Source of the DNA: Chitinophagaceae bacterium
GTDB taxonomy: Bacteria; Bacteroidota; Bacteroidia; Chitinophagales; Chitinophagaceae
DNA: 64,000 nt
Direction: 5' to 3'
Assembly: GCA_014379965.1 (NCBI GenBank)
Contig: JACMKU010000079.1
Location: forward strand, 1 to 64,000
The position numbers and the translations under genes are program-made. This document shows positions 1 through 64,000 of this stretch, piece by piece. The notes under the pieces were generated by a model. The model worked only from the letters and a program-made list of their open reading frames with translations. It ran no database searches and had not been told where the DNA came from. Position 1 is the first letter of the stretch; every line of letters begins with the position of its first letter.

Positions 1-1046
1 ACCATTCCTTCGGCAAGATCGAAGTAACTGATAACGGTCATTTTGTTCTGGGTGAGTGTTCCAGTTTTATCGGAGCATACAATCGATACGGACCCAAGCG
101 TTTCGACTGCGGGCAATTTTTTTATAATCGCCTTTCTCCTGGCCATTTCAGTGACGCCAATGGATAGCACAACGGCAACGATCGCTGCCAGACCCTCGGG
201 TATAGACGCCACGGCCAGTGATACGGAAGTGAGGAACAAATCGACCAGGTCCATCCCCCGGAAATAACCCAGAATGAACATAGCCACACAGATGCCAACT
301 GCGATTTTCCCCAAAGTCTTTCCGAGTTCGCCAAGTCGTTTTTCCAATGGAGTCTTTGTATCGATCTCATCGTGGATAAGGCCTGCAATTTTGCCTACCT
401 CGGTATTCATACCTGTTCCCACCACCACGCCGACTCCGCGGCCATACGTGACCAGTGTTGACATGAAGGCCATGTTTAACTTGTCGCCTAATGGAGTCTC
501 CGGATCCTCGAGTAAGATATTCGCAAGCTTTTCCGAAGGCACTGATTCACCTGTCAACGCCGATTCTTCGATTTGTAGATTCGCAGATTCAACCAACCGC
601 AGGTCAGCGGCCACGAATCGCCCTGTATCTAGTATCAGGATATCACCGGGAACTATTAAGTGTGAATCGATCTCTTTGACTTCGCCATCTCTTTTGACTA
701 GCGCCTTTAGTGTAGACAGGGTTCGAAGCGCTTCAATGGCATTTCCGGCCTTCACCTCCTGCACGACTCCCAGCACGCCGTTGATGAATATCACGAGAAG
801 TATGATAATGGCATCTACATATTCCCCCATAAAGAAGGTAATGAACACCGCGCCAAATAATACATAGATCAGCGCATCATTTAACTGGGCAAGGAATAAT
901 TGGAGAATGGATTTCTTCCTCGGTGCCGTCAACTGGTTGGGACCGTATTTATCGAGTCTTGATTGGGCTTCACCCTCGGTTATTCCAGTGCCTGGATTTA
1001 CGTCAAGATCCTTAATCACTTGTTCTATTGCCTTTGAAAACCACAT
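1..1046 (-). CDS. P2A-type Ca2+-transporting ATPase, C-terminus cut off by window edge
   Basis: Reading the minus strand from ATG at 1046 gives an open frame to base 1 (about 348 residues). It begins MWFSKAIEQVIKDLDVNPG, a cation-ATPase N-terminal domain. Actuator-domain motif LTGESVPSEK, the PEGL transmembrane-4 motif followed by AAIVAVVLSIGV, and the phosphorylation site SDKTGTLTQNKM are all present, in the order expected of SERCA/PMCA-like pumps. The transporter would sit in the inner membrane and export Ca2+ (possibly Mn2+). Nucleotide-binding and C-terminal membrane domains lie outside the window. It is divergent from everything else here and unrelated in function, so it marks the left boundary of the polysaccharide locus. 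Family is certain; the ion is inferred from the PEGL-type M4 motif. Confidence 0.93.
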   Translation of the reverse strand, partial: MWFSKAIEQVIKDLDVNPGTGITEGEAQSRLDKYGPNQLTAPRKKSILQLFLAQLNDALIYVLFGAVFITFFMGEYVDAIIILLVIFINGVLGVVQEVKAGNAIEALRTLSTLKALVKRDGEVKEIDSHLIVPGDILILDTGRFVAADLRLVESANLQIEESALTGESVPSEKLANILLEDPETPLGDKLNMAFMSTLVTYGRGVGVVVGTGMNTEVGKIAGLIHDEIDTKTPLEKRLGELGKTLGKIAVGICVAMFILGYFRGMDLVDLFLTSVSLAVASIPEGLAAIVAVVLSIGVTEMARRKAIIKKLPAVETLGSVSIVCSDKTGTLTQNKMTVISYFDLAEGM

Positions 1047-1373
1047 GTTTCTAAAGTATAAGATACTCAATTAAGGAGGAACCGTACTGTTAATGATCAT
1101 TCAAGGTAATTAGTAATGGTTTTTCCTGTTCGACTACCATAAATTTACTAGGGGAAGCTTACGGTAACCATAAAATCAGGTTAGCATGCAAACAGCAGGA
1201 TTGAGCAGGACACGCAAATGCATCGAATCGCCTTATTTTAATCAATAATGATTGAAATATGAAGAATTTCCCAAAAGAAACCTCCTTTTTTTTAGAGCGT
1301 GGTGTATTTGTTTTTTTACAGCTATTTCTTGCTTCCCGGATGAATATAGTTTTGAACGTATAAAAACACTCAG
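1047..1373. other. Divergent intergenic region, no gene seen
   Basis: This gap of 327 bases separates the minus-strand ATPase from the plus-strand GH97 gene, so it must hold promoters for both directions. No convincing small ORF is seen. It contains a perfect 10-bp palindrome AATGATCATT at 1092-1101 and a pyrimidine-rich run near 1283-1293. The AGTAAAA direct-repeat element found upstream of 6593 and 29144 is absent, so the first two PUL genes may be controlled differently. Confidence 0.6.
1347..1354 (+). promoter_or_regulatory. Candidate -7 box for the GH97 gene
   Basis: TAGTTTTG fits the Bacteroidota -7 consensus TAnnTTTG and lies 19 bases before the GH97 start codon. No well-placed -33 TTTG is seen: the nearest TTG, at 1329-1331, is only 15 bases upstream of the box, so the call is weak. 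If real, the leader is very short. Confidence 0.35.
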
Positions 1374-3248
1374 ATGATTTTTGTAGGTAAGAGGATATTT
1401 CTAATAACTGCGATTGGCGCTGCCTGTTCAGCTTCAATAGAATCAAACGCGCAGTTATCAAGATCTGTTATTATCAAAAGTCCAGATGCAACTATTGGAC
1501 TATCAATAATGAATGAGAATGGCAAGGTTGTTTATTTAGTAGAGTACAATAGAAGAGTCGTCATTGAGCCTTCAAGCCTAAGTTTGCTGGTGGATGGGAA
1601 ACTGGTTGGCGAAAAGGTTATGATTTCAAAAGTTCGGAGGTCTAGCAAGGCGGAAATGTATGCCTACCGCGGTATACACAGCAGGGCTTCGGACAAGTAT
1701 GCTGAGGCTATCATTGATTTTACGGGGGGATCGCCATTTACGCTACAGGCGAGGGTTTTTAATGATGGGATTGCTTTCAGATATATCATCACCGGGAGGG
1801 ACTCCGCTGTTGTTGAAAAAGATTATACCAAATTCAGGATACCTAAAGGAAGCTCAATGTGGGCTCAATCAAATATTAAGTATTATGAAGGAAGGTACAG
1901 TAGGAAATTAATTGACACTGTAAGGATAGGTGAGTTGATAGGGCCGCCAGTCACCTTTGAATTAGCGGGCAATGTCGGCTACGCTGCCCTTACGGAAGGA
2001 GGAGTAACAGATTTTGCCGGCATGTCATTTATCGTAATGGCGGAAAGAACTTTACAAGCAAATCTTTCAGGGGTAGCAAGGAAGAAAGGAACGATTGAAA
2101 CGCCCTGGCGAATTATCACAGTTGGTAAAGACTTAAATGCATTGGTGAACAGTGATATCATTTCCAATGTGTCGCCCAAGTACGATGCAACATTATTTCC
2201 GAAAGGATATCAAACCGACTGGATTAAACCCGGCCGTAGTGTGTGGAGCTGGCTGGCGAAAACCAGGAGGGTGACTTTAGAAAATATGAAGCATTTCTCG
2301 GACTTGGCCGCCGAACTTGGATTTGAATATAATTTAGTCGATGAAGGCTGGAGCAACTGGAAAGATAGTATGAGCAACAGGGACCACTGGGATATGTTGA
2401 AAGAACTGGTAGAGTACTCGGCTCCTAAAGGTGTAAAGATATGGTTGTGGAAAGCTTACCCCGATAGAAAAGGCATACCAGGCATCAAAAGCCCGGAACA
2501 GAGAAAAGCTTTCTTTAAAAAGTGCAGCGAGTTGGGAATTGCCGGGTTGAAGATTGATTTTTTTGATAACGAAGCGCAGGAAATTATTCAGTTTTACCAG
2601 GCTGCTCTAAAGGATGCAGCCTTGTATAAACTGATGATAAATTTCCATGGGGCTAATAAACCAACCGGCGAAGCTAGAACATGGCCCAATGAAATGACTA
2701 GAGAGGCCATAAGGGGAATGGAGAATCAGCCCCCATGGGCAACATCCAACACAATCCTTCCATTTACAAGATACCTGGCAGGTCATGCAGACTTTACACC
2801 TGTTCACTTTGGTGACCGCATGGGCGAAGTGAGCTGGGCACATCATGTTGCAAGCCTTATTGTTTTTAATTCTCCGTTTTTATGTCTTGGTGCAGATCCG
2901 CAAAGTATTTTGGATAATCCATGCAAGGAAATGATACAAAGCATTCCACCTGTTTGGGATGAAACAATTGTATTGCCGCAAAGCAAGATCGGGGAGTTGG
3001 TGCTGTATGCAAGAAGAAACGGAACTACATGGTTTCTTGCAGCAATGAGTAGTAAACAAGCTCCACAATCAATTGAAGTTGATCTCTCTTTCTTGAAATT
3101 TAACTATACACTTTCCTCTGTAAAGGATGATAAGGATAAAAAGGATAATGCTTTGTTTGAGAATGTGAAAGTGGCTGCTACTTCGAAGATTACAATTGAA
3201 TTGAATAAAAACGGTGGATTTGCCGGAAGGTTTGAAAGAATTAAGTAA
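1374..3248 (+). CDS. GH97 family alpha-galactosidase-type (retaining) glycoside hydrolase
   Basis: 624 residues with an N-terminal signal peptide. The N-terminal super-sandwich begins with IKSPDATIGLSIMNENGK, typical of GH97, and the (beta/alpha)8 barrel begins near WSWLAKTRRVTLENM. The motif GLKIDFFD places Asp395 where retaining GH97 enzymes carry the nucleophile; the inverting SusB type lacks this Asp. Glu444 in MTREAIRG lies 49 residues downstream, the spacing I recall for the nucleophile and acid/base of the retaining Bacteroides enzyme. This favours alpha-galactosidase or beta-L-arabinopyranosidase activity over alpha-glucosidase. It acts in the periplasm or at the surface. It is followed by a GH2 gene 120 bases downstream. 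Family is secure; the substrate is inferred from active-site type and pectic context. Confidence 0.9.
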   Translation: MIFVGKRIFLITAIGAACSASIESNAQLSRSVIIKSPDATIGLSIMNENGKVVYLVEYNRRVVIEPSSLSLLVDGKLVGEKVMISKVRRSSKAEMYAYRGIHSRASDKYAEAIIDFTGGSPFTLQARVFNDGIAFRYIITGRDSAVVEKDYTKFRIPKGSSMWAQSNIKYYEGRYSRKLIDTVRIGELIGPPVTFELAGNVGYAALTEGGVTDFAGMSFIVMAERTLQANLSGVARKKGTIETPWRIITVGKDLNALVNSDIISNVSPKYDATLFPKGYQTDWIKPGRSVWSWLAKTRRVTLENMKHFSDLAAELGFEYNLVDEGWSNWKDSMSNRDHWDMLKELVEYSAPKGVKIWLWKAYPDRKGIPGIKSPEQRKAFFKKCSELGIAGLKIDFFDNEAQEIIQFYQAALKDAALYKLMINFHGANKPTGEARTWPNEMTREAIRGMENQPPWATSNTILPFTRYLAGHADFTPVHFGDRMGEVSWAHHVASLIVFNSPFLCLGADPQSILDNPCKEMIQSIPPVWDETIVLPQSKIGELVLYARRNGTTWFLAAMSSKQAPQSIEVDLSFLKFNYTLSSVKDDKDKKDNALFENVKVAATSKITIELNKNGGFAGRFERIK

Positions 3249-3368
3249 AGTGAAATAAAGGGGATGGAGGGGAATATATTTCAGATTTATTTATCAAAAG
3301 GAAGGGGATGACGCAGAGAGAATTGGGAAGTACTATCCTGCGCTGGTATAAAGTAAAATCAACATAGG

Positions 3369-6116
3369 ATGAAGAAATATCGATTACTGGTGGTGGGTTT
3401 TTTGGGTATACTGATGCTGCAATCACAAGCCCAACAAACAATCATAAAGTATTTATCAGGTACGGATAAGGATAATACTGTGCAATGGGAATTTATGGTA
3501 ACCAAAGGGATGAATAGTGGTAGATGGTCTACTATCCCAGTCCCTTCATGCTGGGAACAACAAGGCTTTGGAACATTTAATTACTATTCAGATAAAGTCA
3601 ATTCTGATGAACAGGGATTGTATAGGCACGCTTTCAAAACAGAAGCTGAATGGGAGGGGAAAAGGATATTTATTGTATTCGACGGCTCCATGACAGATAC
3701 CGAGGTAAAAATCGATGGGAATCTAGCCGGCCCCATACACCAGGGAGCATTTTATCAGTTTCGCTACGATATTACAGAAATCTTGAGAACAGGCAGCGAT
3801 CATTTACTCGAAGTAACCGTCAGTAAAAAGTCAGCCAACAATTCGGTTAATCGTGCAGAGCGACAAGCCGATTTCTGGTTATTCGGTGGCATATTCCGTC
3901 CCGTATTCCTGGAGATCGTTCCGCAGACATTTATTGAAAGGGTAGCAGTTGATGCAAAGGCGAACGGGCTATTCGGTATGCAGGTTTTTACCAGGAATAC
4001 AAAAGGAAAGCAATCGGTGGAAATTCAGGTGCAGGACCTGCGCAATAGGAATATAGGATCACCCTTCCGAGTTAATGCAGCCGATAGTAACTATCTTAAA
4101 ACAAAATTTAATGGGATAAAAAATTGGAACCCTGAACAACCCAACTTATACCAGGCCCTTATCTCCATTAAAGAAGGCGCTAAGACAATTCATTCTATTC
4201 GACAGCGGTTTGGATTTCGAACGGTGGAGTTTAGAGAACACGACGGATTTTATGTCAATGATGTAAAGATAATTATGAAAGGGGTAAACAGGCATAGCCA
4301 TTGGCCGGAGAGCGGTAGAACATTGAGCCGTGCCATACACCTGATGGATATAGCGTTGATCAAGGACATGAACATGAATGCGGTTCGAATGTCCCACTAT
4401 CCCCCTGACAGGGAGTTTTTAGATCTATGTGATAGTATTGGCTTGTTTGTCCTGGACGAATTGACGGGCTGGCAAAAAGGATATGACACCATCGTGGGCA
4501 GAAAACTAGTCAGGGAAATGGTTTTGCGCGACGTGAATCATCCATCCATTATCATCTGGGCCAATGGAAATGAGGGAGGCTGGAACAGGGCATTGGATGG
4601 AGACTATGCCTTGTATGATCCACAGATGCGTTTTGTAATGCATCCCTGGGAAAAATTTAATGGGACCGAAACAAAGCATTACCCGGATTTTAATTATATC
4701 ACGAATGCTGTGTTGTACGGCAACGAAGTTTTTTATCCGACTGAATTTATGCATGGCTTATTTGATGGGGGTCATGGCGCCGGGCTGGATGATTTCTGGA
4801 ATGAAATGATGAAGCACCGCGCATTTGCAGGAGGTTTTTTATGGAGCCTACACGATGAAGGAGTTGTGCGAACAGATAGAAACGATTCGATCGATGTGGC
4901 GGGTAACGCGGCCCCCGATGGCATTGTTGGACCACACCGGGAGAAAGAAGGCAGTTTTTACACCATTAAAGAGATATGGTCGCCGGTATATTTCAATACA
5001 AAAACTATCCAAAAAAAATTCATTGGGAAAATTGAAATAGAGAACAGGTACCTGTACACTAATCTTAGCCAATGTAAGTTTGAATGGAAATTGATTTCGT
5101 TGCCCAAAGCCGGTGAAAGATTGTCAAAGGAGAAAATTGTACACAAGGGACTAGCTCCATCACCCGCATTGGCGCCGGGAGAGAAAGGGTGGTTGTCTAT
5201 TAGCTGGCCATCAGGGACAATAGCTGATGTACTGTATCTTACAGTATATGATGCGCAGGGTAAGACTATTGTTACATGGAGCTCTTCACTTAACTGGCCA
5301 GAAGATAATATAAAGCAAGCTATTCATACTGCCAAAGAATCTCCTGTAACCGCAGATGAATCCGCGGGTCGTTTGCTGATCAACTGTGATGGTATCGCAT
5401 TTGAGTTTGATAAGGCTACAGGATTCCTTCATCATGTGAATAAAGGCACCAGTGAAATCTCACTCAGTAGTGGCCCGGCACTAGCCGGAGTAAAGCTTTC
5501 GCTCTCTAGTTTCAAGCATTATCGTAAAGGAGACACTTATATTGTTGAGCCATCTTATGGAGAAACAAGATTTAATGTGAGGTGGATATTCCAATCGGGG
5601 ATCTTACCTAAACTCGAATACAGTTATTCGCAAAGGGGCGTTGCGGATTTTATGGGAATTACTTTCAACTTCCCCGAGGAGAAGGTCGATGGTATTAAAT
5701 GGATGGGACGCGGCCCCTACCGTGTATGGAAAAACCGGATGAAAGGCCAGCAGTTCGGCGTATGGGAGAAGACATACAATAACACTATCACTGGTGAAAG
5801 CTGGAACTATCCTGAGTTCAAGGGATGGCATGCCGAATTATTCTGGGTAACCGTAAGAAATAAGGAACACGATTTTACCGTGTATACAAACCAGCAGAAT
5901 ATTTTCTTGGAGATGCTTCATCCTGCTAAACCTAAAGGACAGACGAATGAGAATACGAGTCCATCTTTTCCAGAAGGTAATTTAGGGTTTATGAATGCGA
6001 TTTCTCCTATTGGAACCAAGTTCCAGGCAGCAGCTTTGCTTGGACCCCAGAGTCAGCCGAATATACAAATGAATTTTACGCCAATTAGTGGGGTATTGTA
6101 TTTTGACTTCAGGTAG
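3369..6116 (+). CDS. GH2 family glycoside hydrolase (paralogue of the gene at 47498)
   Basis: 915 residues with a signal peptide ending near QSQAQ. The order is sugar-binding jelly roll (VPSCWEQQGFGTFNYY), immunoglobulin-like domain, TIM barrel and C-terminal beta domains including a small-chain-like region near ARGPYRVWKNR-type sequence (here MGRGPYRVWKNRMKG). The acid/base is Glu402 in GNEGG and the nucleophile is Glu459 in PTEFMHG. Both motifs differ from classical LacZ (NEs/ESYG type) but are identical in arrangement to the GH2 at 47498, so the two are clearly paralogues. Exo-beta-galactosidase, glucuronidase or alpha-L-arabinopyranosidase activity is possible; the sequence alone does not decide. 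It sits 120 bases after GH97 and ends the first block. Confidence 0.9.
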   Translation: MKKYRLLVVGFLGILMLQSQAQQTIIKYLSGTDKDNTVQWEFMVTKGMNSGRWSTIPVPSCWEQQGFGTFNYYSDKVNSDEQGLYRHAFKTEAEWEGKRIFIVFDGSMTDTEVKIDGNLAGPIHQGAFYQFRYDITEILRTGSDHLLEVTVSKKSANNSVNRAERQADFWLFGGIFRPVFLEIVPQTFIERVAVDAKANGLFGMQVFTRNTKGKQSVEIQVQDLRNRNIGSPFRVNAADSNYLKTKFNGIKNWNPEQPNLYQALISIKEGAKTIHSIRQRFGFRTVEFREHDGFYVNDVKIIMKGVNRHSHWPESGRTLSRAIHLMDIALIKDMNMNAVRMSHYPPDREFLDLCDSIGLFVLDELTGWQKGYDTIVGRKLVREMVLRDVNHPSIIIWANGNEGGWNRALDGDYALYDPQMRFVMHPWEKFNGTETKHYPDFNYITNAVLYGNEVFYPTEFMHGLFDGGHGAGLDDFWNEMMKHRAFAGGFLWSLHDEGVVRTDRNDSIDVAGNAAPDGIVGPHREKEGSFYTIKEIWSPVYFNTKTIQKKFIGKIEIENRYLYTNLSQCKFEWKLISLPKAGERLSKEKIVHKGLAPSPALAPGEKGWLSISWPSGTIADVLYLTVYDAQGKTIVTWSSSLNWPEDNIKQAIHTAKESPVTADESAGRLLINCDGIAFEFDKATGFLHHVNKGTSEISLSSGPALAGVKLSLSSFKHYRKGDTYIVEPSYGETRFNVRWIFQSGILPKLEYSYSQRGVADFMGITFNFPEEKVDGIKWMGRGPYRVWKNRMKGQQFGVWEKTYNNTITGESWNYPEFKGWHAELFWVTVRNKEHDFTVYTNQQNIFLEMLHPAKPKGQTNENTSPSFPEGNLGFMNAISPIGTKFQAAALLGPQSQPNIQMNFTPISGVLYFDFR

Positions 6117-6163
6117 CTCTTTATCGCATATGTACAATTGATTGAACCGGTACTTTGCACGAT

Positions 6164-6249
6164 AAAGGTGCTGAGGACTATGACGCGCCGATGAGAACTG
6201 GCGATTTTAACCGCTTTGAAATCTCCTCTCAATCCTCAGTGTCCTTTTT
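6164..6249 (+). terminator. Possible terminator stem after the first GH2
   Basis: AAAGG-TG-CTGAGGA at 6164-6177 can pair imperfectly with TCCTCAG-TG-TCCTTT at 6233-6247, followed by a short T run. The loop is about 55 bases, which is long for an intrinsic terminator, so this is only a suggestion. Confidence 0.25.
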
Positions 6250-6330
6250 ATGTTTTGAAGGACTCAACTCTGACTATCCTTGTTCCAGAACCCCAATCGC
6301 GATAGTACCATTAACCATGCTCTAGCCAAT

Positions 6331-6369
6331 CAGTAAAATATTCCATCATTACAGTAAAACCTGACATTG
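6331..6369 (+). promoter_or_regulatory. Conserved 39-bp activator element with AGTAAAA direct repeats (copy A)
   Basis: This 39-bp stretch matches 29006-29044 at 32 of 39 positions without gaps. It contains AGTAAAA at 6332-6338 and again at 6353-6359, a 21-bp period (two helical turns), each followed 4 to 5 bases later by a CAT. Its last three bases are the TTG of the -33 hexamer. Tandem direct repeats abutting the -35/-33 box are the arrangement expected for an AraC-family activator, such as the output domain of a hybrid two-component system. The identity is seen; the protein is inferred. Confidence 0.7.
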
Positions 6370-6397
6370 AAGTGCCTTCAGTCGGGAGGTAACTTAA
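6367..6397 (+). promoter_or_regulatory. Promoter for the 6593 operon (TTG-N20-TAACTTAA)
   Basis: TTG at 6367-6369 and TAACTTAA at 6390-6397 are separated by 20 bases, the same spacing as TTG-N20-TACCTTTA upstream of 29144. The -7 box is a poor match to TAnnTTTG, as expected of an activator-dependent promoter. Transcription would start near 6404, leaving a leader of about 190 bases. Confidence 0.55.
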
Positions 6398-6427
6398 TGT
6401 CCTGAAATTCAGTGAAAATTGTATTTT

Positions 6428-6441
6428 AGGAAACGCTTACG
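6428..6441 (+). promoter_or_regulatory. LacI-type operator-like sequence
   Basis: AGGAAACGCTTACG fits the GNAANCGNTTNC core of LacI/PurR-family operators. It lies about 25 bases after the predicted start site of the 6593 operon, a sensible position for a repressor. It is imperfect as a palindrome, occurs once, and could be chance. Confidence 0.3.
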
Positions 6442-6592
6442 ATTGACTAAAATTGTGTTGATGATTCAGCCTTTGCCATAGCGAAAATCTTCCTGTTTTC
6501 TTAGCAAAAGCTCCACTATCGCCTCTTTTCGTTAATCTTTCGAAACGCCCGATTTCAGTTTTAAAAAATAGCATTCAATTTCCCAAGCGGCC

Positions 6593-7033
6593 ATGTTTAT
6601 TGAAAAATATTTTGACGAATTCTTACTGGGAGAAAATAGAGTAACTAAAGGAAGAACAATTACAGAAACAGATATTGTAATTCATGCAGGGCAATCTGGT
6701 GATTTTTTCCCACATCATATGGATGAAGAGTGGTGCAAAACACAACCATTCGGAAAGAGAATAGCACATGGCACCTTAATTTTCACCATTGCAATAGGTC
6801 TCACTGCCGATTTTGTGAATGAAGTAGCAATGACCTATGGTTACGAAAGATTGCGATTTACGAAACCTGTATTTATCGGTGATACGATCAAGGTGACAGT
6901 CACAGTGAAGGATCTCAAGGAACATAAAAAGCCGGGCTTTGGATTAGTAACAGAATTGGTAGAGTGTTTTAATCAAGGTAATGAATTAGTGATGGTATGT
7001 GAGCATTTATTACTGGTAAGCAAAAAAGACTAA
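6593..7033 (+). CDS. MaoC-like hot-dog fold hydratase/dehydratase
   Basis: 146 residues, cytosolic. The motif [13 protein letters not shown] supplies the Asp37/His42 dyad of the hydratase-2 family; the usual Asn after the Asp (GDxNPxH) is Phe here. The length is that of a single hot-dog domain, which would act as a dimer. The family hydrates enoyl-CoA or dehydrates 3-hydroxyacyl-CoA. It is the first gene of the operon, five bases before the solute-binding-like gene and followed by two CoA transferases, so a CoA thioester substrate is likely. No fatty acid or PHA gene is nearby, so a role in catabolism of a carboxylated sugar-derived acid is inferred. Confidence 0.88.
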
Positions 7034-7038
7034 TCGAC

Positions 7039-8199
7039 ATGGAAGCAGTTTTAAGAGGCATAACATGGGGACATAGCCGGGGCGTTACGCCACTGCTTGC
7101 TGCCGCCCAGCGATATGAGGAGCTGCATCCCGGCATTCAGATCCAATGGAAGAAAAGAACACTCCAGGAATTTGCCGATTACCCGATTGAAAAACTCACA
7201 GAGCATTACGACCTCCTCATTATTGATCATCCCTGGGTGGGCTGCGCAGCAGCTACTAATTGCGTACTTCCATTAGACGAATATTTACCTGCAGCTTATC
7301 TGAAAAATCAACTCGGGAACTCAGTCGGAGGTTCCTTTGAAAGTTATAATTACAATAACAAACAATGGGCTTTGGCTATCGATGCTGCCGCCCCTTTCGC
7401 TAGTTATCGAAAGGACCTGCTTTCAGCCAATAATGTTGCCCAGCCGCAAACCTGGGAAGAGGTGATTGATTTAGCCAGGCTTGGCAAAGTCGCGGTGCCG
7501 GCAATCCCGATCGATTTACTCATGAATTTCTATTCCTTCTGTATTGCTGAAGGGGAGGAACCTTTTTTAAATAGTTACGTGGTGAGCGAGGAAGTGGGTG
7601 TAAAGGCGATGGAAACTATGAAAGATCTTTATTCATTGGTTGACAAAAAAATGTTTACCTGCAATCCTATTGCTGTAGCTGAAATGATGAGCAGTACAAA
7701 TGACTACTGGTATTGCCCGTTTGCGTATGGGTATAGTAATTATTCTAGGATAGGATTTGCACATCACCTTCTGCACTATAACGATGTGGTCAGTATCTAT
7801 AAGAAAAAACTAAGAACAACGATCGGGGGCACCGGAATTTCTGTATCTGCTTTTAGCAAGTACAAAGAACAGGCCGTTGATTTCGCTGCTTTTGTTTGCT
7901 CGGAGGTGCATCAGAAGACGGTCTATGTTCAGCACGGTGGTCAGCCAGGGCATTTGGCAGCATGGCTTAACGAAGAATCCAATTTGCTTACACATGATTA
8001 TTTCAGACAGACCCTGCCTGTAATGCAAAATGGGTATATGCGGCCCAGGTATGATGGATATCTCCATTTCCAGGACCATGCAGGGCAACCTTTACATGAA
8101 TATCTATCTGGAAAAACGAGCGCTAAAGACGCACTTACAACGATGAATGAGATTTATAATCAAAGTTTGCGGTATTCAAAAATAGAACAACCAGCATGA
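7039..8199 (+). CDS. Solute-binding-protein-like protein without signal peptide
   Basis: 386 residues that resemble family 1 extracellular solute-binding proteins (MalE/UgpB-like). The start LRGITWGHSRGVTPLLAAAQ leads into a YEELHPGIQIQW strand and an LPLDEYLP segment, and ends with a C-terminal lobe containing GGTGISVSAFSKYKEQAVDF. It has no hydrophobic N-terminus and no lipobox, and no permease or ATPase gene is in the window, so a periplasmic transport role is unlikely. It is translationally close to MaoC upstream and overlaps the CoA transferase downstream by four bases (ATGA). It may be a cytosolic ligand-binding or enzyme-like homologue. Fold family is fairly sure; function is unknown. 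Confidence 0.75.
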   Translation: MEAVLRGITWGHSRGVTPLLAAAQRYEELHPGIQIQWKKRTLQEFADYPIEKLTEHYDLLIIDHPWVGCAAATNCVLPLDEYLPAAYLKNQLGNSVGGSFESYNYNNKQWALAIDAAAPFASYRKDLLSANNVAQPQTWEEVIDLARLGKVAVPAIPIDLLMNFYSFCIAEGEEPFLNSYVVSEEVGVKAMETMKDLYSLVDKKMFTCNPIAVAEMMSSTNDYWYCPFAYGYSNYSRIGFAHHLLHYNDVVSIYKKKLRTTIGGTGISVSAFSKYKEQAVDFAAFVCSEVHQKTVYVQHGGQPGHLAAWLNEESNLLTHDYFRQTLPVMQNGYMRPRYDGYLHFQDHAGQPLHEYLSGKTSAKDALTTMNEIYNQSLRYSKIEQPA

Positions 8200-9311
8200 A
8201 TGACTTACCATTAAATGGAATTGTTGTGCTGGAATTTGCACAGTATCTGTCCGGGCCTTCAGCAGGTCTTCGCCTTGCTGATCTGGGCGCCCGGGTCATA
8301 AAGATCGAGAAGCCCGGAACCGGGGATGCCGGAAGAAAACTGGCCATCAAAAACCTGTGGGCGGAAGATGGGAGTTCATTGCTATTTCATGCAATTAATA
8401 GGAATAAAGACAGTGTTGTGGCGGATTTGAAAAATGCGGATGACAAGGAAAGGTTATGCGAATTGATCAAGGGAGCAGATGTGTTACTTCATAATTTTCG
8501 ACCAGGAGTAATGGAGAAGAATGGGCTGGACTATGAGGAGGTGAGGAAAATAAACAAACGCATTATCTATGCCGAAATAAGCGGCTATGGGAAAACTGGC
8601 CCATGGAAGAATAAGCCCGGCCAGGATTTGCTATTGCAATCTATAACCGGGTTGACATATACAACCGGAAACGGGGATAATGGACCTGTTCCATTCGGCA
8701 TTTCCGTAGGTGATATATTATCCGGCCAGCAACTCGTCCAGGGTATTTTAGCTGCATTGATCCGAAGACAAAAGACAAACGAAGGCGCATTGATTGAAGT
8801 GAGCTTAATGGAATCGCTTCTCGATTTCCAGTTTGAGCTGCTTACTACATATTATGCTACAGGCATTCAGCCGAAAAGAAGTATCCAAAACAATGGACAT
8901 ACATTATTGGGTGCACCGTATGGTTTGTACCAAACGAAAGATGGGTACATCGCTCTTGCCATGATGGACCTGTACGAACTGGCCGACGCAATTGGCTGCA
9001 ATGCATTGAAGGATTTTGGCAGGCTAGAAGTATTTGAACGGCGCGATGAGATCAAGTTGGTCCTTGCCGCGTTCCTGGTTAATGAGACTTCTGCTAGCTG
9101 GATAGAGAGATTGCATGAATTTGGGCTTTGGGCTATGGAAGTATTGGATTGGGATAAAATGGAGCAGCTTGAGGCGTATAGAATTTTGGAAATGGAGCAA
9201 CAGGTGAATACCAATGGCAACAAATTTATTACGACCCGATGCCCGGTAAGAATTAATGGAAAAAGATTGGTAAGTGATAAGGCAGCGCCTGCTTTTACGG
9301 GCATTAACTAG
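8196..9311 (+). CDS. Class III CoA transferase (CaiB/BaiF family), first copy
   Basis: 371 residues. It begins LPLNGIVVLEFAQYLSGPSAGLRLADLGARVIKIE in pieces that are standard for the family, with VADLKNADDKERL, ADVLLHNFRPGVMEKNGLDYE and ISGYGKTGPW motifs. Asp144 in PGQDLLLQS aligns with the catalytic Asp that forms the anhydride and CoA intermediates in formyl-CoA transferase. It moves CoA between carboxylic acids in the cytosol. The start overlaps the preceding gene by four bases. A second copy follows after four bases; the two are clearly related along their length. Substrate is not visible. Confidence 0.92.
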   Translation: MNDLPLNGIVVLEFAQYLSGPSAGLRLADLGARVIKIEKPGTGDAGRKLAIKNLWAEDGSSLLFHAINRNKDSVVADLKNADDKERLCELIKGADVLLHNFRPGVMEKNGLDYEEVRKINKRIIYAEISGYGKTGPWKNKPGQDLLLQSITGLTYTTGNGDNGPVPFGISVGDILSGQQLVQGILAALIRRQKTNEGALIEVSLMESLLDFQFELLTTYYATGIQPKRSIQNNGHTLLGAPYGLYQTKDGYIALAMMDLYELADAIGCNALKDFGRLEVFERRDEIKLVLAAFLVNETSASWIERLHEFGLWAMEVLDWDKMEQLEAYRILEMEQQVNTNGNKFITTRCPVRINGKRLVSDKAAPAFTGIN

Positions 9312-9315
9312 TGAA

Positions 9316-10491
9316 ATGAAGCTATTACAGGATATCTTAATCATCGACTTCAGCCAATTTCTAAGTGGCCCATCAGCATCATTGCGGATGGCAGACCTTG
9401 GAGCGGAAATTATTAAGATCGAACGACCCGGTAGCGGTGACATTTGCCGACATCTATATGTAAGCGATGTGATGCTGGGAGGAGAGTCGACCATTTTTCA
9501 TGCTATCAACAGGAATAAGAAAAGCTATGCCGCCGACCTGAAGGAGCCTGACGATGTAGAAAAAGTAAAAGTACTGATAGAAAAGGCGGATGTGGTGATG
9601 CATAATTTCAGGCCAGGAGTGATGGAACGGCTTGGATTGGATTACGATTCCGTGAAAGCTATCAATCCCTCAATTATTTATGCTGAAATAAGTGGCTATG
9701 GTAATGTAGGCCCGTGGAAGGACTTGCCTGGGCAGGATCTGTTATTACAGGCCGCAAGTGGATTAACCTGGTTAAGTAATAATAGTGATGAACATCCTAC
9801 CCCAATGGGTGTGGCCGTAGTAGATATTTTTGCCGGTACACATATTACACAAGGTATCTTAGCAGCCTTATATAAACGAGGTATAAGTGGTGAAGGCGCG
9901 CTGGTGCAGGTGAGTATGTTTGAAAGTGCCCTGGATTTCCAATTTGAAGTATTGACTTGTTACTATAACGATGGAGGCCAACTGCCCGATCGAAGCGCAA
10001 TAAACAATGCGCATGCATACGTGGCAGCGCCTTATGGTTTGTATAAAACCATCGATAGTTATATCGCACTGGCCATGACCGATATTGTCAAATTGGGAAG
10101 CTTGTTGGAGTGCGAGCCTTTAAGAATCTATCTTGACTCGGGTGACTGGTTCAATAAGCGCGATGAGATAAAGAATCTATTGGCGGCACACCTGGCTACG
10201 GCAACAACTGCACATTGGCTGGGAATACTGGAGGCGGCTGACATATGGTGTGCCCCCGTTCATGACTATGATTCGCTATTGAAGGAAGAGGGATACCGTA
10301 TTCTGAATATGGAGATTACTACTAAAACAAGCTCCGGTTTAACTGTAAAAACAACCCGTTGTCCCATACGGGTAGATGGACAAATATTGACCAGCGATAA
10401 AGGAGCCCCAAAACTCGGGGAACACAACGAAATGCTGGATAAAAAGTTTAATTTGAATCGGGAGATGCAACCTCTCGAAAAGAGAAAATGA
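9316..10491 (+). CDS. Class III CoA transferase (CaiB/BaiF family), second copy
   Basis: I start it at ATG 9316 (MKLLQDILIIDFSQFLSG), 391 residues; an in-frame upstream ATG at 9274 would overlap the previous gene by 38 bases and add 14 residues that lack homology to copy one. Conserved segments match the first copy (SGPSASLRMADLGAE, NFRPGVMERLGLDYD, AEISGYGNVGPW), with catalytic Asp141 in PGQDLLLQA. Two adjacent class III transferases often form a heteromeric enzyme or act on successive acids. The divergence between copies suggests distinct roles rather than a recent duplication. The amidohydrolase starts three bases after the stop. Confidence 0.9.
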   Translation: MKLLQDILIIDFSQFLSGPSASLRMADLGAEIIKIERPGSGDICRHLYVSDVMLGGESTIFHAINRNKKSYAADLKEPDDVEKVKVLIEKADVVMHNFRPGVMERLGLDYDSVKAINPSIIYAEISGYGNVGPWKDLPGQDLLLQAASGLTWLSNNSDEHPTPMGVAVVDIFAGTHITQGILAALYKRGISGEGALVQVSMFESALDFQFEVLTCYYNDGGQLPDRSAINNAHAYVAAPYGLYKTIDSYIALAMTDIVKLGSLLECEPLRIYLDSGDWFNKRDEIKNLLAAHLATATTAHWLGILEAADIWCAPVHDYDSLLKEEGYRILNMEITTKTSSGLTVKTTRCPIRVDGQILTSDKGAPKLGEHNEMLDKKFNLNREMQPLEKRK

Positions 10492-10494
10492 CCC

Positions 10495-11358
10495 ATGCAA
10501 AGAATAGTTGACACTCATATTCATGTTTGGGATCTCAGCCGGGCCGATTATCCATGGCTCAAAGGCGATGCTACGATCTTGAACAGGTCGTATAAATTAG
10601 ATGAAATTGACGAGGAGCGAAAAGTAGCCGGGGTCACGCATGGGGTCATGGTGCAGGCAAGCTGTAACCTTGATGATACCAACATGATGCTGGAAGTGGC
10701 GGAGCAGAATGATTGGATACGAGGCGTCGTCTGCTGGTTACCCCTGGCGGATACAAGTAGAGCAGCAAAATTGCTTGACCATTGTTTTCTCCCACATGAG
10801 TATTTCAAAGGAGTTCGCCACCTGATCCATGACGAACAGGATCCCCGATGGTTATTACAGCATTCTGTCATCGAAAGCCTTAAACTACTGGCGGAGAATG
10901 ATATCCCCTACGATGTTGTAGGGGTTTTGCCCGCCCATATTGAAACGGTTCTGGAGGTTGCCACCCAGGTTCCCGATTTGCGGATGATATTCGATCATCT
11001 GAATGCACCACCTATTTCGACAAGAGAAAGATTCGGAAAATGGGGATCATTGATGAAGGAAGCTGCAAATAATAAAAACATTTTTGCGAAAATATCGGGA
11101 TTGGGAACGGCTAGTGGAAACTTTTCCGGCAGAACTGTTGAGGATATCAAACCATACGTTGCTTTTGCACTTGAGCATTTCGGAACTGAACGCTGCTTGT
11201 GCGGAGGAGATTGGCCCGTATCAGCATTAGTAAATACCTATGCGGATACCTGGATGATTACAAAGAATATTGTGAGTGAGCTGGTAAATGAAACAGAACA
11301 AGAAGCTATCTATTACCGCAATGCTGACAAGTTTTATGATTTAGGATTGGACCATTGA
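10495..11358 (+). CDS. Amidohydrolase-superfamily sugar lactonase (L-fuconolactonase/L-rhamnonolactonase-like)
   Basis: 287 residues of the COG3618 type. The N-terminal metal motif is VDTHIHVWDLSRADYPWL (His8, His10), typical of L-fuconolactonase and L-rhamnono-lactonase. Later landmarks are VGVLPAHIETVLEVA, FDHLN and the terminal metal ligand region CGGDWPVS. It would open a sugar-derived 1,4- or 1,5-lactone to the aldonate in the cytosol. The Gfo/Idh/MocA dehydrogenase that follows, or the Zn-dehydrogenase at 25435, could supply the lactone. Plausible starting sugars in an RG-II locus are L-fucose, L-galactose, L-rhamnose, D-apiose or aceric acid. Confidence 0.85.
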   Translation: MQRIVDTHIHVWDLSRADYPWLKGDATILNRSYKLDEIDEERKVAGVTHGVMVQASCNLDDTNMMLEVAEQNDWIRGVVCWLPLADTSRAAKLLDHCFLPHEYFKGVRHLIHDEQDPRWLLQHSVIESLKLLAENDIPYDVVGVLPAHIETVLEVATQVPDLRMIFDHLNAPPISTRERFGKWGSLMKEAANNKNIFAKISGLGTASGNFSGRTVEDIKPYVAFALEHFGTERCLCGGDWPVSALVNTYADTWMITKNIVSELVNETEQEAIYYRNADKFYDLGLDH

Positions 11359-11388
11359 TAAAGAAATCGGTGGATGAAATGATTCTAC

Positions 11389-12432
11389 ATGTATCAAAAC
11401 TCCATTTATATTATTGGTGCCGGTAGCATTGTCAACGACGCGCATCTTCCTGCGTACAGGATCGCGGGCTATAACGTGCAGGGTATTTTTGATATCAACG
11501 AGGCGAAAGCCACGAAAGCGGCAACTTCTTTTTCTATTCCGAAAGTATTTTCAAGTATAGCGCGGATGGTAGAAGTCGCGCCTGGCAATGCTGTATTTGA
11601 TGTGGCCGTTCCCGGGTCGCAAACAATAGCTGTGCTCCAGCAGCTTCCAGAAGGCGCTTCTGTACTGTTGCAGAAACCAATGGGAGAGAACTTCGGCGAG
11701 GCAAAACAGATTCTCGAACTGGCACGGAGCAAGGATATGCTTGCCGCTATCAATTTCCAGTTACGCTATGCACCATATATCCTGGCGGCAAAGAAGTTTA
11801 TATGTGCCGGTAGCCTCGGGGATATCAACGATATTGAAGTAAATGTAAATGTTTACACACCCTGGCATTTATGGGATTTCCTGGTCTCTTCACCAAGGGT
11901 TGAAATCTTGTACCATAGTATTCATTACATCGACTTGATAAGAAATCTGCTGGGCAATCCGCAATCTGTTTACGCCAAAACGACTAAACATCCTTCAATG
12001 CCCCAACTGGCATCGGTACGCAGCAATATTATCATGGATTATGGTGAAATGATTGCGGCAAATATTCTTACAAATCATTGTCACATCTATGGAACGCCCA
12101 AACAGCAGTCCTATATCAAGATGGAAGGGAGTAAAGGAGCGATTAAGATAAATTTCGGGGCACTGATCGATTATCCACGCGGCGCTGCAGACAGTTTTGA
12201 ATATGTGTTGCTTGAAGACGGAAAAGAACCTGAATGGAAAGAAATGAACATCGAAGGCAGTTGGTTCCCGCATGCTTTTATCGGTAGCATGGAACAACTC
12301 TTGCTCGCTACCAACGGGAGCATTGAAAGGCCTGATAATAGTGTTGAAGATTGTATTTATACGATGGTCTGCACCGAGGCTGCCTACCTATCGAGCGCAA
12401 ATGGTGGAATTGCGTTAACCAACCTGACCTAA
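11389..12432 (+). CDS. Gfo/Idh/MocA family NAD(P)-dependent dehydrogenase
   Basis: 347 residues. The Rossmann motif IIGAGSIVNDAHLPAY is at the N-terminus; the usual EKP motif is LLQKPMGEN, keeping the catalytic Lys96 but with Gln in place of Glu. The C-terminal alpha/beta domain includes FQLRYAPYI and VEILYHSIHYIDLIRNLLG, with the catalytic-type His in YHSIHYID. Family members oxidize aldoses to lactones or interconvert inositols; D-apiose dehydrogenase also belongs here. With the lactonase directly upstream, an aldose-to-aldonate step is likely. Cytosolic. Substrate not determinable from sequence. Confidence 0.88.
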   Translation: MYQNSIYIIGAGSIVNDAHLPAYRIAGYNVQGIFDINEAKATKAATSFSIPKVFSSIARMVEVAPGNAVFDVAVPGSQTIAVLQQLPEGASVLLQKPMGENFGEAKQILELARSKDMLAAINFQLRYAPYILAAKKFICAGSLGDINDIEVNVNVYTPWHLWDFLVSSPRVEILYHSIHYIDLIRNLLGNPQSVYAKTTKHPSMPQLASVRSNIIMDYGEMIAANILTNHCHIYGTPKQQSYIKMEGSKGAIKINFGALIDYPRGAADSFEYVLLEDGKEPEWKEMNIEGSWFPHAFIGSMEQLLLATNGSIERPDNSVEDCIYTMVCTEAAYLSSANGGIALTNLT

Positions 12433-12441
12433 TAATAGAAA

Positions 12442-13827
12442 ATGAAGAAACTCCTCATCATACTTGCTCTCTGGTTCTGCCAGCCCATCATTGCCCAACC
12501 AATCGCATTCCCCGGTGCCGAGGGTTTTGGGAAATTTGCTTCAGGTGGCCGTGGTGGTAAGGTAATGATAGTAAAGAATCTCAACGATAAAGGAGAAGGT
12601 AGTTTTCGTCATGCCCTTGAACAGTATCCAGGCGAACCTCTCACCATACTATTCAGTATAAGTGGCATCATCGAGCTCGAATCGAACATCGTGATCAAAC
12701 GTTCGAATCTTACTATCGCGGGGCAAACTGCCCCGGGCGATGGCATCTGCCTTAAGAATTATTCGTTTATAGTCAACGGGGCTTCATCAAAAGGAAATCA
12801 TGGTAACATCATTATTCGTTTTATCCGCTCCCGACCCGGTGGTACCGATAAGAAGGGTTTGTATGGATTTGATATGGAGAACTGTCATGATGTGATAATC
12901 GATCATTGCAGTTTTAGCTGGGCTAATGAGGAATGTGCTGCCATGTATGACACAAAGAACACTTCTGTTCAATGGTGCATCGTGAGCGAAGGGTTATACA
13001 ATGCCGGGCATATGAAAGGCAATCGCTCATACGGGGGCGTATGGGGCGGGCAGTATGCCAGTTATCATCATAACCTGATCGCCCATCTTAATAACAGGGT
13101 CGTTCGATTTAATGGGGCGCGGGCTCATGATACTATTGCCTTAATTGATTATCGGAATAATGTTATCTACAACTGGGGCAATACCAATGCCTGCTATGGA
13201 GGGGAAGTGAATATAAGTGGGGGCGTATCGCAGGTCAATATGGTGAATAATTATTACAAGCCCGGGCCGGCCGCACCCAATGAATTGAAATTTATTCATG
13301 CCTCGTATCAAAAGGAAAAGGCGAAAGGTACAGGAGAGTGGTATCTGATCGGCAATGTCATGGGTGGAAATAATTCTCTTACGAAAAATAATTCCAAGGG
13401 ATTAGACCTGGCAGAAGCAGGGTATCCCAAAAATGCAGAATCAGACGCGCCCTTTCCAGTTTCCTCCTCCGTGCCACCGCAATCGGCTAAGGAATCCTAC
13501 GATGAGGTATTGAAATTTGCAGGGGCCATTTTTCCGAAAAGGGATAAAGTGGACGAGCGTGTAGTTGCCGAAACGAGGAGCGGATCCGCAATAGGCAAAG
13601 GAATGTATGGCAAACCCGGCATCATCGATACGCCGATCGCCGTCGGTGGTTGGCCGGAATACAAAACGTTACAGAGTCCTGCGGATGCCGATGGCGATGG
13701 AATGCCTGATGCATGGGAAACGAAGAAGGGATTAAACACCCATGATCCTAATGACCGAAATAAAGTAAATGCTGAAGGCTACACCATGCTGGAAGTTTAT
13801 TTAAATGAATTGGTGGAGATGAAATGA
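12442..13827 (+). CDS. PL1 family pectate lyase with C-terminal Ca-binding repeat
   Basis: 461 residues with a signal peptide ending near IIAQP. The motif AFPGAEGFGKFASGGRGGKV opens the right-handed beta-helix of Bacteroidota PL1 enzymes, followed by TIAGQTAPGDG, IIDHCSFSWANEE (Ca2+ ligands) and NRVVRFNGAR with catalytic-type Arg222. The C-terminus carries DADGDGMPDAWE, a thrombospondin type 3-like calcium loop. It cleaves alpha-1,4-galacturonan by beta-elimination, outside the cytosol. It follows the intracellular CoA module by nine bases, so both are probably co-transcribed. A second, longer PL1 is at 35630. Confidence 0.93.
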   Translation: MKKLLIILALWFCQPIIAQPIAFPGAEGFGKFASGGRGGKVMIVKNLNDKGEGSFRHALEQYPGEPLTILFSISGIIELESNIVIKRSNLTIAGQTAPGDGICLKNYSFIVNGASSKGNHGNIIIRFIRSRPGGTDKKGLYGFDMENCHDVIIDHCSFSWANEECAAMYDTKNTSVQWCIVSEGLYNAGHMKGNRSYGGVWGGQYASYHHNLIAHLNNRVVRFNGARAHDTIALIDYRNNVIYNWGNTNACYGGEVNISGGVSQVNMVNNYYKPGPAAPNELKFIHASYQKEKAKGTGEWYLIGNVMGGNNSLTKNNSKGLDLAEAGYPKNAESDAPFPVSSSVPPQSAKESYDEVLKFAGAIFPKRDKVDERVVAETRSGSAIGKGMYGKPGIIDTPIAVGGWPEYKTLQSPADADGDGMPDAWETKKGLNTHDPNDRNKVNAEGYTMLEVYLNELVEMK

Positions 13828-13828
13828 C

Positions 13829-16474
13829 ATGCGCATATTGTTTATTACTATATCAGTACTTTTTAGTTCCTTGCTTTCGGCACAGGTGAAGATCGATAAC
13901 AAGATGCCTTCGGCGCGAACAAACTTTGGTGTTCAGCACCTCCATGCCGCCGTAAACCAGCTAAAACTGAATACCGCCAGGCACACGATCACCTTGAATC
14001 TTCAACCGCGAGGAAAGCAAGAGGGCTTTGCGGTTGAGACGAGATATAACAGTACTATTATCACCGGCAATGACGAATCCGGAATTTTGTATGGCTGCTT
14101 GGCGTTTGCTGACCAGTTGAAGTTGTCAAAGAAATTTCCTGTCGTCTATTCCTCTAATGATGCGCCCGAAATGGTTTTGCGCGGCCAATGTATCGGGCTT
14201 CAAAAATCGACCTACCTCCCGGGAAGGAATGTGTATGAGTATCCTTATACCCCGGAAACTTTTCCCTGGTTTTACGATAAGAAATTATGGTTGCAGGTAT
14301 TGGATTCGATGCTTGTGAACAGGATGAACTCTTTATATCTGTGGAACGGCCATCCTTTTGCTTCACTGGTAAAACTCAAAGATTATCCCTATGCGGTGGA
14401 GGTGGACGATGCCACATTCAAAAAGAATGAGGAGGTGTATCGGTTCATCACAAAAGAAGCTGAAAAACGTGGTATCTGGGTAATACAAATGTTCTATAAT
14501 ATCATTGTATCAAAACCATTCGCGGAACATCATAACATCAAAACCCAGGAGCGCGAAAGACCCATCACCCCTTTATTAGCGGATTATACAAGGAAATCGA
14601 TTGCCGCCTTTGTAGAGAAGTACCCGAATGTGGGTCTAATGGTTTGTTTAGGTGAGGCTATGGAAGGAGTGGGCAACGATGATATCGAATGGTTCACCAA
14701 AACAATTATTCCCGGTGTGCAGGATGGGTTAAAAGCACTGGGTAAAAAGGTAGAGCCGCCAATTGTCTTAAGAGCGCACGATACCGATGCGCCGTCGGTA
14801 ATGAAAGCAGCACTTCCCTTGTATAAGAATCTTTATACTGAAGCAAAGTTTAACGGTGAAGCCCTGACCTATGCAAGACCGAGAGGAAGCTGGGCGCAAC
14901 TACACCAAACCTTAAGCAAGCTGGGGAGCGTACAGATCGAGAATGTGCATATACTCGCCAATCTTGAACCCTTTCGGTACGGATCTCCAGACTTCATTCA
15001 GCAGTCTGTTATCGGAATGCATGAAGTAATGGGTGGAAACGGTCTTCACCTCTATCCACAAGCATCTTATTGGGATTGGCCTTATAGTGCGGATAGCACC
15101 AAAGGGAAACGATTGCTACAAATCGAAAGAGACTGGATCTGGTACAAAGCCTGGAGCAGGTATGCGTGGAAAGCAAAACGTAACCGGGAAGGGGAGATGG
15201 ATTACTGGAGCAGGTTGTTGGCGAAAAAATTTGGGTGCAGTATGTCCGATGGCAAGAAAATTCTGTCGGCCTACGAAGAAAGTGGAGAGATTGCTCCAAA
15301 ATTGTTGCGCCGGTTCGGCATAACGGATGGGAATCGGCAGACACTCACTCTTGGCATGCTGATGACCCAGCTCATCAATCCCTTCCGGTATGGATTGTTT
15401 ACACTGTTGTATGATGGTGAAAGTCCTGAGGGAGAGATGCTGATTGACTATGCGGATAAGCATTGGAAGGACCTCCCGCATATTGGTGAGACGCCTGTAC
15501 ATATCATTAACGAGGTAAAACAACATGCCGATCGGTCACTTGCCGCAATTAATTCGGTTGTTGCAAACAAACATAAAGAGGAATTCAATCGGCTTAAGAA
15601 CGATATATCCTGCTATCATGCGATGTCCTATCATTTTGCCGCGAAGGCCCAGTCTGCTTTATCGGTATTGCGATATAAATACAGCGGTGATATCAGGGAT
15701 TTGGAATTCGCTGCGGGATACCTGCAGCAAAGTGTGGGGAGTTATAAGGAGTTGGCACGGCAAACAAAATCGTCCTATCTCTACGCTAACAGTATGCAAA
15801 CACAACAACGAAAGATTCCGATGCGCGGAGTAGATGGAACCTATAAGCACTGGAGTGAAATGGTCCCGGTTTTCGAAAAAGAATTGGCGACATTTAAATT
15901 CAAGATCGATTCTCTCAAGAAAAATATAGCTGGTACTGGGCGAATGATAAAGGCACTCGTTCCCGCCAATGTCACCCTGCACGATAATCTTTATACTGTG
16001 GACGCCAGCGCCCTGCCCTTTACCGATACCAGTTTGCAGATTAATGTTCTTGCTCCTGAATTAATTGGATTGAAGGGACTATCACAATCATTAGGGCGGC
16101 AACTACAATCGGGGACGACAATAAAATTTTCAACCCTTCAACCCGTAAGGTTATTAGTCGGTTACTTCAAACCACAAAGGGCCGCTTTCACCAACGATAC
16201 GGTTTTTCTTAAGGCGCCTGAACTGGAAACCAATGCTACCGCGGATGACTATGGTCAGGCGGAAATCAGGATTACTAACGCCGTTGGTATTGTCGGAATG
16301 CCACCGGTGAACGTTCATACATACGAATTCAAGGCGGGTACACATGAGCTTCGGTTGGGAAAAGGCGTTTGCCTGGTTCTAGGATTTATAGATGGGCAGC
16401 AGGTTGTACCAATTTATGATGCCATGCTAATGAGTGATGCAAAGAACAAAAATCTGGACTGGCTATTTGAGTAA
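13829..16474 (+). CDS. Large secreted glycoside hydrolase, GH138-like alpha-galacturonidase candidate
   Basis: 881 residues, signal peptide ending at LLSAQ. An N-terminal GH20b-like domain (residues about 20-110, with TIITGNDESGILYGCLAFAD) precedes a barrel starting near MVLRGQCIGLQKS. Two conserved-looking glutamates, Glu276 in MVCLGEAMEG and Glu344 in KFNGEALTYARPRG, are 68 residues apart. I recall a nearly identical spacing for the catalytic pair of GH138 alpha-D-galacturonidase from RG-II degradation, which is the main reason for this call. The C-terminal part (from about 700) is a beta-sandwich. Alternatives are GH67/GH115-type alpha-glucuronidases. It starts two bases after the PL1 stop. 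Confidence 0.55.
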   Translation: MRILFITISVLFSSLLSAQVKIDNKMPSARTNFGVQHLHAAVNQLKLNTARHTITLNLQPRGKQEGFAVETRYNSTIITGNDESGILYGCLAFADQLKLSKKFPVVYSSNDAPEMVLRGQCIGLQKSTYLPGRNVYEYPYTPETFPWFYDKKLWLQVLDSMLVNRMNSLYLWNGHPFASLVKLKDYPYAVEVDDATFKKNEEVYRFITKEAEKRGIWVIQMFYNIIVSKPFAEHHNIKTQERERPITPLLADYTRKSIAAFVEKYPNVGLMVCLGEAMEGVGNDDIEWFTKTIIPGVQDGLKALGKKVEPPIVLRAHDTDAPSVMKAALPLYKNLYTEAKFNGEALTYARPRGSWAQLHQTLSKLGSVQIENVHILANLEPFRYGSPDFIQQSVIGMHEVMGGNGLHLYPQASYWDWPYSADSTKGKRLLQIERDWIWYKAWSRYAWKAKRNREGEMDYWSRLLAKKFGCSMSDGKKILSAYEESGEIAPKLLRRFGITDGNRQTLTLGMLMTQLINPFRYGLFTLLYDGESPEGEMLIDYADKHWKDLPHIGETPVHIINEVKQHADRSLAAINSVVANKHKEEFNRLKNDISCYHAMSYHFAAKAQSALSVLRYKYSGDIRDLEFAAGYLQQSVGSYKELARQTKSSYLYANSMQTQQRKIPMRGVDGTYKHWSEMVPVFEKELATFKFKIDSLKKNIAGTGRMIKALVPANVTLHDNLYTVDASALPFTDTSLQINVLAPELIGLKGLSQSLGRQLQSGTTIKFSTLQPVRLLVGYFKPQRAAFTNDTVFLKAPELETNATADDYGQAEIRITNAVGIVGMPPVNVHTYEFKAGTHELRLGKGVCLVLGFIDGQQVVPIYDAMLMSDAKNKNLDWLFE

Positions 16475-16480
16475 ACAATC

Positions 16481-19273
16481 ATGAGAGCGAAAAACATAAA
16501 ATATTTTCTTGTTATCATTCTTCAATTGAATGTGATCCTCGCTTTTACACAGGATTTAAAACTATGGTATAGGCAGCCGGCTGTAAAATGGACAGAAGCT
16601 TTACCGGTCGGTAATGGAAGAATCGGGGCTATGATTTTTGGTGGCATTGAGAACGACCGCGTACAATTTAATGAAGAAACGTTGTGGACGGGTGAGCCCC
16701 GTAGCTATAGCCGTCCCGGAGCGTATAAGTATTTGGACACCATTCGACAGTTATTATTTGCGGGGAAGCAGAAAGAAGCCGAGAACCTTGCAACACGAGA
16801 GTTCATGGGGTTGAAAAGTTTCGAGGAAGAACGGAATAGTTGGCTTACTAAAGTAATGGCAGATAAAGAATTTGCTGAAGAGAATTTCAACGATAGCCAA
16901 TGGTCCACGATGACCGTGCCAAGTTGGGACGGCTGGGAAACTGTAGGACATGACGGCCTGGACGGAGCAGTATGGCTTCGCACCAGTTTTGTTCTGCCCG
17001 ATGATTGGGTTGAAAAGGACTTATGGCTTGATTTGAATCGGATAAGGGACCATGACTACACCTATATCAACGGCCGGCTGATCGGATCGCAGCAGAATAA
17101 TGAAGGCAGGAAGTATCCTATTGGTAAGAATGTTCTTCACAAGGGGGAGAACACGATTGCTATTTTAGTGCTGAACTTCACTGACAAAGGCGGCATCTAT
17201 GGATATAAAGACACTGCAAAACATATTGGCATTTACTCCACGAATAATGAAGAAGCCATCATTTCATTGAATGGTCAATGGAAGTATTTAATTCAGAACG
17301 ATAGTCCTCCCGCCGTCGGTACTTACCAGGCGAGTTACCAGCCTTTTGGCGATCTTTTTTTGAAATTTAAAAATGTTGAGCATTCGGAGAATTATCGTCG
17401 AGAATTGGATTTGACAAACGCCATAGTGACAACTTCGTATTCAATTGATGCCACCGATTACAGACGAGAGTATTTTGTCAGCCAACCCCACCAGGCCATT
17501 GTCATTAACTTTTCCGCCTCCAGGAAATCGAGCATAAGTTTTTCGGCAGAATTGAGCAGTCCTCACAAGAATTTTGAAACGAGGCGAAGAAATGATGCTA
17601 TTGTTTTGTCAGTAAAGGTTCGAAACGGAATCCTGCGCGGTGAAAGTCATATGAAGATAGTTGCCCATGGAGGCTCTGTGGTGGTCAATGATTCGAGAAT
17701 AGTTATTGATAAGGCAGACCGTGTCACGTTATTCATAACGGCCGGGACCAATTTTAAGAATTATGATGATGTTTCTGGTAACCCATCCCTGGTATGCACG
17801 AACGCTTTATTCGCACTGCGGGGCAAAACTTATGAGCAAATCAAAGCGGCCCATGTCAAAGAATATTCCAAATACTTCAACGCATTTTCAATCAACCTTG
17901 GCAAAAATGTAAATGGGGATTTGTCCACGGACGAACGACTTGGGAAATTCGCAGCAACCAATGATCCGTCATTTGCCGCCCTATATCTGCAGTACGGTAG
18001 ATATTTATTGATTTCTTCATCACGTCCTGGGACAAGACCTGCGAATCTTCAAGGGATATGGAACGATTTACTCGCGCCGCCGTGGGGTAGCAAGTATACT
18101 ACGAACATCAATGCAGAAATGAATTACTGGCCTGCAGAGCTATTGAATCTTTCGCCCATGCATGAGCCACTTTTCAAAATGATCGAAGAATTATCCCATA
18201 CGGGAAGAAAGACTGCAAGGGATCATTATAATCTGCCAGGCTGGGTATTGCATCATAATACTGATCTCTGGAGAGGAACGGCGCCTATCAATGCTTCCAA
18301 TCATGGAATATGGGTGACTGGCGGCGCATGGTTATGCCAACATTTGTGGGAACGTTATTTGTTTACACGAGACAAAGAATTTCTAAGAAGTAGGGCGTAC
18401 CCTCTAATGAAGGAGGCTGCCGTTTTCTTCAATTCGTATTTAATAAAAGATCCCGTAAGCGGATATTTGATCAGCACGCCTTCCAACTCTCCCGAACAGG
18501 GTGGTTTAGTAGCGGGCCCCAGTATGGATCACCAGATTATCCGCTATTTGTTTAATAGTGTTATACAGGCAGGCAGGATATTGAATTCCGACTCCACCCT
18601 GCGCCAATCGTTAAAGGAGAAACTAAGACTCATTGCACCCGATAAGATTGGGCGGCATGGCCAATTGCAGGAGTGGCTTGCGGATATCGATGATACGACT
18701 AATAAACACCGCCATATTTCTCACTTGTGGGGAATGTACCCGGGAAATGAAATCAACTGGGATGATAAGCCTGAACTGATGAAGGCAGCGAGGCAATCTC
18801 TATTGTATCGTGGCGATGAAGCTACTGGCTGGAGTCTTGGCTGGAAAATAAATTGCTGGGCCAGATTCAAGGATGCCGAACATGCGTATACGATGACCAA
18901 AATGCTGTTGAGCCCTGTGAAAGGAGGGGCCGGGAGTTATCCTAATTTGTTCGATGCCCATCCACCATTCCAGATCGATGGAAATTTTGGTGGGGCTGCC
19001 GGCATAGGGGAGATGATACTTCAAAGCCATACAAAGTATATTGATATTCTGCCGGCACTGCCCGCAGCATTTGCAGACGGTGAAGTGAAAGGTATTTGTG
19101 CAAGGGGTGGTTTTGTGTTGGATATGAAGTGGTCACATGGTCAACTACAGCAATTAATAATTAAGTCAAAAGCCGGAGGGCCATTGTTGATAAGGTACGG
19201 GAACAAGATTTTAAACATCCCCACAATCAGAAATGGTATTTATAAGCTCAATGCATCTCTCAATAAGTTATAA
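16481..19273 (+). CDS. GH95 alpha-L-fucosidase/alpha-L-galactosidase with inserted beta-sandwich domain
   Basis: 930 residues, signal peptide to AFTQD. The N-terminus is standard GH95 (LWYRQPAVKWTEALPVGNGR, FNEETLWTG). The catalytic residues are in place: Asn542 and Asn544 in TTNINAEMNYWP, Glu672 in PSNSPEQG and Asp833 in FQIDGNFGG. Between about residues 110 and 283 the N-terminal domain is interrupted by about 170 residues resembling the sugar-binding jelly roll of GH2 (FNDSQWSTMTVPSWDGWE, TYINGRLIG), after which the normal sequence resumes at YQPFGDLFLKF. In RG-II, GH95 enzymes remove terminal L-galactose from chain A; fucosidase activity is equally allowed by the motifs. Confidence 0.93.
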   Translation: MRAKNIKYFLVIILQLNVILAFTQDLKLWYRQPAVKWTEALPVGNGRIGAMIFGGIENDRVQFNEETLWTGEPRSYSRPGAYKYLDTIRQLLFAGKQKEAENLATREFMGLKSFEEERNSWLTKVMADKEFAEENFNDSQWSTMTVPSWDGWETVGHDGLDGAVWLRTSFVLPDDWVEKDLWLDLNRIRDHDYTYINGRLIGSQQNNEGRKYPIGKNVLHKGENTIAILVLNFTDKGGIYGYKDTAKHIGIYSTNNEEAIISLNGQWKYLIQNDSPPAVGTYQASYQPFGDLFLKFKNVEHSENYRRELDLTNAIVTTSYSIDATDYRREYFVSQPHQAIVINFSASRKSSISFSAELSSPHKNFETRRRNDAIVLSVKVRNGILRGESHMKIVAHGGSVVVNDSRIVIDKADRVTLFITAGTNFKNYDDVSGNPSLVCTNALFALRGKTYEQIKAAHVKEYSKYFNAFSINLGKNVNGDLSTDERLGKFAATNDPSFAALYLQYGRYLLISSSRPGTRPANLQGIWNDLLAPPWGSKYTTNINAEMNYWPAELLNLSPMHEPLFKMIEELSHTGRKTARDHYNLPGWVLHHNTDLWRGTAPINASNHGIWVTGGAWLCQHLWERYLFTRDKEFLRSRAYPLMKEAAVFFNSYLIKDPVSGYLISTPSNSPEQGGLVAGPSMDHQIIRYLFNSVIQAGRILNSDSTLRQSLKEKLRLIAPDKIGRHGQLQEWLADIDDTTNKHRHISHLWGMYPGNEINWDDKPELMKAARQSLLYRGDEATGWSLGWKINCWARFKDAEHAYTMTKMLLSPVKGGAGSYPNLFDAHPPFQIDGNFGGAAGIGEMILQSHTKYIDILPALPAAFADGEVKGICARGGFVLDMKWSHGQLQQLIIKSKAGGPLLIRYGNKILNIPTIRNGIYKLNASLNKL

Positions 19274-22200
19274 GAAAGTTCTAGCATGTTATCGCTATTT
19301 AATGGTACTCTTTGTTTTGGGGATTCTATGCCAAAGCTTGTCTGCCCAACGTGAGGATATTGCGTTGAATGAAGACTGGTTTACCATAATGGAAGGTTCG
19401 GGGTCATGGAAAAAAGTAACCATTCCTCATAACTGGGATGATTACTACGGCTACCGGCGTTTGGTTCATGGTAACCTGCATGGCGATGCCGTCTACAGAA
19501 AAGCATTTAGCGTTCGTAAAAACAAAACCAATAAACGTTTCTTCCTGTACTTTGAAGGCGTAGGAAGTTATGCAACTGTCATACTGAATGGACGGAATAT
19601 AGGGACCCACGCAGGTGGAAGGACCAGTTTTACCCTCGATGCAACAATGGCATTAAAAGTAGATGGATCCAGGAATGAGATAGAAGTAAAAGTTTCTCAT
19701 CCGCCAAACATAAAGGATCTTCCCTGGGTTTGTGGCGGTTGTAGTGAAGAAAGGGGTTTTTCGGAAGGGTCGCAACCGATGGGAATTTTTCGTCCCGTTC
19801 ATTTGATCATAACAAATGATGTGCGTATTGAACCGTTTGGTGTACATGCCTGGGCTGATATTAAAGAGGGGATGGTGGATCTGTTTGTAAATACCACTGT
19901 CAAAAATTATTCAGTATCCAATAAGAATATCAAGATCACTCACCTCCTAGTTGATCCTTTGGGTAACTCATTTACGGAATTCCATGTTGCTGGTCCGCTT
20001 CGATCAAAAGATTCTGCAATGTTCCCGGCTAAACGCCGGATGTTAATCCCTCTTTTTTTTCTTAAGCTATGGTCGGTCGATACTCCTTCGTTGTACACGA
20101 TAGTCACTACGGTTACCCTAAATAATGTCGTCATTGATAAAGTCACAACTGATTTCGGGTTTCGTACTATCAAGTGGAGAACGCCAGCCAACCAGTTTTT
20201 ATTAAATGATAAACCGGTTTTCATCAACGGAATCGCGGAGTATGAACACCTGATCGGCCAAAGTCATGCTTTCAGCGATGAACAGATCAATGCCAGGATG
20301 AAATGGATCCGGTTGGCAGGATTCAATGCTTTTCGCGACGGCCATCAACCGCATAATTTGTTATATGGAAAATTATGTAATCAAAATGGTATTCTATGGT
20401 GGACACAATTGTCGGCACATGTCTGGTATGATACCAGGGAGTTCAGGGAAAATTTCAAGCAACTCCTCAGGGAGTGGGTAATAGAGAGAAGAAATGATCC
20501 ATCCGTAGTGTTGTGGGGCATACAAAACGAAAGCAAACTTTCCGAGGATTTCGCAAAGGAATGTACCGATCTAATCAGGTCGTTGGACCCAACAGCTTCA
20601 TCACAGAGATTAGTTACCACATGCAATGGCGGCGGCGGTACGGATTGGGATGTGCCTCAAAACTGGACGGGTACCTATGGGGGTGACCCAACGACGTATG
20701 GTGCGGATCTGAAGAAACAGGTGCTGGTTGGTGAGTACGGTGCATGGCGAACGTTAGATCTGCATTCGGAGGGCGGGTTCATTCAGAATGGGGCTTTAAG
20801 TGAGGACCGCATGACGCAGTTGATGGAGCAGAAAGTTCGCCTGGCCGAATCGGTAAAAGACAGCGTTGCTGGGCATTTTTTCTGGTTACTGACATCGCAC
20901 GATAATCCCGGCAGAGTGCAGGGAGGTGAAGGATTAAGAGAACTAGACAGGATAGGCCCTGTTAATTATAAGGGACTACTCACTCCATGGGAGGAACCCG
21001 CTGACGTTTATTATATGTTTCGCAGCAACTATGCGCCGAAGACGGAACCTATGATTTATATCGTGTCGCATACATGGCCTGGACGCTGGATAACCCCGGG
21101 AATTAAAGACAGCATATATGTATACAGCAACTGTGAAGAAGTAGAATTATTCAATGATATTAATAATTCCTCTTTAGGCAGAAAAACAAAGAAGGGGATT
21201 GGCACGCACTTCCAGTGGGACAACGTAAACATTCAGTATAATATATTATATGCTGTGGGATATATAGGCGGGAAAGCAGTTGCAAGAGATACAATTGTGC
21301 TGAATCATTTATCACAATCGCCCAATTTCAATAAGCTATTTGCGTCTGCAAAGCAGGTAACAAAGCCAAAGCCGGGATATAATTATGTCCATCGAGTCAA
21401 TATAGGCGGCCCGGAATATAAAGATGAGAATGGAAATCACTGGAAGGCAGATAAGGGCTATTCAAAGTCCTGGGCTGATGATTTTCCCGGAATGCCTTCA
21501 GCCTTTGCAAGCCAACGTAGAACATTTTCTCCGATACAGGGCACAAAGGACTGGAAGCTATTTCAATCATTTCGATATGGGAAGGACAAATTACAATTCC
21601 AGTTCAACGTGGCGGATGGAGAATACCTGGTGGAACTTTATTTCATTGAACCCTGGTTAGGAATTGGTGGTGGTGCAGACGCTAAAGGGATGCGTTTATT
21701 TGATGTAGCCATCAATGGCAAGACCGTGCTGGATGACCTTGATATCTGGAGTGAGGCCGGAACCAATAAAGCTTTAAAGAAGGATGTTAAAGCCAAAGTC
21801 ACCGGCGGAAAGATGATCATCTCTTTCCCCGAAAGTAAAGTCGGGCAGGCGATAATTTCTGCGATTGCCATTGCGCGAATTGGAAAAACTTTACAGAAAG
21901 AACAAGCTGGTGATAAGAGACATAGTTCCATTCAAACATGGCTGGATATCGGGGACAGTCAATTCAAAAACGATTCCATCACTATAAATACATTGCCCGC
22001 GGTATTGTTTGCGGCGGATTGGGTTCAGTTCGAAAGCAAGTCAGTTAAAGCCCCGGTTACGATCAAAGTCGATAAGAAAACATACGTCTATGTAGCTGTA
22101 AAGAAGAAGAGCGACGCTGTGGAAGGTTTTGAAAACATCAACGCTCAGATTGTGACCGATGAGGCTGGAGGAACTTATTATAGTGTTTACCGGAAGCTAT

Positions 22201-22682
22201 ACAATAAAGATTCAATAGTGGTTCTCCCATTCGGAGCCGAAGCGATCATTGCCATGCATCCGTCAGGTAGTATGCAACCTGCTTACGATTTAAAACCTGT
22301 CACGCAATACAAGACGAATGTTGCAAAACTGGGACAGGGTGTGATCAAAGAGACATTTTCGGGAAGGGAGAGTGCCGTCATTAAAACTGATGAGTCCACC
22401 ACTGTTGAGTATCCTGTACAAACTGGTGTTGCCGATATTTATTCGATTACGGTAAAATACCATTACGGGAAAGAGTCAATAGTTAAAGGAAAATTGCAAT
22501 TCATCGGAACAGGAAGCACCATGATGCTCGAGGAGGAGGTTAGTTTTACCTTCACCCGGGAGGGCAAATGGAATCAGTTCACCGTCAACACCGGTAGCAT
22601 GATCAATGCCGGCAATTACACGGTGCGATTGGTGATTAAAGGCGCAGAGGGGTTGGCTATTTCAGGAATAGATTTACAATAA
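19251..22682 (+). CDS. GH2 beta-galactosidase-like enzyme with malectin domain
   Basis: About 1143 residues from ATG 19251 (MHLSISYKKVLACYRYL), which gives a charged n-region and a signal peptide ending LSAQ; an ATG at 19233 is also open. Either start overlaps the GH95 stop. GH2 domains come first, with acid/base Glu427 in GIQNES and nucleophile Glu495 in VGEYGAW. Around residues 720-880 a malectin-like domain follows (RVNIGGPEY, EYLVELYFIEPW, FDVAINGKTVLDD), and the C-terminus resembles a CBM6/35 sandwich. The malectin and CBM parts suggest binding to plant oligosaccharide. Beta-galactosidase or a related exo-activity is likely. Confidence 0.88.
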   Translation: MHLSISYKKVLACYRYLMVLFVLGILCQSLSAQREDIALNEDWFTIMEGSGSWKKVTIPHNWDDYYGYRRLVHGNLHGDAVYRKAFSVRKNKTNKRFFLYFEGVGSYATVILNGRNIGTHAGGRTSFTLDATMALKVDGSRNEIEVKVSHPPNIKDLPWVCGGCSEERGFSEGSQPMGIFRPVHLIITNDVRIEPFGVHAWADIKEGMVDLFVNTTVKNYSVSNKNIKITHLLVDPLGNSFTEFHVAGPLRSKDSAMFPAKRRMLIPLFFLKLWSVDTPSLYTIVTTVTLNNVVIDKVTTDFGFRTIKWRTPANQFLLNDKPVFINGIAEYEHLIGQSHAFSDEQINARMKWIRLAGFNAFRDGHQPHNLLYGKLCNQNGILWWTQLSAHVWYDTREFRENFKQLLREWVIERRNDPSVVLWGIQNESKLSEDFAKECTDLIRSLDPTASSQRLVTTCNGGGGTDWDVPQNWTGTYGGDPTTYGADLKKQVLVGEYGAWRTLDLHSEGGFIQNGALSEDRMTQLMEQKVRLAESVKDSVAGHFFWLLTSHDNPGRVQGGEGLRELDRIGPVNYKGLLTPWEEPADVYYMFRSNYAPKTEPMIYIVSHTWPGRWITPGIKDSIYVYSNCEEVELFNDINNSSLGRKTKKGIGTHFQWDNVNIQYNILYAVGYIGGKAVARDTIVLNHLSQSPNFNKLFASAKQVTKPKPGYNYVHRVNIGGPEYKDENGNHWKADKGYSKSWADDFPGMPSAFASQRRTFSPIQGTKDWKLFQSFRYGKDKLQFQFNVADGEYLVELYFIEPWLGIGGGADAKGMRLFDVAINGKTVLDDLDIWSEAGTNKALKKDVKAKVTGGKMIISFPESKVGQAIISAIAIARIGKTLQKEQAGDKRHSSIQTWLDIGDSQFKNDSITINTLPAVLFAADWVQFESKSVKAPVTIKVDKKTYVYVAVKKKSDAVEGFENINAQIVTDEAGGTYYSVYRKLYNKDSIVVLPFGAEAIIAMHPSGSMQPAYDLKPVTQYKTNVAKLGQGVIKETFSGRESAVIKTDESTTVEYPVQTGVADIYSITVKYHYGKESIVKGKLQFIGTGSTMMLEEEVSFTFTREGKWNQFTVNTGSMINAGNYTVRLVIKGAEGLAISGIDLQ

Positions 22683-22690
22683 CAAGCTTA

Positions 22691-25429
22691 ATGAAACGAT
22701 TGCTCTATTGTGTGATATTTTGTCTCCTGTTTCAGTGGGGGGCTGGGCAAAAGCTGAATATTGCGAAACTTCGTATTGAGTATATGACTAACCCACTAGG
22801 TGTTGATATTCCTAAGCCTCACTTTAGTTGGGAGTTGGAAAGTGACCAACGAAACATCTTACAGATCGCCTACAGGGTATTGGTAGCCGATGACTCAACT
22901 CTCCTTAAAAAAAATGTAGGAAATGTCTGGGACTCGAAGAAAGTTATGAGCAAAGAATCTATCCAGGTGCTCTACAGCGGTAAGCTATTGCGGCCTGTGA
23001 GGAAGTATTTCTGGAAACTAATGGCTTGGGATAACAAGGGTAATGTTTCATCATGGAGCGACATAGCCATGTGGCAGATGGGGTTGTTGGGTAAAAAAGA
23101 TTGGCAGCAAGCTAAATGGATCGGTCACAATGAGATCATTGACTCTTTACTTATTGTCCCGCACGTGCATTTGAATGGGAAAAGGTCATGGGGAACCAGG
23201 CGAAATACTATTCCCCTGATGCGTAAAGAATTCATCGTTAACAAGACCATAAAAAATGCGACGGTTTTCATTTCTGGACTTGGACATTTTGAGATGAGTA
23301 TAAATGGACGCAAGATTGGAGATCATTTTTTGGATCCAGGCTGGACGAATTATAGCAGACATGCACAGTATGTGACCTTCGATGTTACCGGGCAATTGAA
23401 ACAGGGACGAAATGCGATCGGAGTGATACTTGGAAATGGATTCTACTATATCCCAGGTCAACGTTATCGAAAGATGACCGGGGCTTACGGACAGCCGAAA
23501 ATGATCATGAGGTCAGTTATCGAATATACAGATGGGACAGTTGACAATATTATCAGTGATGAAAGCTGGCAAACACTCGAATCACCTATTATTTTCAGCA
23601 GCATTTTTGGGGGAGAAGATCATGACGCAAGCAAAGAGCAACTCGGCTGGGATAACGCTGGTTTCATAAAGGATGGAATTGACTGGTTCGATGTAATCAT
23701 CACGAATGGGCCGGAGAAGCTCGAATCTCAGATGCAGCACCCGGTGAAAATCATGGAACGGTTTGGAGTAAAAGCGAAAACAGAGTTAAGGAAGAATGTC
23801 TGGGTGTATGACCTCGGCCAGAATTTTTCTGGTATTCCTTCTATAAAAGTCAGCGGTAGCAAAGGAGATACAGTAAGAATATTTTGCGCCGAATTGCTTA
23901 ATGCCGATGGAACTGCTAACCAGAAAGCAACTGGCTCTCCGAGCTACTTCACCTATATTTTAAAGGGAGTCGGTGATGAAAGCTGGCAGCCAAAATTTAC
24001 ATATACCGGCTTTCGCTATATGCAGGTGTATTGCATCGCAAAGGATAGTTTGAAATCTTCGCCTGTTGTAAAAGAGATTGAGGGGCTCCATATTCGTAAT
24101 GCCGTGGAATCGGTTGGCAGTTTCACTTCTTCCAATGAGCTGTTCAATAGAACGAATACATTGATAGACTGGGCGATTAAAAGTAATACAGTAAGTGTCT
24201 TTACCGACTGCCCTCACAGGGAAAAATTAGGCTGGCTGGAGCAGACACATTTAATGGGTTCATCAGTTCAATATAATTACGACGTGGCCTCCCTAAATCG
24301 AAAAGTGATCAAGGATATGATGAACGCGCAATATACAAACGGAATGATACCGGAGATAACGCCGGAGTACACGAAATTCACACCGCCATTTGACGAGTCT
24401 CCTGAGTGGGGAAGTGCCGCTATCATTCTGCCATGGTATAATTACAAATGGTATGGAGACAAGCAAACATTGCTTGAAGCTTATGACATGATGAAAGGCT
24501 ACATCATGTATTTAAAGAATAAGGCAAAGAATAACATTCTTTCTCACGGGCTGGGCGACTGGTTTGATATCGGACCCAAGAAATCGGGGTTCGCTCAAAT
24601 GACCAAAATGGGCGTTACCGCTACCGCTACATTTTATTACGATTTGGGCATAATGAGTGAAGTGGCAAAATTACTGAGACTGCCATCGGATAAAAAGATG
24701 TATGATGAATTGGGGTTGGCAGTCAAACGGGCGTTCAATGACGAATTTTTCCGGAAGCAGAAATTGGAATATGATTCTGCCAGCCAGACGGCGAATGCCA
24801 TGGCATTGTATATGGGGCTTGTTGAACCACAACACCGACAAGCCGTTATCGACGCCCTGATAAAGGATATCAGGCAGCGCAATAATGCATTGACTGCGGG
24901 CGACATTGGTTATCGCTATGTACTACGTGCACTGGAAGAAGCCGGCAGGAGCGACGTAATATTCGATATGAACAGCCGGGACGATGTCCCAGGTTATGGT
25001 TTCCAGTTAAGAAATGGCGCTACGGCGCTGACCGAAAGTTGGCAAGCCTATGAATCGGTCTCCAATAACCATTTCATGCTGGGACACCTGATGGAATGGT
25101 TTTATACAGGGCTTGGCGGGATAAGACAGGCAAATAATTCAGTTGCTTATGATAAAATAGAATTCATGCCGCAACCCGTAGGAGATGTCACCTCGGCATT
25201 TGCCAGTTATCATTCTGTTTATGGAGAAATTGCAAGCAAGTGGAAAATAAATGGGAATAGATTTGAACTTGAGGTCCTGATCCCCCCTAATAGTACCGCC
25301 GTTGTCTATTTGCCGGCAACTAAAGGTTCTGTTGTAAAACAAAATGGGAAAGCAATAAATGTGAAGCATTCAGGAAGGAACGCAGTTATCAAAATTGGTT
25401 CCGGTAAATATAATTTCAGTGTAAATTAA
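22691..25429 (+). CDS. GH78 alpha-L-rhamnosidase
   Basis: 912 residues with signal peptide ending GAGQK. The N-terminal Ig-like domain begins LRIEYMTNPLGVDIPKPHF, followed by the carbohydrate-binding sandwich (ISGLGHFEMSINGRKIGD) and an (alpha/alpha)6 barrel. The family motif is DCPHREKLGWLEQ (Asp506, putative general acid Glu511), one residue shorter than the common DCPQRDERLGW version. The base region is ATALTESWQAYES followed by NNHFMLGHLMEW. It removes terminal alpha-L-rhamnose, which occurs in several RG-II side chains and in RG-I. Six bases separate its stop from the GTG start of the next gene. Confidence 0.93.
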   Translation: MKRLLYCVIFCLLFQWGAGQKLNIAKLRIEYMTNPLGVDIPKPHFSWELESDQRNILQIAYRVLVADDSTLLKKNVGNVWDSKKVMSKESIQVLYSGKLLRPVRKYFWKLMAWDNKGNVSSWSDIAMWQMGLLGKKDWQQAKWIGHNEIIDSLLIVPHVHLNGKRSWGTRRNTIPLMRKEFIVNKTIKNATVFISGLGHFEMSINGRKIGDHFLDPGWTNYSRHAQYVTFDVTGQLKQGRNAIGVILGNGFYYIPGQRYRKMTGAYGQPKMIMRSVIEYTDGTVDNIISDESWQTLESPIIFSSIFGGEDHDASKEQLGWDNAGFIKDGIDWFDVIITNGPEKLESQMQHPVKIMERFGVKAKTELRKNVWVYDLGQNFSGIPSIKVSGSKGDTVRIFCAELLNADGTANQKATGSPSYFTYILKGVGDESWQPKFTYTGFRYMQVYCIAKDSLKSSPVVKEIEGLHIRNAVESVGSFTSSNELFNRTNTLIDWAIKSNTVSVFTDCPHREKLGWLEQTHLMGSSVQYNYDVASLNRKVIKDMMNAQYTNGMIPEITPEYTKFTPPFDESPEWGSAAIILPWYNYKWYGDKQTLLEAYDMMKGYIMYLKNKAKNNILSHGLGDWFDIGPKKSGFAQMTKMGVTATATFYYDLGIMSEVAKLLRLPSDKKMYDELGLAVKRAFNDEFFRKQKLEYDSASQTANAMALYMGLVEPQHRQAVIDALIKDIRQRNNALTAGDIGYRYVLRALEEAGRSDVIFDMNSRDDVPGYGFQLRNGATALTESWQAYESVSNNHFMLGHLMEWFYTGLGGIRQANNSVAYDKIEFMPQPVGDVTSAFASYHSVYGEIASKWKINGNRFELEVLIPPNSTAVVYLPATKGSVVKQNGKAINVKHSGRNAVIKIGSGKYNFSVN

Positions 25430-25434
25430 TTGAT

Positions 25435-26454
25435 GTGATCAAAGTATTATCATGTGAAGAACCGGGTTCATTCCGATATATGGAGAAAGAGGAACCTTCA
25501 TTGCAAGCCGGGCATGCTATTCTTAGGATACGAAGAATTGGTATTTGTGGTACCGATCTGCATGCTTTTGAGGGCACACAGCCATTTTTTCATTATCCAA
25601 GAGTCCTGGGACATGAACTCGCAGCTGAAATAGTAGCCATCGAGCCGAATATTGAATTTTCAGTAGGAGACAGGGTTACTTTCAGTCCCTATTTCTATTG
25701 CGGCGAATGCATTGCCTGTCGAAACGGTTTAACTAATTGCTGCGCCGACATTAAAGTTTTTGGAGTACATATCGACGGAGGCATGTGCGAGTATGTCTCT
25801 GTTCCCGTTCAGTATTTGATACAGGGGAATGATATGAGTTTTGATGAACTGGCACTGGTGGAGCCGTTAGCCATCGGCGCGCATGGTATTAGAAGAGCTG
25901 GAGTGAAGAATGGGGAGTACGTGTTGGTGATTGGAGCTGGCCCTATTGGCCTGGGTGTAATGGAATTTGCGCGCATAGCCGGAGCCAATGTAATCGCAAT
26001 GGACGTGAATGACCAACGACTGACATTTTGTAAAGAAAATTTGAAAGTGGTTCATACCATCAATCCCACAAAAGAGAATGCTCTTACACAGCTTAGATCA
26101 ATCTCTAACTATGACATGCCGACCGTGGTCATTGATGCCACCGGCAACCTCGGCGCTATCAATTCAGCCTTTCAATACCTGGCACACGGAGGCAGGTATG
26201 TGCTTGTGGGGCTTCAAAGGGAAGCGATTACAATCAGTCATCCCGAATTTCACAAGCGAGAAGCATCATTGATGAGTAGCCGAAATGCCACAACTGTGGA
26301 TTTCAATCACGTGTTGGATAGCATGAGAAAGAAGTATCTTGATCCGGCCACTTATATAACTCATCGCGTGGCCTTTGATAAAGTAAAGGATAATTTTAGT
26401 AGCTGGCTCAACCCGGAGACAGGTGTTATCAAGGCCATGGTTTCTTTGGATTAA
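25435..26454 (+). CDS. Zinc-dependent medium-chain alcohol/sugar dehydrogenase
   Basis: 339 residues, cytosolic, starting at GTG 25435; the nearby ATG at 25433 is followed at once by TGA. Catalytic zinc ligands Cys38, His60 and Glu61 (GICGTD, LGHE) and a complete structural zinc site Cys89, Cys92, Cys95, Cys103 are visible, as is the nucleotide-binding GAGPIG. Relatives include threonine, sorbitol, L-fucose and L-galactonate dehydrogenases. Its place between a rhamnosidase and a GH2 gene suggests oxidation of a sugar or sugar acid released by the locus, perhaps working with the lactonase at 10495. The exact substrate cannot be read from the sequence. Confidence 0.9.
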   Translation: MIKVLSCEEPGSFRYMEKEEPSLQAGHAILRIRRIGICGTDLHAFEGTQPFFHYPRVLGHELAAEIVAIEPNIEFSVGDRVTFSPYFYCGECIACRNGLTNCCADIKVFGVHIDGGMCEYVSVPVQYLIQGNDMSFDELALVEPLAIGAHGIRRAGVKNGEYVLVIGAGPIGLGVMEFARIAGANVIAMDVNDQRLTFCKENLKVVHTINPTKENALTQLRSISNYDMPTVVIDATGNLGAINSAFQYLAHGGRYVLVGLQREAITISHPEFHKREASLMSSRNATTVDFNHVLDSMRKKYLDPATYITHRVAFDKVKDNFSSWLNPETGVIKAMVSLD

Positions 26455-26462
26455 TATTTATA

Positions 26463-28958
26463 ATGCAAATGAGGTATTTATATTGTGTTTTAGTTTTTTG
26501 CCTGCTCCAGTTAGTTGTCATCGGCCAGCCGCGGCCGACAATTGATTTCAATGAAGGCTGGAAATTTTATTTGGGTGATGATAGCCTGGCAAGGGATGCG
26601 GAATACGATGACAGCAAATGGCGAAAACTTTCATTGCCTCATGACTGGAGTATAGAATCAGATTTTAAGAAAGAGTTTCCGGCCACCAACCAGGGTGGTG
26701 CCCTCCCAGGTGGCGTCGGTTGGTATCGGAAACAATTCATTCTACCGGCAACAGCAAAGGATAAAACTGTAAGGATCCATTTTGGAGGTGTATACCAAAA
26801 CAGTGAAGTATGGATCAATGACCATTATCTCGGCAAAAGACCTAACGGTTATATTTCTTTCTCCTATGATCTGACCCCTTATTTGATTCCCTCAGGTAAT
26901 AAAAACATTATTGCAGTTAAGGTCGATAACTCTCAACAGCCAAATTCCCGCTGGTATACTGGTAGTGGGATTTACAGGAAGGTAAGCTTGATTGTTGAAA
27001 ATAAAATTGCCTTCGATAGGCAGGGAACTTTTATCAAAAGCTTCGTATATAGTTCGAAGGGCGGCAGCCCGGTTAGTTTTGATAAGACCAGCCCCGGACC
27101 TTCCTACGGCCTGGTAAATATTGAAGTGCATTTGCGCAGCAAGATTCCAAGACCTGGAAAAATCACTCTGGCGCACAGAATTTATGATGCTGGCGGTAAG
27201 AAGGTGGCTTCAAGTAGTAGCCCACACCGGTTTGAGCTCGATACGATGTATGGAACCACTGTCAGGATGGATGGAGGGTTCACCATTAAGAATCCGGTTC
27301 TTTGGTCAATTAAAAATCCCTATTTATACAAAGTCGTATCATCGGTTTTACAGGATAATATACTTATGGACGAGGTTGTGACGAATATTGGTATTCGATC
27401 ATGCAGTTTCGACTCGGAAAAGGGCTTTTTCCTGAATGATGAGTCGCTAAAAATACAAGGTGTTTGCCTGCACCACGATTTTGGAGCCCTTGGTTCAGCG
27501 TTTAATATCGCCGCAGCGAAAAGGCAACTAAGAATCTTGAAAGAGATGGGCTGCAATGCAATTCGTTTTTCACATAATCCCCCGGCAGAAGAAATGCTGG
27601 ACCTCTGTGACCAGATGGGGTTCCTGGTAGTGGACGAGTCCTTTGATATGTGGCAAAAGAGAAAGAACAAATTCGATTACCACCTCGAATTCAAGGAGTG
27701 GCATAAGAGAGATCTTGAAGATATGGTCAGACGTGATCGAAACCATCCTTCTATTTTTATGTGGAGTATCGGTAACGAAATAAGAGAGCAGTTTGATTCA
27801 ACAGGAATCAATCTGACACGGGAACTGGCAGACATCGTCAGGAACTTAGACAATACCCGCCCCGTCACTTCGGCCCTTACCGAAATGGACACGACAAAGA
27901 ATTTTATCTGGCTATCGAATGCACTCGATATTCCGGGTTGGAATTATCGTCACCAGATTTATGCTGACTACAGGAAAAATTATCCCGGCAAGAAATTTAT
28001 CGCGCTGGAAACGGCTTCTGCCTTTCAGACGAGAGGGGCGTACAGTCGCTATAGTGACAGCATCTTCATCATGCCAGAGAAAGGCAAGATAGCCTCCGAT
28101 TATCCCGACAATGATTATACTACATCGGCATACGACAATACTTATGCTTACTGGGGAAGCACCCATGAAGCGCCATGGAAACTGGTAAAGGCAAATCCCC
28201 ATCTTTCCGGTTTGTTTGTATGGAGTGGTTTTGATTACCTGGGGGAGCCCACACCATATAACTTTCCTGCGCGGAGTTCTTATTTCGGTATTGTTGACCT
28301 GGCCGGTTTTCCAAAGGATATATATTATATGTATCAAAGCGAATGGACGTCGAAACCTGTTTTGCATATTTTCCCGGCCTGGAACGCCGAAGTATTCGGA
28401 AAAGGGGTGCAAAGAGGGGACAGCGTAGATGTGTGGGCTTACTTTAACAACGCGGATGAAGTGGAGTTGTTTTTGAATAGTAAATCGGTAGGTGTAAGAA
28501 GAAAAGGCATTGACGATGTTCATATTATGTGGCGCCTGCCCTTCCAGCCCGGTACTTTAAAAGCAGTCTCAAGAAAGAGTGGAAAGATAGTTCTGACCAA
28601 AGAGCTGAAAACGGCCGGCAAACCTTTCCGGCTAGAATTGATTGCTGACAGGAAAATGCTGAAGACCGGTGGACGAGACCTGTCTTTCATCACCGCAAGA
28701 GTGCTGGATAGAAACGGGATACCTGTCCCTTTTGCCAACAACCTATTGAAATTCACTATTTCCGGTGAGGGGATAATCGCAGGTACAGACAATGGCTTCC
28801 AGGCCGATCTCGTTTCTTTGAAGAGTAAGGAGAGAAAAGCATGGAAAGGTCTTGCACTGGCAATTGTTCAGGCAACCGGAAAAAAGGGAAATATTACATT
28901 AAGAGCAGACAGTGCAGGATTGTTGCCGGCTATTTTAACCCTGACGACTAGCGACTGA
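26463..28958 (+). CDS. GH2 beta-galactosidase family enzyme
   Basis: 831 residues; starts at 26463 (MQM) or 26469. Signal peptide ends near VIGQP. The N-terminal sandwich has FNEGWKFYLGDD and LPHDWSIE, the usual opening of this Bacteroidota GH2 group. Acid/base is Glu439 in SIGNEIRE, nucleophile Glu516 in ALETASAF. C-terminal DUF4982-like and invasin-like Ig domains follow (LSFITARVLDRNGIPVPFA). Probably an exo-beta-galactosidase or related enzyme acting on pectic galactose. It is the last gene before the SusCD-containing operon; its stop lies 48 bases before the shared activator element. Confidence 0.92.
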   Translation: MQMRYLYCVLVFCLLQLVVIGQPRPTIDFNEGWKFYLGDDSLARDAEYDDSKWRKLSLPHDWSIESDFKKEFPATNQGGALPGGVGWYRKQFILPATAKDKTVRIHFGGVYQNSEVWINDHYLGKRPNGYISFSYDLTPYLIPSGNKNIIAVKVDNSQQPNSRWYTGSGIYRKVSLIVENKIAFDRQGTFIKSFVYSSKGGSPVSFDKTSPGPSYGLVNIEVHLRSKIPRPGKITLAHRIYDAGGKKVASSSSPHRFELDTMYGTTVRMDGGFTIKNPVLWSIKNPYLYKVVSSVLQDNILMDEVVTNIGIRSCSFDSEKGFFLNDESLKIQGVCLHHDFGALGSAFNIAAAKRQLRILKEMGCNAIRFSHNPPAEEMLDLCDQMGFLVVDESFDMWQKRKNKFDYHLEFKEWHKRDLEDMVRRDRNHPSIFMWSIGNEIREQFDSTGINLTRELADIVRNLDNTRPVTSALTEMDTTKNFIWLSNALDIPGWNYRHQIYADYRKNYPGKKFIALETASAFQTRGAYSRYSDSIFIMPEKGKIASDYPDNDYTTSAYDNTYAYWGSTHEAPWKLVKANPHLSGLFVWSGFDYLGEPTPYNFPARSSYFGIVDLAGFPKDIYYMYQSEWTSKPVLHIFPAWNAEVFGKGVQRGDSVDVWAYFNNADEVELFLNSKSVGVRRKGIDDVHIMWRLPFQPGTLKAVSRKSGKIVLTKELKTAGKPFRLELIADRKMLKTGGRDLSFITARVLDRNGIPVPFANNLLKFTISGEGIIAGTDNGFQADLVSLKSKERKAWKGLALAIVQATGKKGNITLRADSAGLLPAILTLTTSD

Positions 28959-29005
28959 AGCCAATAAACTACGTATTTGTTCCTGGGCACAATTGAGCCG
29001 AAAAA

Positions 29006-29044
29006 TAGTAAAATTCTCCATCTTTATAGCAAAACCTTACATTG
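29006..29044 (+). promoter_or_regulatory. Conserved 39-bp activator element with AGTAAAA direct repeats (copy B)
   Basis: Second copy of the element at 6331-6369 (32/39 identical, no gaps). AGTAAAA at 29007-29013 and AGCAAAA at 29028-29034 are again 21 bp apart, and the copy again ends in the TTG of the -33 box. It would control the operon that carries SusC and SusD. The rest of the gap 28959-29143 shows no gene. Confidence 0.72.
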
Positions 29045-29072
29045 TTATGGCATAGGGTCGCCCGTACCTTTA
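29042..29072 (+). promoter_or_regulatory. Promoter of the SusCD operon (TTG-N20-TACCTTTA)
   Basis: TTG at 29042-29044 and TACCTTTA at 29065-29072 are 20 bases apart. The -7 box matches TAnnTTTG at all but the last base. Transcription would begin near 29079, giving a leader of about 65 bases to the ATG at 29144. Confidence 0.65.
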
Positions 29073-29143
29073 GTATCAACGAATGAGAATTATCTGGACG
29101 TAATTTTTATTCGAATTTTCTAGCGATTTAAACGAATTCCGGG

Positions 29144-29920
29144 ATGAATAGGTTTCGGCTTGCCATACAAAGATTAGATGTTGCTGCTTTGCCAGCACCT
29201 CCTTCATTTTTTAGTTTTCCTACTACCCTTATTCTTACCCGTTTCCTCAAATTCTTATTATTACTGTCAATATTATTATTGACCGTTTTTGCACAAGGGC
29301 AATCCCTGAACGAGCAAAAACTGGCTGATTATAAAAAGGCCATCCGTGAGCGCTCGCAGAAAATCGTCTACACCCTTGGAATAACGGATTCAAACAAGCA
29401 GGTTAAGTTAACCGAGTTACTCTCTGAACAATATTTCTGCCTCAACGAGATTCATGAGTCGGCAAAAACCGATATCGCAGCGATTAAAACCAAAGCGTTG
29501 GCGAAAGAATTCGCAGATGTAGAAATAAAAGCTCGTGCGGAAAAAAAATCTGCAGCACTATTGCATCGTCACAAGCGTTTTGTTACTCAATTAAAGAGGA
29601 AACTTACCGACGAACAAGTAGATAAAGTAAAGGATGGAATGACTTACCGTGTGTTCCCGATCACATGGGCTGCATACCAGGAAATGTTACCGAACCTGAC
29701 GACTGAGCAAAAAGACCGGCTTTATACATGGCTGAAAGAAGCTAGAGAATTGGCAATGGATGCGGAATCATCGGAGAAAAAGCATGCTGTATTCGGAAAA
29801 TACAAAGGAAAGATTAATAATTACCTGTCTGCTGCTGGATATGATATGAAGAAAGAAGGAGAGGAGTGGCAGAAACGTGTTAAACAACGCGCAGCACAAA
29901 AGAGTGCACCTTCCAATTAA
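29144..29920 (+). CDS. DUF3826-like secreted protein
   Basis: 258 residues. A long basic N-terminus precedes a hydrophobic stretch (FLKFLLLLSILLLTVFAQGQ), so a signal peptide is clear although the exact start is uncertain. The mature part is helical and highly charged, with repeated segments ending in KLTDEQVDKVKDGMTYRVF and a conserved-looking NYLSAAGYDMKKEGEEW. I recognise it as the DUF3826 type often found in Bacteroidota pectin loci; no catalytic motif is visible. As first gene of the SusCD operon it is expected to be strongly expressed. A periplasmic accessory or glycan-binding role is possible, but function is unknown. Confidence 0.7.
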   Translation: MNRFRLAIQRLDVAALPAPPSFFSFPTTLILTRFLKFLLLLSILLLTVFAQGQSLNEQKLADYKKAIRERSQKIVYTLGITDSNKQVKLTELLSEQYFCLNEIHESAKTDIAAIKTKALAKEFADVEIKARAEKKSAALLHRHKRFVTQLKRKLTDEQVDKVKDGMTYRVFPITWAAYQEMLPNLTTEQKDRLYTWLKEARELAMDAESSEKKHAVFGKYKGKINNYLSAAGYDMKKEGEEWQKRVKQRAAQKSAPSN

Positions 29921-29995
29921 ATCAATGTCGTTTTATTGATTGCCGAATAAATTTTTGATTGCTGACTAACTTTCACTCCTAAAACTAAAAGCTAT

Positions 29996-32900
29996 ATGAA
30001 GCACTTTCTGCGGCGGTCCCTGCTCCTGCCAATTCTCTTACTGTTAAGTTGCTTTCTGTTTGCCCAGCAAAAAACAGTCACAGGTAAAATTGTTGATTCT
30101 GATGGTAAAGCAATCCAAGGTGTAAATATCGGTATTAAAGGAAGTACAACCACCACCATAACTAATGCGAACGGTGTATTCTCCATCGTTGTTCCTGCTA
30201 ATGAATCGGTACTGAAAATGTCCAGTGCTACATTTGTTTACCAGGAAGTTGTGGTGGGAGATAGAACATCACTTAGCATTACGATGCAGAGTGATACCAA
30301 ACAATTGGATGATGTGGTAGTAATAGGTTATGGTACACAACGCACCAGGGCTGTTACAGGATCTATCGTTTCAGTAAGTACAAAGAAGCTTGAAGATTTG
30401 CCTGTTGCTTCCCTATCAGAGATGCTGAGAGGACAGGTACCGGGCTTGAATGTATCAGGTGGTAGTCAGCGTCCGGGTGCAATGGCAACAATAAGCATCC
30501 GCCAGCAGTTTAACTGGGGTAAAGATGGCGGAGGAACTATTCCGTTGATTGTAATAGATGACGTTGTACAAATTGATCCTGCCACAAACCTGCCAACGTT
30601 GGAAAGGTTCAACCTGTTAGATCTGTCAGAAGTAGAGAGTATAACTGTGTTGCGTGATGCAAGCGCCGCGATCTATGGTGCACGTGGCTCACAAGGGGCC
30701 ATTGTTGTAAAAACAAAAAGAGGAAAATTGGGCCCCCCACAGGTATCTTATTCCGGAAAATTCGAGACAATGGATGCCGTAAGCCATGGCAAAGTAATGA
30801 ATGCAAAAGAGTATGCCGTTTTTGCAAACAGGTTCGGCCGCGCCGCAGGCTGGAATGCGCAATCTTTCTTCACACCCACAGAATTGTCAATGTTGGATTC
30901 AGTTAATTACGACTGGATGCATGATTGGCGTAGTGCGGGTGCCATGCAACATTCAATTAACGTGAGTGGCGGTTCAGAGAGAGCTACATTCTTTACAGGA
31001 GGTTCATATTATAAACAAGGTGCTAACCTGGGATCCCAGGATTTTTCAAGATGGACATTCCGTTCGGGAGTAGATGTAAAGGTTGGACAGGGTCTTAAAT
31101 TCTCAGCAACCCTCGGTGCCCAAAACTCTTCATTAGAAAAGTCTTTCACGAAAGTCAATATTACTGACGGTTATGCAAGCGGTGGTGAGCAAAATGACTA
31201 CAGCATCTTATTGCACATGCCGAAGTATATCCCATGGGAATACACTATTAACGGTACGACGCAATTCATTTCGCCACCTCTGGCCCCTAACAGGACAGGT
31301 TCGGCGACTGGAAACAATTCCCTTAGTAACTGGAACTATTATTCGCTGCTAAACAATGGTTCATTGACAACTTCAAAAAATTTCGGATACAACGTTAACT
31401 TCGGACTACAATATGATATACCGTTTGTTAAAGGTCTATCAGTTAAAGCCTCATATGCTGTTCAGTCTACCGCTGGTAGTACTGAGCAAGTCATGATGCC
31501 CATGATAATTTCCCAGGTAGCTAGTGGTAATGCCGCTGCTAATCCTCTCACTAATCACATATATACACCAACAACAGTCTGGAATTCTCCAGCAACAAAC
31601 AGATCAAACTCGAGAGTTACCTATGATAACACAACTGGTTCATCCGAGCAGATCAACTTTTTTGTGAATTACGATCGCACTTTCGGTAGCCACAACGTTG
31701 GTGTAGTACTTTCTGGAGAGCGTGCAAAGAACACATTCGAAGATCGTTACCAGATATATGACAATCCAATTCCAGGAGTATATAATGGTACATCTGTTAC
31801 TGCAGGTACCCTAAATGCATCCAATTCCATCACTTCGAGATCAGAAAGCGGTACGCTGTCTTATTTGGGACGTGCAAGTTATTCTTACAAGAATAAATAT
31901 TTCGCACAATTCGTATTCCGTACTGATGCATCCAGCAAGTTCGCTCCCGAAAATTATTGGGGCTTTTTTCCAAGTGTGTCGGCCGGTTGGGTAATCTCCG
32001 ATGAGAGTTTCTTCAAGGTTCGATGGATCAATATGCTCAAGATCAGGGCCTCGCTTGGTAGAACAGGAAACGATAATGTAAAGGCATGGAAATGGATGCA
32101 ATTATACTCTGCGGCATCGGATAAAGGGATGGCGTTTGGTACTGCAGGAGGTAACTATACCTATGGTCTAACACCTGAGGTAACCCCTAACAGGGCAATA
32201 AGATGGGATAAGACAATTCAACGAAACATTGGCGTGGATCTGTCAGTTCTCAGAAGACGTTTATCTATCTCATGGGATGCATACTATAACTCATCAACCG
32301 ATTTGCTCACTGATATGAGCACGGCAACTAATGTTCCCATTTCTGTAGGCGGTGCTTTCGCTGAACTTAACTATGGCGCTGTCAATTTCTGGGGAACAGA
32401 AATGTCGGCCACCTGGAGTGACCGTGTAGGTAAAGTAGATTATTCTATAGGAATGAACTTCGGGGTTTCCGGTAATGAGGTGAAGAAAGCGTTGGATATT
32501 CCTTTCAATTACCCATCAACATATGCCGGCAAGAAACAAGAGGGATATTCACTCTTTGGAGCTCAGTGGGGCTACAAGACCTGGAAGCAGACATCGGGAG
32601 GCGACGGAATTCTAAGGACTGATGCAGATATCGATGCATACTGGACTTATCTCACTGACTTAGCCACGAGGGCCGGGACCACTCCGCTCTACAATGCGGG
32701 TTCGGCCAATATTTCAAGCAAGGCTAGTTTGAGAAAAGGTATGCTGGCTTACGAAGACATTGCCGGAAATCTAAATGCCAACACGCAAACTATTGCCGGT
32801 CAGAACGGGCAGATCAACGATGAACAGGATTACATTAAGCTGAAGAACAAAAACAAATCTTTTGGTATCACCACCAACCTGAGTGTTAGTTACAAGTCGT

Positions 32901-33331
32901 TTAGTCTGTTAGCACAGATCGCTACAAGTTGGGGTGGATGGAATAGTCAAGATCGGGTTAAGCAAGGTACAAGCAGCACCAATGCTATGTGGTCCCAGGT
33001 TGCTTATCTAAACGATATGTACGATTCTACGGATAATCCTAATGGAAAGTATCCGAACATGTTCTACTATGACCAGGCATACAAGAATTCTGACTTCTGG
33101 ACAATGCCATCATTCAGGGCGGTGGTCCGTTCAATGAGCATCGGTTACACGGTGCCAAAGGCATGGAGCAGCAAATTGCATATGTCAAGTGCGAAAATCG
33201 TATTGTCAGGCTATAATTTGTGGGATTTGTATAATCCTTATCCCAATAAGTATCGCAACATGTATGACGGCATTAATGTCAACTATCCAACATTGCGAAC
33301 ATGGGCGCTGGGTGTAAATCTTGGGTTCTAA
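29996..33331 (+). CDS. SusC/RagA-family TonB-dependent outer membrane transporter
   Basis: 1111 residues. Signal peptide ending LFAQQ, then a carboxypeptidase D regulatory-like domain (VTGKIVDSDGKAIQGVNIGI), the TonB-box region (LDDVVVIGYGTQR), the plug (LSEMLRGQVPGLNV, SITVLRDASAAIYGARG) and a long beta-barrel. There is no STN domain before the CarbopepD domain, so signalling through an anti-sigma factor is not expected. It imports glycan fragments across the outer membrane with the SusD protein whose gene follows by 25 bases. In context the cargo is RG-II or another pectic oligosaccharide. Confidence 0.97.
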   Translation: MKHFLRRSLLLPILLLLSCFLFAQQKTVTGKIVDSDGKAIQGVNIGIKGSTTTTITNANGVFSIVVPANESVLKMSSATFVYQEVVVGDRTSLSITMQSDTKQLDDVVVIGYGTQRTRAVTGSIVSVSTKKLEDLPVASLSEMLRGQVPGLNVSGGSQRPGAMATISIRQQFNWGKDGGGTIPLIVIDDVVQIDPATNLPTLERFNLLDLSEVESITVLRDASAAIYGARGSQGAIVVKTKRGKLGPPQVSYSGKFETMDAVSHGKVMNAKEYAVFANRFGRAAGWNAQSFFTPTELSMLDSVNYDWMHDWRSAGAMQHSINVSGGSERATFFTGGSYYKQGANLGSQDFSRWTFRSGVDVKVGQGLKFSATLGAQNSSLEKSFTKVNITDGYASGGEQNDYSILLHMPKYIPWEYTINGTTQFISPPLAPNRTGSATGNNSLSNWNYYSLLNNGSLTTSKNFGYNVNFGLQYDIPFVKGLSVKASYAVQSTAGSTEQVMMPMIISQVASGNAAANPLTNHIYTPTTVWNSPATNRSNSRVTYDNTTGSSEQINFFVNYDRTFGSHNVGVVLSGERAKNTFEDRYQIYDNPIPGVYNGTSVTAGTLNASNSITSRSESGTLSYLGRASYSYKNKYFAQFVFRTDASSKFAPENYWGFFPSVSAGWVISDESFFKVRWINMLKIRASLGRTGNDNVKAWKWMQLYSAASDKGMAFGTAGGNYTYGLTPEVTPNRAIRWDKTIQRNIGVDLSVLRRRLSISWDAYYNSSTDLLTDMSTATNVPISVGGAFAELNYGAVNFWGTEMSATWSDRVGKVDYSIGMNFGVSGNEVKKALDIPFNYPSTYAGKKQEGYSLFGAQWGYKTWKQTSGGDGILRTDADIDAYWTYLTDLATRAGTTPLYNAGSANISSKASLRKGMLAYEDIAGNLNANTQTIAGQNGQINDEQDYIKLKNKNKSFGITTNLSVSYKSFSLLAQIATSWGGWNSQDRVKQGTSSTNAMWSQVAYLNDMYDSTDNPNGKYPNMFYYDQAYKNSDFWTMPSFRAVVRSMSIGYTVPKAWSSKLHMSSAKIVLSGYNLWDLYNPYPNKYRNMYDGINVNYPTLRTWALGVNLGF

Positions 33332-33356
33332 CATAAACTACCTAATAAATAATTAT

Positions 33357-35345
33357 ATGAAACGAATAATATATTTACTGGCCTGCGCCTCGATCGTGAT
33401 GGTCAGTTGCAAAAAGATGTTCCTCGAAGAAATGAAGAGCTACGATAAATTCGACGAGAGTGTGTTTACCAATGAAGCGCAAACGGGAATGTACATAGAC
33501 CGACTTTATAACTATTTTTTCGCGTCGTACAGGAATCCACTGCAGGCTGAGTCTATAACAGGAGCTTATGATGATGCCAAAACGAAAATGACGGAAGAGT
33601 TTGGTGGAACTGTTAGTAACTGGATTAATCCAAACAGAAACCTGCAATTAGCCAGTGATGCAGACGCTTATTATGGGGCTGCATTGACGGCCAGCGTTAC
33701 GAATAACCCTTATACGCGTATTCGCTTTTGTAATTTCCTGCTTGAGAAAATGGATGGTGTAGGTCAGGCACTACCTGAAAGTTTCCGCAGAACCTCGAGG
33801 GGACAAATGTTTTTTCTCCGCGGATATCAGTATTTCCAATTGGTGCGCAGATATGGTGGCGTACCTCTAGAGCTGAAAGTAACTTTGGCCAATAATACTG
33901 ATGCGGCTATCAGGACACCAAGGTCTACCTCGAGCGAGGTATTTGCGCAGATCGCAAAGGATTTCGATTCAGCGGCCGCACTTTTACCTGGTCGTTGGGA
34001 AAATTCAAATACAAACTATGGCAGAGCTACCAGCGCAGCTGCATTGGCTATGAAAAGCCGTGCCCTGCTTACTGCAGCAAGCCCGTTGTTCAATAAGGAT
34101 TGGGATAATCCGGGCAGTGCTAAATGGCAAGCTGCTTTGGATGCAGGCTTGAAGGCAGAAACGCAGTTAACGACTGATGGATATGGTTTATATGGAACTA
34201 CAGCAAGAGAATGGGCGGAAATGACCTACAAAAATGATAACTCTTTTAATAAAGAGGCGATCATGGTGATGTTGCTTTCTTCCACTGCTACCTCATCAGT
34301 TGGATACAATAACTCATGGGAGAACCAGGTGCGACCTAAAGATTATAATGGTGGGGGCGGTATTTCCGTACCTAAGGCAATGCTCGACCTGTTCCCATTG
34401 GCCAATGGCGTTCGTCCTACCCAGGCAAATGGATACGTAGATACATTTTTCTTCGAGAACAGGGATCCTCGTTTTTATCGCACGTTTGCGTTTTCAGGGA
34501 CAAAATGGGGCAGATTGAATAATGCTAATAAGACCACATTTTTCTATAGATGGAAAGTAAGCGCAACGGGAGCAATTACGTACCATGCGGGCAATCAAAC
34601 ATCAAGCCCTGCGGTTGTTCGTAAGAACTCAAATCCTGCGGCCGATACGACTGCTCTCAATTTTTCTGGCACCGACATTTTTGAGTATCGCTATGCTGAA
34701 CTGTTGTTGAATATAGCAGAATGCTATGCGGCAAAAGGAGATATTGGTAATGCCATTACTTATCTTGGAAAGATACGTGCCCGGGTAGGAATACCGAGTG
34801 CTAATAACTATGGCATTGGAACGTTGGCCGACAAGTATGCTGCTATTGAAGCCTGTCTTTATGAAAGAAGAATCGAATTAGCTTACGAAGGCAAGCGTTA
34901 CTGGGATATTCAGAGATGGCTACTCTATGGAGGCGTCTCTTCCGACAATCCAACAGCCAACACAACTACCAAACTTGGTCTTACACCTATCAATGGCACA
35001 AACAGAACTGGATATTACTGGCAATCAAAGACGTTTAGTCCCGCCAACACGGATCCTTTGACACCCGCAGATCGTAGCATTCTGATCGATCCGGACGCAA
35101 CGCCTGCCGCTTTTGCCGCAGAAATAGCCAAACTAAAAACATTATACCAAAACAAGTTAGTCATGACTCCACTTGACCAGGCAATGGATCGTGATGGGAC
35201 TACCCCGGTGAATATCTTATTCAGACCCAATTATTACCTGTCTGGATTAACGAGTACAATATTGTCTTTCAATCCATGGCTATTGCAAAATGTGGGATGG
35301 CTGGATTATAGTGGAGGAGCGGGGACATTTGATACGACAAACTAA
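33357..35345 (+). CDS. SusD/RagB-family surface glycan-binding lipoprotein
   Basis: I start it at ATG 33357 (MKRIIYLLACASIVMVSCKK), 662 residues; an ORF start at 33321 adds 12 residues that would spoil the signal. The lipobox VSC gives Cys17 as the lipidation site. TPR-like helices and the C-terminal family signature are present (FLRGYQYFQLVRRYGGVP, YRYAELLLNIAECYAAKGD, ERRIELAYEGKRYWDIQRW). It is long for SusD (usually about 500-600), so loops may form extra sugar contacts. It caps the SusC barrel on the cell surface. An inverted repeat follows the stop. Confidence 0.96.
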   Translation: MKRIIYLLACASIVMVSCKKMFLEEMKSYDKFDESVFTNEAQTGMYIDRLYNYFFASYRNPLQAESITGAYDDAKTKMTEEFGGTVSNWINPNRNLQLASDADAYYGAALTASVTNNPYTRIRFCNFLLEKMDGVGQALPESFRRTSRGQMFFLRGYQYFQLVRRYGGVPLELKVTLANNTDAAIRTPRSTSSEVFAQIAKDFDSAAALLPGRWENSNTNYGRATSAAALAMKSRALLTAASPLFNKDWDNPGSAKWQAALDAGLKAETQLTTDGYGLYGTTAREWAEMTYKNDNSFNKEAIMVMLLSSTATSSVGYNNSWENQVRPKDYNGGGGISVPKAMLDLFPLANGVRPTQANGYVDTFFFENRDPRFYRTFAFSGTKWGRLNNANKTTFFYRWKVSATGAITYHAGNQTSSPAVVRKNSNPAADTTALNFSGTDIFEYRYAELLLNIAECYAAKGDIGNAITYLGKIRARVGIPSANNYGIGTLADKYAAIEACLYERRIELAYEGKRYWDIQRWLLYGGVSSDNPTANTTTKLGLTPINGTNRTGYYWQSKTFSPANTDPLTPADRSILIDPDATPAAFAAEIAKLKTLYQNKLVMTPLDQAMDRDGTTPVNILFRPNYYLSGLTSTILSFNPWLLQNVGWLDYSGGAGTFDTTN

Positions 35346-35352
35346 TTGGAAT

Positions 35353-35467
35353 GGTGAATAGTGAATAGTGAGTAGACACTGACACTAGAAACCTGTTTAA
35401 GGATTCGAACATTACTTGAGTCTTCGGACGCCAGGCTGTACTCACTACTCACTATTCACTATTCACC
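35353..35467. repeat. Perfect 23-bp inverted repeat flanking a 69-base loop
   Basis: The arm starting GGTGAATAGTGAATAGTGAG at 35353-35375 is the exact reverse complement of 35445-35467. Each arm is itself built from a GTGAATA/GTGAGTA motif. Such TGAATAGTGAATAG-type elements are common dispersed repeats in Bacteroidota intergenic DNA. Placed eight bases after the susD stop and within the operon, the hairpin could stabilise the susCD mRNA or partly terminate it. Confidence 0.85.
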
Positions 35468-35629
35468 GTTGACCACTCACCGGGAAGATTTTATAGTAGA
35501 ATTCTAGCAAGCAGCAATCGAAAGAGAGAGAGGAGATTCATCTTCTCTTTCTCGTTTATAGTAAAAAAATAATTGAAGAAGACAACGGTAAACTATAATT
35601 ATCTCGTCTAACCAGTACAATAGAAAACA

Positions 35630-37276
35630 ATGAATTCATCATTCAGAAAGATCGTATCTCTAACACTTATTACAGGTGTCACATTGTTTGCAAATGCACA
35701 GTATCCCAGTATTTCACCGGATGTACAACGGGCTTCCGATTCATTGATGAATGCAGCACGTATTCATTCAGATGAGGCCTGGGCTCTGGCCTACCCGGTT
35801 ATTGAAGCCGAGGCGAAACAAGGAAAGCCCTTTATTCCATTTGCAGCTAGACCCACTGATCTGCCCCAGGCTGATATTCCTGCATTTCCCGGTGCAGAAG
35901 GAGGTGGCAAGTACAGCTTTGGCGGCCGCGGCGGTAAGGTTTTCGTGGTAACAAATCTTAATGATAATGGTCCAGGTAGCTTGCGTTGGGCATGCGAACA
36001 GGGCGGGGCAAGAACTATTGTGTTCAATGTAGCTGGGATCATTCGAATTAAAACCCCGTTAATCATCCGGGCGCCTTATATCACCATTGCAGGACAAACT
36101 GCCCCGGGTGATGGTGTATGTGTTGCGGGTGAAAGCGTATTGATTAATACCCACGATGTGATTATCCGCTATATGCGTTTTCGCCGTGGAGAAACATGGG
36201 TAGGCCGCAGGGATGATGCAATCGGAGGCAACCCGGTAGGTAATATCATGATTGATCATGTGAGCGCAAGTTGGGGCCTTGACGAAAACATGAGCATGTA
36301 TCGACACATGTACAATGACAGTACCGGTAAACCCACGGAAGAGAAATTAGGTACGGTGAATATTACTATTCAAAATTCAATCTTTGCAGAGGCTCTCGAT
36401 ACATGGAATCATTCATTTGGCAGCACATTGGGAGGTGAGAACTGTTCCTTCATGCGGAACCTCTGGGCCAATAATACCGGTCGCAACCCCTCTATTGGGT
36501 GGCATGGAGTTTTCAATTTTGTAAATAACGTGGTATTTAACTGGGTACACCGTTCCATTGACGGAGGCGATTACAGGGCCCAGTACAATATCATCAATAA
36601 TTACTTTAAACCAGGACCTGCTACGCCTAGGAACAATAATGTAGGCCATCGCATCCTGAAGCCAGAGAGCGGAAGAAGCAAATTGAAGTACCAGACCTAT
36701 GGCAGGGCTTATGTGAATGGAAACATCATGGAGGGCTACCCTGAAGTGACAAAGGACAACTGGAATGGCGGAGTGCAGGTCGAAGAAATGTCAAACGCGG
36801 GAAAATACAAGGATAATATTAAATGGAATAAACCATTGCCCATGCCGGAGTTGACGGTAATGCCTGCTGAAGGAGCAAAGGATTTTGTTCTGGCGAACGC
36901 CGGCGCTACGCTCCCCAAACGGGATGCAGTAGATGTAAGGATTACCGAACAGGTCCGCACAGGTAAGATAACGGTATCACCAAATGTGGTGCCGCCAACC
37001 ACTCAGTTTCAACATCGCCGGGCCCCACTTGATAGCTATAAGTTAGGAATTATTACAGAGATAAGCCAGGTGGGGGGCTACCCGGATTACAAAGGGACGC
37101 CTTATAAAGACAGCGATAATGACGGTTTGCCTGACGATTGGGAGGTAAAGAATAAACTAAACCCTAAAGACGCATCGGATTCGGGGAGGATAAACGGTAA
37201 TGGCTACAGCAATATTGAAAATTACCTGAATAGCGTAGTCCTCACAGGGAACGTAAAGCCTGCAAAGGGTTTTTAA
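35630..37276 (+). CDS. PL1 family pectate lyase, second copy
   Basis: 548 residues, signal peptide to FANAQ. About 75 extra residues precede the beta-helix start IPAFPGAEGGGKYSFGGRGG. Further landmarks are TIAGQTAPGDGVCV, MIDHVSASWGLDEN and a NNTGRNPSIGW segment with putative catalytic Arg near residue 285. The C-terminus has DSDNDGLPDDWEVKNK, a calcium loop like that of the PL1 at 12442. It probably cleaves homogalacturonan flanking the RG-II side chains. It is the first gene after SusD, 284 bases downstream beyond the hairpin repeat. Confidence 0.92.
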   Translation: MNSSFRKIVSLTLITGVTLFANAQYPSISPDVQRASDSLMNAARIHSDEAWALAYPVIEAEAKQGKPFIPFAARPTDLPQADIPAFPGAEGGGKYSFGGRGGKVFVVTNLNDNGPGSLRWACEQGGARTIVFNVAGIIRIKTPLIIRAPYITIAGQTAPGDGVCVAGESVLINTHDVIIRYMRFRRGETWVGRRDDAIGGNPVGNIMIDHVSASWGLDENMSMYRHMYNDSTGKPTEEKLGTVNITIQNSIFAEALDTWNHSFGSTLGGENCSFMRNLWANNTGRNPSIGWHGVFNFVNNVVFNWVHRSIDGGDYRAQYNIINNYFKPGPATPRNNNVGHRILKPESGRSKLKYQTYGRAYVNGNIMEGYPEVTKDNWNGGVQVEEMSNAGKYKDNIKWNKPLPMPELTVMPAEGAKDFVLANAGATLPKRDAVDVRITEQVRTGKITVSPNVVPPTTQFQHRRAPLDSYKLGIITEISQVGGYPDYKGTPYKDSDNDGLPDDWEVKNKLNPKDASDSGRINGNGYSNIENYLNSVVLTGNVKPAKGF

Positions 37277-37326
37277 ATATAACAGTACATTTATAATGCT
37301 TTCAGCACTAGTTAAAAACACCCGTT

Positions 37327-40300
37327 TTGAGCGTTCTAAAGTCAGCAAGGAAATTTATTAGCAAAAACTTTTTACGCCACACTGTATTAGTGTTGCTGAC
37401 CGCGTTCTCTAACCCATATTATTTAGCAGCTCAGAAGGAGGTAAAACTATTACCTCCTCTTTCATTTAAGAATGGACAATTAAGCTATACGTCTGATAAT
37501 CGGGGTAATCGTATTCCCGATTTTTCTTATTGCGGATACATGGCTTCGGAAAAGCCGATACCAACCGTTCCAGTAAGAGTTGTTGTGCCGATTACCAAAG
37601 GAGATGCAACACATCGCATCCAGGCTGCATTGGACCATGTGGCTTCACTGCCAGTTGATGCCAATGGATTTCGGGGCGCAGTACTACTACAAAAAGGAAA
37701 TTATGAAGTCTCTGGTCAGTTGCGCCTCACAGCTCCTGGGATCGTGCTACGGGGAAGTGGTGTAAAGAATACGACCATAACAGGTACAGGACTTGGAAGA
37801 CATACTTTGATAGAGATTGCTGGTAAGAATAGCACTCCAGTTGATGCTACAGTGTATCAGATCACTGATACCTATGTGCCTGTCAATGGCACCTCCTTTT
37901 ATGTCGACGCCAAATTCTCGGGTGTTAAACAGGGCGACTACAAAAGGATAATTATACGTCGCCCTTCTTCAAAAGAATGGATAGCTGAATTAGGTACAGG
38001 CATATTTGGTGGCGGGATATCTGCCCTCGGTTGGAAGCCAGGAGACCGGGATCTGTATTTCGATCGAGGTGTATCCAACATAGACGGCGCAAGGATCACT
38101 ATTGATGCCCCACTAACGACGGCAATAGATTCCAGTTTTGGCGGTGCCACCGTTATCTTTTATAATCAAAATGGAAAAGTTACAAATTGCGGCATAGAAA
38201 ATCTCAGGTGCATATCAACCTATGATAAGAATAATTCGAAAGATGAAGATCACCGTTGGAACGCAATTAATATTGAAAATGCAGAAGACGCGTGGGTACG
38301 ACAGGTAACATTTGAGAATTTTGCCGGCTCCGCAGTGAACATATTGGAAACATCAAAGAGGGTTACTGTGGAGGATTGCATTTCGAAACACCCGGTATCT
38401 GAAATAGGCGGACAAAGGCGATACACTTTTTTAACTACAGGTCAGCAGACACTTTTTCAGCGTTGCTATGCTGAGAACGGGTATCATGATTTCGCCGTCG
38501 GATATTGCGCCCCCGGTCCCAATGCTTTTGTACAATGTGAATCAGTACTACCTTATAGTTTTAGCGGAACCGTTGACAGCTGGGCCAGTGGTGTGTTATT
38601 CGACGTAGTAAATGTAGATGGCAATGCCCTTCGCTTTGCTAATCTCGGACAGGATGCAAATGGAGCGGGCTGGACTGCCGCAAATAGTTTGTTCTGGAAC
38701 TGTTCAGCGGCCATGATCGACTGTTATAAACCGCCTACTGCGCAAAACTGGGCTTTCGGAAGTTGGAGTCAGTTTGCCGGTGATGGACATTGGGAGGAAT
38801 CCAATAATACAATTACCCCTCGAAGTTTGTTTTATCAGCAACTAAAGGAAAGAGTAAACAGGAATGTTGATGAACAGGCACAAATATTAGCTGTGCCGAC
38901 AGAAGCTTCGAGCAGCCCTTCGGTCGAAACCGCGCTGGAATTAACGAAAGATGCATACCGGCCGAGGATGCAGTTGAAAACCTGGATAGAAGATGCTGCC
39001 GCACGCAACCCGATTTCACTAGCTATGACTAATGCCAGGACCATCGATGATATTGGAATCAGGAAACAAACCATAGCTTCCAAAACTCCTTCCATGCAGG
39101 TCAGGAACGGTTGGCTGGTACGGGGCGATGAAATTTTAATCGGAAAACGGCAAAATGTCCAATGGTGGAGTGGCGGTCTGCAATCTTCCGATATCAAAAC
39201 GGCAAAATCACATATCACTCGTTTTGTACCCGGACGAACAGGGAAAGGATTGACCGACGAATTGGGCGATGTCACGGATGAAATGAAGTCAACGAATACT
39301 ATCGCCATTGAACATAACTATGGATTATGGTATGATCGCAGAAGAGATGACCACCAGCGGGTGAGACGAATGGATGGTGAGGTATGGCCTCCGTTTTATG
39401 AGTTGCCTTTTGCCAGGAGCGGTAAAGAAACTGCCTGGGATGGATTGAGCAAATACGATCTGACAAAGTATAACCATTTTTACTGGAGCCGCTTAAAGCA
39501 GTTCGCTGACCTGGCCGATCAGAAAGGATTATTGCTTGTTCACCAGAATTACTTTCAGCATAACATTATCGAAGCGGGTGCACACTATGCCGATTTTCCA
39601 TGGAGAACTGCCAACAATATTAATAACACGGGTTTTGTAGAACCCGTGAGCTATGCCGGCGATAAGAGGATATTCTATGCTGAACAATTTTACGACATTT
39701 CGAATCCTGTCCGCCGGGAATTGCATAGAAAATACATTCGTCAGTGTCTTAATAATTTCAAGGATAATAATGGTGTTATTCAGTTAGTAGGTGAAGAGTT
39801 TACTGGCCCCACACATTTCGTGAAGTTTTGGCTGGATGTGATAAGGGAATGGCAAAATGAAACAGGTAAGAATCCGATAATTGGATTGAGTGTTACAAAG
39901 GATGTGCAGGATGCCATTCTGAGAATGCCTTCATACGCAGCTATTGTAGATATAATCGACATTCGCTACTGGCATTACCAGGCAGATGGCAGTGCTTATG
40001 AACCTAAAGGAGGGCAAAGCCTGGCACCGCGTCAACACGCACGTCTTTTAAAACCCAAAAAGACAAGTTTTGAACAGGTATACAGGGCAGTTAAAGAATA
40101 TCGTGACCGATATCCAGGGAAAGCAGTTGTTTACTCCGGGGATAATTACCAAGAGTTTGGCACCGCGGCGTTCATGGCCGGGGGTAGCCTTTCCCAATTG
40201 CCCGACAGTATGGAGAAGGATGTCTTGAAATTAGGAGTTGGTATGAAACCTGTCACGTCCGCCAACCCGGATGAATACAGGTTAAGTGATGGGAAACGAA

Positions 40301-40344
40301 GCATTGTATATAATATGATTTCAAAAAGGTTTTCCATTCAATAA
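37327..40344 (+). CDS. Two-domain secreted protein: pectate-lyase-like beta-helix plus DUF6298-like barrel
   Basis: 1005 residues. TTG at 37327 is the likely start: an in-frame TAG at 37309 excludes upstream starts and this one gives a basic signal peptide ending LAAQK. Residues about 75-480 form a right-handed beta-helix (GAVLLQKGNYEVSGQLRL, GIVLRGSGVKNTTITG) ending in a DUF4955-like stretch (SGVLFDVVNVDGNALRF). The second half, from about 600, looks like a TIM-barrel-type enzyme domain (TIAIEHNYGLWYDRRRDD, VGEEFTG, IDIRYWHYQADG). No catalytic assignment is possible. The fusion of an endo-acting-type helix with a barrel suggests two activities on one glycan. Confidence 0.7.
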   Translation: MSVLKSARKFISKNFLRHTVLVLLTAFSNPYYLAAQKEVKLLPPLSFKNGQLSYTSDNRGNRIPDFSYCGYMASEKPIPTVPVRVVVPITKGDATHRIQAALDHVASLPVDANGFRGAVLLQKGNYEVSGQLRLTAPGIVLRGSGVKNTTITGTGLGRHTLIEIAGKNSTPVDATVYQITDTYVPVNGTSFYVDAKFSGVKQGDYKRIIIRRPSSKEWIAELGTGIFGGGISALGWKPGDRDLYFDRGVSNIDGARITIDAPLTTAIDSSFGGATVIFYNQNGKVTNCGIENLRCISTYDKNNSKDEDHRWNAINIENAEDAWVRQVTFENFAGSAVNILETSKRVTVEDCISKHPVSEIGGQRRYTFLTTGQQTLFQRCYAENGYHDFAVGYCAPGPNAFVQCESVLPYSFSGTVDSWASGVLFDVVNVDGNALRFANLGQDANGAGWTAANSLFWNCSAAMIDCYKPPTAQNWAFGSWSQFAGDGHWEESNNTITPRSLFYQQLKERVNRNVDEQAQILAVPTEASSSPSVETALELTKDAYRPRMQLKTWIEDAAARNPISLAMTNARTIDDIGIRKQTIASKTPSMQVRNGWLVRGDEILIGKRQNVQWWSGGLQSSDIKTAKSHITRFVPGRTGKGLTDELGDVTDEMKSTNTIAIEHNYGLWYDRRRDDHQRVRRMDGEVWPPFYELPFARSGKETAWDGLSKYDLTKYNHFYWSRLKQFADLADQKGLLLVHQNYFQHNIIEAGAHYADFPWRTANNINNTGFVEPVSYAGDKRIFYAEQFYDISNPVRRELHRKYIRQCLNNFKDNNGVIQLVGEEFTGPTHFVKFWLDVIREWQNETGKNPIIGLSVTKDVQDAILRMPSYAAIVDIIDIRYWHYQADGSAYEPKGGQSLAPRQHARLLKPKKTSFEQVYRAVKEYRDRYPGKAVVYSGDNYQEFGTAAFMAGGSLSQLPDSMEKDVLKLGVGMKPVTSANPDEYRLSDGKRSIVYNMISKRFSIQ

Positions 40345-40371
40345 TCAGTAACACTGAAATAATTAACGACG

Positions 40372-41673
40372 ATGCAGCCAAACCAGACAGTAGCAATTCC
40401 CTCATCGACAAAAGAAGGCTCAAAAAGTAAATACCTGGTTCCTTTCATACTTGTTGCGTTCTTGTTTTTTTTATGGGGAATGGTGCACAATCTCGACGGC
40501 ATATTGATACCACATTTGAAGAAAGCCTGCCAGCTAAACAACAGTCAGAGCACGTTGATCGATGTTGCAATCTTCTTCGCCTATTTCTTAATGGCAATTC
40601 CAGCTGGAATGATCTTACGGAAATGGGGATATAAAAAAGGCATCATTGCCGGGTTGATTGTGGCGGGTATTGGTGCTCTTATGTTCTTACCTGCCGCAAA
40701 TTCCCGAACCTACGAATTGTTTCTGCTTGCATTATTTGTCATTGGCTGCGGAATTACAATATTGGAAACCGCTGCGAATCCATATGCGGCCGTATTAGGC
40801 GATCCCAAAGGTGCCAGCACCAGGTTGAATCTTGGAGCTGCTATCAACGGATTGGCAGTTTTTATTGCGCCGCTGATCGGATCCGCATTTATTTTTTCAG
40901 GAATCAATCATACTGCGGAGGAACTTACTGCAATGACCGAGGTTGAAAGGCTCACCTATCTAGACATGGAATCAGCGTCTGTAAAAACACCTTATATGTT
41001 TATTGCAGGAGGCTTCCTACTGGTGGCCATACTATTTTTCTTTTTCAAATTACCAGAGGTCAAGGATGAATCACGCACAGCTCGATTTTCAGATTTCATA
41101 CGTGCCTTCAGACATAAACACCTTACATGGGCAGTGATTGCCCAGTTCGCCTACGTAGGGGCACAGGTATGTGTTACCAGTTTCTTTGTTCGCATGGCGA
41201 TGAAGTATGGCGGTGTAGACGAAAAGACCGCCGGATTCTACCTTGGAACAATTTATGGCATATCGTTTTTGGCGGGTAGGTTTATAGGTACCGGGTTGAC
41301 AAGATTTTTTTCTTCAGAAAGATTGCTACTTACATTTTCCATAATTGCGGCAGCTTTATGTTGTGTTGCTATGCTTTCCCACGGGAAAGTAATTATTTAC
41401 TCATTGGGAGCGATGGGCTTCTTTATGTCTATCATGTTCCCGACCATTTTTGCATTAGGCCTGGTGGGCCTTGATAAAGAGACTAAGATCGGAGGTTCAT
41501 TGCTGGTCATGGCTATAGTTGGAGGCGCCGTGCTGCCATATATCATGGGTAGGATAATTGATGCGTTCAATGATAATATTCAAATTGGATATATCGTTCC
41601 GTTGATCTGTTTTCTGGTGATTATCTATTTTGCAATTAGCGGCTATAAGGTTAAAAAAATTGAGCAAAATTAA
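40372..41673 (+). CDS. MFS sugar:proton symporter, FucP family
   Basis: 433 residues with 12 predicted membrane segments. The opening PFILVAFLFFLWGMVHNLDGILIPHLKKA and the central ILETAANPYAAVLGDP in pieces are diagnostic of the FucP (L-fucose:H+ symporter) family. It would carry L-fucose, L-galactose or another 6-deoxy or neutral sugar into the cytosol. It sits between the beta-helix protein and the apiosidase-type gene; the following CDS begins one base after its stop. The exact sugar is not determined, but the neighbouring GH95 would release a fitting L-sugar. Confidence 0.93.
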   Translation: MQPNQTVAIPSSTKEGSKSKYLVPFILVAFLFFLWGMVHNLDGILIPHLKKACQLNNSQSTLIDVAIFFAYFLMAIPAGMILRKWGYKKGIIAGLIVAGIGALMFLPAANSRTYELFLLALFVIGCGITILETAANPYAAVLGDPKGASTRLNLGAAINGLAVFIAPLIGSAFIFSGINHTAEELTAMTEVERLTYLDMESASVKTPYMFIAGGFLLVAILFFFFKLPEVKDESRTARFSDFIRAFRHKHLTWAVIAQFAYVGAQVCVTSFFVRMAMKYGGVDEKTAGFYLGTIYGISFLAGRFIGTGLTRFFSSERLLLTFSIIAAALCCVAMLSHGKVIIYSLGAMGFFMSIMFPTIFALGLVGLDKETKIGGSLLVMAIVGGAVLPYIMGRIIDAFNDNIQIGYIVPLICFLVIIYFAISGYKVKKIEQN

Positions 41674-41674
41674 A

Positions 41675-43126
41675 ATGAACTATAACGCCACGTTTTCCAA
41701 AATTTTGGATAAGCTAATGTTTCATTATAAGAAGACAATTGGTATTGTTGCATTTCTTATCAGCACTAGTTTAGCAGTGTCACAGGATAGAGTCTCGCCC
41801 TTAAGGATCTCTTCCAACGGTAGGTTTTTTCAGACAACGGAAGGGAAGCCTTTCTTTTGGTTAGGTGATACGGGGTGGCTGCTTTTCGTCAAATGTAGCC
41901 GTGAAGATGCCATTCATTATCTCGAAACGAGGAAGCGACAAGGTTTTAATGTTGTACAGGTTATGGTGTTGCACGATATGAACAATACGAAGAACGTGTA
42001 TGGAGACTACGCATTGACTAATGAAAATGTGTCAAAACCTGTGGTGACTCCGGGGAGCAGCTTTGAAGATAGCATTGCATATGACTACTGGGACCATGTT
42101 GATTTTATCGTGGATGAGGCCGCCAAACGGGGAATTTTTATGGCATTGGTGCCTGTGTGGGGTAGTAATGTTAAGGGAGGTAAAGTAACAGCCCCCGAGG
42201 CAGAGGTCTATGCAACCTTTCTGGCAAGCCGATATAAGAATAAGAGAAATATCATTTGGCTCAATGGAGGAGATGTCAGGGGTACGGAAGGTTTGGAAGT
42301 TTGGAAAGTGATTGGTGCGTCGTTGAAGAAGAATGATCCTAATCATTTGGTTACTTATCATCCGCGAGGGAGAACATCTTCAAGTGACTGGTTTCATAAG
42401 GAGGCATGGCTTGATTTCAATATGTTTCAAAGCGGCCATAAAAACTACGCGCAGGATACCGTGAGTACAGAAACTTATCATTACGGTGAAGACAACTGGA
42501 AATATGTGAATGTTGACTATCAATTGAAGCCTGCAAAACCTACGATGGACGGAGAGCCTTCTTATGAGAACATTCCTCATGGCTTGCACGATAGTTTGCA
42601 ACCTCGATGGAATGACGCGGACCTCCGACGCTATGCTTATTGGAGTGTATTTGCAGGTGGGGCGGGATTCACCTACGGCGAAAATGCGACAATGCAATTC
42701 AATAACAAGGGTGATTGGACGGCGAATTATGGGGTAACGATGAATTGGAAAGAGGCGTTGAAGTCTCCGGGTGCAGAACAAATGATCTTTCTTAAGAAAC
42801 TTTTGTTGAGCAAATCCTATTTTGATCGGGTGCCTGCCCAGGACCTGGTGATCAATAATGGTAAGAAGTATGAACGGGTTGCGGCGACAAGAGGAAAGGA
42901 TTTTGCCATGTTCTATGTTTATAATGGCAGAGATTTTCAATTGAGAACGGAAAAATTGGGATTTGGTTTAATTGATGTGTACTGGTTTAACCCCAGAACC
43001 GGGACAACGCGGGCAATGTACAAAGCAAGACGAAGTGATTTGAAGTCATTTAACCCGCCAGGAAAGAAACAGGATGGAAATGATTGGGTACTGATTATAG
43101 AAAGATCTAACACAAGAATGAAATAG
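41675..43126 (+). CDS. GH140-type apiosidase (DUF4038 family)
   Basis: 483 residues from ATG 41675; an ATG at 41717 (MFHYKKTIGIVAFLI) would give a tighter signal peptide. The N-terminal barrel shows KPFFWLGDTGWLLF and LETRKRQGFNVVQVMVL, the signature of the DUF4038/apiosidase-like domain. Candidate catalytic residues are Asp200 in LNGGDVRG and Glu294 in MDGEPSYE. The C-terminus (residues about 390-480) matches the collagen-binding-like domain usual in this family. GH140 cleaves the apiosyl link that joins RG-II side chains to the backbone; D-apiose is otherwise rare, so this gene is strong evidence for RG-II or apiogalacturonan as substrate. Confidence 0.82.
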   Translation: MNYNATFSKILDKLMFHYKKTIGIVAFLISTSLAVSQDRVSPLRISSNGRFFQTTEGKPFFWLGDTGWLLFVKCSREDAIHYLETRKRQGFNVVQVMVLHDMNNTKNVYGDYALTNENVSKPVVTPGSSFEDSIAYDYWDHVDFIVDEAAKRGIFMALVPVWGSNVKGGKVTAPEAEVYATFLASRYKNKRNIIWLNGGDVRGTEGLEVWKVIGASLKKNDPNHLVTYHPRGRTSSSDWFHKEAWLDFNMFQSGHKNYAQDTVSTETYHYGEDNWKYVNVDYQLKPAKPTMDGEPSYENIPHGLHDSLQPRWNDADLRRYAYWSVFAGGAGFTYGENATMQFNNKGDWTANYGVTMNWKEALKSPGAEQMIFLKKLLLSKSYFDRVPAQDLVINNGKKYERVAATRGKDFAMFYVYNGRDFQLRTEKLGFGLIDVYWFNPRTGTTRAMYKARRSDLKSFNPPGKKQDGNDWVLIIERSNTRMK

Positions 43127-44043
43127 TGCGACGGATAATACATTATATCAGTTTATGTGTAGTGCTAGCGGGATCCCTTTCCTGTTCTAACAAAGCATAC
43201 CTCTTCACGTCATTTCACGAGCCTGCCAATGAAGGCTTGCGAATGTTATACAGCGATGATGGAAAAAGATGGAATGACCTGAATAAAGTTCTTCTTAAAC
43301 CCACGGTGGGCAATCAGAAGGTGATGCGTGACCCCAGCATGGTACAGGGACCGGATGGAACATTTCACCTAGTGTGGACTAGCAGTTGGAGAGGCGATAA
43401 GGGATTTGGATATGCTTCTTCGAACGACCTGATCAATTGGGATGAGCAACAGTTCATACCCGTGATGCAACACGAACCCACCACTGTCAATGTTTGGGCG
43501 CCAGAACTGTTTTATGATGATCAGGAACAGCAATACCTTATTATCTGGGCGAGTTGCATTCCCGGGCGGTTTGAAAGAGGGATTGAGGAGGATAGTAATA
43601 ACCACCGGATGTATGTAACTACTACAAAGGATTTCAAGACATTTTCGGAAACGAAGTTATTCCTCGATCCCGGTTTCAGCGTGATAGATGCAGTAATTGT
43701 CAAAAGAGGTGCGAGTGACTATGTTTTGGTATTGAAAGATAATACCAGGCCGGAAAGAAATATTAAGGTGGCGTTCGCGGATAACCCTATGGGCCCATGG
43801 AAGAATATTTCATCGCCATTTACCGATCAATTCACTGAAGGACCTTCGGTTGTTAAAGTTAATAATGAATGGTTGATTTACTTTGACGCTTACCAGAAGA
43901 AAATATATGAAGCGATATCCACAAAGGATTTTTCTCACTTTAAGAATGTTACAAGCGAGGTGAAGGTCCCGCAAGGTCATAAGCATGGAACAATAGTAAA
44001 GGTCAGGAAGAAGGTTGTTGAAAACCTGAAAGAAGTCAAATAA
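43126..44043 (+). CDS. GH43-like five-bladed propeller lipoprotein
   Basis: 305 residues, starting at GTG 43126, which overlaps the preceding TAG by one base. Lipobox SLSC places lipidation at Cys20. Propeller features and the three family acids are visible: Asp69 in MRDPSMV, an Asp in FSVIDAVIV and the Glu in FTEGPSVV. The type with TSFHEPANEGLRMLYS is a small GH43 subfamily frequent in pectic loci (subfamily 18-like is my guess). It is shorter than most GH43 because no C-terminal sandwich is present. Probable arabinofuranosidase or galactosidase at the cell surface. Confidence 0.85.
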   Translation: MRRIIHYISLCVVLAGSLSCSNKAYLFTSFHEPANEGLRMLYSDDGKRWNDLNKVLLKPTVGNQKVMRDPSMVQGPDGTFHLVWTSSWRGDKGFGYASSNDLINWDEQQFIPVMQHEPTTVNVWAPELFYDDQEQQYLIIWASCIPGRFERGIEEDSNNHRMYVTTTKDFKTFSETKLFLDPGFSVIDAVIVKRGASDYVLVLKDNTRPERNIKVAFADNPMGPWKNISSPFTDQFTEGPSVVKVNNEWLIYFDAYQKKIYEAISTKDFSHFKNVTSEVKVPQGHKHGTIVKVRKKVVENLKEVK

Positions 44044-44128
44044 TCTAAAAAGTGAATCCGGTAGAGCCATTTAGCTATCGCAACCGTTTTTCAACTATGT
44101 AACAAGGTAAAAAAATAATGGAACGTCG

Positions 44129-45943
44129 ATGAATATAAGAAAGACATTTATACTTATTGGATGGGTTGCTGGTTGTACCGGGAGCTCCGCACAGGATACA
44201 GTTCGCTATACGGGCAAGACTCTTTCCAATGTAGATTATCACCACGGACAATTAAGTCCAGCTATGGGGGTACACAATATCCAGACCATGCGAGCGAACA
44301 GAGGGGATAACAATGATATCACCTCGTGGACATACAATCATGCGCCTATGCTTGTTTATTGGAACAATAGCTTTTACCTGGAATACCTCAGCAACCCAGT
44401 GGGTGAACATATCGCGCCTGGTCAAACATTGCTGCAAAGATCCAAAGACGGCTACAGCTGGGATGCCCCGGTGGTCATTTTTCCTCCCTATAGGATACCG
44501 GATGGTTTTGTAAAACCCGGTAAAATGGATACGGCAAAGAATAGCTACGCGGTCATGCACCAAAGGATCGGCTTCTACACCTCGAAGTCGAAGCGGCTAT
44601 ATGCCCTGGCCTATTATGGCATTGCGCTGGCAAAAGGCGATGATCCGAATGATGGTAATGGGATAGGCCGTGTCATCAGGGAGATTAAGACGGATGGCAA
44701 TTTTGGGAAGATTTATTTTCTTCGCTACAACCATTCCTTCGATGAAAAGAACACCAGCTATCCATTTTATAAATCCTCGAACGATAAAGAACTCATCACA
44801 GCCTGCGAAGAGATACTTGCTACCCCACTACTGATGATGCAAACTGTGGAGGAAGCGGATAGGAATGACCCATTGATTCCGTTGCAAAAAGAATTTAAAG
44901 CATTTAGTTATTATCACCTGCCAAACGGAAATGTCGCGGGCTTCTGGAAGTATGCATTAACCAGCATCAGCAAGAATGAGGGAAGAACATGGCAGTATAG
45001 TCCGACCAGGGCTCCGGGCTTTGTCAATGCCAATGCAAAATTCTGGGGACAGAGAACAAGTGACGGAAAGTATGCGACGGTGTACAACCCATCCGAGTTC
45101 CGGTGGCCACTGGCACTAAGTGTAAGCGATAACGGACTGAACTATAAAAACCTGCTACTCGTGAACGGTGAGATTACATTTATGCGCTATGGCGGAGCGT
45201 ATAAAAGTTATGGCCCGCAATACGTCCGAGGCATACAGGAACTGGATGGCAAACCTGCCGATGGGAGTATGTGGGTTACCTATAGCATGAATAAAGAGGA
45301 TATATGGGTGAGTAAGATACTCGTTCCGGTAAAGGCGATGGAGTCAAGGCATATTAATGAGGATTTTGCTAATCCTCTGGCAATCCAAAATTGGAATCTT
45401 TATAGTCCTCTTTGGTGCCGAGTTAGTATAGATAATAAGGCCTTGACTCTTCGAGATTCCGATCCTTTTGACTACGCGAGAGCCGAAAGGGTGTTTCCCC
45501 AATCGAAAAAGGTAAGAGTCGAATTTTTGGTAACTCCGCGGCAAAATGATTTCGGCGTATTGGAATTTGAATTGTTGGATGACAAGGGCACGCCCTGTCT
45601 CAGGTTAATGATTGACTCGACTGGGAACATTTTGACAAAGCAAGGGTATAGGAATAAATCATTGGGAAAATTCAACCCCGGCGAAAGCCTGAAAATTAAG
45701 CTTGAGTTGAATACCACCACCAGGTTTTATAGTGTGACTATCAATGAGGGAAAGCCAAATAATAACTTATGCTTCGCCCCGGTAGAATCGGTGGAACGTA
45801 TATCCTTCAGAACGGGCGGTACTCGGCGGTTCCCCGACGCAGATACACCCACCGACCAGGATTATGATCTTCCAAATGCCGATTCAAAGTCAAAAGAAGC
45901 TGTCTATTTAATACATTACCTGAAAACCTCTGCTATAGAATAG
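44129..45943 (+). CDS. Sialidase-like propeller protein, candidate GH143 DHA hydrolase
   Basis: 604 residues, signal peptide to SSAQD. A propeller with Asp-box-like turns (RSKDGYSWDAP, SKNEGRTWQYSP) spans about residues 50-400; a lectin-like beta-sandwich follows (VRVEFLVTPRQNDFGVLEF). The next gene, five bases on, encodes an (alpha/alpha)6 barrel. Together (604 + 515) they reproduce the domain order I recall for the single Bacteroides RG-II enzyme that combines GH143 (DHA hydrolase) with GH142 (beta-L-arabinofuranosidase). This gene would then release 3-deoxy-D-lyxo-heptulosaric acid from the backbone. Inference from order and fold. Confidence 0.6.
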   Translation: MNIRKTFILIGWVAGCTGSSAQDTVRYTGKTLSNVDYHHGQLSPAMGVHNIQTMRANRGDNNDITSWTYNHAPMLVYWNNSFYLEYLSNPVGEHIAPGQTLLQRSKDGYSWDAPVVIFPPYRIPDGFVKPGKMDTAKNSYAVMHQRIGFYTSKSKRLYALAYYGIALAKGDDPNDGNGIGRVIREIKTDGNFGKIYFLRYNHSFDEKNTSYPFYKSSNDKELITACEEILATPLLMMQTVEEADRNDPLIPLQKEFKAFSYYHLPNGNVAGFWKYALTSISKNEGRTWQYSPTRAPGFVNANAKFWGQRTSDGKYATVYNPSEFRWPLALSVSDNGLNYKNLLLVNGEITFMRYGGAYKSYGPQYVRGIQELDGKPADGSMWVTYSMNKEDIWVSKILVPVKAMESRHINEDFANPLAIQNWNLYSPLWCRVSIDNKALTLRDSDPFDYARAERVFPQSKKVRVEFLVTPRQNDFGVLEFELLDDKGTPCLRLMIDSTGNILTKQGYRNKSLGKFNPGESLKIKLELNTTTRFYSVTINEGKPNNNLCFAPVESVERISFRTGGTRRFPDADTPTDQDYDLPNADSKSKEAVYLIHYLKTSAIE

Positions 45944-45947
45944 ATCG

Positions 45948-47495
45948 ATGCAAAAATTGCTTGTCATATTGGCTGGATTTTTATTGTGTTATTGTTCGGG
46001 TTATTCGCAGCCCAAGCAGACCCCATATATGTTGAAAGCGGCTAGTTTCAAACATTATGTTGAGTATTTCAACCAAATGGAGGATGAGAATATCAAGCAG
46101 GCTATACCAAATGACAGCGCATGGGCCTGGATGCAGAAAAACGTTCCTTTGTTTGAATGTCCTCAACAGAACTTTGTGGAAATATTTTATTACCGGTGGT
46201 GGACATTGCGCAAGCATATAAAAAAGACCGAAAAAGGATTTGTATTTACGGAGTTCCTGGTGCAGCGCAGCTACGCAGATAAGTATAATTTGATCGCAAG
46301 TGGCCTTGGTCACCATATTTATGAAAGCCGCTGGTTGCACGATAAGAAGTACATGGACGACAACCTCCTTGTCTGGTACCGTGGCAACAATGGTAAACCC
46401 ATGAACAAGCTGAGGTTTTATAGCAGCTGGAACATGGATGCCATATACAACCGCTATCTGGTTAATCGGGATAAGACCTTCATAGCAGATTTATTGCCTG
46501 ACTTGGTGGCGGATTATGCTGCCTGGGAAAACGAAAAGAAATCTTCGGGCGGACTATTCTGGCAGTTCGACGTGAGAGACGCTATGGAGGAGACTATCAG
46601 CGGAGGGCGGAGAGAAAAAAATCCGAGGCCTTCCATCAATGCATACATGTATGGGAATGCAAATGCATTGGCAGCCATGACAACGATTAGTGGGGGTTTA
46701 CATTTATCTAAGGCTATGATGTATGTTCTGAAAGCGGACAGCATAAAAATGATGGTTCAGGACAAGCTTTGGAACGCCAGTCATGAATTTTTCGAGGTAA
46801 GAAAGGAGCAAGGCGACACGCTGGCAAATGTGAGGGAGGAAATCGGCTTTATTCCGTGGTATTTTAATCTACCCGACAGCAACTACAACGTAGCCTGGAA
46901 ACATCTAATGGATAAGAAAACGTTCTGTGCGCCATTCGGTATCACCACCGCTGACAGAAGTCATCCCCAATTTCGTACACATGGCTGTTGTAATTGTGAG
47001 TGGGATGGTGCCGTGTGGCCCTTCGCTACTTCCCAAACCTTGACGGCGATGGCCAACCTTTTGAATTCACATCGGCAGAAGTATGTGGCGGACAGTAATT
47101 ACTTCGACCTTCTGGAGACATATGTGGAGTCGCAGTACTATCGTGGTCGCCCCTACATAGGTGAGTACCTGGATGAGAAGACTGGCTATTGGTTGAAAGG
47201 AGATGAAGAAAGAAGCAGGTATTACAATCATTCCACGTTTAACGACTTGATCATAACCGGGCTGGTGGGCCTGCGTCCGAGGGCGGATGATATCATCGAA
47301 GTGAAGCCATTACTGCCGGCCGGGAAGTGGGATTGGTTTTGTTTGGATAATGTCCTGTATCATGGAAAAAGTATCACTATCGTCTGGGATAAGAATGGAA
47401 CGAAATATAAGAAAGGGAAAGGATTGAGTGTCTTTGTCAACGGAAAGAAGGTGGCGGGTTCTTTACGTCTTGAAAAAGTGACGGGTAAACTATAA
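45948..47495 (+). CDS. (alpha/alpha)6-barrel glycosidase, candidate GH142 beta-L-arabinofuranosidase
   Basis: 515 residues, signal peptide to GYSQP. Landmarks of an MGH1-like six-hairpin barrel are FVEIFYYRWWTLRKHIKK, SSWNMDAIYNRYLVNRD, QFDVRDAMEETISGG and THGCCNCEWDGAVWPFATSQ. The C-terminal strand region fits a small beta domain. In RG-II chain D a beta-L-arabinofuranose caps DHA, so this enzyme would act before the propeller protein encoded upstream. The neighbour order supports the assignment; activity itself cannot be proven from sequence. Confidence 0.65.
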   Translation: MQKLLVILAGFLLCYCSGYSQPKQTPYMLKAASFKHYVEYFNQMEDENIKQAIPNDSAWAWMQKNVPLFECPQQNFVEIFYYRWWTLRKHIKKTEKGFVFTEFLVQRSYADKYNLIASGLGHHIYESRWLHDKKYMDDNLLVWYRGNNGKPMNKLRFYSSWNMDAIYNRYLVNRDKTFIADLLPDLVADYAAWENEKKSSGGLFWQFDVRDAMEETISGGRREKNPRPSINAYMYGNANALAAMTTISGGLHLSKAMMYVLKADSIKMMVQDKLWNASHEFFEVRKEQGDTLANVREEIGFIPWYFNLPDSNYNVAWKHLMDKKTFCAPFGITTADRSHPQFRTHGCCNCEWDGAVWPFATSQTLTAMANLLNSHRQKYVADSNYFDLLETYVESQYYRGRPYIGEYLDEKTGYWLKGDEERSRYYNHSTFNDLIITGLVGLRPRADDIIEVKPLLPAGKWDWFCLDNVLYHGKSITIVWDKNGTKYKKGKGLSVFVNGKKVAGSLRLEKVTGKL

Positions 47496-47497
47496 TC

Positions 47498-50314
47498 ATG
47501 ATCTCAAATATTATCAAGCATTACACGAAGCGCAAGTCATGGGGTTACTTGTGGTTCGTGATGTCATTGGTATTGCCTATACCTGTTACGGCGTTTTCAC
47601 AACAAACAGAGAAAGTGTATCTCTCGGGGACCGGGATTGATCAAACTGTTCAGTGGGACTTCTTCTGTACAGGAGGTATGAATGCAAACAAATGGACTAA
47701 GATTACCGTTCCTTCGTGCTGGGAGTTGCAAGGCTTTGGTAAATATGACTATGGTTTTGCAAAAGATAGCGTAAGAGGGAAAGAGAAGGGATTATATAAG
47801 CATCGCTTCAATGTGCCAGCCAACTGGAAAGCGAAATTCATCAATATTGTGTTCGAAGGCGTGATGACCGATGCTGAAGTGCGAGTAAATGGGAAGGTGG
47901 CGGGAGAGATTCACCAAGGAGCGTTCTATGCGTTTAAGTATGACATATCAAAACTGCTGAAATATGGCCAGGAGAATGTATTGGAGGTGACGGTTGCCAA
48001 GCATTCGGCCAATCAATCGGTGAATGAGGCTGAACGCAAGGCGGACTTTTGGATATTCGGCGGCATCTTTCGGCCGGTGTGGCTGGAGGTATTGCCTCGA
48101 CAACATATTCAGGAAATCGGTATTGATGCGGAAGCTAATGGAAGTTTCAATGCTATAATTGTTTCAAATGGCAAAGTAGACAGGGCAAGTGTCAAAATTT
48201 TTAGGAGCAATGACGAGCTTATACTCGAAAAAGATATTCAGAGCGATGAAATCAGTGGAGTTCAACCCATTCGTGTAGCGGAAAGTATCGGTAAAGTAAA
48301 GGCGTGGACACCAGAGTATCCCGAGCTATACAAAGCTGTGTTTACAATTTACCACGAAGGAAAGGCTTTGCATCAGGTTGTTCAAAAATTCGGTTTTCGA
48401 ACTATTGAAGTAAGGAAGCGTGACGGGATTTATGTAAACGGTGTGAAAGTGAAAATGAAAGGGGTCAACCGTCATGCCTTTCGCCCGGAGACAGGAAGGA
48501 CTACTAGCAAACAGGTCAGTATTGAAGATGTATTGCTCATCAAGAGCATGAACATGAATGCTGTGCGGATGAGTCATTATCCTCCCGATGATCATTTTCT
48601 CGACGTCTGCGATTCTCTTGGGTTGTTTGTGATGGATGAGCTTGCTGGCTGGCACGGCAACTATGATACGAAAACCGGGACGAAATTGTTAAAGGAAATG
48701 ATCACGCACGACGGCAATCATCCCTCTGTTATCATGTGGGCTAACGGCAATGAAGGTGGTCATAATTTTGAGTTGGATTCGCTGTTTGCTGTTTATGACG
48801 TCCAGCAAAGACCTGTTGTACATCCCTGGCAACTATTCCGCGGAATTGAAACGCAGCATTATCGCGAGTACAATTATGGAATAGGCAACTACGAAAACGG
48901 GAAAGAGATTGTCATGCCAACCGAGTTTCTTCACGGCCAATTCGACGGCGGTCACGGCGCGGGGCTGGAAGATTATTGGGAGAAGATGTGGCATGACCCG
49001 CTCAGTGCGGGCGGTTTCCTCTGGGATCTCGCCGATAATGCAGTTGTTAGAAGAGATCTAAACGATTCACTCGATACAGATAAACATAGGGCAGCTGATG
49101 GTATCGTTGGACCCCATCATGAGAAGGAAGGTAGCTATTACACCATAAAGCAAGTATGGAGCCCCGTCTATTTTGAACGCAAGGAGATATCTAGAGGTTT
49201 CGACGGGACCTTCCAGCTCGAAAACCGTTATCACTTTACGAATCTCAAAGAATGCCGTTTTACCTGGAGCATGAAGCGGCTTCAATGGGGTACGCAGGCC
49301 GAAACGAAAGGGGAGGCGGTATCACCGGATATCAAACCAAATGAAAAAGGGGTGTTGAAAATTGTGTTACCCCCAGACTGGAGCCAGTTTGATGTATTAT
49401 ACATTACAGTCAAAGACCCCCATCAGCAGGAAGTATTTACCTGGAGTTTTCCGTTGACCAATCCCGCTTCTATGGCTGCACTTATAGTGGAGAAAAGGGG
49501 AGATGCCAGGATTGAAACGCCTATAGGAGATACCAGTCTGTTTTATGCGAGGGTGAAGGATGTCACATTGGCTTTTGACCAGTTCAATGGTCAACTTGTT
49601 TCAGTAAGAAATGCGAAAGGTGAGCTGCCATTAAATAATGGACCCAAAGTGCAGGAGGGGGTCAACAACTTCAAAGGAGTTAAACAATACAGGGAGGGTA
49701 ACAATGTGATCATTGAATCGGCCTTCAATCAAAAGGAGAGTTATAATACTCTAAGATGGACAATCTACCCCTCTGGTTGGGTACAATTGCAGGTGAGATA
49801 TTTCCCGGGAGCCTACTTCACCAATTTTGCCGGGGTTAACTTCTCTTTTCCCGAGAAAGAAATTCAATCGGTTACTTATACAGGCGACGGACCCTATCGT
49901 GTCTGGAAAAATCGGATGAAGGGAAACCGGTTTGGGGTTTGGAATAAAAAGTACAATAGCAGCGAAACCGGCGAAGCGCCGTGGATGTACCCCGAATTCA
50001 AAGGGTATCATTCCAATTTTTATAGCGGGCACTTTATTACAAAAAATAACCGTTTTACTGTTGTGACGGAGAATGAAGGTCTCTTTCTCCGTTTGTTCAC
50101 ACCTTCCTGGAAGACCGATCAGTGGCATAATTATGAACCTTTGTTTCCGACCGGGGACATTTCATTTATGCAGGGGATAAGCAGTATCGGCAGTAAAACA
50201 CAACGTAATGAGACAACCGGTGCGATGGGCGCTAAGAATATTTTTTACGATTATGAAAAGGATCCAACCCGAGCCTTACAGATAACCTTATACTTTAATT
50301 TCTCTGCACAATAA
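47498..50314 (+). CDS. GH2 family glycoside hydrolase (paralogue of the gene at 3369)
   Basis: 938 residues, starting three bases after the previous stop; signal peptide ends near AFSQQ. Domain order and motifs mirror the GH2 at 3369: YLSGTGIDQTVQWDFF, VPSCWELQGFGKYDYG, acid/base Glu419 in GNEGGHN, nucleophile Glu476 in PTEFLHG and GPYRVWKNRMKG near the C-terminus. The two differ throughout, so the duplication is old and substrates may differ. Its place next to the DHA/arabinose module suggests work on an RG-II side chain. Exact bond not determinable. Confidence 0.9.
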   Translation: MISNIIKHYTKRKSWGYLWFVMSLVLPIPVTAFSQQTEKVYLSGTGIDQTVQWDFFCTGGMNANKWTKITVPSCWELQGFGKYDYGFAKDSVRGKEKGLYKHRFNVPANWKAKFINIVFEGVMTDAEVRVNGKVAGEIHQGAFYAFKYDISKLLKYGQENVLEVTVAKHSANQSVNEAERKADFWIFGGIFRPVWLEVLPRQHIQEIGIDAEANGSFNAIIVSNGKVDRASVKIFRSNDELILEKDIQSDEISGVQPIRVAESIGKVKAWTPEYPELYKAVFTIYHEGKALHQVVQKFGFRTIEVRKRDGIYVNGVKVKMKGVNRHAFRPETGRTTSKQVSIEDVLLIKSMNMNAVRMSHYPPDDHFLDVCDSLGLFVMDELAGWHGNYDTKTGTKLLKEMITHDGNHPSVIMWANGNEGGHNFELDSLFAVYDVQQRPVVHPWQLFRGIETQHYREYNYGIGNYENGKEIVMPTEFLHGQFDGGHGAGLEDYWEKMWHDPLSAGGFLWDLADNAVVRRDLNDSLDTDKHRAADGIVGPHHEKEGSYYTIKQVWSPVYFERKEISRGFDGTFQLENRYHFTNLKECRFTWSMKRLQWGTQAETKGEAVSPDIKPNEKGVLKIVLPPDWSQFDVLYITVKDPHQQEVFTWSFPLTNPASMAALIVEKRGDARIETPIGDTSLFYARVKDVTLAFDQFNGQLVSVRNAKGELPLNNGPKVQEGVNNFKGVKQYREGNNVIIESAFNQKESYNTLRWTIYPSGWVQLQVRYFPGAYFTNFAGVNFSFPEKEIQSVTYTGDGPYRVWKNRMKGNRFGVWNKKYNSSETGEAPWMYPEFKGYHSNFYSGHFITKNNRFTVVTENEGLFLRLFTPSWKTDQWHNYEPLFPTGDISFMQGISSIGSKTQRNETTGAMGAKNIFYDYEKDPTRALQITLYFNFSAQ

Positions 50315-50315
50315 C

Positions 50316-53300
50316 ATGAAAAAGATTGTAACGATACTCGTATTGATTGCCTGTGTTCAGCGACCGGCTGCACAGGTAACTGTTGCCAATCTCCGTTGCG
50401 AAATGTTGGTTAATCCTCAGGGGATTGATGTGAAGCAACCCAGATTGAGCTGGCAGCTGCAAAGCGAGGTTCGCAACATTGTCCAGGCGAGTTATCAACT
50501 ATTGGTTAGCAGCAGTGCCGAGGTCCTGAAGCAGAATAAGGGGGATGTATGGAATTCAGGTCTCGTCAGCAGCGATCAATCCCTTCATATATCCTACAAT
50601 GGACCAACGCTGCGACCTGGTAAGAAGTATTTCTGGAAAGTATTAGTGCGGACAAATAAAGGACCGGCTCAATCCAACCAGGTAGCTTCCTTTTCTACCG
50701 GATTGGAAAAGGATCAATGGGAGGCAAAATGGATCGGGTTTGACAAAGCTTCGGCCTGGGACAGTGTTACGCAGTGGTCACGGTTAAGTGCAAGATACCT
50801 GCGCAAGGAATTTCAGAGCCAACCCCAGGTAAAACGAGCCACGGTTTATATTTCCGGTTTGGGCATGTATGAATTGTACCTAAATGGCAGGAAGATTGGT
50901 GACCAGGTACTGGCACCTAATCCAACAGACTACCGCAAAACTTATTTCTATAATACACATGAGTTAACCTCGCAGGTAAAGACGGGTAACAATGCCATAT
51001 CGGTAGTGTTGGGCAATGGTCGGTTCTTTACGATGCGGCAGAATTATAAAACACAAAAGCATAATACATTCGGTTATCCAAAGCTCCTGCTACAGATGGT
51101 CATTGAGTATACAGACGGGACCAGCAAAACCGTAGTGAGTGATGAAAGCTGGAAGCTGAATGTGGACGGCCCCATTCGCACCAACAACGAATACGACGGC
51201 GAGGAATATGATGCTACAAGGGAATTCTATGGGTGGACGCAAGCTGGATATAACGACAGTAAGTGGATCCAACCCGAAGTGGTAGAGGCTCCTGGCGGTA
51301 AAATGGTGGCTCAGATGAGTGAGCCAATGAAAGTGATGCAAACCCTCAAGCCTGTGACTATAAAGAAAACTCCGAGTGGAAAGTATGTCCTGGATATGGG
51401 GCAGAATTTTGCGGGCTGGATCAAAATAAAGAACATCAACGGTAAGAAAGGAGAGAAGGTGACGCTTAGGTTTGCTGAAAGCCTGCAGTCAAATGGCGAA
51501 GTGTTTGTAGCCAATCTACGTGATGCGAAAGTGACCAATATTTATATCTTAAAAGGTACGGGAACAGAAAACTGGGAACCGTCTTTCGTTTACAATGGTT
51601 TCAGGTATGTTGAAATCTCGACCTTCCCTGGCATTCCCCTAATCAACCAGTTTGAAGGGAAGTTAGTGTACGATGCCATTGAAACAACAGGCTCCTTTCA
51701 AACAGATAATAGTACCATCAATCGTATTTATCAAAACGCATGGTGGGGCATTGCTTCGAATTACAAGGGCATGCCGGTTGACTGCCCGCAACGAAATGAG
51801 CGCCAACCATGGCTAGGGGATCGCACCGTAGGGTCACAAGGCGAAAGTTATTTATTTAACAATGCTGCCTTGTATGCAAAGTGGATGCAGGATATTGAAG
51901 ATAGTCAAACTGAAGAGGGAAGCATCCCCGATGTAGCACCAGCATTCTGGAATTATTACAGCGATGACGTAACCTGGCCCGCTGCATATATTTTTATCAG
52001 TAATAATTTATACAACCAGTTTGGTGATATCACACCTATCCGGAAGCATTATTTCTCCATGAAGCAGTGGATGATGTATATGAAGTCGAAGTACATGACC
52101 AAGTACATCGTTACCCGGGATAAATATGGTGATTGGTGTGTGCCCCCGGAAAGCCTCAATCTTATTCACGCAAAGGATACGAATCGTTTAACGGATGGTA
52201 AGCTGATAGCCACCGCCTACTACTATAAGTTGCTTTCATACATGGAGCGTTTTGCCAACCTCACGGATAATAAACAGGATGCTACGTATTATAGTTTATT
52301 GAGTGATAGTATCAGGGCGGCATTCCAGCAGACCTTTTATAATCCACAGAAAAGGCATTACAGTAATAATACCGTAACGGCTAACCTGCTGCCTTTGTAT
52401 TTTGGTATTTGTCCTGACTCATTGAGATCCGTCGTGTTTGAAAAGATCAGGGTAAAAATTCACGTAGAAAATCACGGGCATATCAGCACGGGTTTAATTG
52501 GCTCGCAATGGTTGATGCGGGGGTTAACAGAGTACGGTTACAGCGACCTGGCCTACATTCTTGCATCGAACAAAACTTATCCAAGCTGGGGATACATGGC
52601 CGAGAATGGCGCAACAACCATTTGGGAATTGTGGAACGGGAACACAGCCAACCCAGGAATGAACAGCCAGAATCATGTGATGTTGCTCGGTGACCTGCTC
52701 ACCTGGTTTTATGAGAACCTTGCCGGCATTCGCAGTAATAAAACAGCTGTTGCGTTTAAGAAGATCATCATGAAACCCACAACCCCCAATGGGCTGGGAC
52801 ATGTGAAAGCATCTTACAACAGCCTCCATGGTATCATCAGGAGCGAATGGAAGAATTCAGTTGACCGGTTCGAATGGACGGTCAGCATTCCGGCAAATAC
52901 ATCAGCCACAATTCATGTACCTGCAAACAGTCCTGAAGAAGTTACAGAGGGGACACGGACTATTGCTGGGCACAAAGAAGTAAAATTCATAAAATCGGAG
53001 GATGGAACCGTTGTATTGGAGGTGCCGTCTGGTAATTACGTGTTTACTACAAATAAGAAATGGAAGCGGGGGATTGTAAAACAGGAGTTCATTTTTGAGC
53101 GGGCATCCTTTCCTGAAAGTCATTCTGCCACCATTGCAGAAACACCTGCAGGTTTGATCGCTGCCTGGTTTGGCGGAACGAAAGAGGGAAACAAAGATGT
53201 GTGTATATGGACCAGCCGTTTCGAGAGCGGAAGGTGGACAGCTCCAGTAAAGGTTGCAGACGGCGTTATGAATGATACACTTCGTTATTCAACCTATAAT

Positions 53301-54107
53301 CCAGTTTTGTTTTATGCTCCCAATGGAGAATTATTATTGTTCTATAAAATTGGACCCAATGTGGCTGGCTGGACCGGCTGGATGATGCGCAGCAAAGACA
53401 ATGGAACAACATGGAGTAGAAGGGAAGCGCTGCCAGAAGGATTTTTAGGTCCGATCAAAAATAAACCAGTACTCGTCAATAGTGTGCTGCTTTGTCCATC
53501 CAGCACCGAGAAGAATGGATGGAAGACCCATGTCGAATTTACTTCGGATCTTGGAAGAACATGGACCAAGACAGAAGCCATCAATGACCCTAAGATCATA
53601 CAAGCCATTCAGCCAAGTATACTGAGTTATGCTGATGGCCGACTGCACATGCTGTGCCGCAGTCGTAACACTACACTAAACGAAAGCTGGAGTAGTGATG
53701 GCGGCAAAACATGGGGTGAGATGAAAGCTTCGGCACTGCCTAATAATAATTCAGGTACTGATGCCGTCACGTTAAAGGATGGTCGCCAGTTACTTGTGTA
53801 TAATCACTTGTTGCCCACGCCTGCCTGGGTGAACGGAAAAGGCCCACGCACTCCGTTGAATGTTGCCGTCAGTAAAGATGGTAAACTTTGGAATGCAGCA
53901 CTGGTGTTAGAAGATTCACCGATAAGCCAGTATTCATACCCTTCGGTTATTCAGGCAAAAGACGGAATGGTGCATATTGTTTATACCTGGCGGAGAGAAA
54001 AGATCAGGCATGTTGTGGTGGATCCGAGTAAGCTCGAATTGAAGGAAATTGTAAATAAGCAATGGCCGGGGGTCAGGAGCAATGTTGGAGCGACTACCGA
54101 TGATTAG
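50316..54107 (+). CDS. GH78 alpha-L-rhamnosidase fused to a sialidase-like (BNR) propeller
   Basis: 1263 residues with signal peptide to PAAQV. Residues 1 to about 910 are a complete GH78: LRCEMLVNPQGIDVKQPRL, DCPQRNERQPWLGD with general acid Glu495, and TTIWELWNG with Glu771 as base candidate. From about 915 an extra domain of about 350 residues begins (FERASFPESHSATIAE, GLIAAWFGGTKEGNKD) with Asp-box-like turns SKDNGTTWSR, TSDLGRTWTK and SSDGGKTWGE. This is a BNR_2/sialidase-type propeller. RG-II chain C is alpha-L-Rha-(1,5)-Kdo, so a rhamnosidase joined to a Kdo hydrolase is the natural reading. No frameshift is involved; it is one continuous frame. Confidence 0.9.
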   Translation: MKKIVTILVLIACVQRPAAQVTVANLRCEMLVNPQGIDVKQPRLSWQLQSEVRNIVQASYQLLVSSSAEVLKQNKGDVWNSGLVSSDQSLHISYNGPTLRPGKKYFWKVLVRTNKGPAQSNQVASFSTGLEKDQWEAKWIGFDKASAWDSVTQWSRLSARYLRKEFQSQPQVKRATVYISGLGMYELYLNGRKIGDQVLAPNPTDYRKTYFYNTHELTSQVKTGNNAISVVLGNGRFFTMRQNYKTQKHNTFGYPKLLLQMVIEYTDGTSKTVVSDESWKLNVDGPIRTNNEYDGEEYDATREFYGWTQAGYNDSKWIQPEVVEAPGGKMVAQMSEPMKVMQTLKPVTIKKTPSGKYVLDMGQNFAGWIKIKNINGKKGEKVTLRFAESLQSNGEVFVANLRDAKVTNIYILKGTGTENWEPSFVYNGFRYVEISTFPGIPLINQFEGKLVYDAIETTGSFQTDNSTINRIYQNAWWGIASNYKGMPVDCPQRNERQPWLGDRTVGSQGESYLFNNAALYAKWMQDIEDSQTEEGSIPDVAPAFWNYYSDDVTWPAAYIFISNNLYNQFGDITPIRKHYFSMKQWMMYMKSKYMTKYIVTRDKYGDWCVPPESLNLIHAKDTNRLTDGKLIATAYYYKLLSYMERFANLTDNKQDATYYSLLSDSIRAAFQQTFYNPQKRHYSNNTVTANLLPLYFGICPDSLRSVVFEKIRVKIHVENHGHISTGLIGSQWLMRGLTEYGYSDLAYILASNKTYPSWGYMAENGATTIWELWNGNTANPGMNSQNHVMLLGDLLTWFYENLAGIRSNKTAVAFKKIIMKPTTPNGLGHVKASYNSLHGIIRSEWKNSVDRFEWTVSIPANTSATIHVPANSPEEVTEGTRTIAGHKEVKFIKSEDGTVVLEVPSGNYVFTTNKKWKRGIVKQEFIFERASFPESHSATIAETPAGLIAAWFGGTKEGNKDVCIWTSRFESGRWTAPVKVADGVMNDTLRYSTYNPVLFYAPNGELLLFYKIGPNVAGWTGWMMRSKDNGTTWSRREALPEGFLGPIKNKPVLVNSVLLCPSSTEKNGWKTHVEFTSDLGRTWTKTEAINDPKIIQAIQPSILSYADGRLHMLCRSRNTTLNESWSSDGGKTWGEMKASALPNNNSGTDAVTLKDGRQLLVYNHLLPTPAWVNGKGPRTPLNVAVSKDGKLWNAALVLEDSPISQYSYPSVIQAKDGMVHIVYTWRREKIRHVVVDPSKLELKEIVNKQWPGVRSNVGATTDD

Positions 54108-54118
54108 AGCCTTAACCC

Positions 54119-55690
54119 ATGCAGAATCTTCCCATCATCGATATTGCCATCATCATCATTTACCTATTAGCAATGGTGGGGGTGGGGATTTATTTTTCGA
54201 GACGAAACAAGAATAGCGAGCAATTTACCAAGGCATCGGGCAAGATTCCAGGCTGGGCAATCGGTTTATCGATCTACGCCACTTTTTTAAGCAGTAATAC
54301 TTTTTTGGGTGTTCCGGGTAAAGCATTTGGTAGTAACTGGAATGCTTTTGTTTTTAGCCTCTCTATGCCACTGGCAGCATGGATAGCATCGAAATATTTT
54401 GTTCCATTTTACCGGAACACTGGTGAAATATCGGCCTATACACATTTGGAAAAAAGATTCGGAACCTGGGCAAGGACCTATGCGGTCATCTGTTTTTTAC
54501 TTACACAGTTTGCAAGAATGGGTACCATCTTCTTTGGTATTGCACTAAGCTTACAGGCATTGACTGGTTTCTCAATGTCATCCATCATGATCGTAATGGG
54601 AATTTGCATTATCATTTATACAGTATTGGGCGGAATGGAAGCAGTGATATGGACGGAAGTAGCACAGGGCATCATTAAAACATTGGGCGCCTTACTGATA
54701 TTGTTTTTGGTGATAAAGGAAATTCCAGGCGGGTTTTCCAAAGTAATCGAGATTGCCCGGTCAGATAATAAGTTAAGTCTTGGCAGCTTTTCGCTGAACT
54801 TTACGGAATCCACTTTTTGGGTGATTTTGTTCTATGGCTTCTTTATCAATTTGAATAATTTCGGCATGGACCAGAATTATATTCAACGTTACCATACCGC
54901 TAAATCTTCCAAACAAGCAGGCCAATCGGTTTGGCTATGCGTTGTCATGTATGTTCCTGCTTCCCTTTTATTTTTTATTATCGGCACATCGCTTTATGCA
55001 TACTATAATATTTATCCTGAATTGATAGAGCCTGTTAAACTGAATGTGGCGGCGGAAAGATTAGGAGACGTTTTTACGTCTCAACAGGCAAACGATGTTG
55101 CAAATTCTTTAGGTCCCTCGGATTATGGTGATAAAGTGCTACCGCATTTTATGGTAACAAAAGTGCCGACTGGGTTGGTAGGATTGATTGTATCGGCTTT
55201 GTTATCAGCGGCGATGAGCACTATCAGTTCCAATATGAATGCTTCAGCAACGGTATTCACAATGGATATTTATAAGAAGTATTTTAAACCTGATATCAAT
55301 GATAAGCAACAACTGTATGTTCTGCATGCCGCTACCGTTGTGTTTGGACTGATCGGTCTAGGTGCAGGTCTTGCGATGATAGGGGCGAAAAGCTTATTGG
55401 ATACCTGGTGGGAATTGTCGGGAATTTTTGCCGGTGGCATGCTGGGTCTTTTCTTATTGGGTTTGATCAGCCGGCAAAGCCGGAATGCGGAAGCGATAAC
55501 GGGAACCATTATAGGGATCGTTGTTATCCTTTGGATGACATTTTCCGACAGGTTAAGTGGCAAGTATGATTTTTTGAGGAGCCCTCTGCATAAGAATATG
55601 ATCATAGTAGTAGGAACGCTGGCGATCTTTTTGGCGGGTTTGATGATGACAAGATTCAGAAGAAGAAAACTTGAGCCGGGTAATGCCTAA
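54119..55690 (+). CDS. Sodium:solute symporter (SSS family), first copy
   Basis: 523 residues with 13-14 membrane segments. The start DIAIIIIYLLAMVGVGIYFS and the motif SSNTFLGVPGKAFGSNWNAF identify the SSS family; GGMEAVIWTEVAQGIIKTLG is also characteristic. It opens the downstream catabolic block, 11 bases after the GH78 fusion. Some SSS members carry sialic acids; in this locus an analogous 2-keto-3-deoxy acid (Kdo or DHA) or a neutral sugar may be the cargo. A second SSS at 61107 brackets the enzyme cassette. Confidence 0.93.
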   Translation: MQNLPIIDIAIIIIYLLAMVGVGIYFSRRNKNSEQFTKASGKIPGWAIGLSIYATFLSSNTFLGVPGKAFGSNWNAFVFSLSMPLAAWIASKYFVPFYRNTGEISAYTHLEKRFGTWARTYAVICFLLTQFARMGTIFFGIALSLQALTGFSMSSIMIVMGICIIIYTVLGGMEAVIWTEVAQGIIKTLGALLILFLVIKEIPGGFSKVIEIARSDNKLSLGSFSLNFTESTFWVILFYGFFINLNNFGMDQNYIQRYHTAKSSKQAGQSVWLCVVMYVPASLLFFIIGTSLYAYYNIYPELIEPVKLNVAAERLGDVFTSQQANDVANSLGPSDYGDKVLPHFMVTKVPTGLVGLIVSALLSAAMSTISSNMNASATVFTMDIYKKYFKPDINDKQQLYVLHAATVVFGLIGLGAGLAMIGAKSLLDTWWELSGIFAGGMLGLFLLGLISRQSRNAEAITGTIIGIVVILWMTFSDRLSGKYDFLRSPLHKNMIIVVGTLAIFLAGLMMTRFRRRKLEPGNA

Positions 55691-55781
55691 AACAGGAATA
55701 TCCTACCGCAGAATAGTTAGATTTCACATTTTCCAAGGCTTGCAAAAATTGAATATTTATTGATTCTAAAATTGGGTTATT

Positions 55782-56759
55782 ATGTCTGAAAAGAAATTTG
55801 TGCCGGTTATGATCACACCATTTAACCTGAAGGCGAAGGTTGATTTGGATGCTGTAAGTACATTGATCGATTTTTACCTGGCTGCCGGCGTAAAAGGATT
55901 TTTTGCGAACTGCCTCAGCAGCGAAATGTATAGCATCACAGAAGACGAACGGCTTGAATTGACAAGGCATGTTGTAAAATATGTAAATGGTCGTGTGCCT
56001 GTTGTTGCTACCTCTTCATTTGGATTAACAATCGAAGATAAGGCCGAGTTTACAAAAAGAATTTTCGATACGGGCATTGCTGCGGCCATCTTGATCACGG
56101 GACACTATGCAAATGTGGAGGACAGTGACGATATACTGCTTCGCAATTTTGATAGGATGTTTAAACTTACTGGGAGCATCCCTTTAGGTATGTATGAATG
56201 CCCGGCGCCTTATAAGAGGATTATTGGAACGGAAGTCTTCAAAACCTTGCTGAGCGCAAACCGGATGGTATATCATAAGGATACCTCTATTGATCTGGAG
56301 AAGGTGAAGGCAAAACTGGATATAGTAAAAGCTGAAAAGAACGATCTTGAATTTTATGATGCACATTCACCAAATGCTATGTACAGTTTGCAAATGGGTG
56401 CAAAAGGAATGTCGAGCATCAGCGGAAATTTCTATCCGGAAATTTTGGTTTGGATGGTAAACAATGCGACGGACCCCAGTAAACAGGAGGAAGTAAAATG
56501 GCTGCAATCAGAGATCAGCCGGGTTGATCCATTGATCCATATTGCCTATCCGATGAGTGCAAAGTATTTTCTACGTAAGAGAGGCTTACCGGTAAGAACA
56601 ATAAGCCGGGCAACTGCTTTGGAACTTACACCTGAACAGAAGAAGACGCTGGATGGAATTCATGATAATTTTATTGGTTGGTGTGAAAAGCTTGATATTA
56701 AACCAGTGGATGTTGAATCGCTTATGTTACCAAAGGTTCCATTAGACCCTGCCATTTAA
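55782..56759 (+). CDS. DHDPS/NAL-superfamily aldolase, divergent
   Basis: 325 residues, cytosolic. Schiff-base Lys166 in VYHKDTS and the supporting Tyr138 in GMYECPAP mark a class I pyruvate-type aldolase. The usual GTTGE loop is replaced by NCLSSE at residues 43-48, so the carboxylate-binding end of the pocket is altered and the acceptor is probably unusual. The extra length lies at the C-terminus. It is separated from the SSS gene by 91 bases and from the Fe-dehydrogenase by 14. Retro-aldol cleavage of a 2-keto-3-deoxy acid to pyruvate plus an aldehyde is the expected reaction. Confidence 0.87.
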   Translation: MSEKKFVPVMITPFNLKAKVDLDAVSTLIDFYLAAGVKGFFANCLSSEMYSITEDERLELTRHVVKYVNGRVPVVATSSFGLTIEDKAEFTKRIFDTGIAAAILITGHYANVEDSDDILLRNFDRMFKLTGSIPLGMYECPAPYKRIIGTEVFKTLLSANRMVYHKDTSIDLEKVKAKLDIVKAEKNDLEFYDAHSPNAMYSLQMGAKGMSSISGNFYPEILVWMVNNATDPSKQEEVKWLQSEISRVDPLIHIAYPMSAKYFLRKRGLPVRTISRATALELTPEQKKTLDGIHDNFIGWCEKLDIKPVDVESLMLPKVPLDPAI

Positions 56760-56773
56760 TCTTAAAGATAAAA

Positions 56774-57925
56774 ATGCTTGATACTTCTTTGAAAATAAGT
56801 TTTCCCGGCAAGCTTGTCTTTGGGAACGGAACCCTATTGCAGTTAGCGGATGATTTGGTCCAATTAAAATCCAAGAAAGTTTTTATTACCACTATTGAGC
56901 CATTGAAGCCTGCCATCTATGAATTCCTTGAAAAGCTTACTCAAAACAAGGTTGAGGTCTTATCTGATACTTCTATTGTACAGGAACCAACGTTCAGTGA
57001 TTTTGAAAGGCTAATGACTAAAGTGAGACCATTTGATCCGGATTTAGTGATTGGAATTGGAGGGGGAAGCGTATTAGATATTGCAAAACTGGTAGCTGCA
57101 CAATTAGGTAATGCACAGAAGTTAAGTGATTATGTAGGCATCAATTTGTTAAAGGGAAGAGGAAGGAAATTGGTTTGTGTACCCGCTACTTCCGGAACGG
57201 GCAGCGAGGTTTCTCCCAATGCAATATTGGTAGATGATGCAGATAACCAGAAGAAAGGGATTATCAGTCCATTTCTTGTACCGGATATTGTTTATGTTGA
57301 CCCTTTGCTTACTTTATCTGTGCCGGCATCCATTACTGCTGCAACAGGACTAGATGCATTGACCCATTGTCTCGAAGCCTATACCAATAAGTTTTCGCAA
57401 TCCTTTATTGACATCTATGCCTATGAAGGGATGCGACTGATCGCCGGGAATATTATCAATGCGGTGGAAGACGGGAATCATATTGGGGCACGGGAGAAAG
57501 TTGCCATGGGCAGCTTGCTGGGAGGGTTCTGTCTCGGGCCTGTGAATACGGCCGGAGTACATGCACTATCGTATCCACTGGGGAGCATGTTTCATCTGGC
57601 ACATGGTCTATCAAACGCCTTGCTTCTGCCGTATGTAATGGAGTATAATATACCTGCGGCCACAAAGAAGTATGCTGAAGTTGCGATGGCACTAGGGTGT
57701 GAGAGAAGGGGTAGCGATGAGGAAACAGCGCTCGCTGGGGTGCAACGGGTGAGGGATTTAGTTAAAGCTTGCGGTATTCCAGCGACATTAAAAGAGGTGA
57801 ATGTGCCTTTATCAGCGATCCCGCAAATGGCAGCCGATGCCATGAAGATTCAGAGATTATTGAAGAATAATCCCAGGCTTATTGAAGAAAAAGATGCAAT
57901 AGAAATTTATAAAGCTGCTTATTAA
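56774..57925 (+). CDS. Iron-containing alcohol dehydrogenase (group III)
   Basis: 383 residues, cytosolic. NAD-binding GIGGGSVLDIAKLVA, the TSGTGSEVSPNAIL segment, LDALTHCLEAY and the metal-ligand stretch HALSYPLGSMFHLAHGLSNA are all present. Family members reduce short aldehydes such as lactaldehyde or succinic semialdehyde. It lies between two aldolase genes, and the next ATG follows its stop codon directly. The natural role is to reduce an aldehyde made by one of the aldolases; lactaldehyde (from deoxy-sugars) and 4-oxo-threonate (from DHA) are the leading candidates. Confidence 0.92.
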   Translation: MLDTSLKISFPGKLVFGNGTLLQLADDLVQLKSKKVFITTIEPLKPAIYEFLEKLTQNKVEVLSDTSIVQEPTFSDFERLMTKVRPFDPDLVIGIGGGSVLDIAKLVAAQLGNAQKLSDYVGINLLKGRGRKLVCVPATSGTGSEVSPNAILVDDADNQKKGIISPFLVPDIVYVDPLLTLSVPASITAATGLDALTHCLEAYTNKFSQSFIDIYAYEGMRLIAGNIINAVEDGNHIGAREKVAMGSLLGGFCLGPVNTAGVHALSYPLGSMFHLAHGLSNALLLPYVMEYNIPAATKKYAEVAMALGCERRGSDEETALAGVQRVRDLVKACGIPATLKEVNVPLSAIPQMAADAMKIQRLLKNNPRLIEEKDAIEIYKAAY

Positions 57926-58768
57926 ATGAATACGGGTAAAAAATATACCGGCGTGATTGTTCCGGCTGTGACGCCGCTTACAGCGAAGCTTCACCTGGAT
58001 GAGTCGGCCGTGGCAAGGATGTTATCGTTGTTTTACCAGTATAACATCTCTCCCTTTATCCTGGGCACAACTGGTGAATCGGCGTCATTGTCACTTCAGC
58101 TGAAGAAAGACTATGTGCTGGCTGCGGAGAGAAATAAGAAAATGGGTACACTTCTTTATGCCGGCATAGGGTCTAATGTACTGACGGAAAGTATTGAGTT
58201 TGCGGATTATTGTGCTATTCACGCGATAGATGTGGTCGTCGCTACATTGCCGTCTTATTATCCTTTGACTGAAAAACAGATGTTAAAGTATTTTCTTCAA
58301 CTGGCGGATAGTATCAAATTGCCGCTTTTTCTTTACAACATTCCCGCCACCACTCACATGAGCCTGCCATTGCATATAGTCGATGAGTTAAGCCGACACA
58401 AAAATATTGTAGGAATAAAAGACAGTGAGAGAAGTGAGGAGAGGATGCGGGAATCGTTGAAATTGTGGAGGGGCAGAGATGATTTTCATTATATTCTGGG
58501 TTGGGCCGTTAAAAGTTCGGAGGCTTTATTACTAGGCGCTGACGGACTCGTGCCTAGCACCGGTAACCTTTACCCCGATGTCTATGCGGGCATGCTGAAT
58601 GCCTTCAAACTTGGCGACAAAGTGAAATTAAGTGAAATGCAGGCACTCGGAGATGAATATGGAGCACTCTACCAAACGGAACGCACACTTGGGGAGAGCC
58701 TGCGCGCTTTAAAATTATTGATGAAGGAGAAAGGCTTGTGTGAAGAGTACGTGATGCCCCCATTATAA
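57926..58768 (+). CDS. DHDPS/NAL-superfamily aldolase, canonical
   Basis: 280 residues, cytosolic. It has the canonical GTTGE loop (residues 47-51), Tyr137 in YNIPATT and Schiff-base Lys165 in GIKDSE. It starts on the base after the Fe-dehydrogenase stop. It is not a lysine-biosynthesis gene by context: it is embedded among acid-sugar enzymes. Together with the divergent aldolase at 55782 it could let the cell split two different 2-keto-3-deoxy acids, for instance Kdo and DHA, or KDG and a 6-deoxy analogue. Confidence 0.9.
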   Translation: MNTGKKYTGVIVPAVTPLTAKLHLDESAVARMLSLFYQYNISPFILGTTGESASLSLQLKKDYVLAAERNKKMGTLLYAGIGSNVLTESIEFADYCAIHAIDVVVATLPSYYPLTEKQMLKYFLQLADSIKLPLFLYNIPATTHMSLPLHIVDELSRHKNIVGIKDSERSEERMRESLKLWRGRDDFHYILGWAVKSSEALLLGADGLVPSTGNLYPDVYAGMLNAFKLGDKVKLSEMQALGDEYGALYQTERTLGESLRALKLLMKEKGLCEEYVMPPL

Positions 58769-58771
58769 AGA

Positions 58772-59827
58772 ATGAATTTTAATATGAATAAAAAACCAAT
58801 CATTGCTATCACCATGGGCGACCCCGCCAGTATTGGTCCCGAGATAGCTGTGAAAGCTTTACTTGAAAAAAGTATACATGATATCTGCAGGCCCCTCCTG
58901 GTCGGTGATGTAGCAGTATTCGATCAGATCATCGGCAAGCTGAAACTCGGAGCCAGGGTAAATGCCATTCAAAAGGTAAATGAGGCACAATTTGATCGGG
59001 GCGTGATCGATGTATTTGATCTAAATATTACAGATCTCAACAAGTTGCATTTCGGAAAGATTGATGCAATGTGTGGCGAAGCATCTTTCCAGGCAGTGAA
59101 GAAAGTGATTGAACTGGCTTTAGCTGGGGAAGTGGATGCTACTGTGACAGGTCCAATCAACAAAAAATCTATTAATGAGGCGGGACATCATTTTGCCGGG
59201 CATACAGAGATCTATGCACACTATACCGGCACAAAAAAGTATGCTATGCTACTCGTTGAGGATAATATCAATGTCATTCATGTGAGTACCCATGTATCGC
59301 TACGTCAAGCTTGTGATCTGGTAAAGAAGGACAGGATTGTGCAGGTGATCGAATTAATTGTTGACGGCTTGAAACGATTGGGAAAAACCAATCTGAAAAT
59401 AGGAGTGGCCGGGCTCAATCCCCATGCGGGAGACAGCGGACTGTTTGGTACTGAAGATGACCTGGAGATACTGCCGGCAGTGCTGGAGGCAAGAAATCTT
59501 GGGTATGACGTGGAAGGCCCCGTTCCCCCGGACACCATGTTTGCAAAGGCAGCCATGGGTGCTTATGGCGGGGTAGTGGCCATGTATCACGACCAGGGGC
59601 ATATTCCATTTAAGCTCGCGGGATTTAAGTGGAACGCAGAAAAGCAACAGATGGACAGTGTCAAAGGCGTGAATATAACATTAGGCTTGCCAATTATTCG
59701 TACTTCAGTCGATCACGGAACTGCATTTGAGATTGCAGGCAAAGGAATTGCCAGTGCAGACGCCATGATATTAGCTATTGAAAGCGCAGTTCAATTAAGT
59801 AAAACCAGAATAACCGTTGAGTCATGA
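58772..59827 (+). CDS. pdxA2: PdxA-family dehydrogenase, probably PdxA2-type for a phosphorylated tetronate
   Basis: 351 residues; ATG 58772 or 58784 both possible. MGDPASIGPEIAVKALLE, GHTEIYAHYTG, GLNPHAGDSGLFG, AMYHDQGHIPFKLAGF and RTSVDHGTAFEIAGKG are the family signatures, including the metal-binding histidines. Its overlap by four bases (ATGA) with a DUF1537 kinase gene marks the PdxA2 type, which oxidizes and decarboxylates D-threonate 4-phosphate or a related compound to dihydroxyacetone phosphate, rather than the vitamin B6 enzyme. No other pdx gene is in the window. Confidence 0.85.
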   Translation: MNFNMNKKPIIAITMGDPASIGPEIAVKALLEKSIHDICRPLLVGDVAVFDQIIGKLKLGARVNAIQKVNEAQFDRGVIDVFDLNITDLNKLHFGKIDAMCGEASFQAVKKVIELALAGEVDATVTGPINKKSINEAGHHFAGHTEIYAHYTGTKKYAMLLVEDNINVIHVSTHVSLRQACDLVKKDRIVQVIELIVDGLKRLGKTNLKIGVAGLNPHAGDSGLFGTEDDLEILPAVLEARNLGYDVEGPVPPDTMFAKAAMGAYGGVVAMYHDQGHIPFKLAGFKWNAEKQQMDSVKGVNITLGLPIIRTSVDHGTAFEIAGKGIASADAMILAIESAVQLSKTRITVES

Positions 59828-60918
59828 TCGCAGTAATCGCAGATGATTTTACCGGCGCGGCCGAACTGGCCGGGATCAGCTTGCGGTACGGGTTGAAAGT
59901 TGGTATTAGTTTAAATAATGAGATTGATACCGATGTTGATGTGCTGGTTGTTAATACAGACAGTAGGTCTTTGAAGAAGAAGGAGGCGCTCGAAGCGACA
60001 GCCGGCGCAATACAGAGAGTACTGGCGCTGAAACCGGGGATCCTTTATAAAAAAATTGATTCCGTGCTACGTGGTTATGTTCTGGAGGAATTGGAGATAC
60101 AGTTGCAATTGACTGGTTTGAATAAAGTTTTGGTAGTGCCTGCTAATCCAACCTTGGGGAGAACGGTCACTAATGGGCACTATTTTGTTGATGGGAAGCC
60201 AATACATGAATCTGCATTTTCGACTGATCCTGAATTCCCGGTCAAGAGTTCGGAAATTAAGAGAATGCTTAACAGTGATACGATGGAAGTAATCAAGCCT
60301 TCCGATCCATTACCACGAGAGGGCATCGTAGTTGGAGAGTGTACGAGCGAAAATGATTGCAAGGCATGGGCTGATAAGATCGACAACAGTTGGATACTAG
60401 CGGGTGCGGGGGATTTTTATGCTGCATTACTCGGAAGAAAGTTTCGACCACAAGAACAGTCTGGCTTCCAATGGGAAGGTCCACACCTGTATGTGAGTGG
60501 CACATCTTTACGGGAGCGGAAGGAGTTTATAAGAGAAATTGACAGAAAGCAGCATTGTGTTTCGTACTTGCCGCGAATAATTGATGAAGACTGGCTCAAT
60601 GAGACAGTAGACATATTGAGAGCGAGGCAAAAATTAATTATTGCGATTGATGATGCTGGCGATACGGCTTCGGTACTGCGGGGCCGAATGGCAGAAGCCG
60701 TAACCGGGATCCTTGCGAGGGTGCACGTCTGGGAGATATTCATTGAAGGAGGCTCTACTGCGGCGGCGATTTTGAAGGAAATGAAGATTGAGAAACTGTC
60801 TCCGATTAATGAATTAGAAAGAGGGGTAGTGAGGATGAAGGCCAATGATCTATTTATTACTGTAAAACCAGGAAGCTATGAGCTGCCGGAGGAGATAGAA
60901 CGGTTATATAACCCCTAA
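59824..60918 (+). CDS. DUF1537-family four-carbon acid sugar kinase (D-threonate kinase type)
   Basis: 364 residues, cytosolic. The N-terminal ADDFTGAAELAG (residues 6-17) and YKKIDSVLRG are family markers; the C-terminal lobe has IEGGSTAAAILKEM and the terminal VKPGSYELPEEIE. It is shorter than the usual roughly 420. The family phosphorylates D-threonate, L-threonate, erythronate and similar acids; with PdxA2 the established product is DHAP. The overlap with the upstream gene implies translational coupling. Low-complexity and repeat DNA follow the stop. Confidence 0.9.
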   Translation: MIAVIADDFTGAAELAGISLRYGLKVGISLNNEIDTDVDVLVVNTDSRSLKKKEALEATAGAIQRVLALKPGILYKKIDSVLRGYVLEELEIQLQLTGLNKVLVVPANPTLGRTVTNGHYFVDGKPIHESAFSTDPEFPVKSSEIKRMLNSDTMEVIKPSDPLPREGIVVGECTSENDCKAWADKIDNSWILAGAGDFYAALLGRKFRPQEQSGFQWEGPHLYVSGTSLRERKEFIREIDRKQHCVSYLPRIIDEDWLNETVDILRARQKLIIAIDDAGDTASVLRGRMAEAVTGILARVHVWEIFIEGGSTAAAILKEMKIEKLSPINELERGVVRMKANDLFITVKPGSYELPEEIERLYNP

Positions 60919-60951
60919 GTTTAACGAGAAGGAAAAATAGGGAGAGAAAGA

Positions 60952-61075
60952 GAAACAGAAACAGGAACAGAAACAGAAACAGAGCGAGAAACAGAGCGCC
61001 TGCCCGCCGTAGCGTAAGTGGAGGCGGGAGGGTGGGCAACCCATAACTCATTTGCTTCGCTTCGCTCGCAATGAT
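60952..61075. repeat. Cluster of low-complexity and dispersed palindromic repeats
   Basis: The 188-base gap after the kinase holds three elements. GAAACA-type hexamers run from 60952 to about 60997. A GC-rich stem follows: CCCGCC at 61003-61008 with GGCGGG at 61023-61028, and TGCCC at 61001 with GGGCA at 61034-61038. Then TTGCTTCGCTTCGCTCGCAA at 61052-61071, whose ends pair. I recognise the last two as repeat types scattered in many Bacteroidota genomes. They might act as a terminator between the kinase and the second symporter; no gene is seen. Confidence 0.75.
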
Positions 61076-61106
61076 GAATCATAACCCGTAACTATTACTA
61101 GATCGA

Positions 61107-62663
61107 ATGAACCACCTACACCCGATAGACTATATCATCATCTTGCTGGTCTTGGGTATTACCCTCTACCTGGGCTTCCGGTTTTCTAACAGGCAGAATA
61201 CAACCGAGGCATATTTCCTATCTAAAGGCAATTTCCCTGCTTGGGCTCTGGGCTTGTCTCTATTATCAACACTAATTAGCAGCGTGACCTTCCTGGGCTA
61301 CCCGGCGCAGGGCTATACCAGTAACTGGATATTACTGGTGCAGGGTCTTATGGTTCCCATCGTCTTATTGGGTGTAATCTGGTTTATCGTACCATTGTTC
61401 CGGAAAGTCATAGGGCTCAGCACGTATGAGTATTTTGAGAAACGGTTTGGAAGTTTTGCCCGGTACTACACCTCGTCGTCATTTATTATTCGGCAGTTTG
61501 CTGGAATGGGTACCGTACTGTTCCTCATTGCCGTTGCCATACATGAAATGACCAATATCAGCCCTTTCATTATTCTTGCCGTGGTTGGTTTCGTATTGGT
61601 AATAGTGAATCTGAAAGGGGGAATGCAGGCCGTCATCTGGCTGGATGTGTTCCAGGGGTTCATGTTATTTGCCAGCGGCATCATCTGCCTTGGCGTTATC
61701 TTATTTTCGATCAAGGGCGGTGTTCCTGAAGCCATAAGCGTCGCATCGGCGAATGACCGTACCGGTTTCGGTCCTTATGATATCCGATTCACGCAACTTA
61801 GTTTGATTGTGATGATCGTTAACGGGGCTTTCTATGCAATTCAGAAATATGGCACTGACCAAACCGTGGTGCAACGTTATCTCACCGCTAAAACAGATAA
61901 GGCAGCTATTAAAGCTTCATTGCTGGGTATTTCACTTACGATTCCTATCTGGGCCATCTTCATGTTTATCGGCACAGCTTTGTTTGTTTTCTATAAGCAA
62001 CAACCATTACCCGCGGGAATGAAGGCAGAAGCCGTCTTCCCACATTTTATAATGACGCAGCTGCCCACAGGCGTTGTGGGTTTCATCGTAGCGGCATTAA
62101 TCAGTGCAGCTATCTGCAGCCTTAGCGCCGACCTGAATTCGCTGGCGGCGGTGGGCATCCAGGATTATTATAGGAAGCTACGACCGAATAAAACCGACAA
62201 GCAATATCTCTTCACCAGCAAGTTATTTGTAGTCATATCGGGAATAGTATCGATCGTTATTGGGGGATTGTACCTGCTTGCTGGGAATGAAGGCGTACTA
62301 GGAGTGATCTTCACCATTTATGCCATTTTTTCCGGGGGTATTGTTGGTATCTTCCTACTAGGGCTCTTTAGCGCAAGGGCCAATCGGCAAGGTGTTAACA
62401 TTGGTATCATCACATGTATTTTGTTTACGGCATGGGCTTTTTTCACAAGTACTCCCTTGGGTGTGAAGAATCCACAGCTGCTGCTTGACATGGGTGATTT
62501 TAACTTTACACACCATAAACTAATGCTTGGTGTTTATAGCCACCTGGTCGTGATCGTTGTCGGTTATGTTGCCAGTCTCTTTTTCCCGAAACCCGTGCTT
62601 GAAAAGAATCTATTATATAGCAGTTGGAAAGAAAATAGAAAATATGATGACATTCAAAAATAA
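61107..62663 (+). CDS. Sodium:solute symporter (SSS family), second copy
   Basis: 518 residues with 13-14 membrane segments. Start DYIIILLVLGITLYLGFRFS, motif SSVTFLGYPAQGYTSNWILL and GGMQAVIWLDVFQGFMLF show the same family as the gene at 54119, but the two are distant copies. It follows the repeat cluster, so it may have separate expression, though no clear promoter was found. It would import another released sugar or acid. The next gene starts five bases after the stop. Confidence 0.92.
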   Translation: MNHLHPIDYIIILLVLGITLYLGFRFSNRQNTTEAYFLSKGNFPAWALGLSLLSTLISSVTFLGYPAQGYTSNWILLVQGLMVPIVLLGVIWFIVPLFRKVIGLSTYEYFEKRFGSFARYYTSSSFIIRQFAGMGTVLFLIAVAIHEMTNISPFIILAVVGFVLVIVNLKGGMQAVIWLDVFQGFMLFASGIICLGVILFSIKGGVPEAISVASANDRTGFGPYDIRFTQLSLIVMIVNGAFYAIQKYGTDQTVVQRYLTAKTDKAAIKASLLGISLTIPIWAIFMFIGTALFVFYKQQPLPAGMKAEAVFPHFIMTQLPTGVVGFIVAALISAAICSLSADLNSLAAVGIQDYYRKLRPNKTDKQYLFTSKLFVVISGIVSIVIGGLYLLAGNEGVLGVIFTIYAIFSGGIVGIFLLGLFSARANRQGVNIGIITCILFTAWAFFTSTPLGVKNPQLLLDMGDFNFTHHKLMLGVYSHLVVIVVGYVASLFFPKPVLEKNLLYSSWKENRKYDDIQK

Positions 62664-62667
62664 TAAT

Positions 62668-64000
62668 ATGGCCAGGTTTCTTGTCTTTGCATTTTTTGGT
62701 GTTGTCGCTTGTTTGGGTTCGTCGGCGCAATTGAATTCCGACAATGAATACCGGAAACCCCTTAAGGAAGTGTTGGGTGACATACAGAAGACGTACTCTG
62801 TAAAAATAAAGTTCGATGAAAAAATGGTGGCAGATAAAACGGTCGCCTACGCAGACTGGAAGTATCGCCCCGATTTTGATGAAACGGTCGACAATATCCT
62901 GAAACCGCTGGATATGAAACTGAAGAAAGACGGAGATAATCAATATAAGCTGAGTTATTTTGAATACTACCGTTGGGAAGTCAAGGAAGGTTGGGCTGAA
63001 TTGGATCGAATCGCTGCGCAGTACAAGACAATGGGTGAATGGGAGAAACGCAAGGCCGAATTGAGAGCTTGTATAAAAGATGCATTGCAGTTATCGCATC
63101 TGCCTGCCGATCCTGGTACCAGGCCTATCACTTCTCCTGTACGAAAGTATGATGGTTATACGGTTGAGAACATGGCGATTGAAATATTGCCTGGAGTTTG
63201 GATCAACGGCTCTTTGTATAAACCGGCAAAGTACAAAGGCAAAATCCCCGTGATATTGAATCCAGATGGACACTGGGAGAAGCAACGATATCGACCCGAC
63301 TGTCAATATCGTTGTGCTGCATTTGCCAGAATGGGAGCCATGGCATTCAGTTATGATCTCTTCGCCTGGGGTGAATCCATGTTGCAATTTAAATACGAGG
63401 ACCATCGCCGTAGCCTTGCCATGACGATACAGGCTTTGGGTGCGATCCGTATCCTCGATTATTTATTGGCGCAGAAAGATGCCGATACAAGCCGCGTTGC
63501 GATTACAGGTGGAAGTGGTGGCGGCAGTCATACCGTTTTAATGACCGCTTTGGATGATCGCATAAAAGTCTCTGCGCCAGTAGTAGCCATCAGCTCTTAT
63601 TTCTATGGGGGCTGCCCCTGCGAAAGCGGAATGGACATCCATAGCTGTGTTGGCCGAACCAACAATGTAGAGATTGCCGCGATGGCGGCGCCACGTCCAC
63701 AGCTTTTGATTAGTGATGGCGGCGACTGGACAGATAAAACGCCGGAACACGATTTCCCGTACCTGCAAAAAATGTACAGCTGGTACGGTAGAAAGGAGAG
63801 CGTTCAGAATGTACACCTGCCCAATGACAAACATGACTTTTCCATCAGTAAACGTGTTCCATTGTATGAGTTCATGGCAAGGGAATTAAGGCTCAACCTG
63901 AAGGCGATACAGGATGTAACTGGCAATATCGATGAATCAAAAATCACCATAGAGCCTGAACAGGCATTATTTGTTTTTGGTGATAACGGAGAAAAACTCC
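62668..64000 (+). CDS. Secreted alpha/beta-hydrolase esterase with secretin-like N-terminus, CE19 candidate (cut by window edge)
   Basis: The frame from ATG 62668 is open to the window end (about 444 residues). The signal peptide ends near SSAQ. Residues about 25-95 (LKEVLGDIQKTYSVKIKFDE, FDETVDNILKPLDMKL) resemble an STN/secretin short domain. The hydrolase domain follows, with nucleophile Ser in GGSGGGSHT, the FSYDLFAWGES segment and a likely His in NDKHDFS; the candidate acid is in ISDGGDWTD. I recall a pectin methylesterase of this fold (CE19) in RG-II loci, so removal of methyl ester groups is the best guess; acetyl esterase is the alternative. Confidence 0.7.
   Translation, partial: MARFLVFAFFGVVACLGSSAQLNSDNEYRKPLKEVLGDIQKTYSVKIKFDEKMVADKTVAYADWKYRPDFDETVDNILKPLDMKLKKDGDNQYKLSYFEYYRWEVKEGWAELDRIAAQYKTMGEWEKRKAELRACIKDALQLSHLPADPGTRPITSPVRKYDGYTVENMAIEILPGVWINGSLYKPAKYKGKIPVILNPDGHWEKQRYRPDCQYRCAAFARMGAMAFSYDLFAWGESMLQFKYEDHRRSLAMTIQALGAIRILDYLLAQKDADTSRVAITGGSGGGSHTVLMTALDDRIKVSAPVVAISSYFYGGCPCESGMDIHSCVGRTNNVEIAAMAAPRPQLLISDGGDWTDKTPEHDFPYLQKMYSWYGRKESVQNVHLPNDKHDFSISKRVPLYEFMARELRLNLKAIQDVTGNIDESKITIEPEQALFVFGDNGEKL

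What the first reader, a model, noticed from the sequence alone, without database searches (positions are those of the whole stretch)
54119..60918. A possible complete route from the RG-II sugar DHA to pyruvate and DHAP
Six adjacent genes encode a sodium symporter, two NAL-type aldolases, an Fe-alcohol dehydrogenase, a PdxA-type dehydrogenase and a DUF1537 kinase. Working through DHA (3-deoxy-D-lyxo-2-heptulosaric acid): retro-aldol between C3 and C4 gives pyruvate and a four-carbon aldehyde acid with the D-threo configuration; reducing its aldehyde gives D-threonate; DUF1537 kinase plus PdxA2 is the established route from D-threonate to DHAP and CO2. Every gene type needed is present, and the upstream operon carries a candidate DHA-releasing enzyme. 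I know of no described DHA catabolic pathway.
Basis: partly seen in the sequence, partly recalled or inferred. Interest (0 to 1): 0.85.

Follow-up and report, generated by a model that had tools for sequence, protein, structure and literature searches.

The report
Probable breakdown pathway for pectin's DHA
A conserved block of five neighbouring genes in plant-degrading Bacteroidota bacteria probably imports DHA, a rare sugar acid from the pectin RG-II, and turns it into the ordinary metabolites pyruvate and DHAP, a step for which we found no published pathway.

Summary
54119-60918 encodes SSF1, NAL1, Fe-ADH, NAL2, PdxA and a DUF1537 kinase, in an RG-II locus whose GH143 and GH142 genes are the two halves of BT1020.

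The DHA reading is supported, with corrections. SSF1-NAL1 is a separable module, perhaps for Kdo.

The kinase tracks GH143:
- 25 of 25 kinase-positive Chitinophagaceae carry strong GH143, against 57 of 294 overall.
- 46 of 48 further genomes carry it; the two exceptions lack NAL2 and Fe-ADH beside the kinase.
- In 120 Mucilaginibacter genomes, kinase, NAL2 and GH143 mark the same 37, one by a GH143 fragment. OiaK marks 12 of those 37.

By known routes only DHA gives pyruvate plus a four-carbon acid; reduction yields D-threonate.

Against: 32 of 57 GH143-positive Chitinophagaceae lack the kinase; GH33, not GH143, is the usual hydrolase neighbour; no phylogenetic correction; nothing tested biochemically.

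The parts
44129..45943 (+). GH143-type DHA hydrolase (BT1020 N-terminal half) with sialidase-like CBM; candidate source of free DHA
   Evidence: PF24067 382.6 bits; 5mqr residues 23-611, E 2.4e-218
45948..47495 (+). GH142-type beta-L-arabinofuranosidase (BT1020 C-terminal half); would expose DHA on chain D
   Evidence: 5mqr residues 618-1093, E 4.2e-218; GH number recalled
56774..57925 (+). Fe-type alcohol dehydrogenase; proposed reductase of the D-threuronate aldehyde to D-threonate
   Evidence: PF00465 and PF25137; candidate metal ligands D194, H198, H263, H277 invariant in 69 of 69 (roles recalled); first gene of the core in 70 of 80 loci
57926..58768 (+). NAL2: DHDPS/NAL-family class I aldolase; proposed DHA aldolase (pyruvate + D-threuronate)
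   Evidence: PF00701 118.1 bits; AlphaFold pLDDT 94.5, VIA-align Z 33-36 to NAL, KDG aldolase and DHDPS chains; K165-D-S-E168 and R173 invariant in 72 of 72, position 169 basic in 69 of 72
58772..59827 (+). PdxA2-like dehydrogenase/decarboxylase; proposed D-threonate-4-phosphate dehydrogenase giving DHAP + CO2
   Evidence: closest PDB chains 2hi1 (PdxA 2, 295 bits), 4jqp (277.9) and 6e85 (D-threonate 4-phosphate dehydrogenase, 272.5); next chain 176.7; His174, His218, His273 invariant in 77 of 77; a second PdxA elsewhere in the genome
59824..60918 (+). Short DUF1537 sugar-acid kinase; proposed D-threonate 4-kinase
   Evidence: PF07005 127.6 bits; best NCBIfam NF047819 D-threonate kinase 131.3 bits, below cut-off 450; two-domain DUF1537 fold, pLDDT 94.1, TM about 0.8 to 3dqq/5dmh but 0.5 to 4xfr/4xgj
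61107..62663 (+). SSF2: sodium:solute symporter, proposed inner-membrane DHA importer
   Evidence: PF00474; directly after the kinase in 74 of 80 loci
54119..55690 (+). SSF1: sodium:solute symporter of a second, separable module (possibly Kdo)
   Evidence: PF00474; in 13 of the 80 core loci
55782..56759 (+). NAL1: DHDPS/NAL-family protein of the second module (possibly Kdo aldolase)
   Evidence: PF00701 98.4 bits; in 15 of the 80 loci; SSF1 within three genes upstream in 19 of 22 NAL1 genes of at least 60% identity, GH33 in 15 of 22
50316..54107 (+). GH78 fused to a sialidase-like (BNR_2, here called GH33 by inference) domain; perhaps chain C (Rha-Kdo) processing
   Evidence: Bac_rhamnosid domains plus PF13088 BNR_2 309 bits; GH numbers and substrate not tested

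Best explanation
The five genes 56774-62663 form a dedicated pathway for DHA released from RG-II side chain D. GH142 removes beta-L-arabinofuranose and GH143 releases DHA. SSF2 imports it. NAL2 cleaves C3-C4 by a Schiff-base retro-aldol to pyruvate and D-threuronate. The Fe-dehydrogenase reduces the aldehyde to D-threonate with NAD(P)H. The DUF1537 kinase makes D-threonate 4-phosphate. PdxA2 oxidises and decarboxylates it to DHAP + CO2, regenerating NADH. Net: DHA + ATP -> pyruvate + DHAP + CO2, redox-neutral if both dehydrogenases use the same cofactor. Shown: gene content, order, conservation, predicted folds, conserved motifs, co-inheritance with GH143. Inferred: every substrate and the direction of each reaction.
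For: Conserved unit: NAL2-PdxA-kinase contiguous in 73 of 73 loci holding both NAL2 and the kinase, Fe-ADH-NAL2-PdxA-kinase in order in 70 of 80, with Chitinophagaceae, Spirosoma, Larkinella, Mucilaginibacter, Pedobacter, Pontibacter and Bacteroidales among the record titles. Co-inheritance with GH143: 25 of 25 kinase-positive Chitinophagaceae against 57 of 294 overall (hypergeometric P 9e-21, uncorrected for phylogeny); 46 of 48 further genomes, one by a fragment. In 120 Mucilaginibacter genomes (13 of which are also among those 48) the kinase is in 37, NAL2 in the same 37, strong GH143 in 36 plus a fragment in the 37th, and none of the other 83 has a strong GH143 match. In 9 of those 36 the two genes lie on different contigs or about 190 kb or more apart, so linkage alone does not explain it. 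The two GH143-negative genomes have PdxA-kinase without NAL2 and Fe-ADH in the locus (L079, L113). OiaK, another RG-II sugar-acid kinase, is in only 12 of the 37. In Larkinella and Spirosoma loci GH143 lies a few genes upstream of the core, and in L094, L102 GH142 is directly upstream. Chemistry: by known routes only C7 DHA gives pyruvate + a C4 acid; Kdo gives C5, hexuronates and deoxyhexoses C3, pentoses C2 (recalled chemistry).
Against: No activity data. 32 of 57 strong GH143-positive Chitinophagaceae lack the kinase, and only 2 of 10 strong GH143-positive genomes in the class sample have this kinase type, so GH143 does not require the core. Immediate neighbours favour another hydrolase: within the 80 loci (10 kb flanks where available) a GH33 domain is in 30, GH142 or GH143 in 18, and GH33 stands directly before Fe-ADH in 22 loci against 2 for GH142. 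Genome-wide co-occurrence was tested for GH143 and OiaK only, not for GH33 or other RG-II hydrolases, so DHA is singled out by chemistry and not by genetics. G338 keeps NAL2 and SSF2 without kinase, PdxA or Fe-ADH beside them, and G541 keeps only Fe-ADH. Kinase and PdxA scores lie below the specific NCBIfam cut-offs. G583 is a 2.2-Mb assembly, so its lack of GH143 may be incompleteness. Aceric acid, with no known route, was not worked through.
Confidence: 0.77

Rival explanations
1. The core serves another RG-II sugar acid, above all Kdo: NAL2 cuts Kdo to pyruvate and D-arabinose, and Fe-ADH, kinase and PdxA process something else.
For: A GH33 domain, the likelier Kdo-releasing type, stands directly before Fe-ADH in 22 of the 70 loci with Fe-ADH-NAL2, GH142 in 2; GH33 is in 30 of 80 loci, GH142 or GH143 in 18. 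Co-occurrence with GH33 across whole genomes was not tested.
Against: PdxA2 and DUF1537 kinases act on four-carbon acids (recalled); Kdo cleavage gives a five-carbon aldose that needs neither. SSF1-NAL1, found behind GH33 in 15 of 22 NAL1 genes, is a better Kdo candidate where present. In L094 and L102 the direct upstream neighbour is GH142, a chain-D enzyme. What the GH33 domain cleaves is itself untested.
Confidence: 0.12
2. NAL1 is the DHA aldolase and NAL2 acts elsewhere, or both share the job, as the reader left open.
For: NAL1 lies before Fe-ADH here and in 12 of 24 further Chitinophagaceae kinase loci, directly in 11. SSF1-NAL1 lies near GH143 in six core-less genomes (L142-L147).
Against: NAL1 accompanies the core in only 15 of 80 loci while NAL2 does in 73 of 80. 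NAL2 is in all 37 core-positive Mucilaginibacter genomes. NAL1 has SSF1 within three genes upstream in 19 of 22 and GH33 in 15 of 22 cases.
Confidence: 0.07
3. PdxA and kinase are a general D-threonate (or erythronate) salvage pair, and NAL2 plus Fe-ADH are an unrelated KDR/KDF-type aldolase and lactaldehyde reductase for RG-II rhamnose or fucose.
For: Fe-ADH scores 226.2 bits against lactaldehyde reductase, below its cut-off 523. L079 and L113 show that a PdxA-kinase pair can stand without NAL2.
Against: NAL2-PdxA-kinase contiguity in 73 of 73 loci holding NAL2 and kinase and identical genome sets for NAL2 and kinase in Mucilaginibacter argue for one pathway. Rhamnose and fucose occur widely in pectins, so the tie to GH143 would be unexplained.
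Confidence: 0.08

Closest known systems
D-threonate catabolism, DtnK-PdxA2 (Zhang et al. 2016 PNAS, recalled; not held)
   Same: DUF1537 kinase next to a PdxA2-type dehydrogenase, proposed same last two steps to DHAP + CO2
   Different: Here preceded by an aldolase and a reductase that would make D-threonate from a C7 acid; kinase short (364 aa) and below the curated D-threonate kinase cut-off
Galactarate/glucarate pathway GarL-GarR-GarK (recalled)
   Same: Same logic: retro-aldol of a 2-keto-3-deoxy-aldarate to pyruvate + aldehyde acid, reduction, phosphorylation
   Different: One carbon longer substrate; NAL-family and Fe-ADH enzymes instead of HpaI-type aldolase and beta-hydroxyacid dehydrogenase; needs a decarboxylating dehydrogenase at the end
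D-apiose pathway end, OiaK-OiaX (NF042436, NF042437)
   Same: DUF1537 kinase for another RG-II sugar, on the same contig here (L003:12554-15101)
   Different: RuBisCO-like decarboxylase instead of PdxA2, no aldolase beside it; distribution looser (13 of 120 Mucilaginibacter at E below 1e-100)
RG-II degradome of Bacteroides thetaiotaomicron, BT1020 GH143/GH142 (Ndeh et al. 2017, recalled; not held)
   Same: Same chain-D hydrolases (5mqr)
   Different: Two separate genes here; the control genome Bacteroides ihuae has GH143 but no PF07005 kinase, so the core is absent from the one Bacteroides control tested
YagE / KDG aldolases and N-acetylneuraminate lyases (PDB 2v8z, 4uxd, 5c54)
   Same: Fold, Schiff-base lysine, tyrosine and GTTGE-type motif of NAL2 (residue roles recalled)
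   Different: K-D-S-E, then R/K/Q, three residues and an invariant R in NAL2, not seen in the YagE and DHDPS chains aligned; a candidate site for the distal carboxylate (inference)

Membership tests
DHDPS/NAL class I aldolase family (NAL2) | PF00701 match and fold | tested here: met
   118.1 bits against cut-off 22.1; Z 35.6 over 273 residues, rmsd 1.9
DHDPS/NAL class I aldolase family (NAL2) | Schiff-base lysine, catalytic tyrosine and GTTGE motif | tested here: met
   K165, Y137, G47-E51 invariant in 72 of 72; roles recalled
4-hydroxy-tetrahydrodipicolinate synthase DapA (NAL2) | curated equivalog cut-off TIGR00674, 206 bits | tested here: not met
   123.7 bits
DHA aldolase (proposed) | pyruvate release from DHA | not testable with these tools
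   needs enzyme assay
DUF1537 sugar-acid kinase | N-terminal PF07005 domain and two-domain fold | tested here: met
   127.6 bits; TM about 0.8 to 3dqq and 5dmh, 0.5 to 4xfr and 4xgj
DUF1537 sugar-acid kinase | C-terminal nucleotide-binding domain PF17042 at Pfam cut-off | tested here: not met
   26.0 against 28.3 bits; but the fold match covers both domains and E308, G309, G310, K348, P349, G350, S351, Y352 are invariant in 81 of 81
D-threonate kinase DtnK (NF047819) | curated equivalog cut-off 450 bits | tested here: not met
   131.3 bits; next best 3-oxo-tetronate kinase 77.3
D-threonate-4-phosphate dehydrogenase (NF002891) | curated cut-off 583 bits | tested here: not met
   329.3 bits; yet closest chains are 2hi1, 4jqp, 6e85 at 272-295 bits, next 176.7
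PdxA family | PF04166 and metal-binding histidines | tested here: met
   339.9 bits; H174, H218, H273 invariant in 77 of 77 (roles recalled)
Fe-type alcohol dehydrogenase | PF00465/PF25137 and D-x3-H...H...H ligands | tested here: met
   D194, H198, H263, H277 invariant in 69 of 69; ligand roles recalled from FucO
GH143 DHA hydrolase | BT1020 N-terminal propeller homology over full length | tested here: met
   residues 20-602 align to 5mqr 23-611; activity not tested

The most novel reading that the evidence does not exclude
Bacteroidota carry a previously undescribed, dedicated DHA catabolic pathway (importer, DHA aldolase, threuronate reductase, D-threonate kinase, PdxA2), co-inherited with GH143. 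Beside it in part of the Chitinophagaceae stands a parallel GH33-SSF1-NAL1 module for the other RG-II ulosonic acid, Kdo, so that one locus both releases and fully consumes the two keto-deoxy sugars of chains C and D.
Probability: 0.58. Interest if true: 0.83.

Novelty: new variant of a known kind. Interest (0 to 1): 0.76.

Why it matters
In plants DHA is known only from RG-II (passage of PMC12168206), and how any organism uses it after release is undescribed in the papers searched here. The gene set gives named, small, expressible candidates for every step. It would supply enzymes to detect and make DHA, for which standards are lacking (same review), and would explain why some RG-II degraders could use chain D carbon and others not. 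It also shows how two known modules, a galactarate-like aldolase-reductase front end and the D-threonate kinase-dehydrogenase back end, combine into a new route.

Tried and rejected
Rejected: that the kinase is truncated; its model shows both domains. Rejected: that this PdxA must be the housekeeping B6 enzyme; a second PdxA lies on contig C179. Rejected: that PF07005 hits near GH143 in G065 and G080 support the finding; they match OiaK. The two other PF07005 genomes of the class sample, G202 and G207, have no GH143, and the genes at the hit match neither this kinase nor OiaK at 1e-8. Rejected: that apparent gaps in G355 (NAL2) and G360 (kinase) are real; they are ORF-picking artefacts in my script. 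Led nowhere: an FAA_hydrolase gene directly before NAL1 in the five loci tested did not settle the NAL1 substrate; paper searches (searches found no paper; 6, 12, 30, 31, 78, 79 and the 20 of 107 listed in 47 showed none on the pathway, from listings and abstract starts). Not done: phylogeny-corrected test; whole-genome co-occurrence with GH33 and other RG-II hydrolases; Spirosomaceae background; 32 of the 80 loci were not asked for GH143 in their genomes. Rows dropped before counts: 11 weak PF24067 genomes (E above 1e-60) were not counted as GH143, 16 Mucilaginibacter genomes with only weak short matches were not counted, and G588 has only a short fragment and is stated apart, G599 (E 6.5e-4) was not counted as OiaK; NAL1-like genes under 60% identity (such as L113, L017) were left out.

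Full report
Observation. The window is positions 1-64000 of contig C133 (99,164 bases) of a 4.73-Mb, 221-contig genome. The same-genus genome G503 has its kinase on a contig of the same length and at the same coordinates as a record titled Chitinophagaceae bacterium, so the source is very probably Chitinophagaceae. Around the finding lie RG-II-type enzymes: apiosidase 41630, GH143 44129, GH142 45948, a GH2 protein 47498 and a GH78 fused to a sialidase-like domain, here called GH33 by inference, at 50316. GH143 and GH142 are the two halves of BT1020, aligned to 5mqr 23-611 and 618-1093. Downstream on the contig come GH141, GH127, and OiaX-OiaK homologues of the D-apiose route.

Anatomy of the conserved unit. 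Of the 80 loci 66 have all five, 70 have Fe-ADH-NAL2-PdxA-kinase in order, and NAL2-PdxA-kinase are contiguous in the 73 of 73 that hold both NAL2 and the kinase. SSF2 directly follows the kinase in 74 of 80. Of the 14 incomplete loci 8 are cut by a contig end; the others are L079 and L113 (no NAL2, Fe-ADH or SSF2), L088, L104 and L119 (no SSF2) and L141 (no Fe-ADH). NAL1 is in 15 and SSF1 in 13 of the 80. Among 22 NAL1 genes of at least 60% identity in the loci, SSF1 lies within three genes upstream in 19 and GH33 in 15. A LacI regulator stands directly before Fe-ADH in L098 and L115, and an AraC regulator is divergent in L101.

Link to GH143. In 294 Chitinophagaceae genomes 25 have this kinase and 57 have strong GH143 (E below 1e-60); all 25 are among the 57 (hypergeometric P 9e-21, not corrected for relatedness). 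In 18 of the 25 the two genes lie within 50 kb on one contig, in 4 they are 256 kb or more apart, in 3 on different contigs (from the coordinates). I then asked for GH143 in the genomes of 48 of the 80 loci, mainly outside Chitinophagaceae (two are Chitinophaga): 46 have it, one of them (G588) only as a fragment. The two without are those of L079 and L113, whose kinase loci lack NAL2 and Fe-ADH; this is a small natural control, with the caution that G583 is a 2.2-Mb assembly.

Genus-level test. In 120 genomes of the genus of L101 (record title Mucilaginibacter lacusdianchii) the kinase is in 37, NAL2 in the same 37 at E below 1e-45, and strong GH143 in 36 of these plus a fragment in the 37th, G588. 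None of the 83 others has a strong match (Fisher 7e-30, uncorrected). Thirteen of the 37 were already among the 48, so the tests overlap. Of the 36, 27 have the genes within 60 kb, 4 are about 190 kb to 2.7 Mb apart and 5 are on different contigs, so linkage alone does not make the pattern. As a contrast, OiaK, which serves another RG-II sugar, is found at E below 1e-100 in 13 of 120: 12 of the 37 and 1 of the 83. RG-II sugar modules are therefore not all-or-none, and the core is tied to GH143 more tightly than OiaK is.

Results against. The reverse does not hold: 32 of the 57 GH143-positive Chitinophagaceae lack the kinase, and in the class sample only G000 and G110 of 10 strong GH143-positive genomes have this kinase type; the PF07005 hits in G065 and G080 are OiaK. 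I read stretches of 16 of those 32. Six have SSF1-NAL1 in an otherwise typical RG-II locus (L142-L147). G567 has SSF1-NAL1 beside a GH143 only 42% identical. G403, G307, G468, G357, G502 and G563 show neither aldolase in the stretches read. G541 keeps only Fe-ADH. G338, whose fetched stretch stops just short of its GH143 gene, keeps NAL2, SSF2, NAL1 and SSF1 without kinase, PdxA or Fe-ADH. G412 was read around a distant NAL-like gene (32% identity) away from its GH143. These organisms may leave DHA unused or use another route. Immediate neighbours also speak less clearly for DHA than the genome counts: within the 80 loci a GH33 domain is in 30, GH142 or GH143 in 18; GH33 is the gene directly before Fe-ADH in 22 loci, NAL1 in 13, GH142 in 2. 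Whole-genome co-occurrence with GH33 was not tested. The two side chains C and D are probably processed in the same locus, so this does not decide between Kdo and DHA, but it keeps the Kdo rival alive.

Chemistry. [quoted passage not shown] chain D ends in beta-1,5-Araf (passage in PMC12282258). Retro-aldol between C3 and C4 gives pyruvate and a C4 aldehyde acid. With C5 left and C6 right in the Fischer projection, reduction and renumbering from C7 give D-threonate. Kdo would give D-arabinose, hexuronates and deoxyhexoses C3 aldehydes, pentoses glycolaldehyde (recalled); aceric acid, with no known route, was not worked through. DHA best explains an aldolase, an aldehyde reductase and a C4-acid kinase/dehydrogenase together. 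The scheme is the one-carbon-longer analogue of the galactarate route (GarL, GarR, GarK; recalled).

Enzymes. NAL2 models at pLDDT 94.5 and aligns with NAL, KDG aldolase and DHDPS chains at Z 33 to 36, so the fold does not choose among them. Its lysine is followed by an invariant D-S-E, a residue basic in 69 of 72, and R173 invariant in 72 of 72, not seen in the YagE and DHDPS chains aligned: a candidate distal-carboxylate site (inference). PdxA is closest to 2hi1, 4jqp and 6e85 (272-295 bits; next chain 176.7), and the genome has a second PdxA. The kinase is short, its C domain misses the Pfam cut-off, but its model (pLDDT 94.1) matches whole DUF1537 structures, with TM about 0.8 for 3dqq and 5dmh and 0.5 for 4xfr and 4xgj, and the motifs listed in the membership test are invariant in 81 sequences. 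Fe-ADH keeps the four presumed metal ligands (roles recalled). The specific NCBIfam cut-offs for D-threonate kinase and D-threonate-4-phosphate dehydrogenase are not met, so I do not file the proteins as DtnK or PdxA2 proper.

Literature. Searches for DHA with catabolism, GH143/Kdo/DHA, heptulosaric with aldolase, rhamnogalacturonan II with threonate, DUF1537 with pectin or threonate and related terms showed no described DHA pathway. I saw listings and abstract starts for these (20 of 107 papers), and passages of PMC10580937, PMC12168206, PMC12282258 and PMC6353982. The 2016 DUF1537 paper and the 2017 RG-II paper are not held and are recalled.

Verdict. The pathway most likely runs through 57926-58768 as aldolase and 61107-62663 as importer. 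It is a new combination of known enzyme kinds, hence a new variant of a known kind, with untested biochemistry.

Noticed in passing
window 50316-56759; L142-L147: GH33 (or GH78-GH33 fusion), SSF1 and NAL1 recur together, also in genomes without the DHA core: a candidate Kdo release, import and aldolase module; an FAA_hydrolase gene stands before NAL1 in five loci tested.
   Followed up: partly
contig C133 about 74554-77101 (L003:12554-15101): RuBisCO-like OiaX and DUF1537 OiaK homologues of D-apiose catabolism, below their NCBIfam cut-offs (500 and 404 of 700 bits), further along the same contig.
   Followed up: partly
window 7039-12432: Two class III CoA-transferases, an SBP-like protein, a fuconolactonase-like amidohydrolase and a Gfo/Idh dehydrogenase form an unassigned catabolic set in an RG-II locus; perhaps for another rare sugar such as aceric acid or a methylated sugar.
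   Followed up: no
window 35630-37276: 548-aa protein without Pfam match whose relatives lie near the DHA core in 14 of 80 loci, several of them also with SusC/SusD.
   Followed up: no
L003:557-2872: Esterase-like domain fused to a xylose-isomerase-like TIM barrel, directly after SSF2 here and present in 35 of 80 core loci; sometimes split in two genes.
   Followed up: no
L003:3129-5639: GH141 protein fused to a C-terminal L-rhamnose mutarotase (RhaM) domain.
   Followed up: no
L079, L113: PdxA-kinase pairs without NAL2 and Fe-ADH, next to a PQQ dehydrogenase, TIM isomerase and MFS transporter (L079) or a pyridoxamine-phosphate oxidase (L113): other uses of the pair.
   Followed up: partly
window 13829-16474 and 12442-13827: Two proteins of 881 and 461 aa without any Pfam match inside the RG-II locus; relatives of the larger recur near GH142 in several Mucilaginibacter loci.
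   Followed up: no
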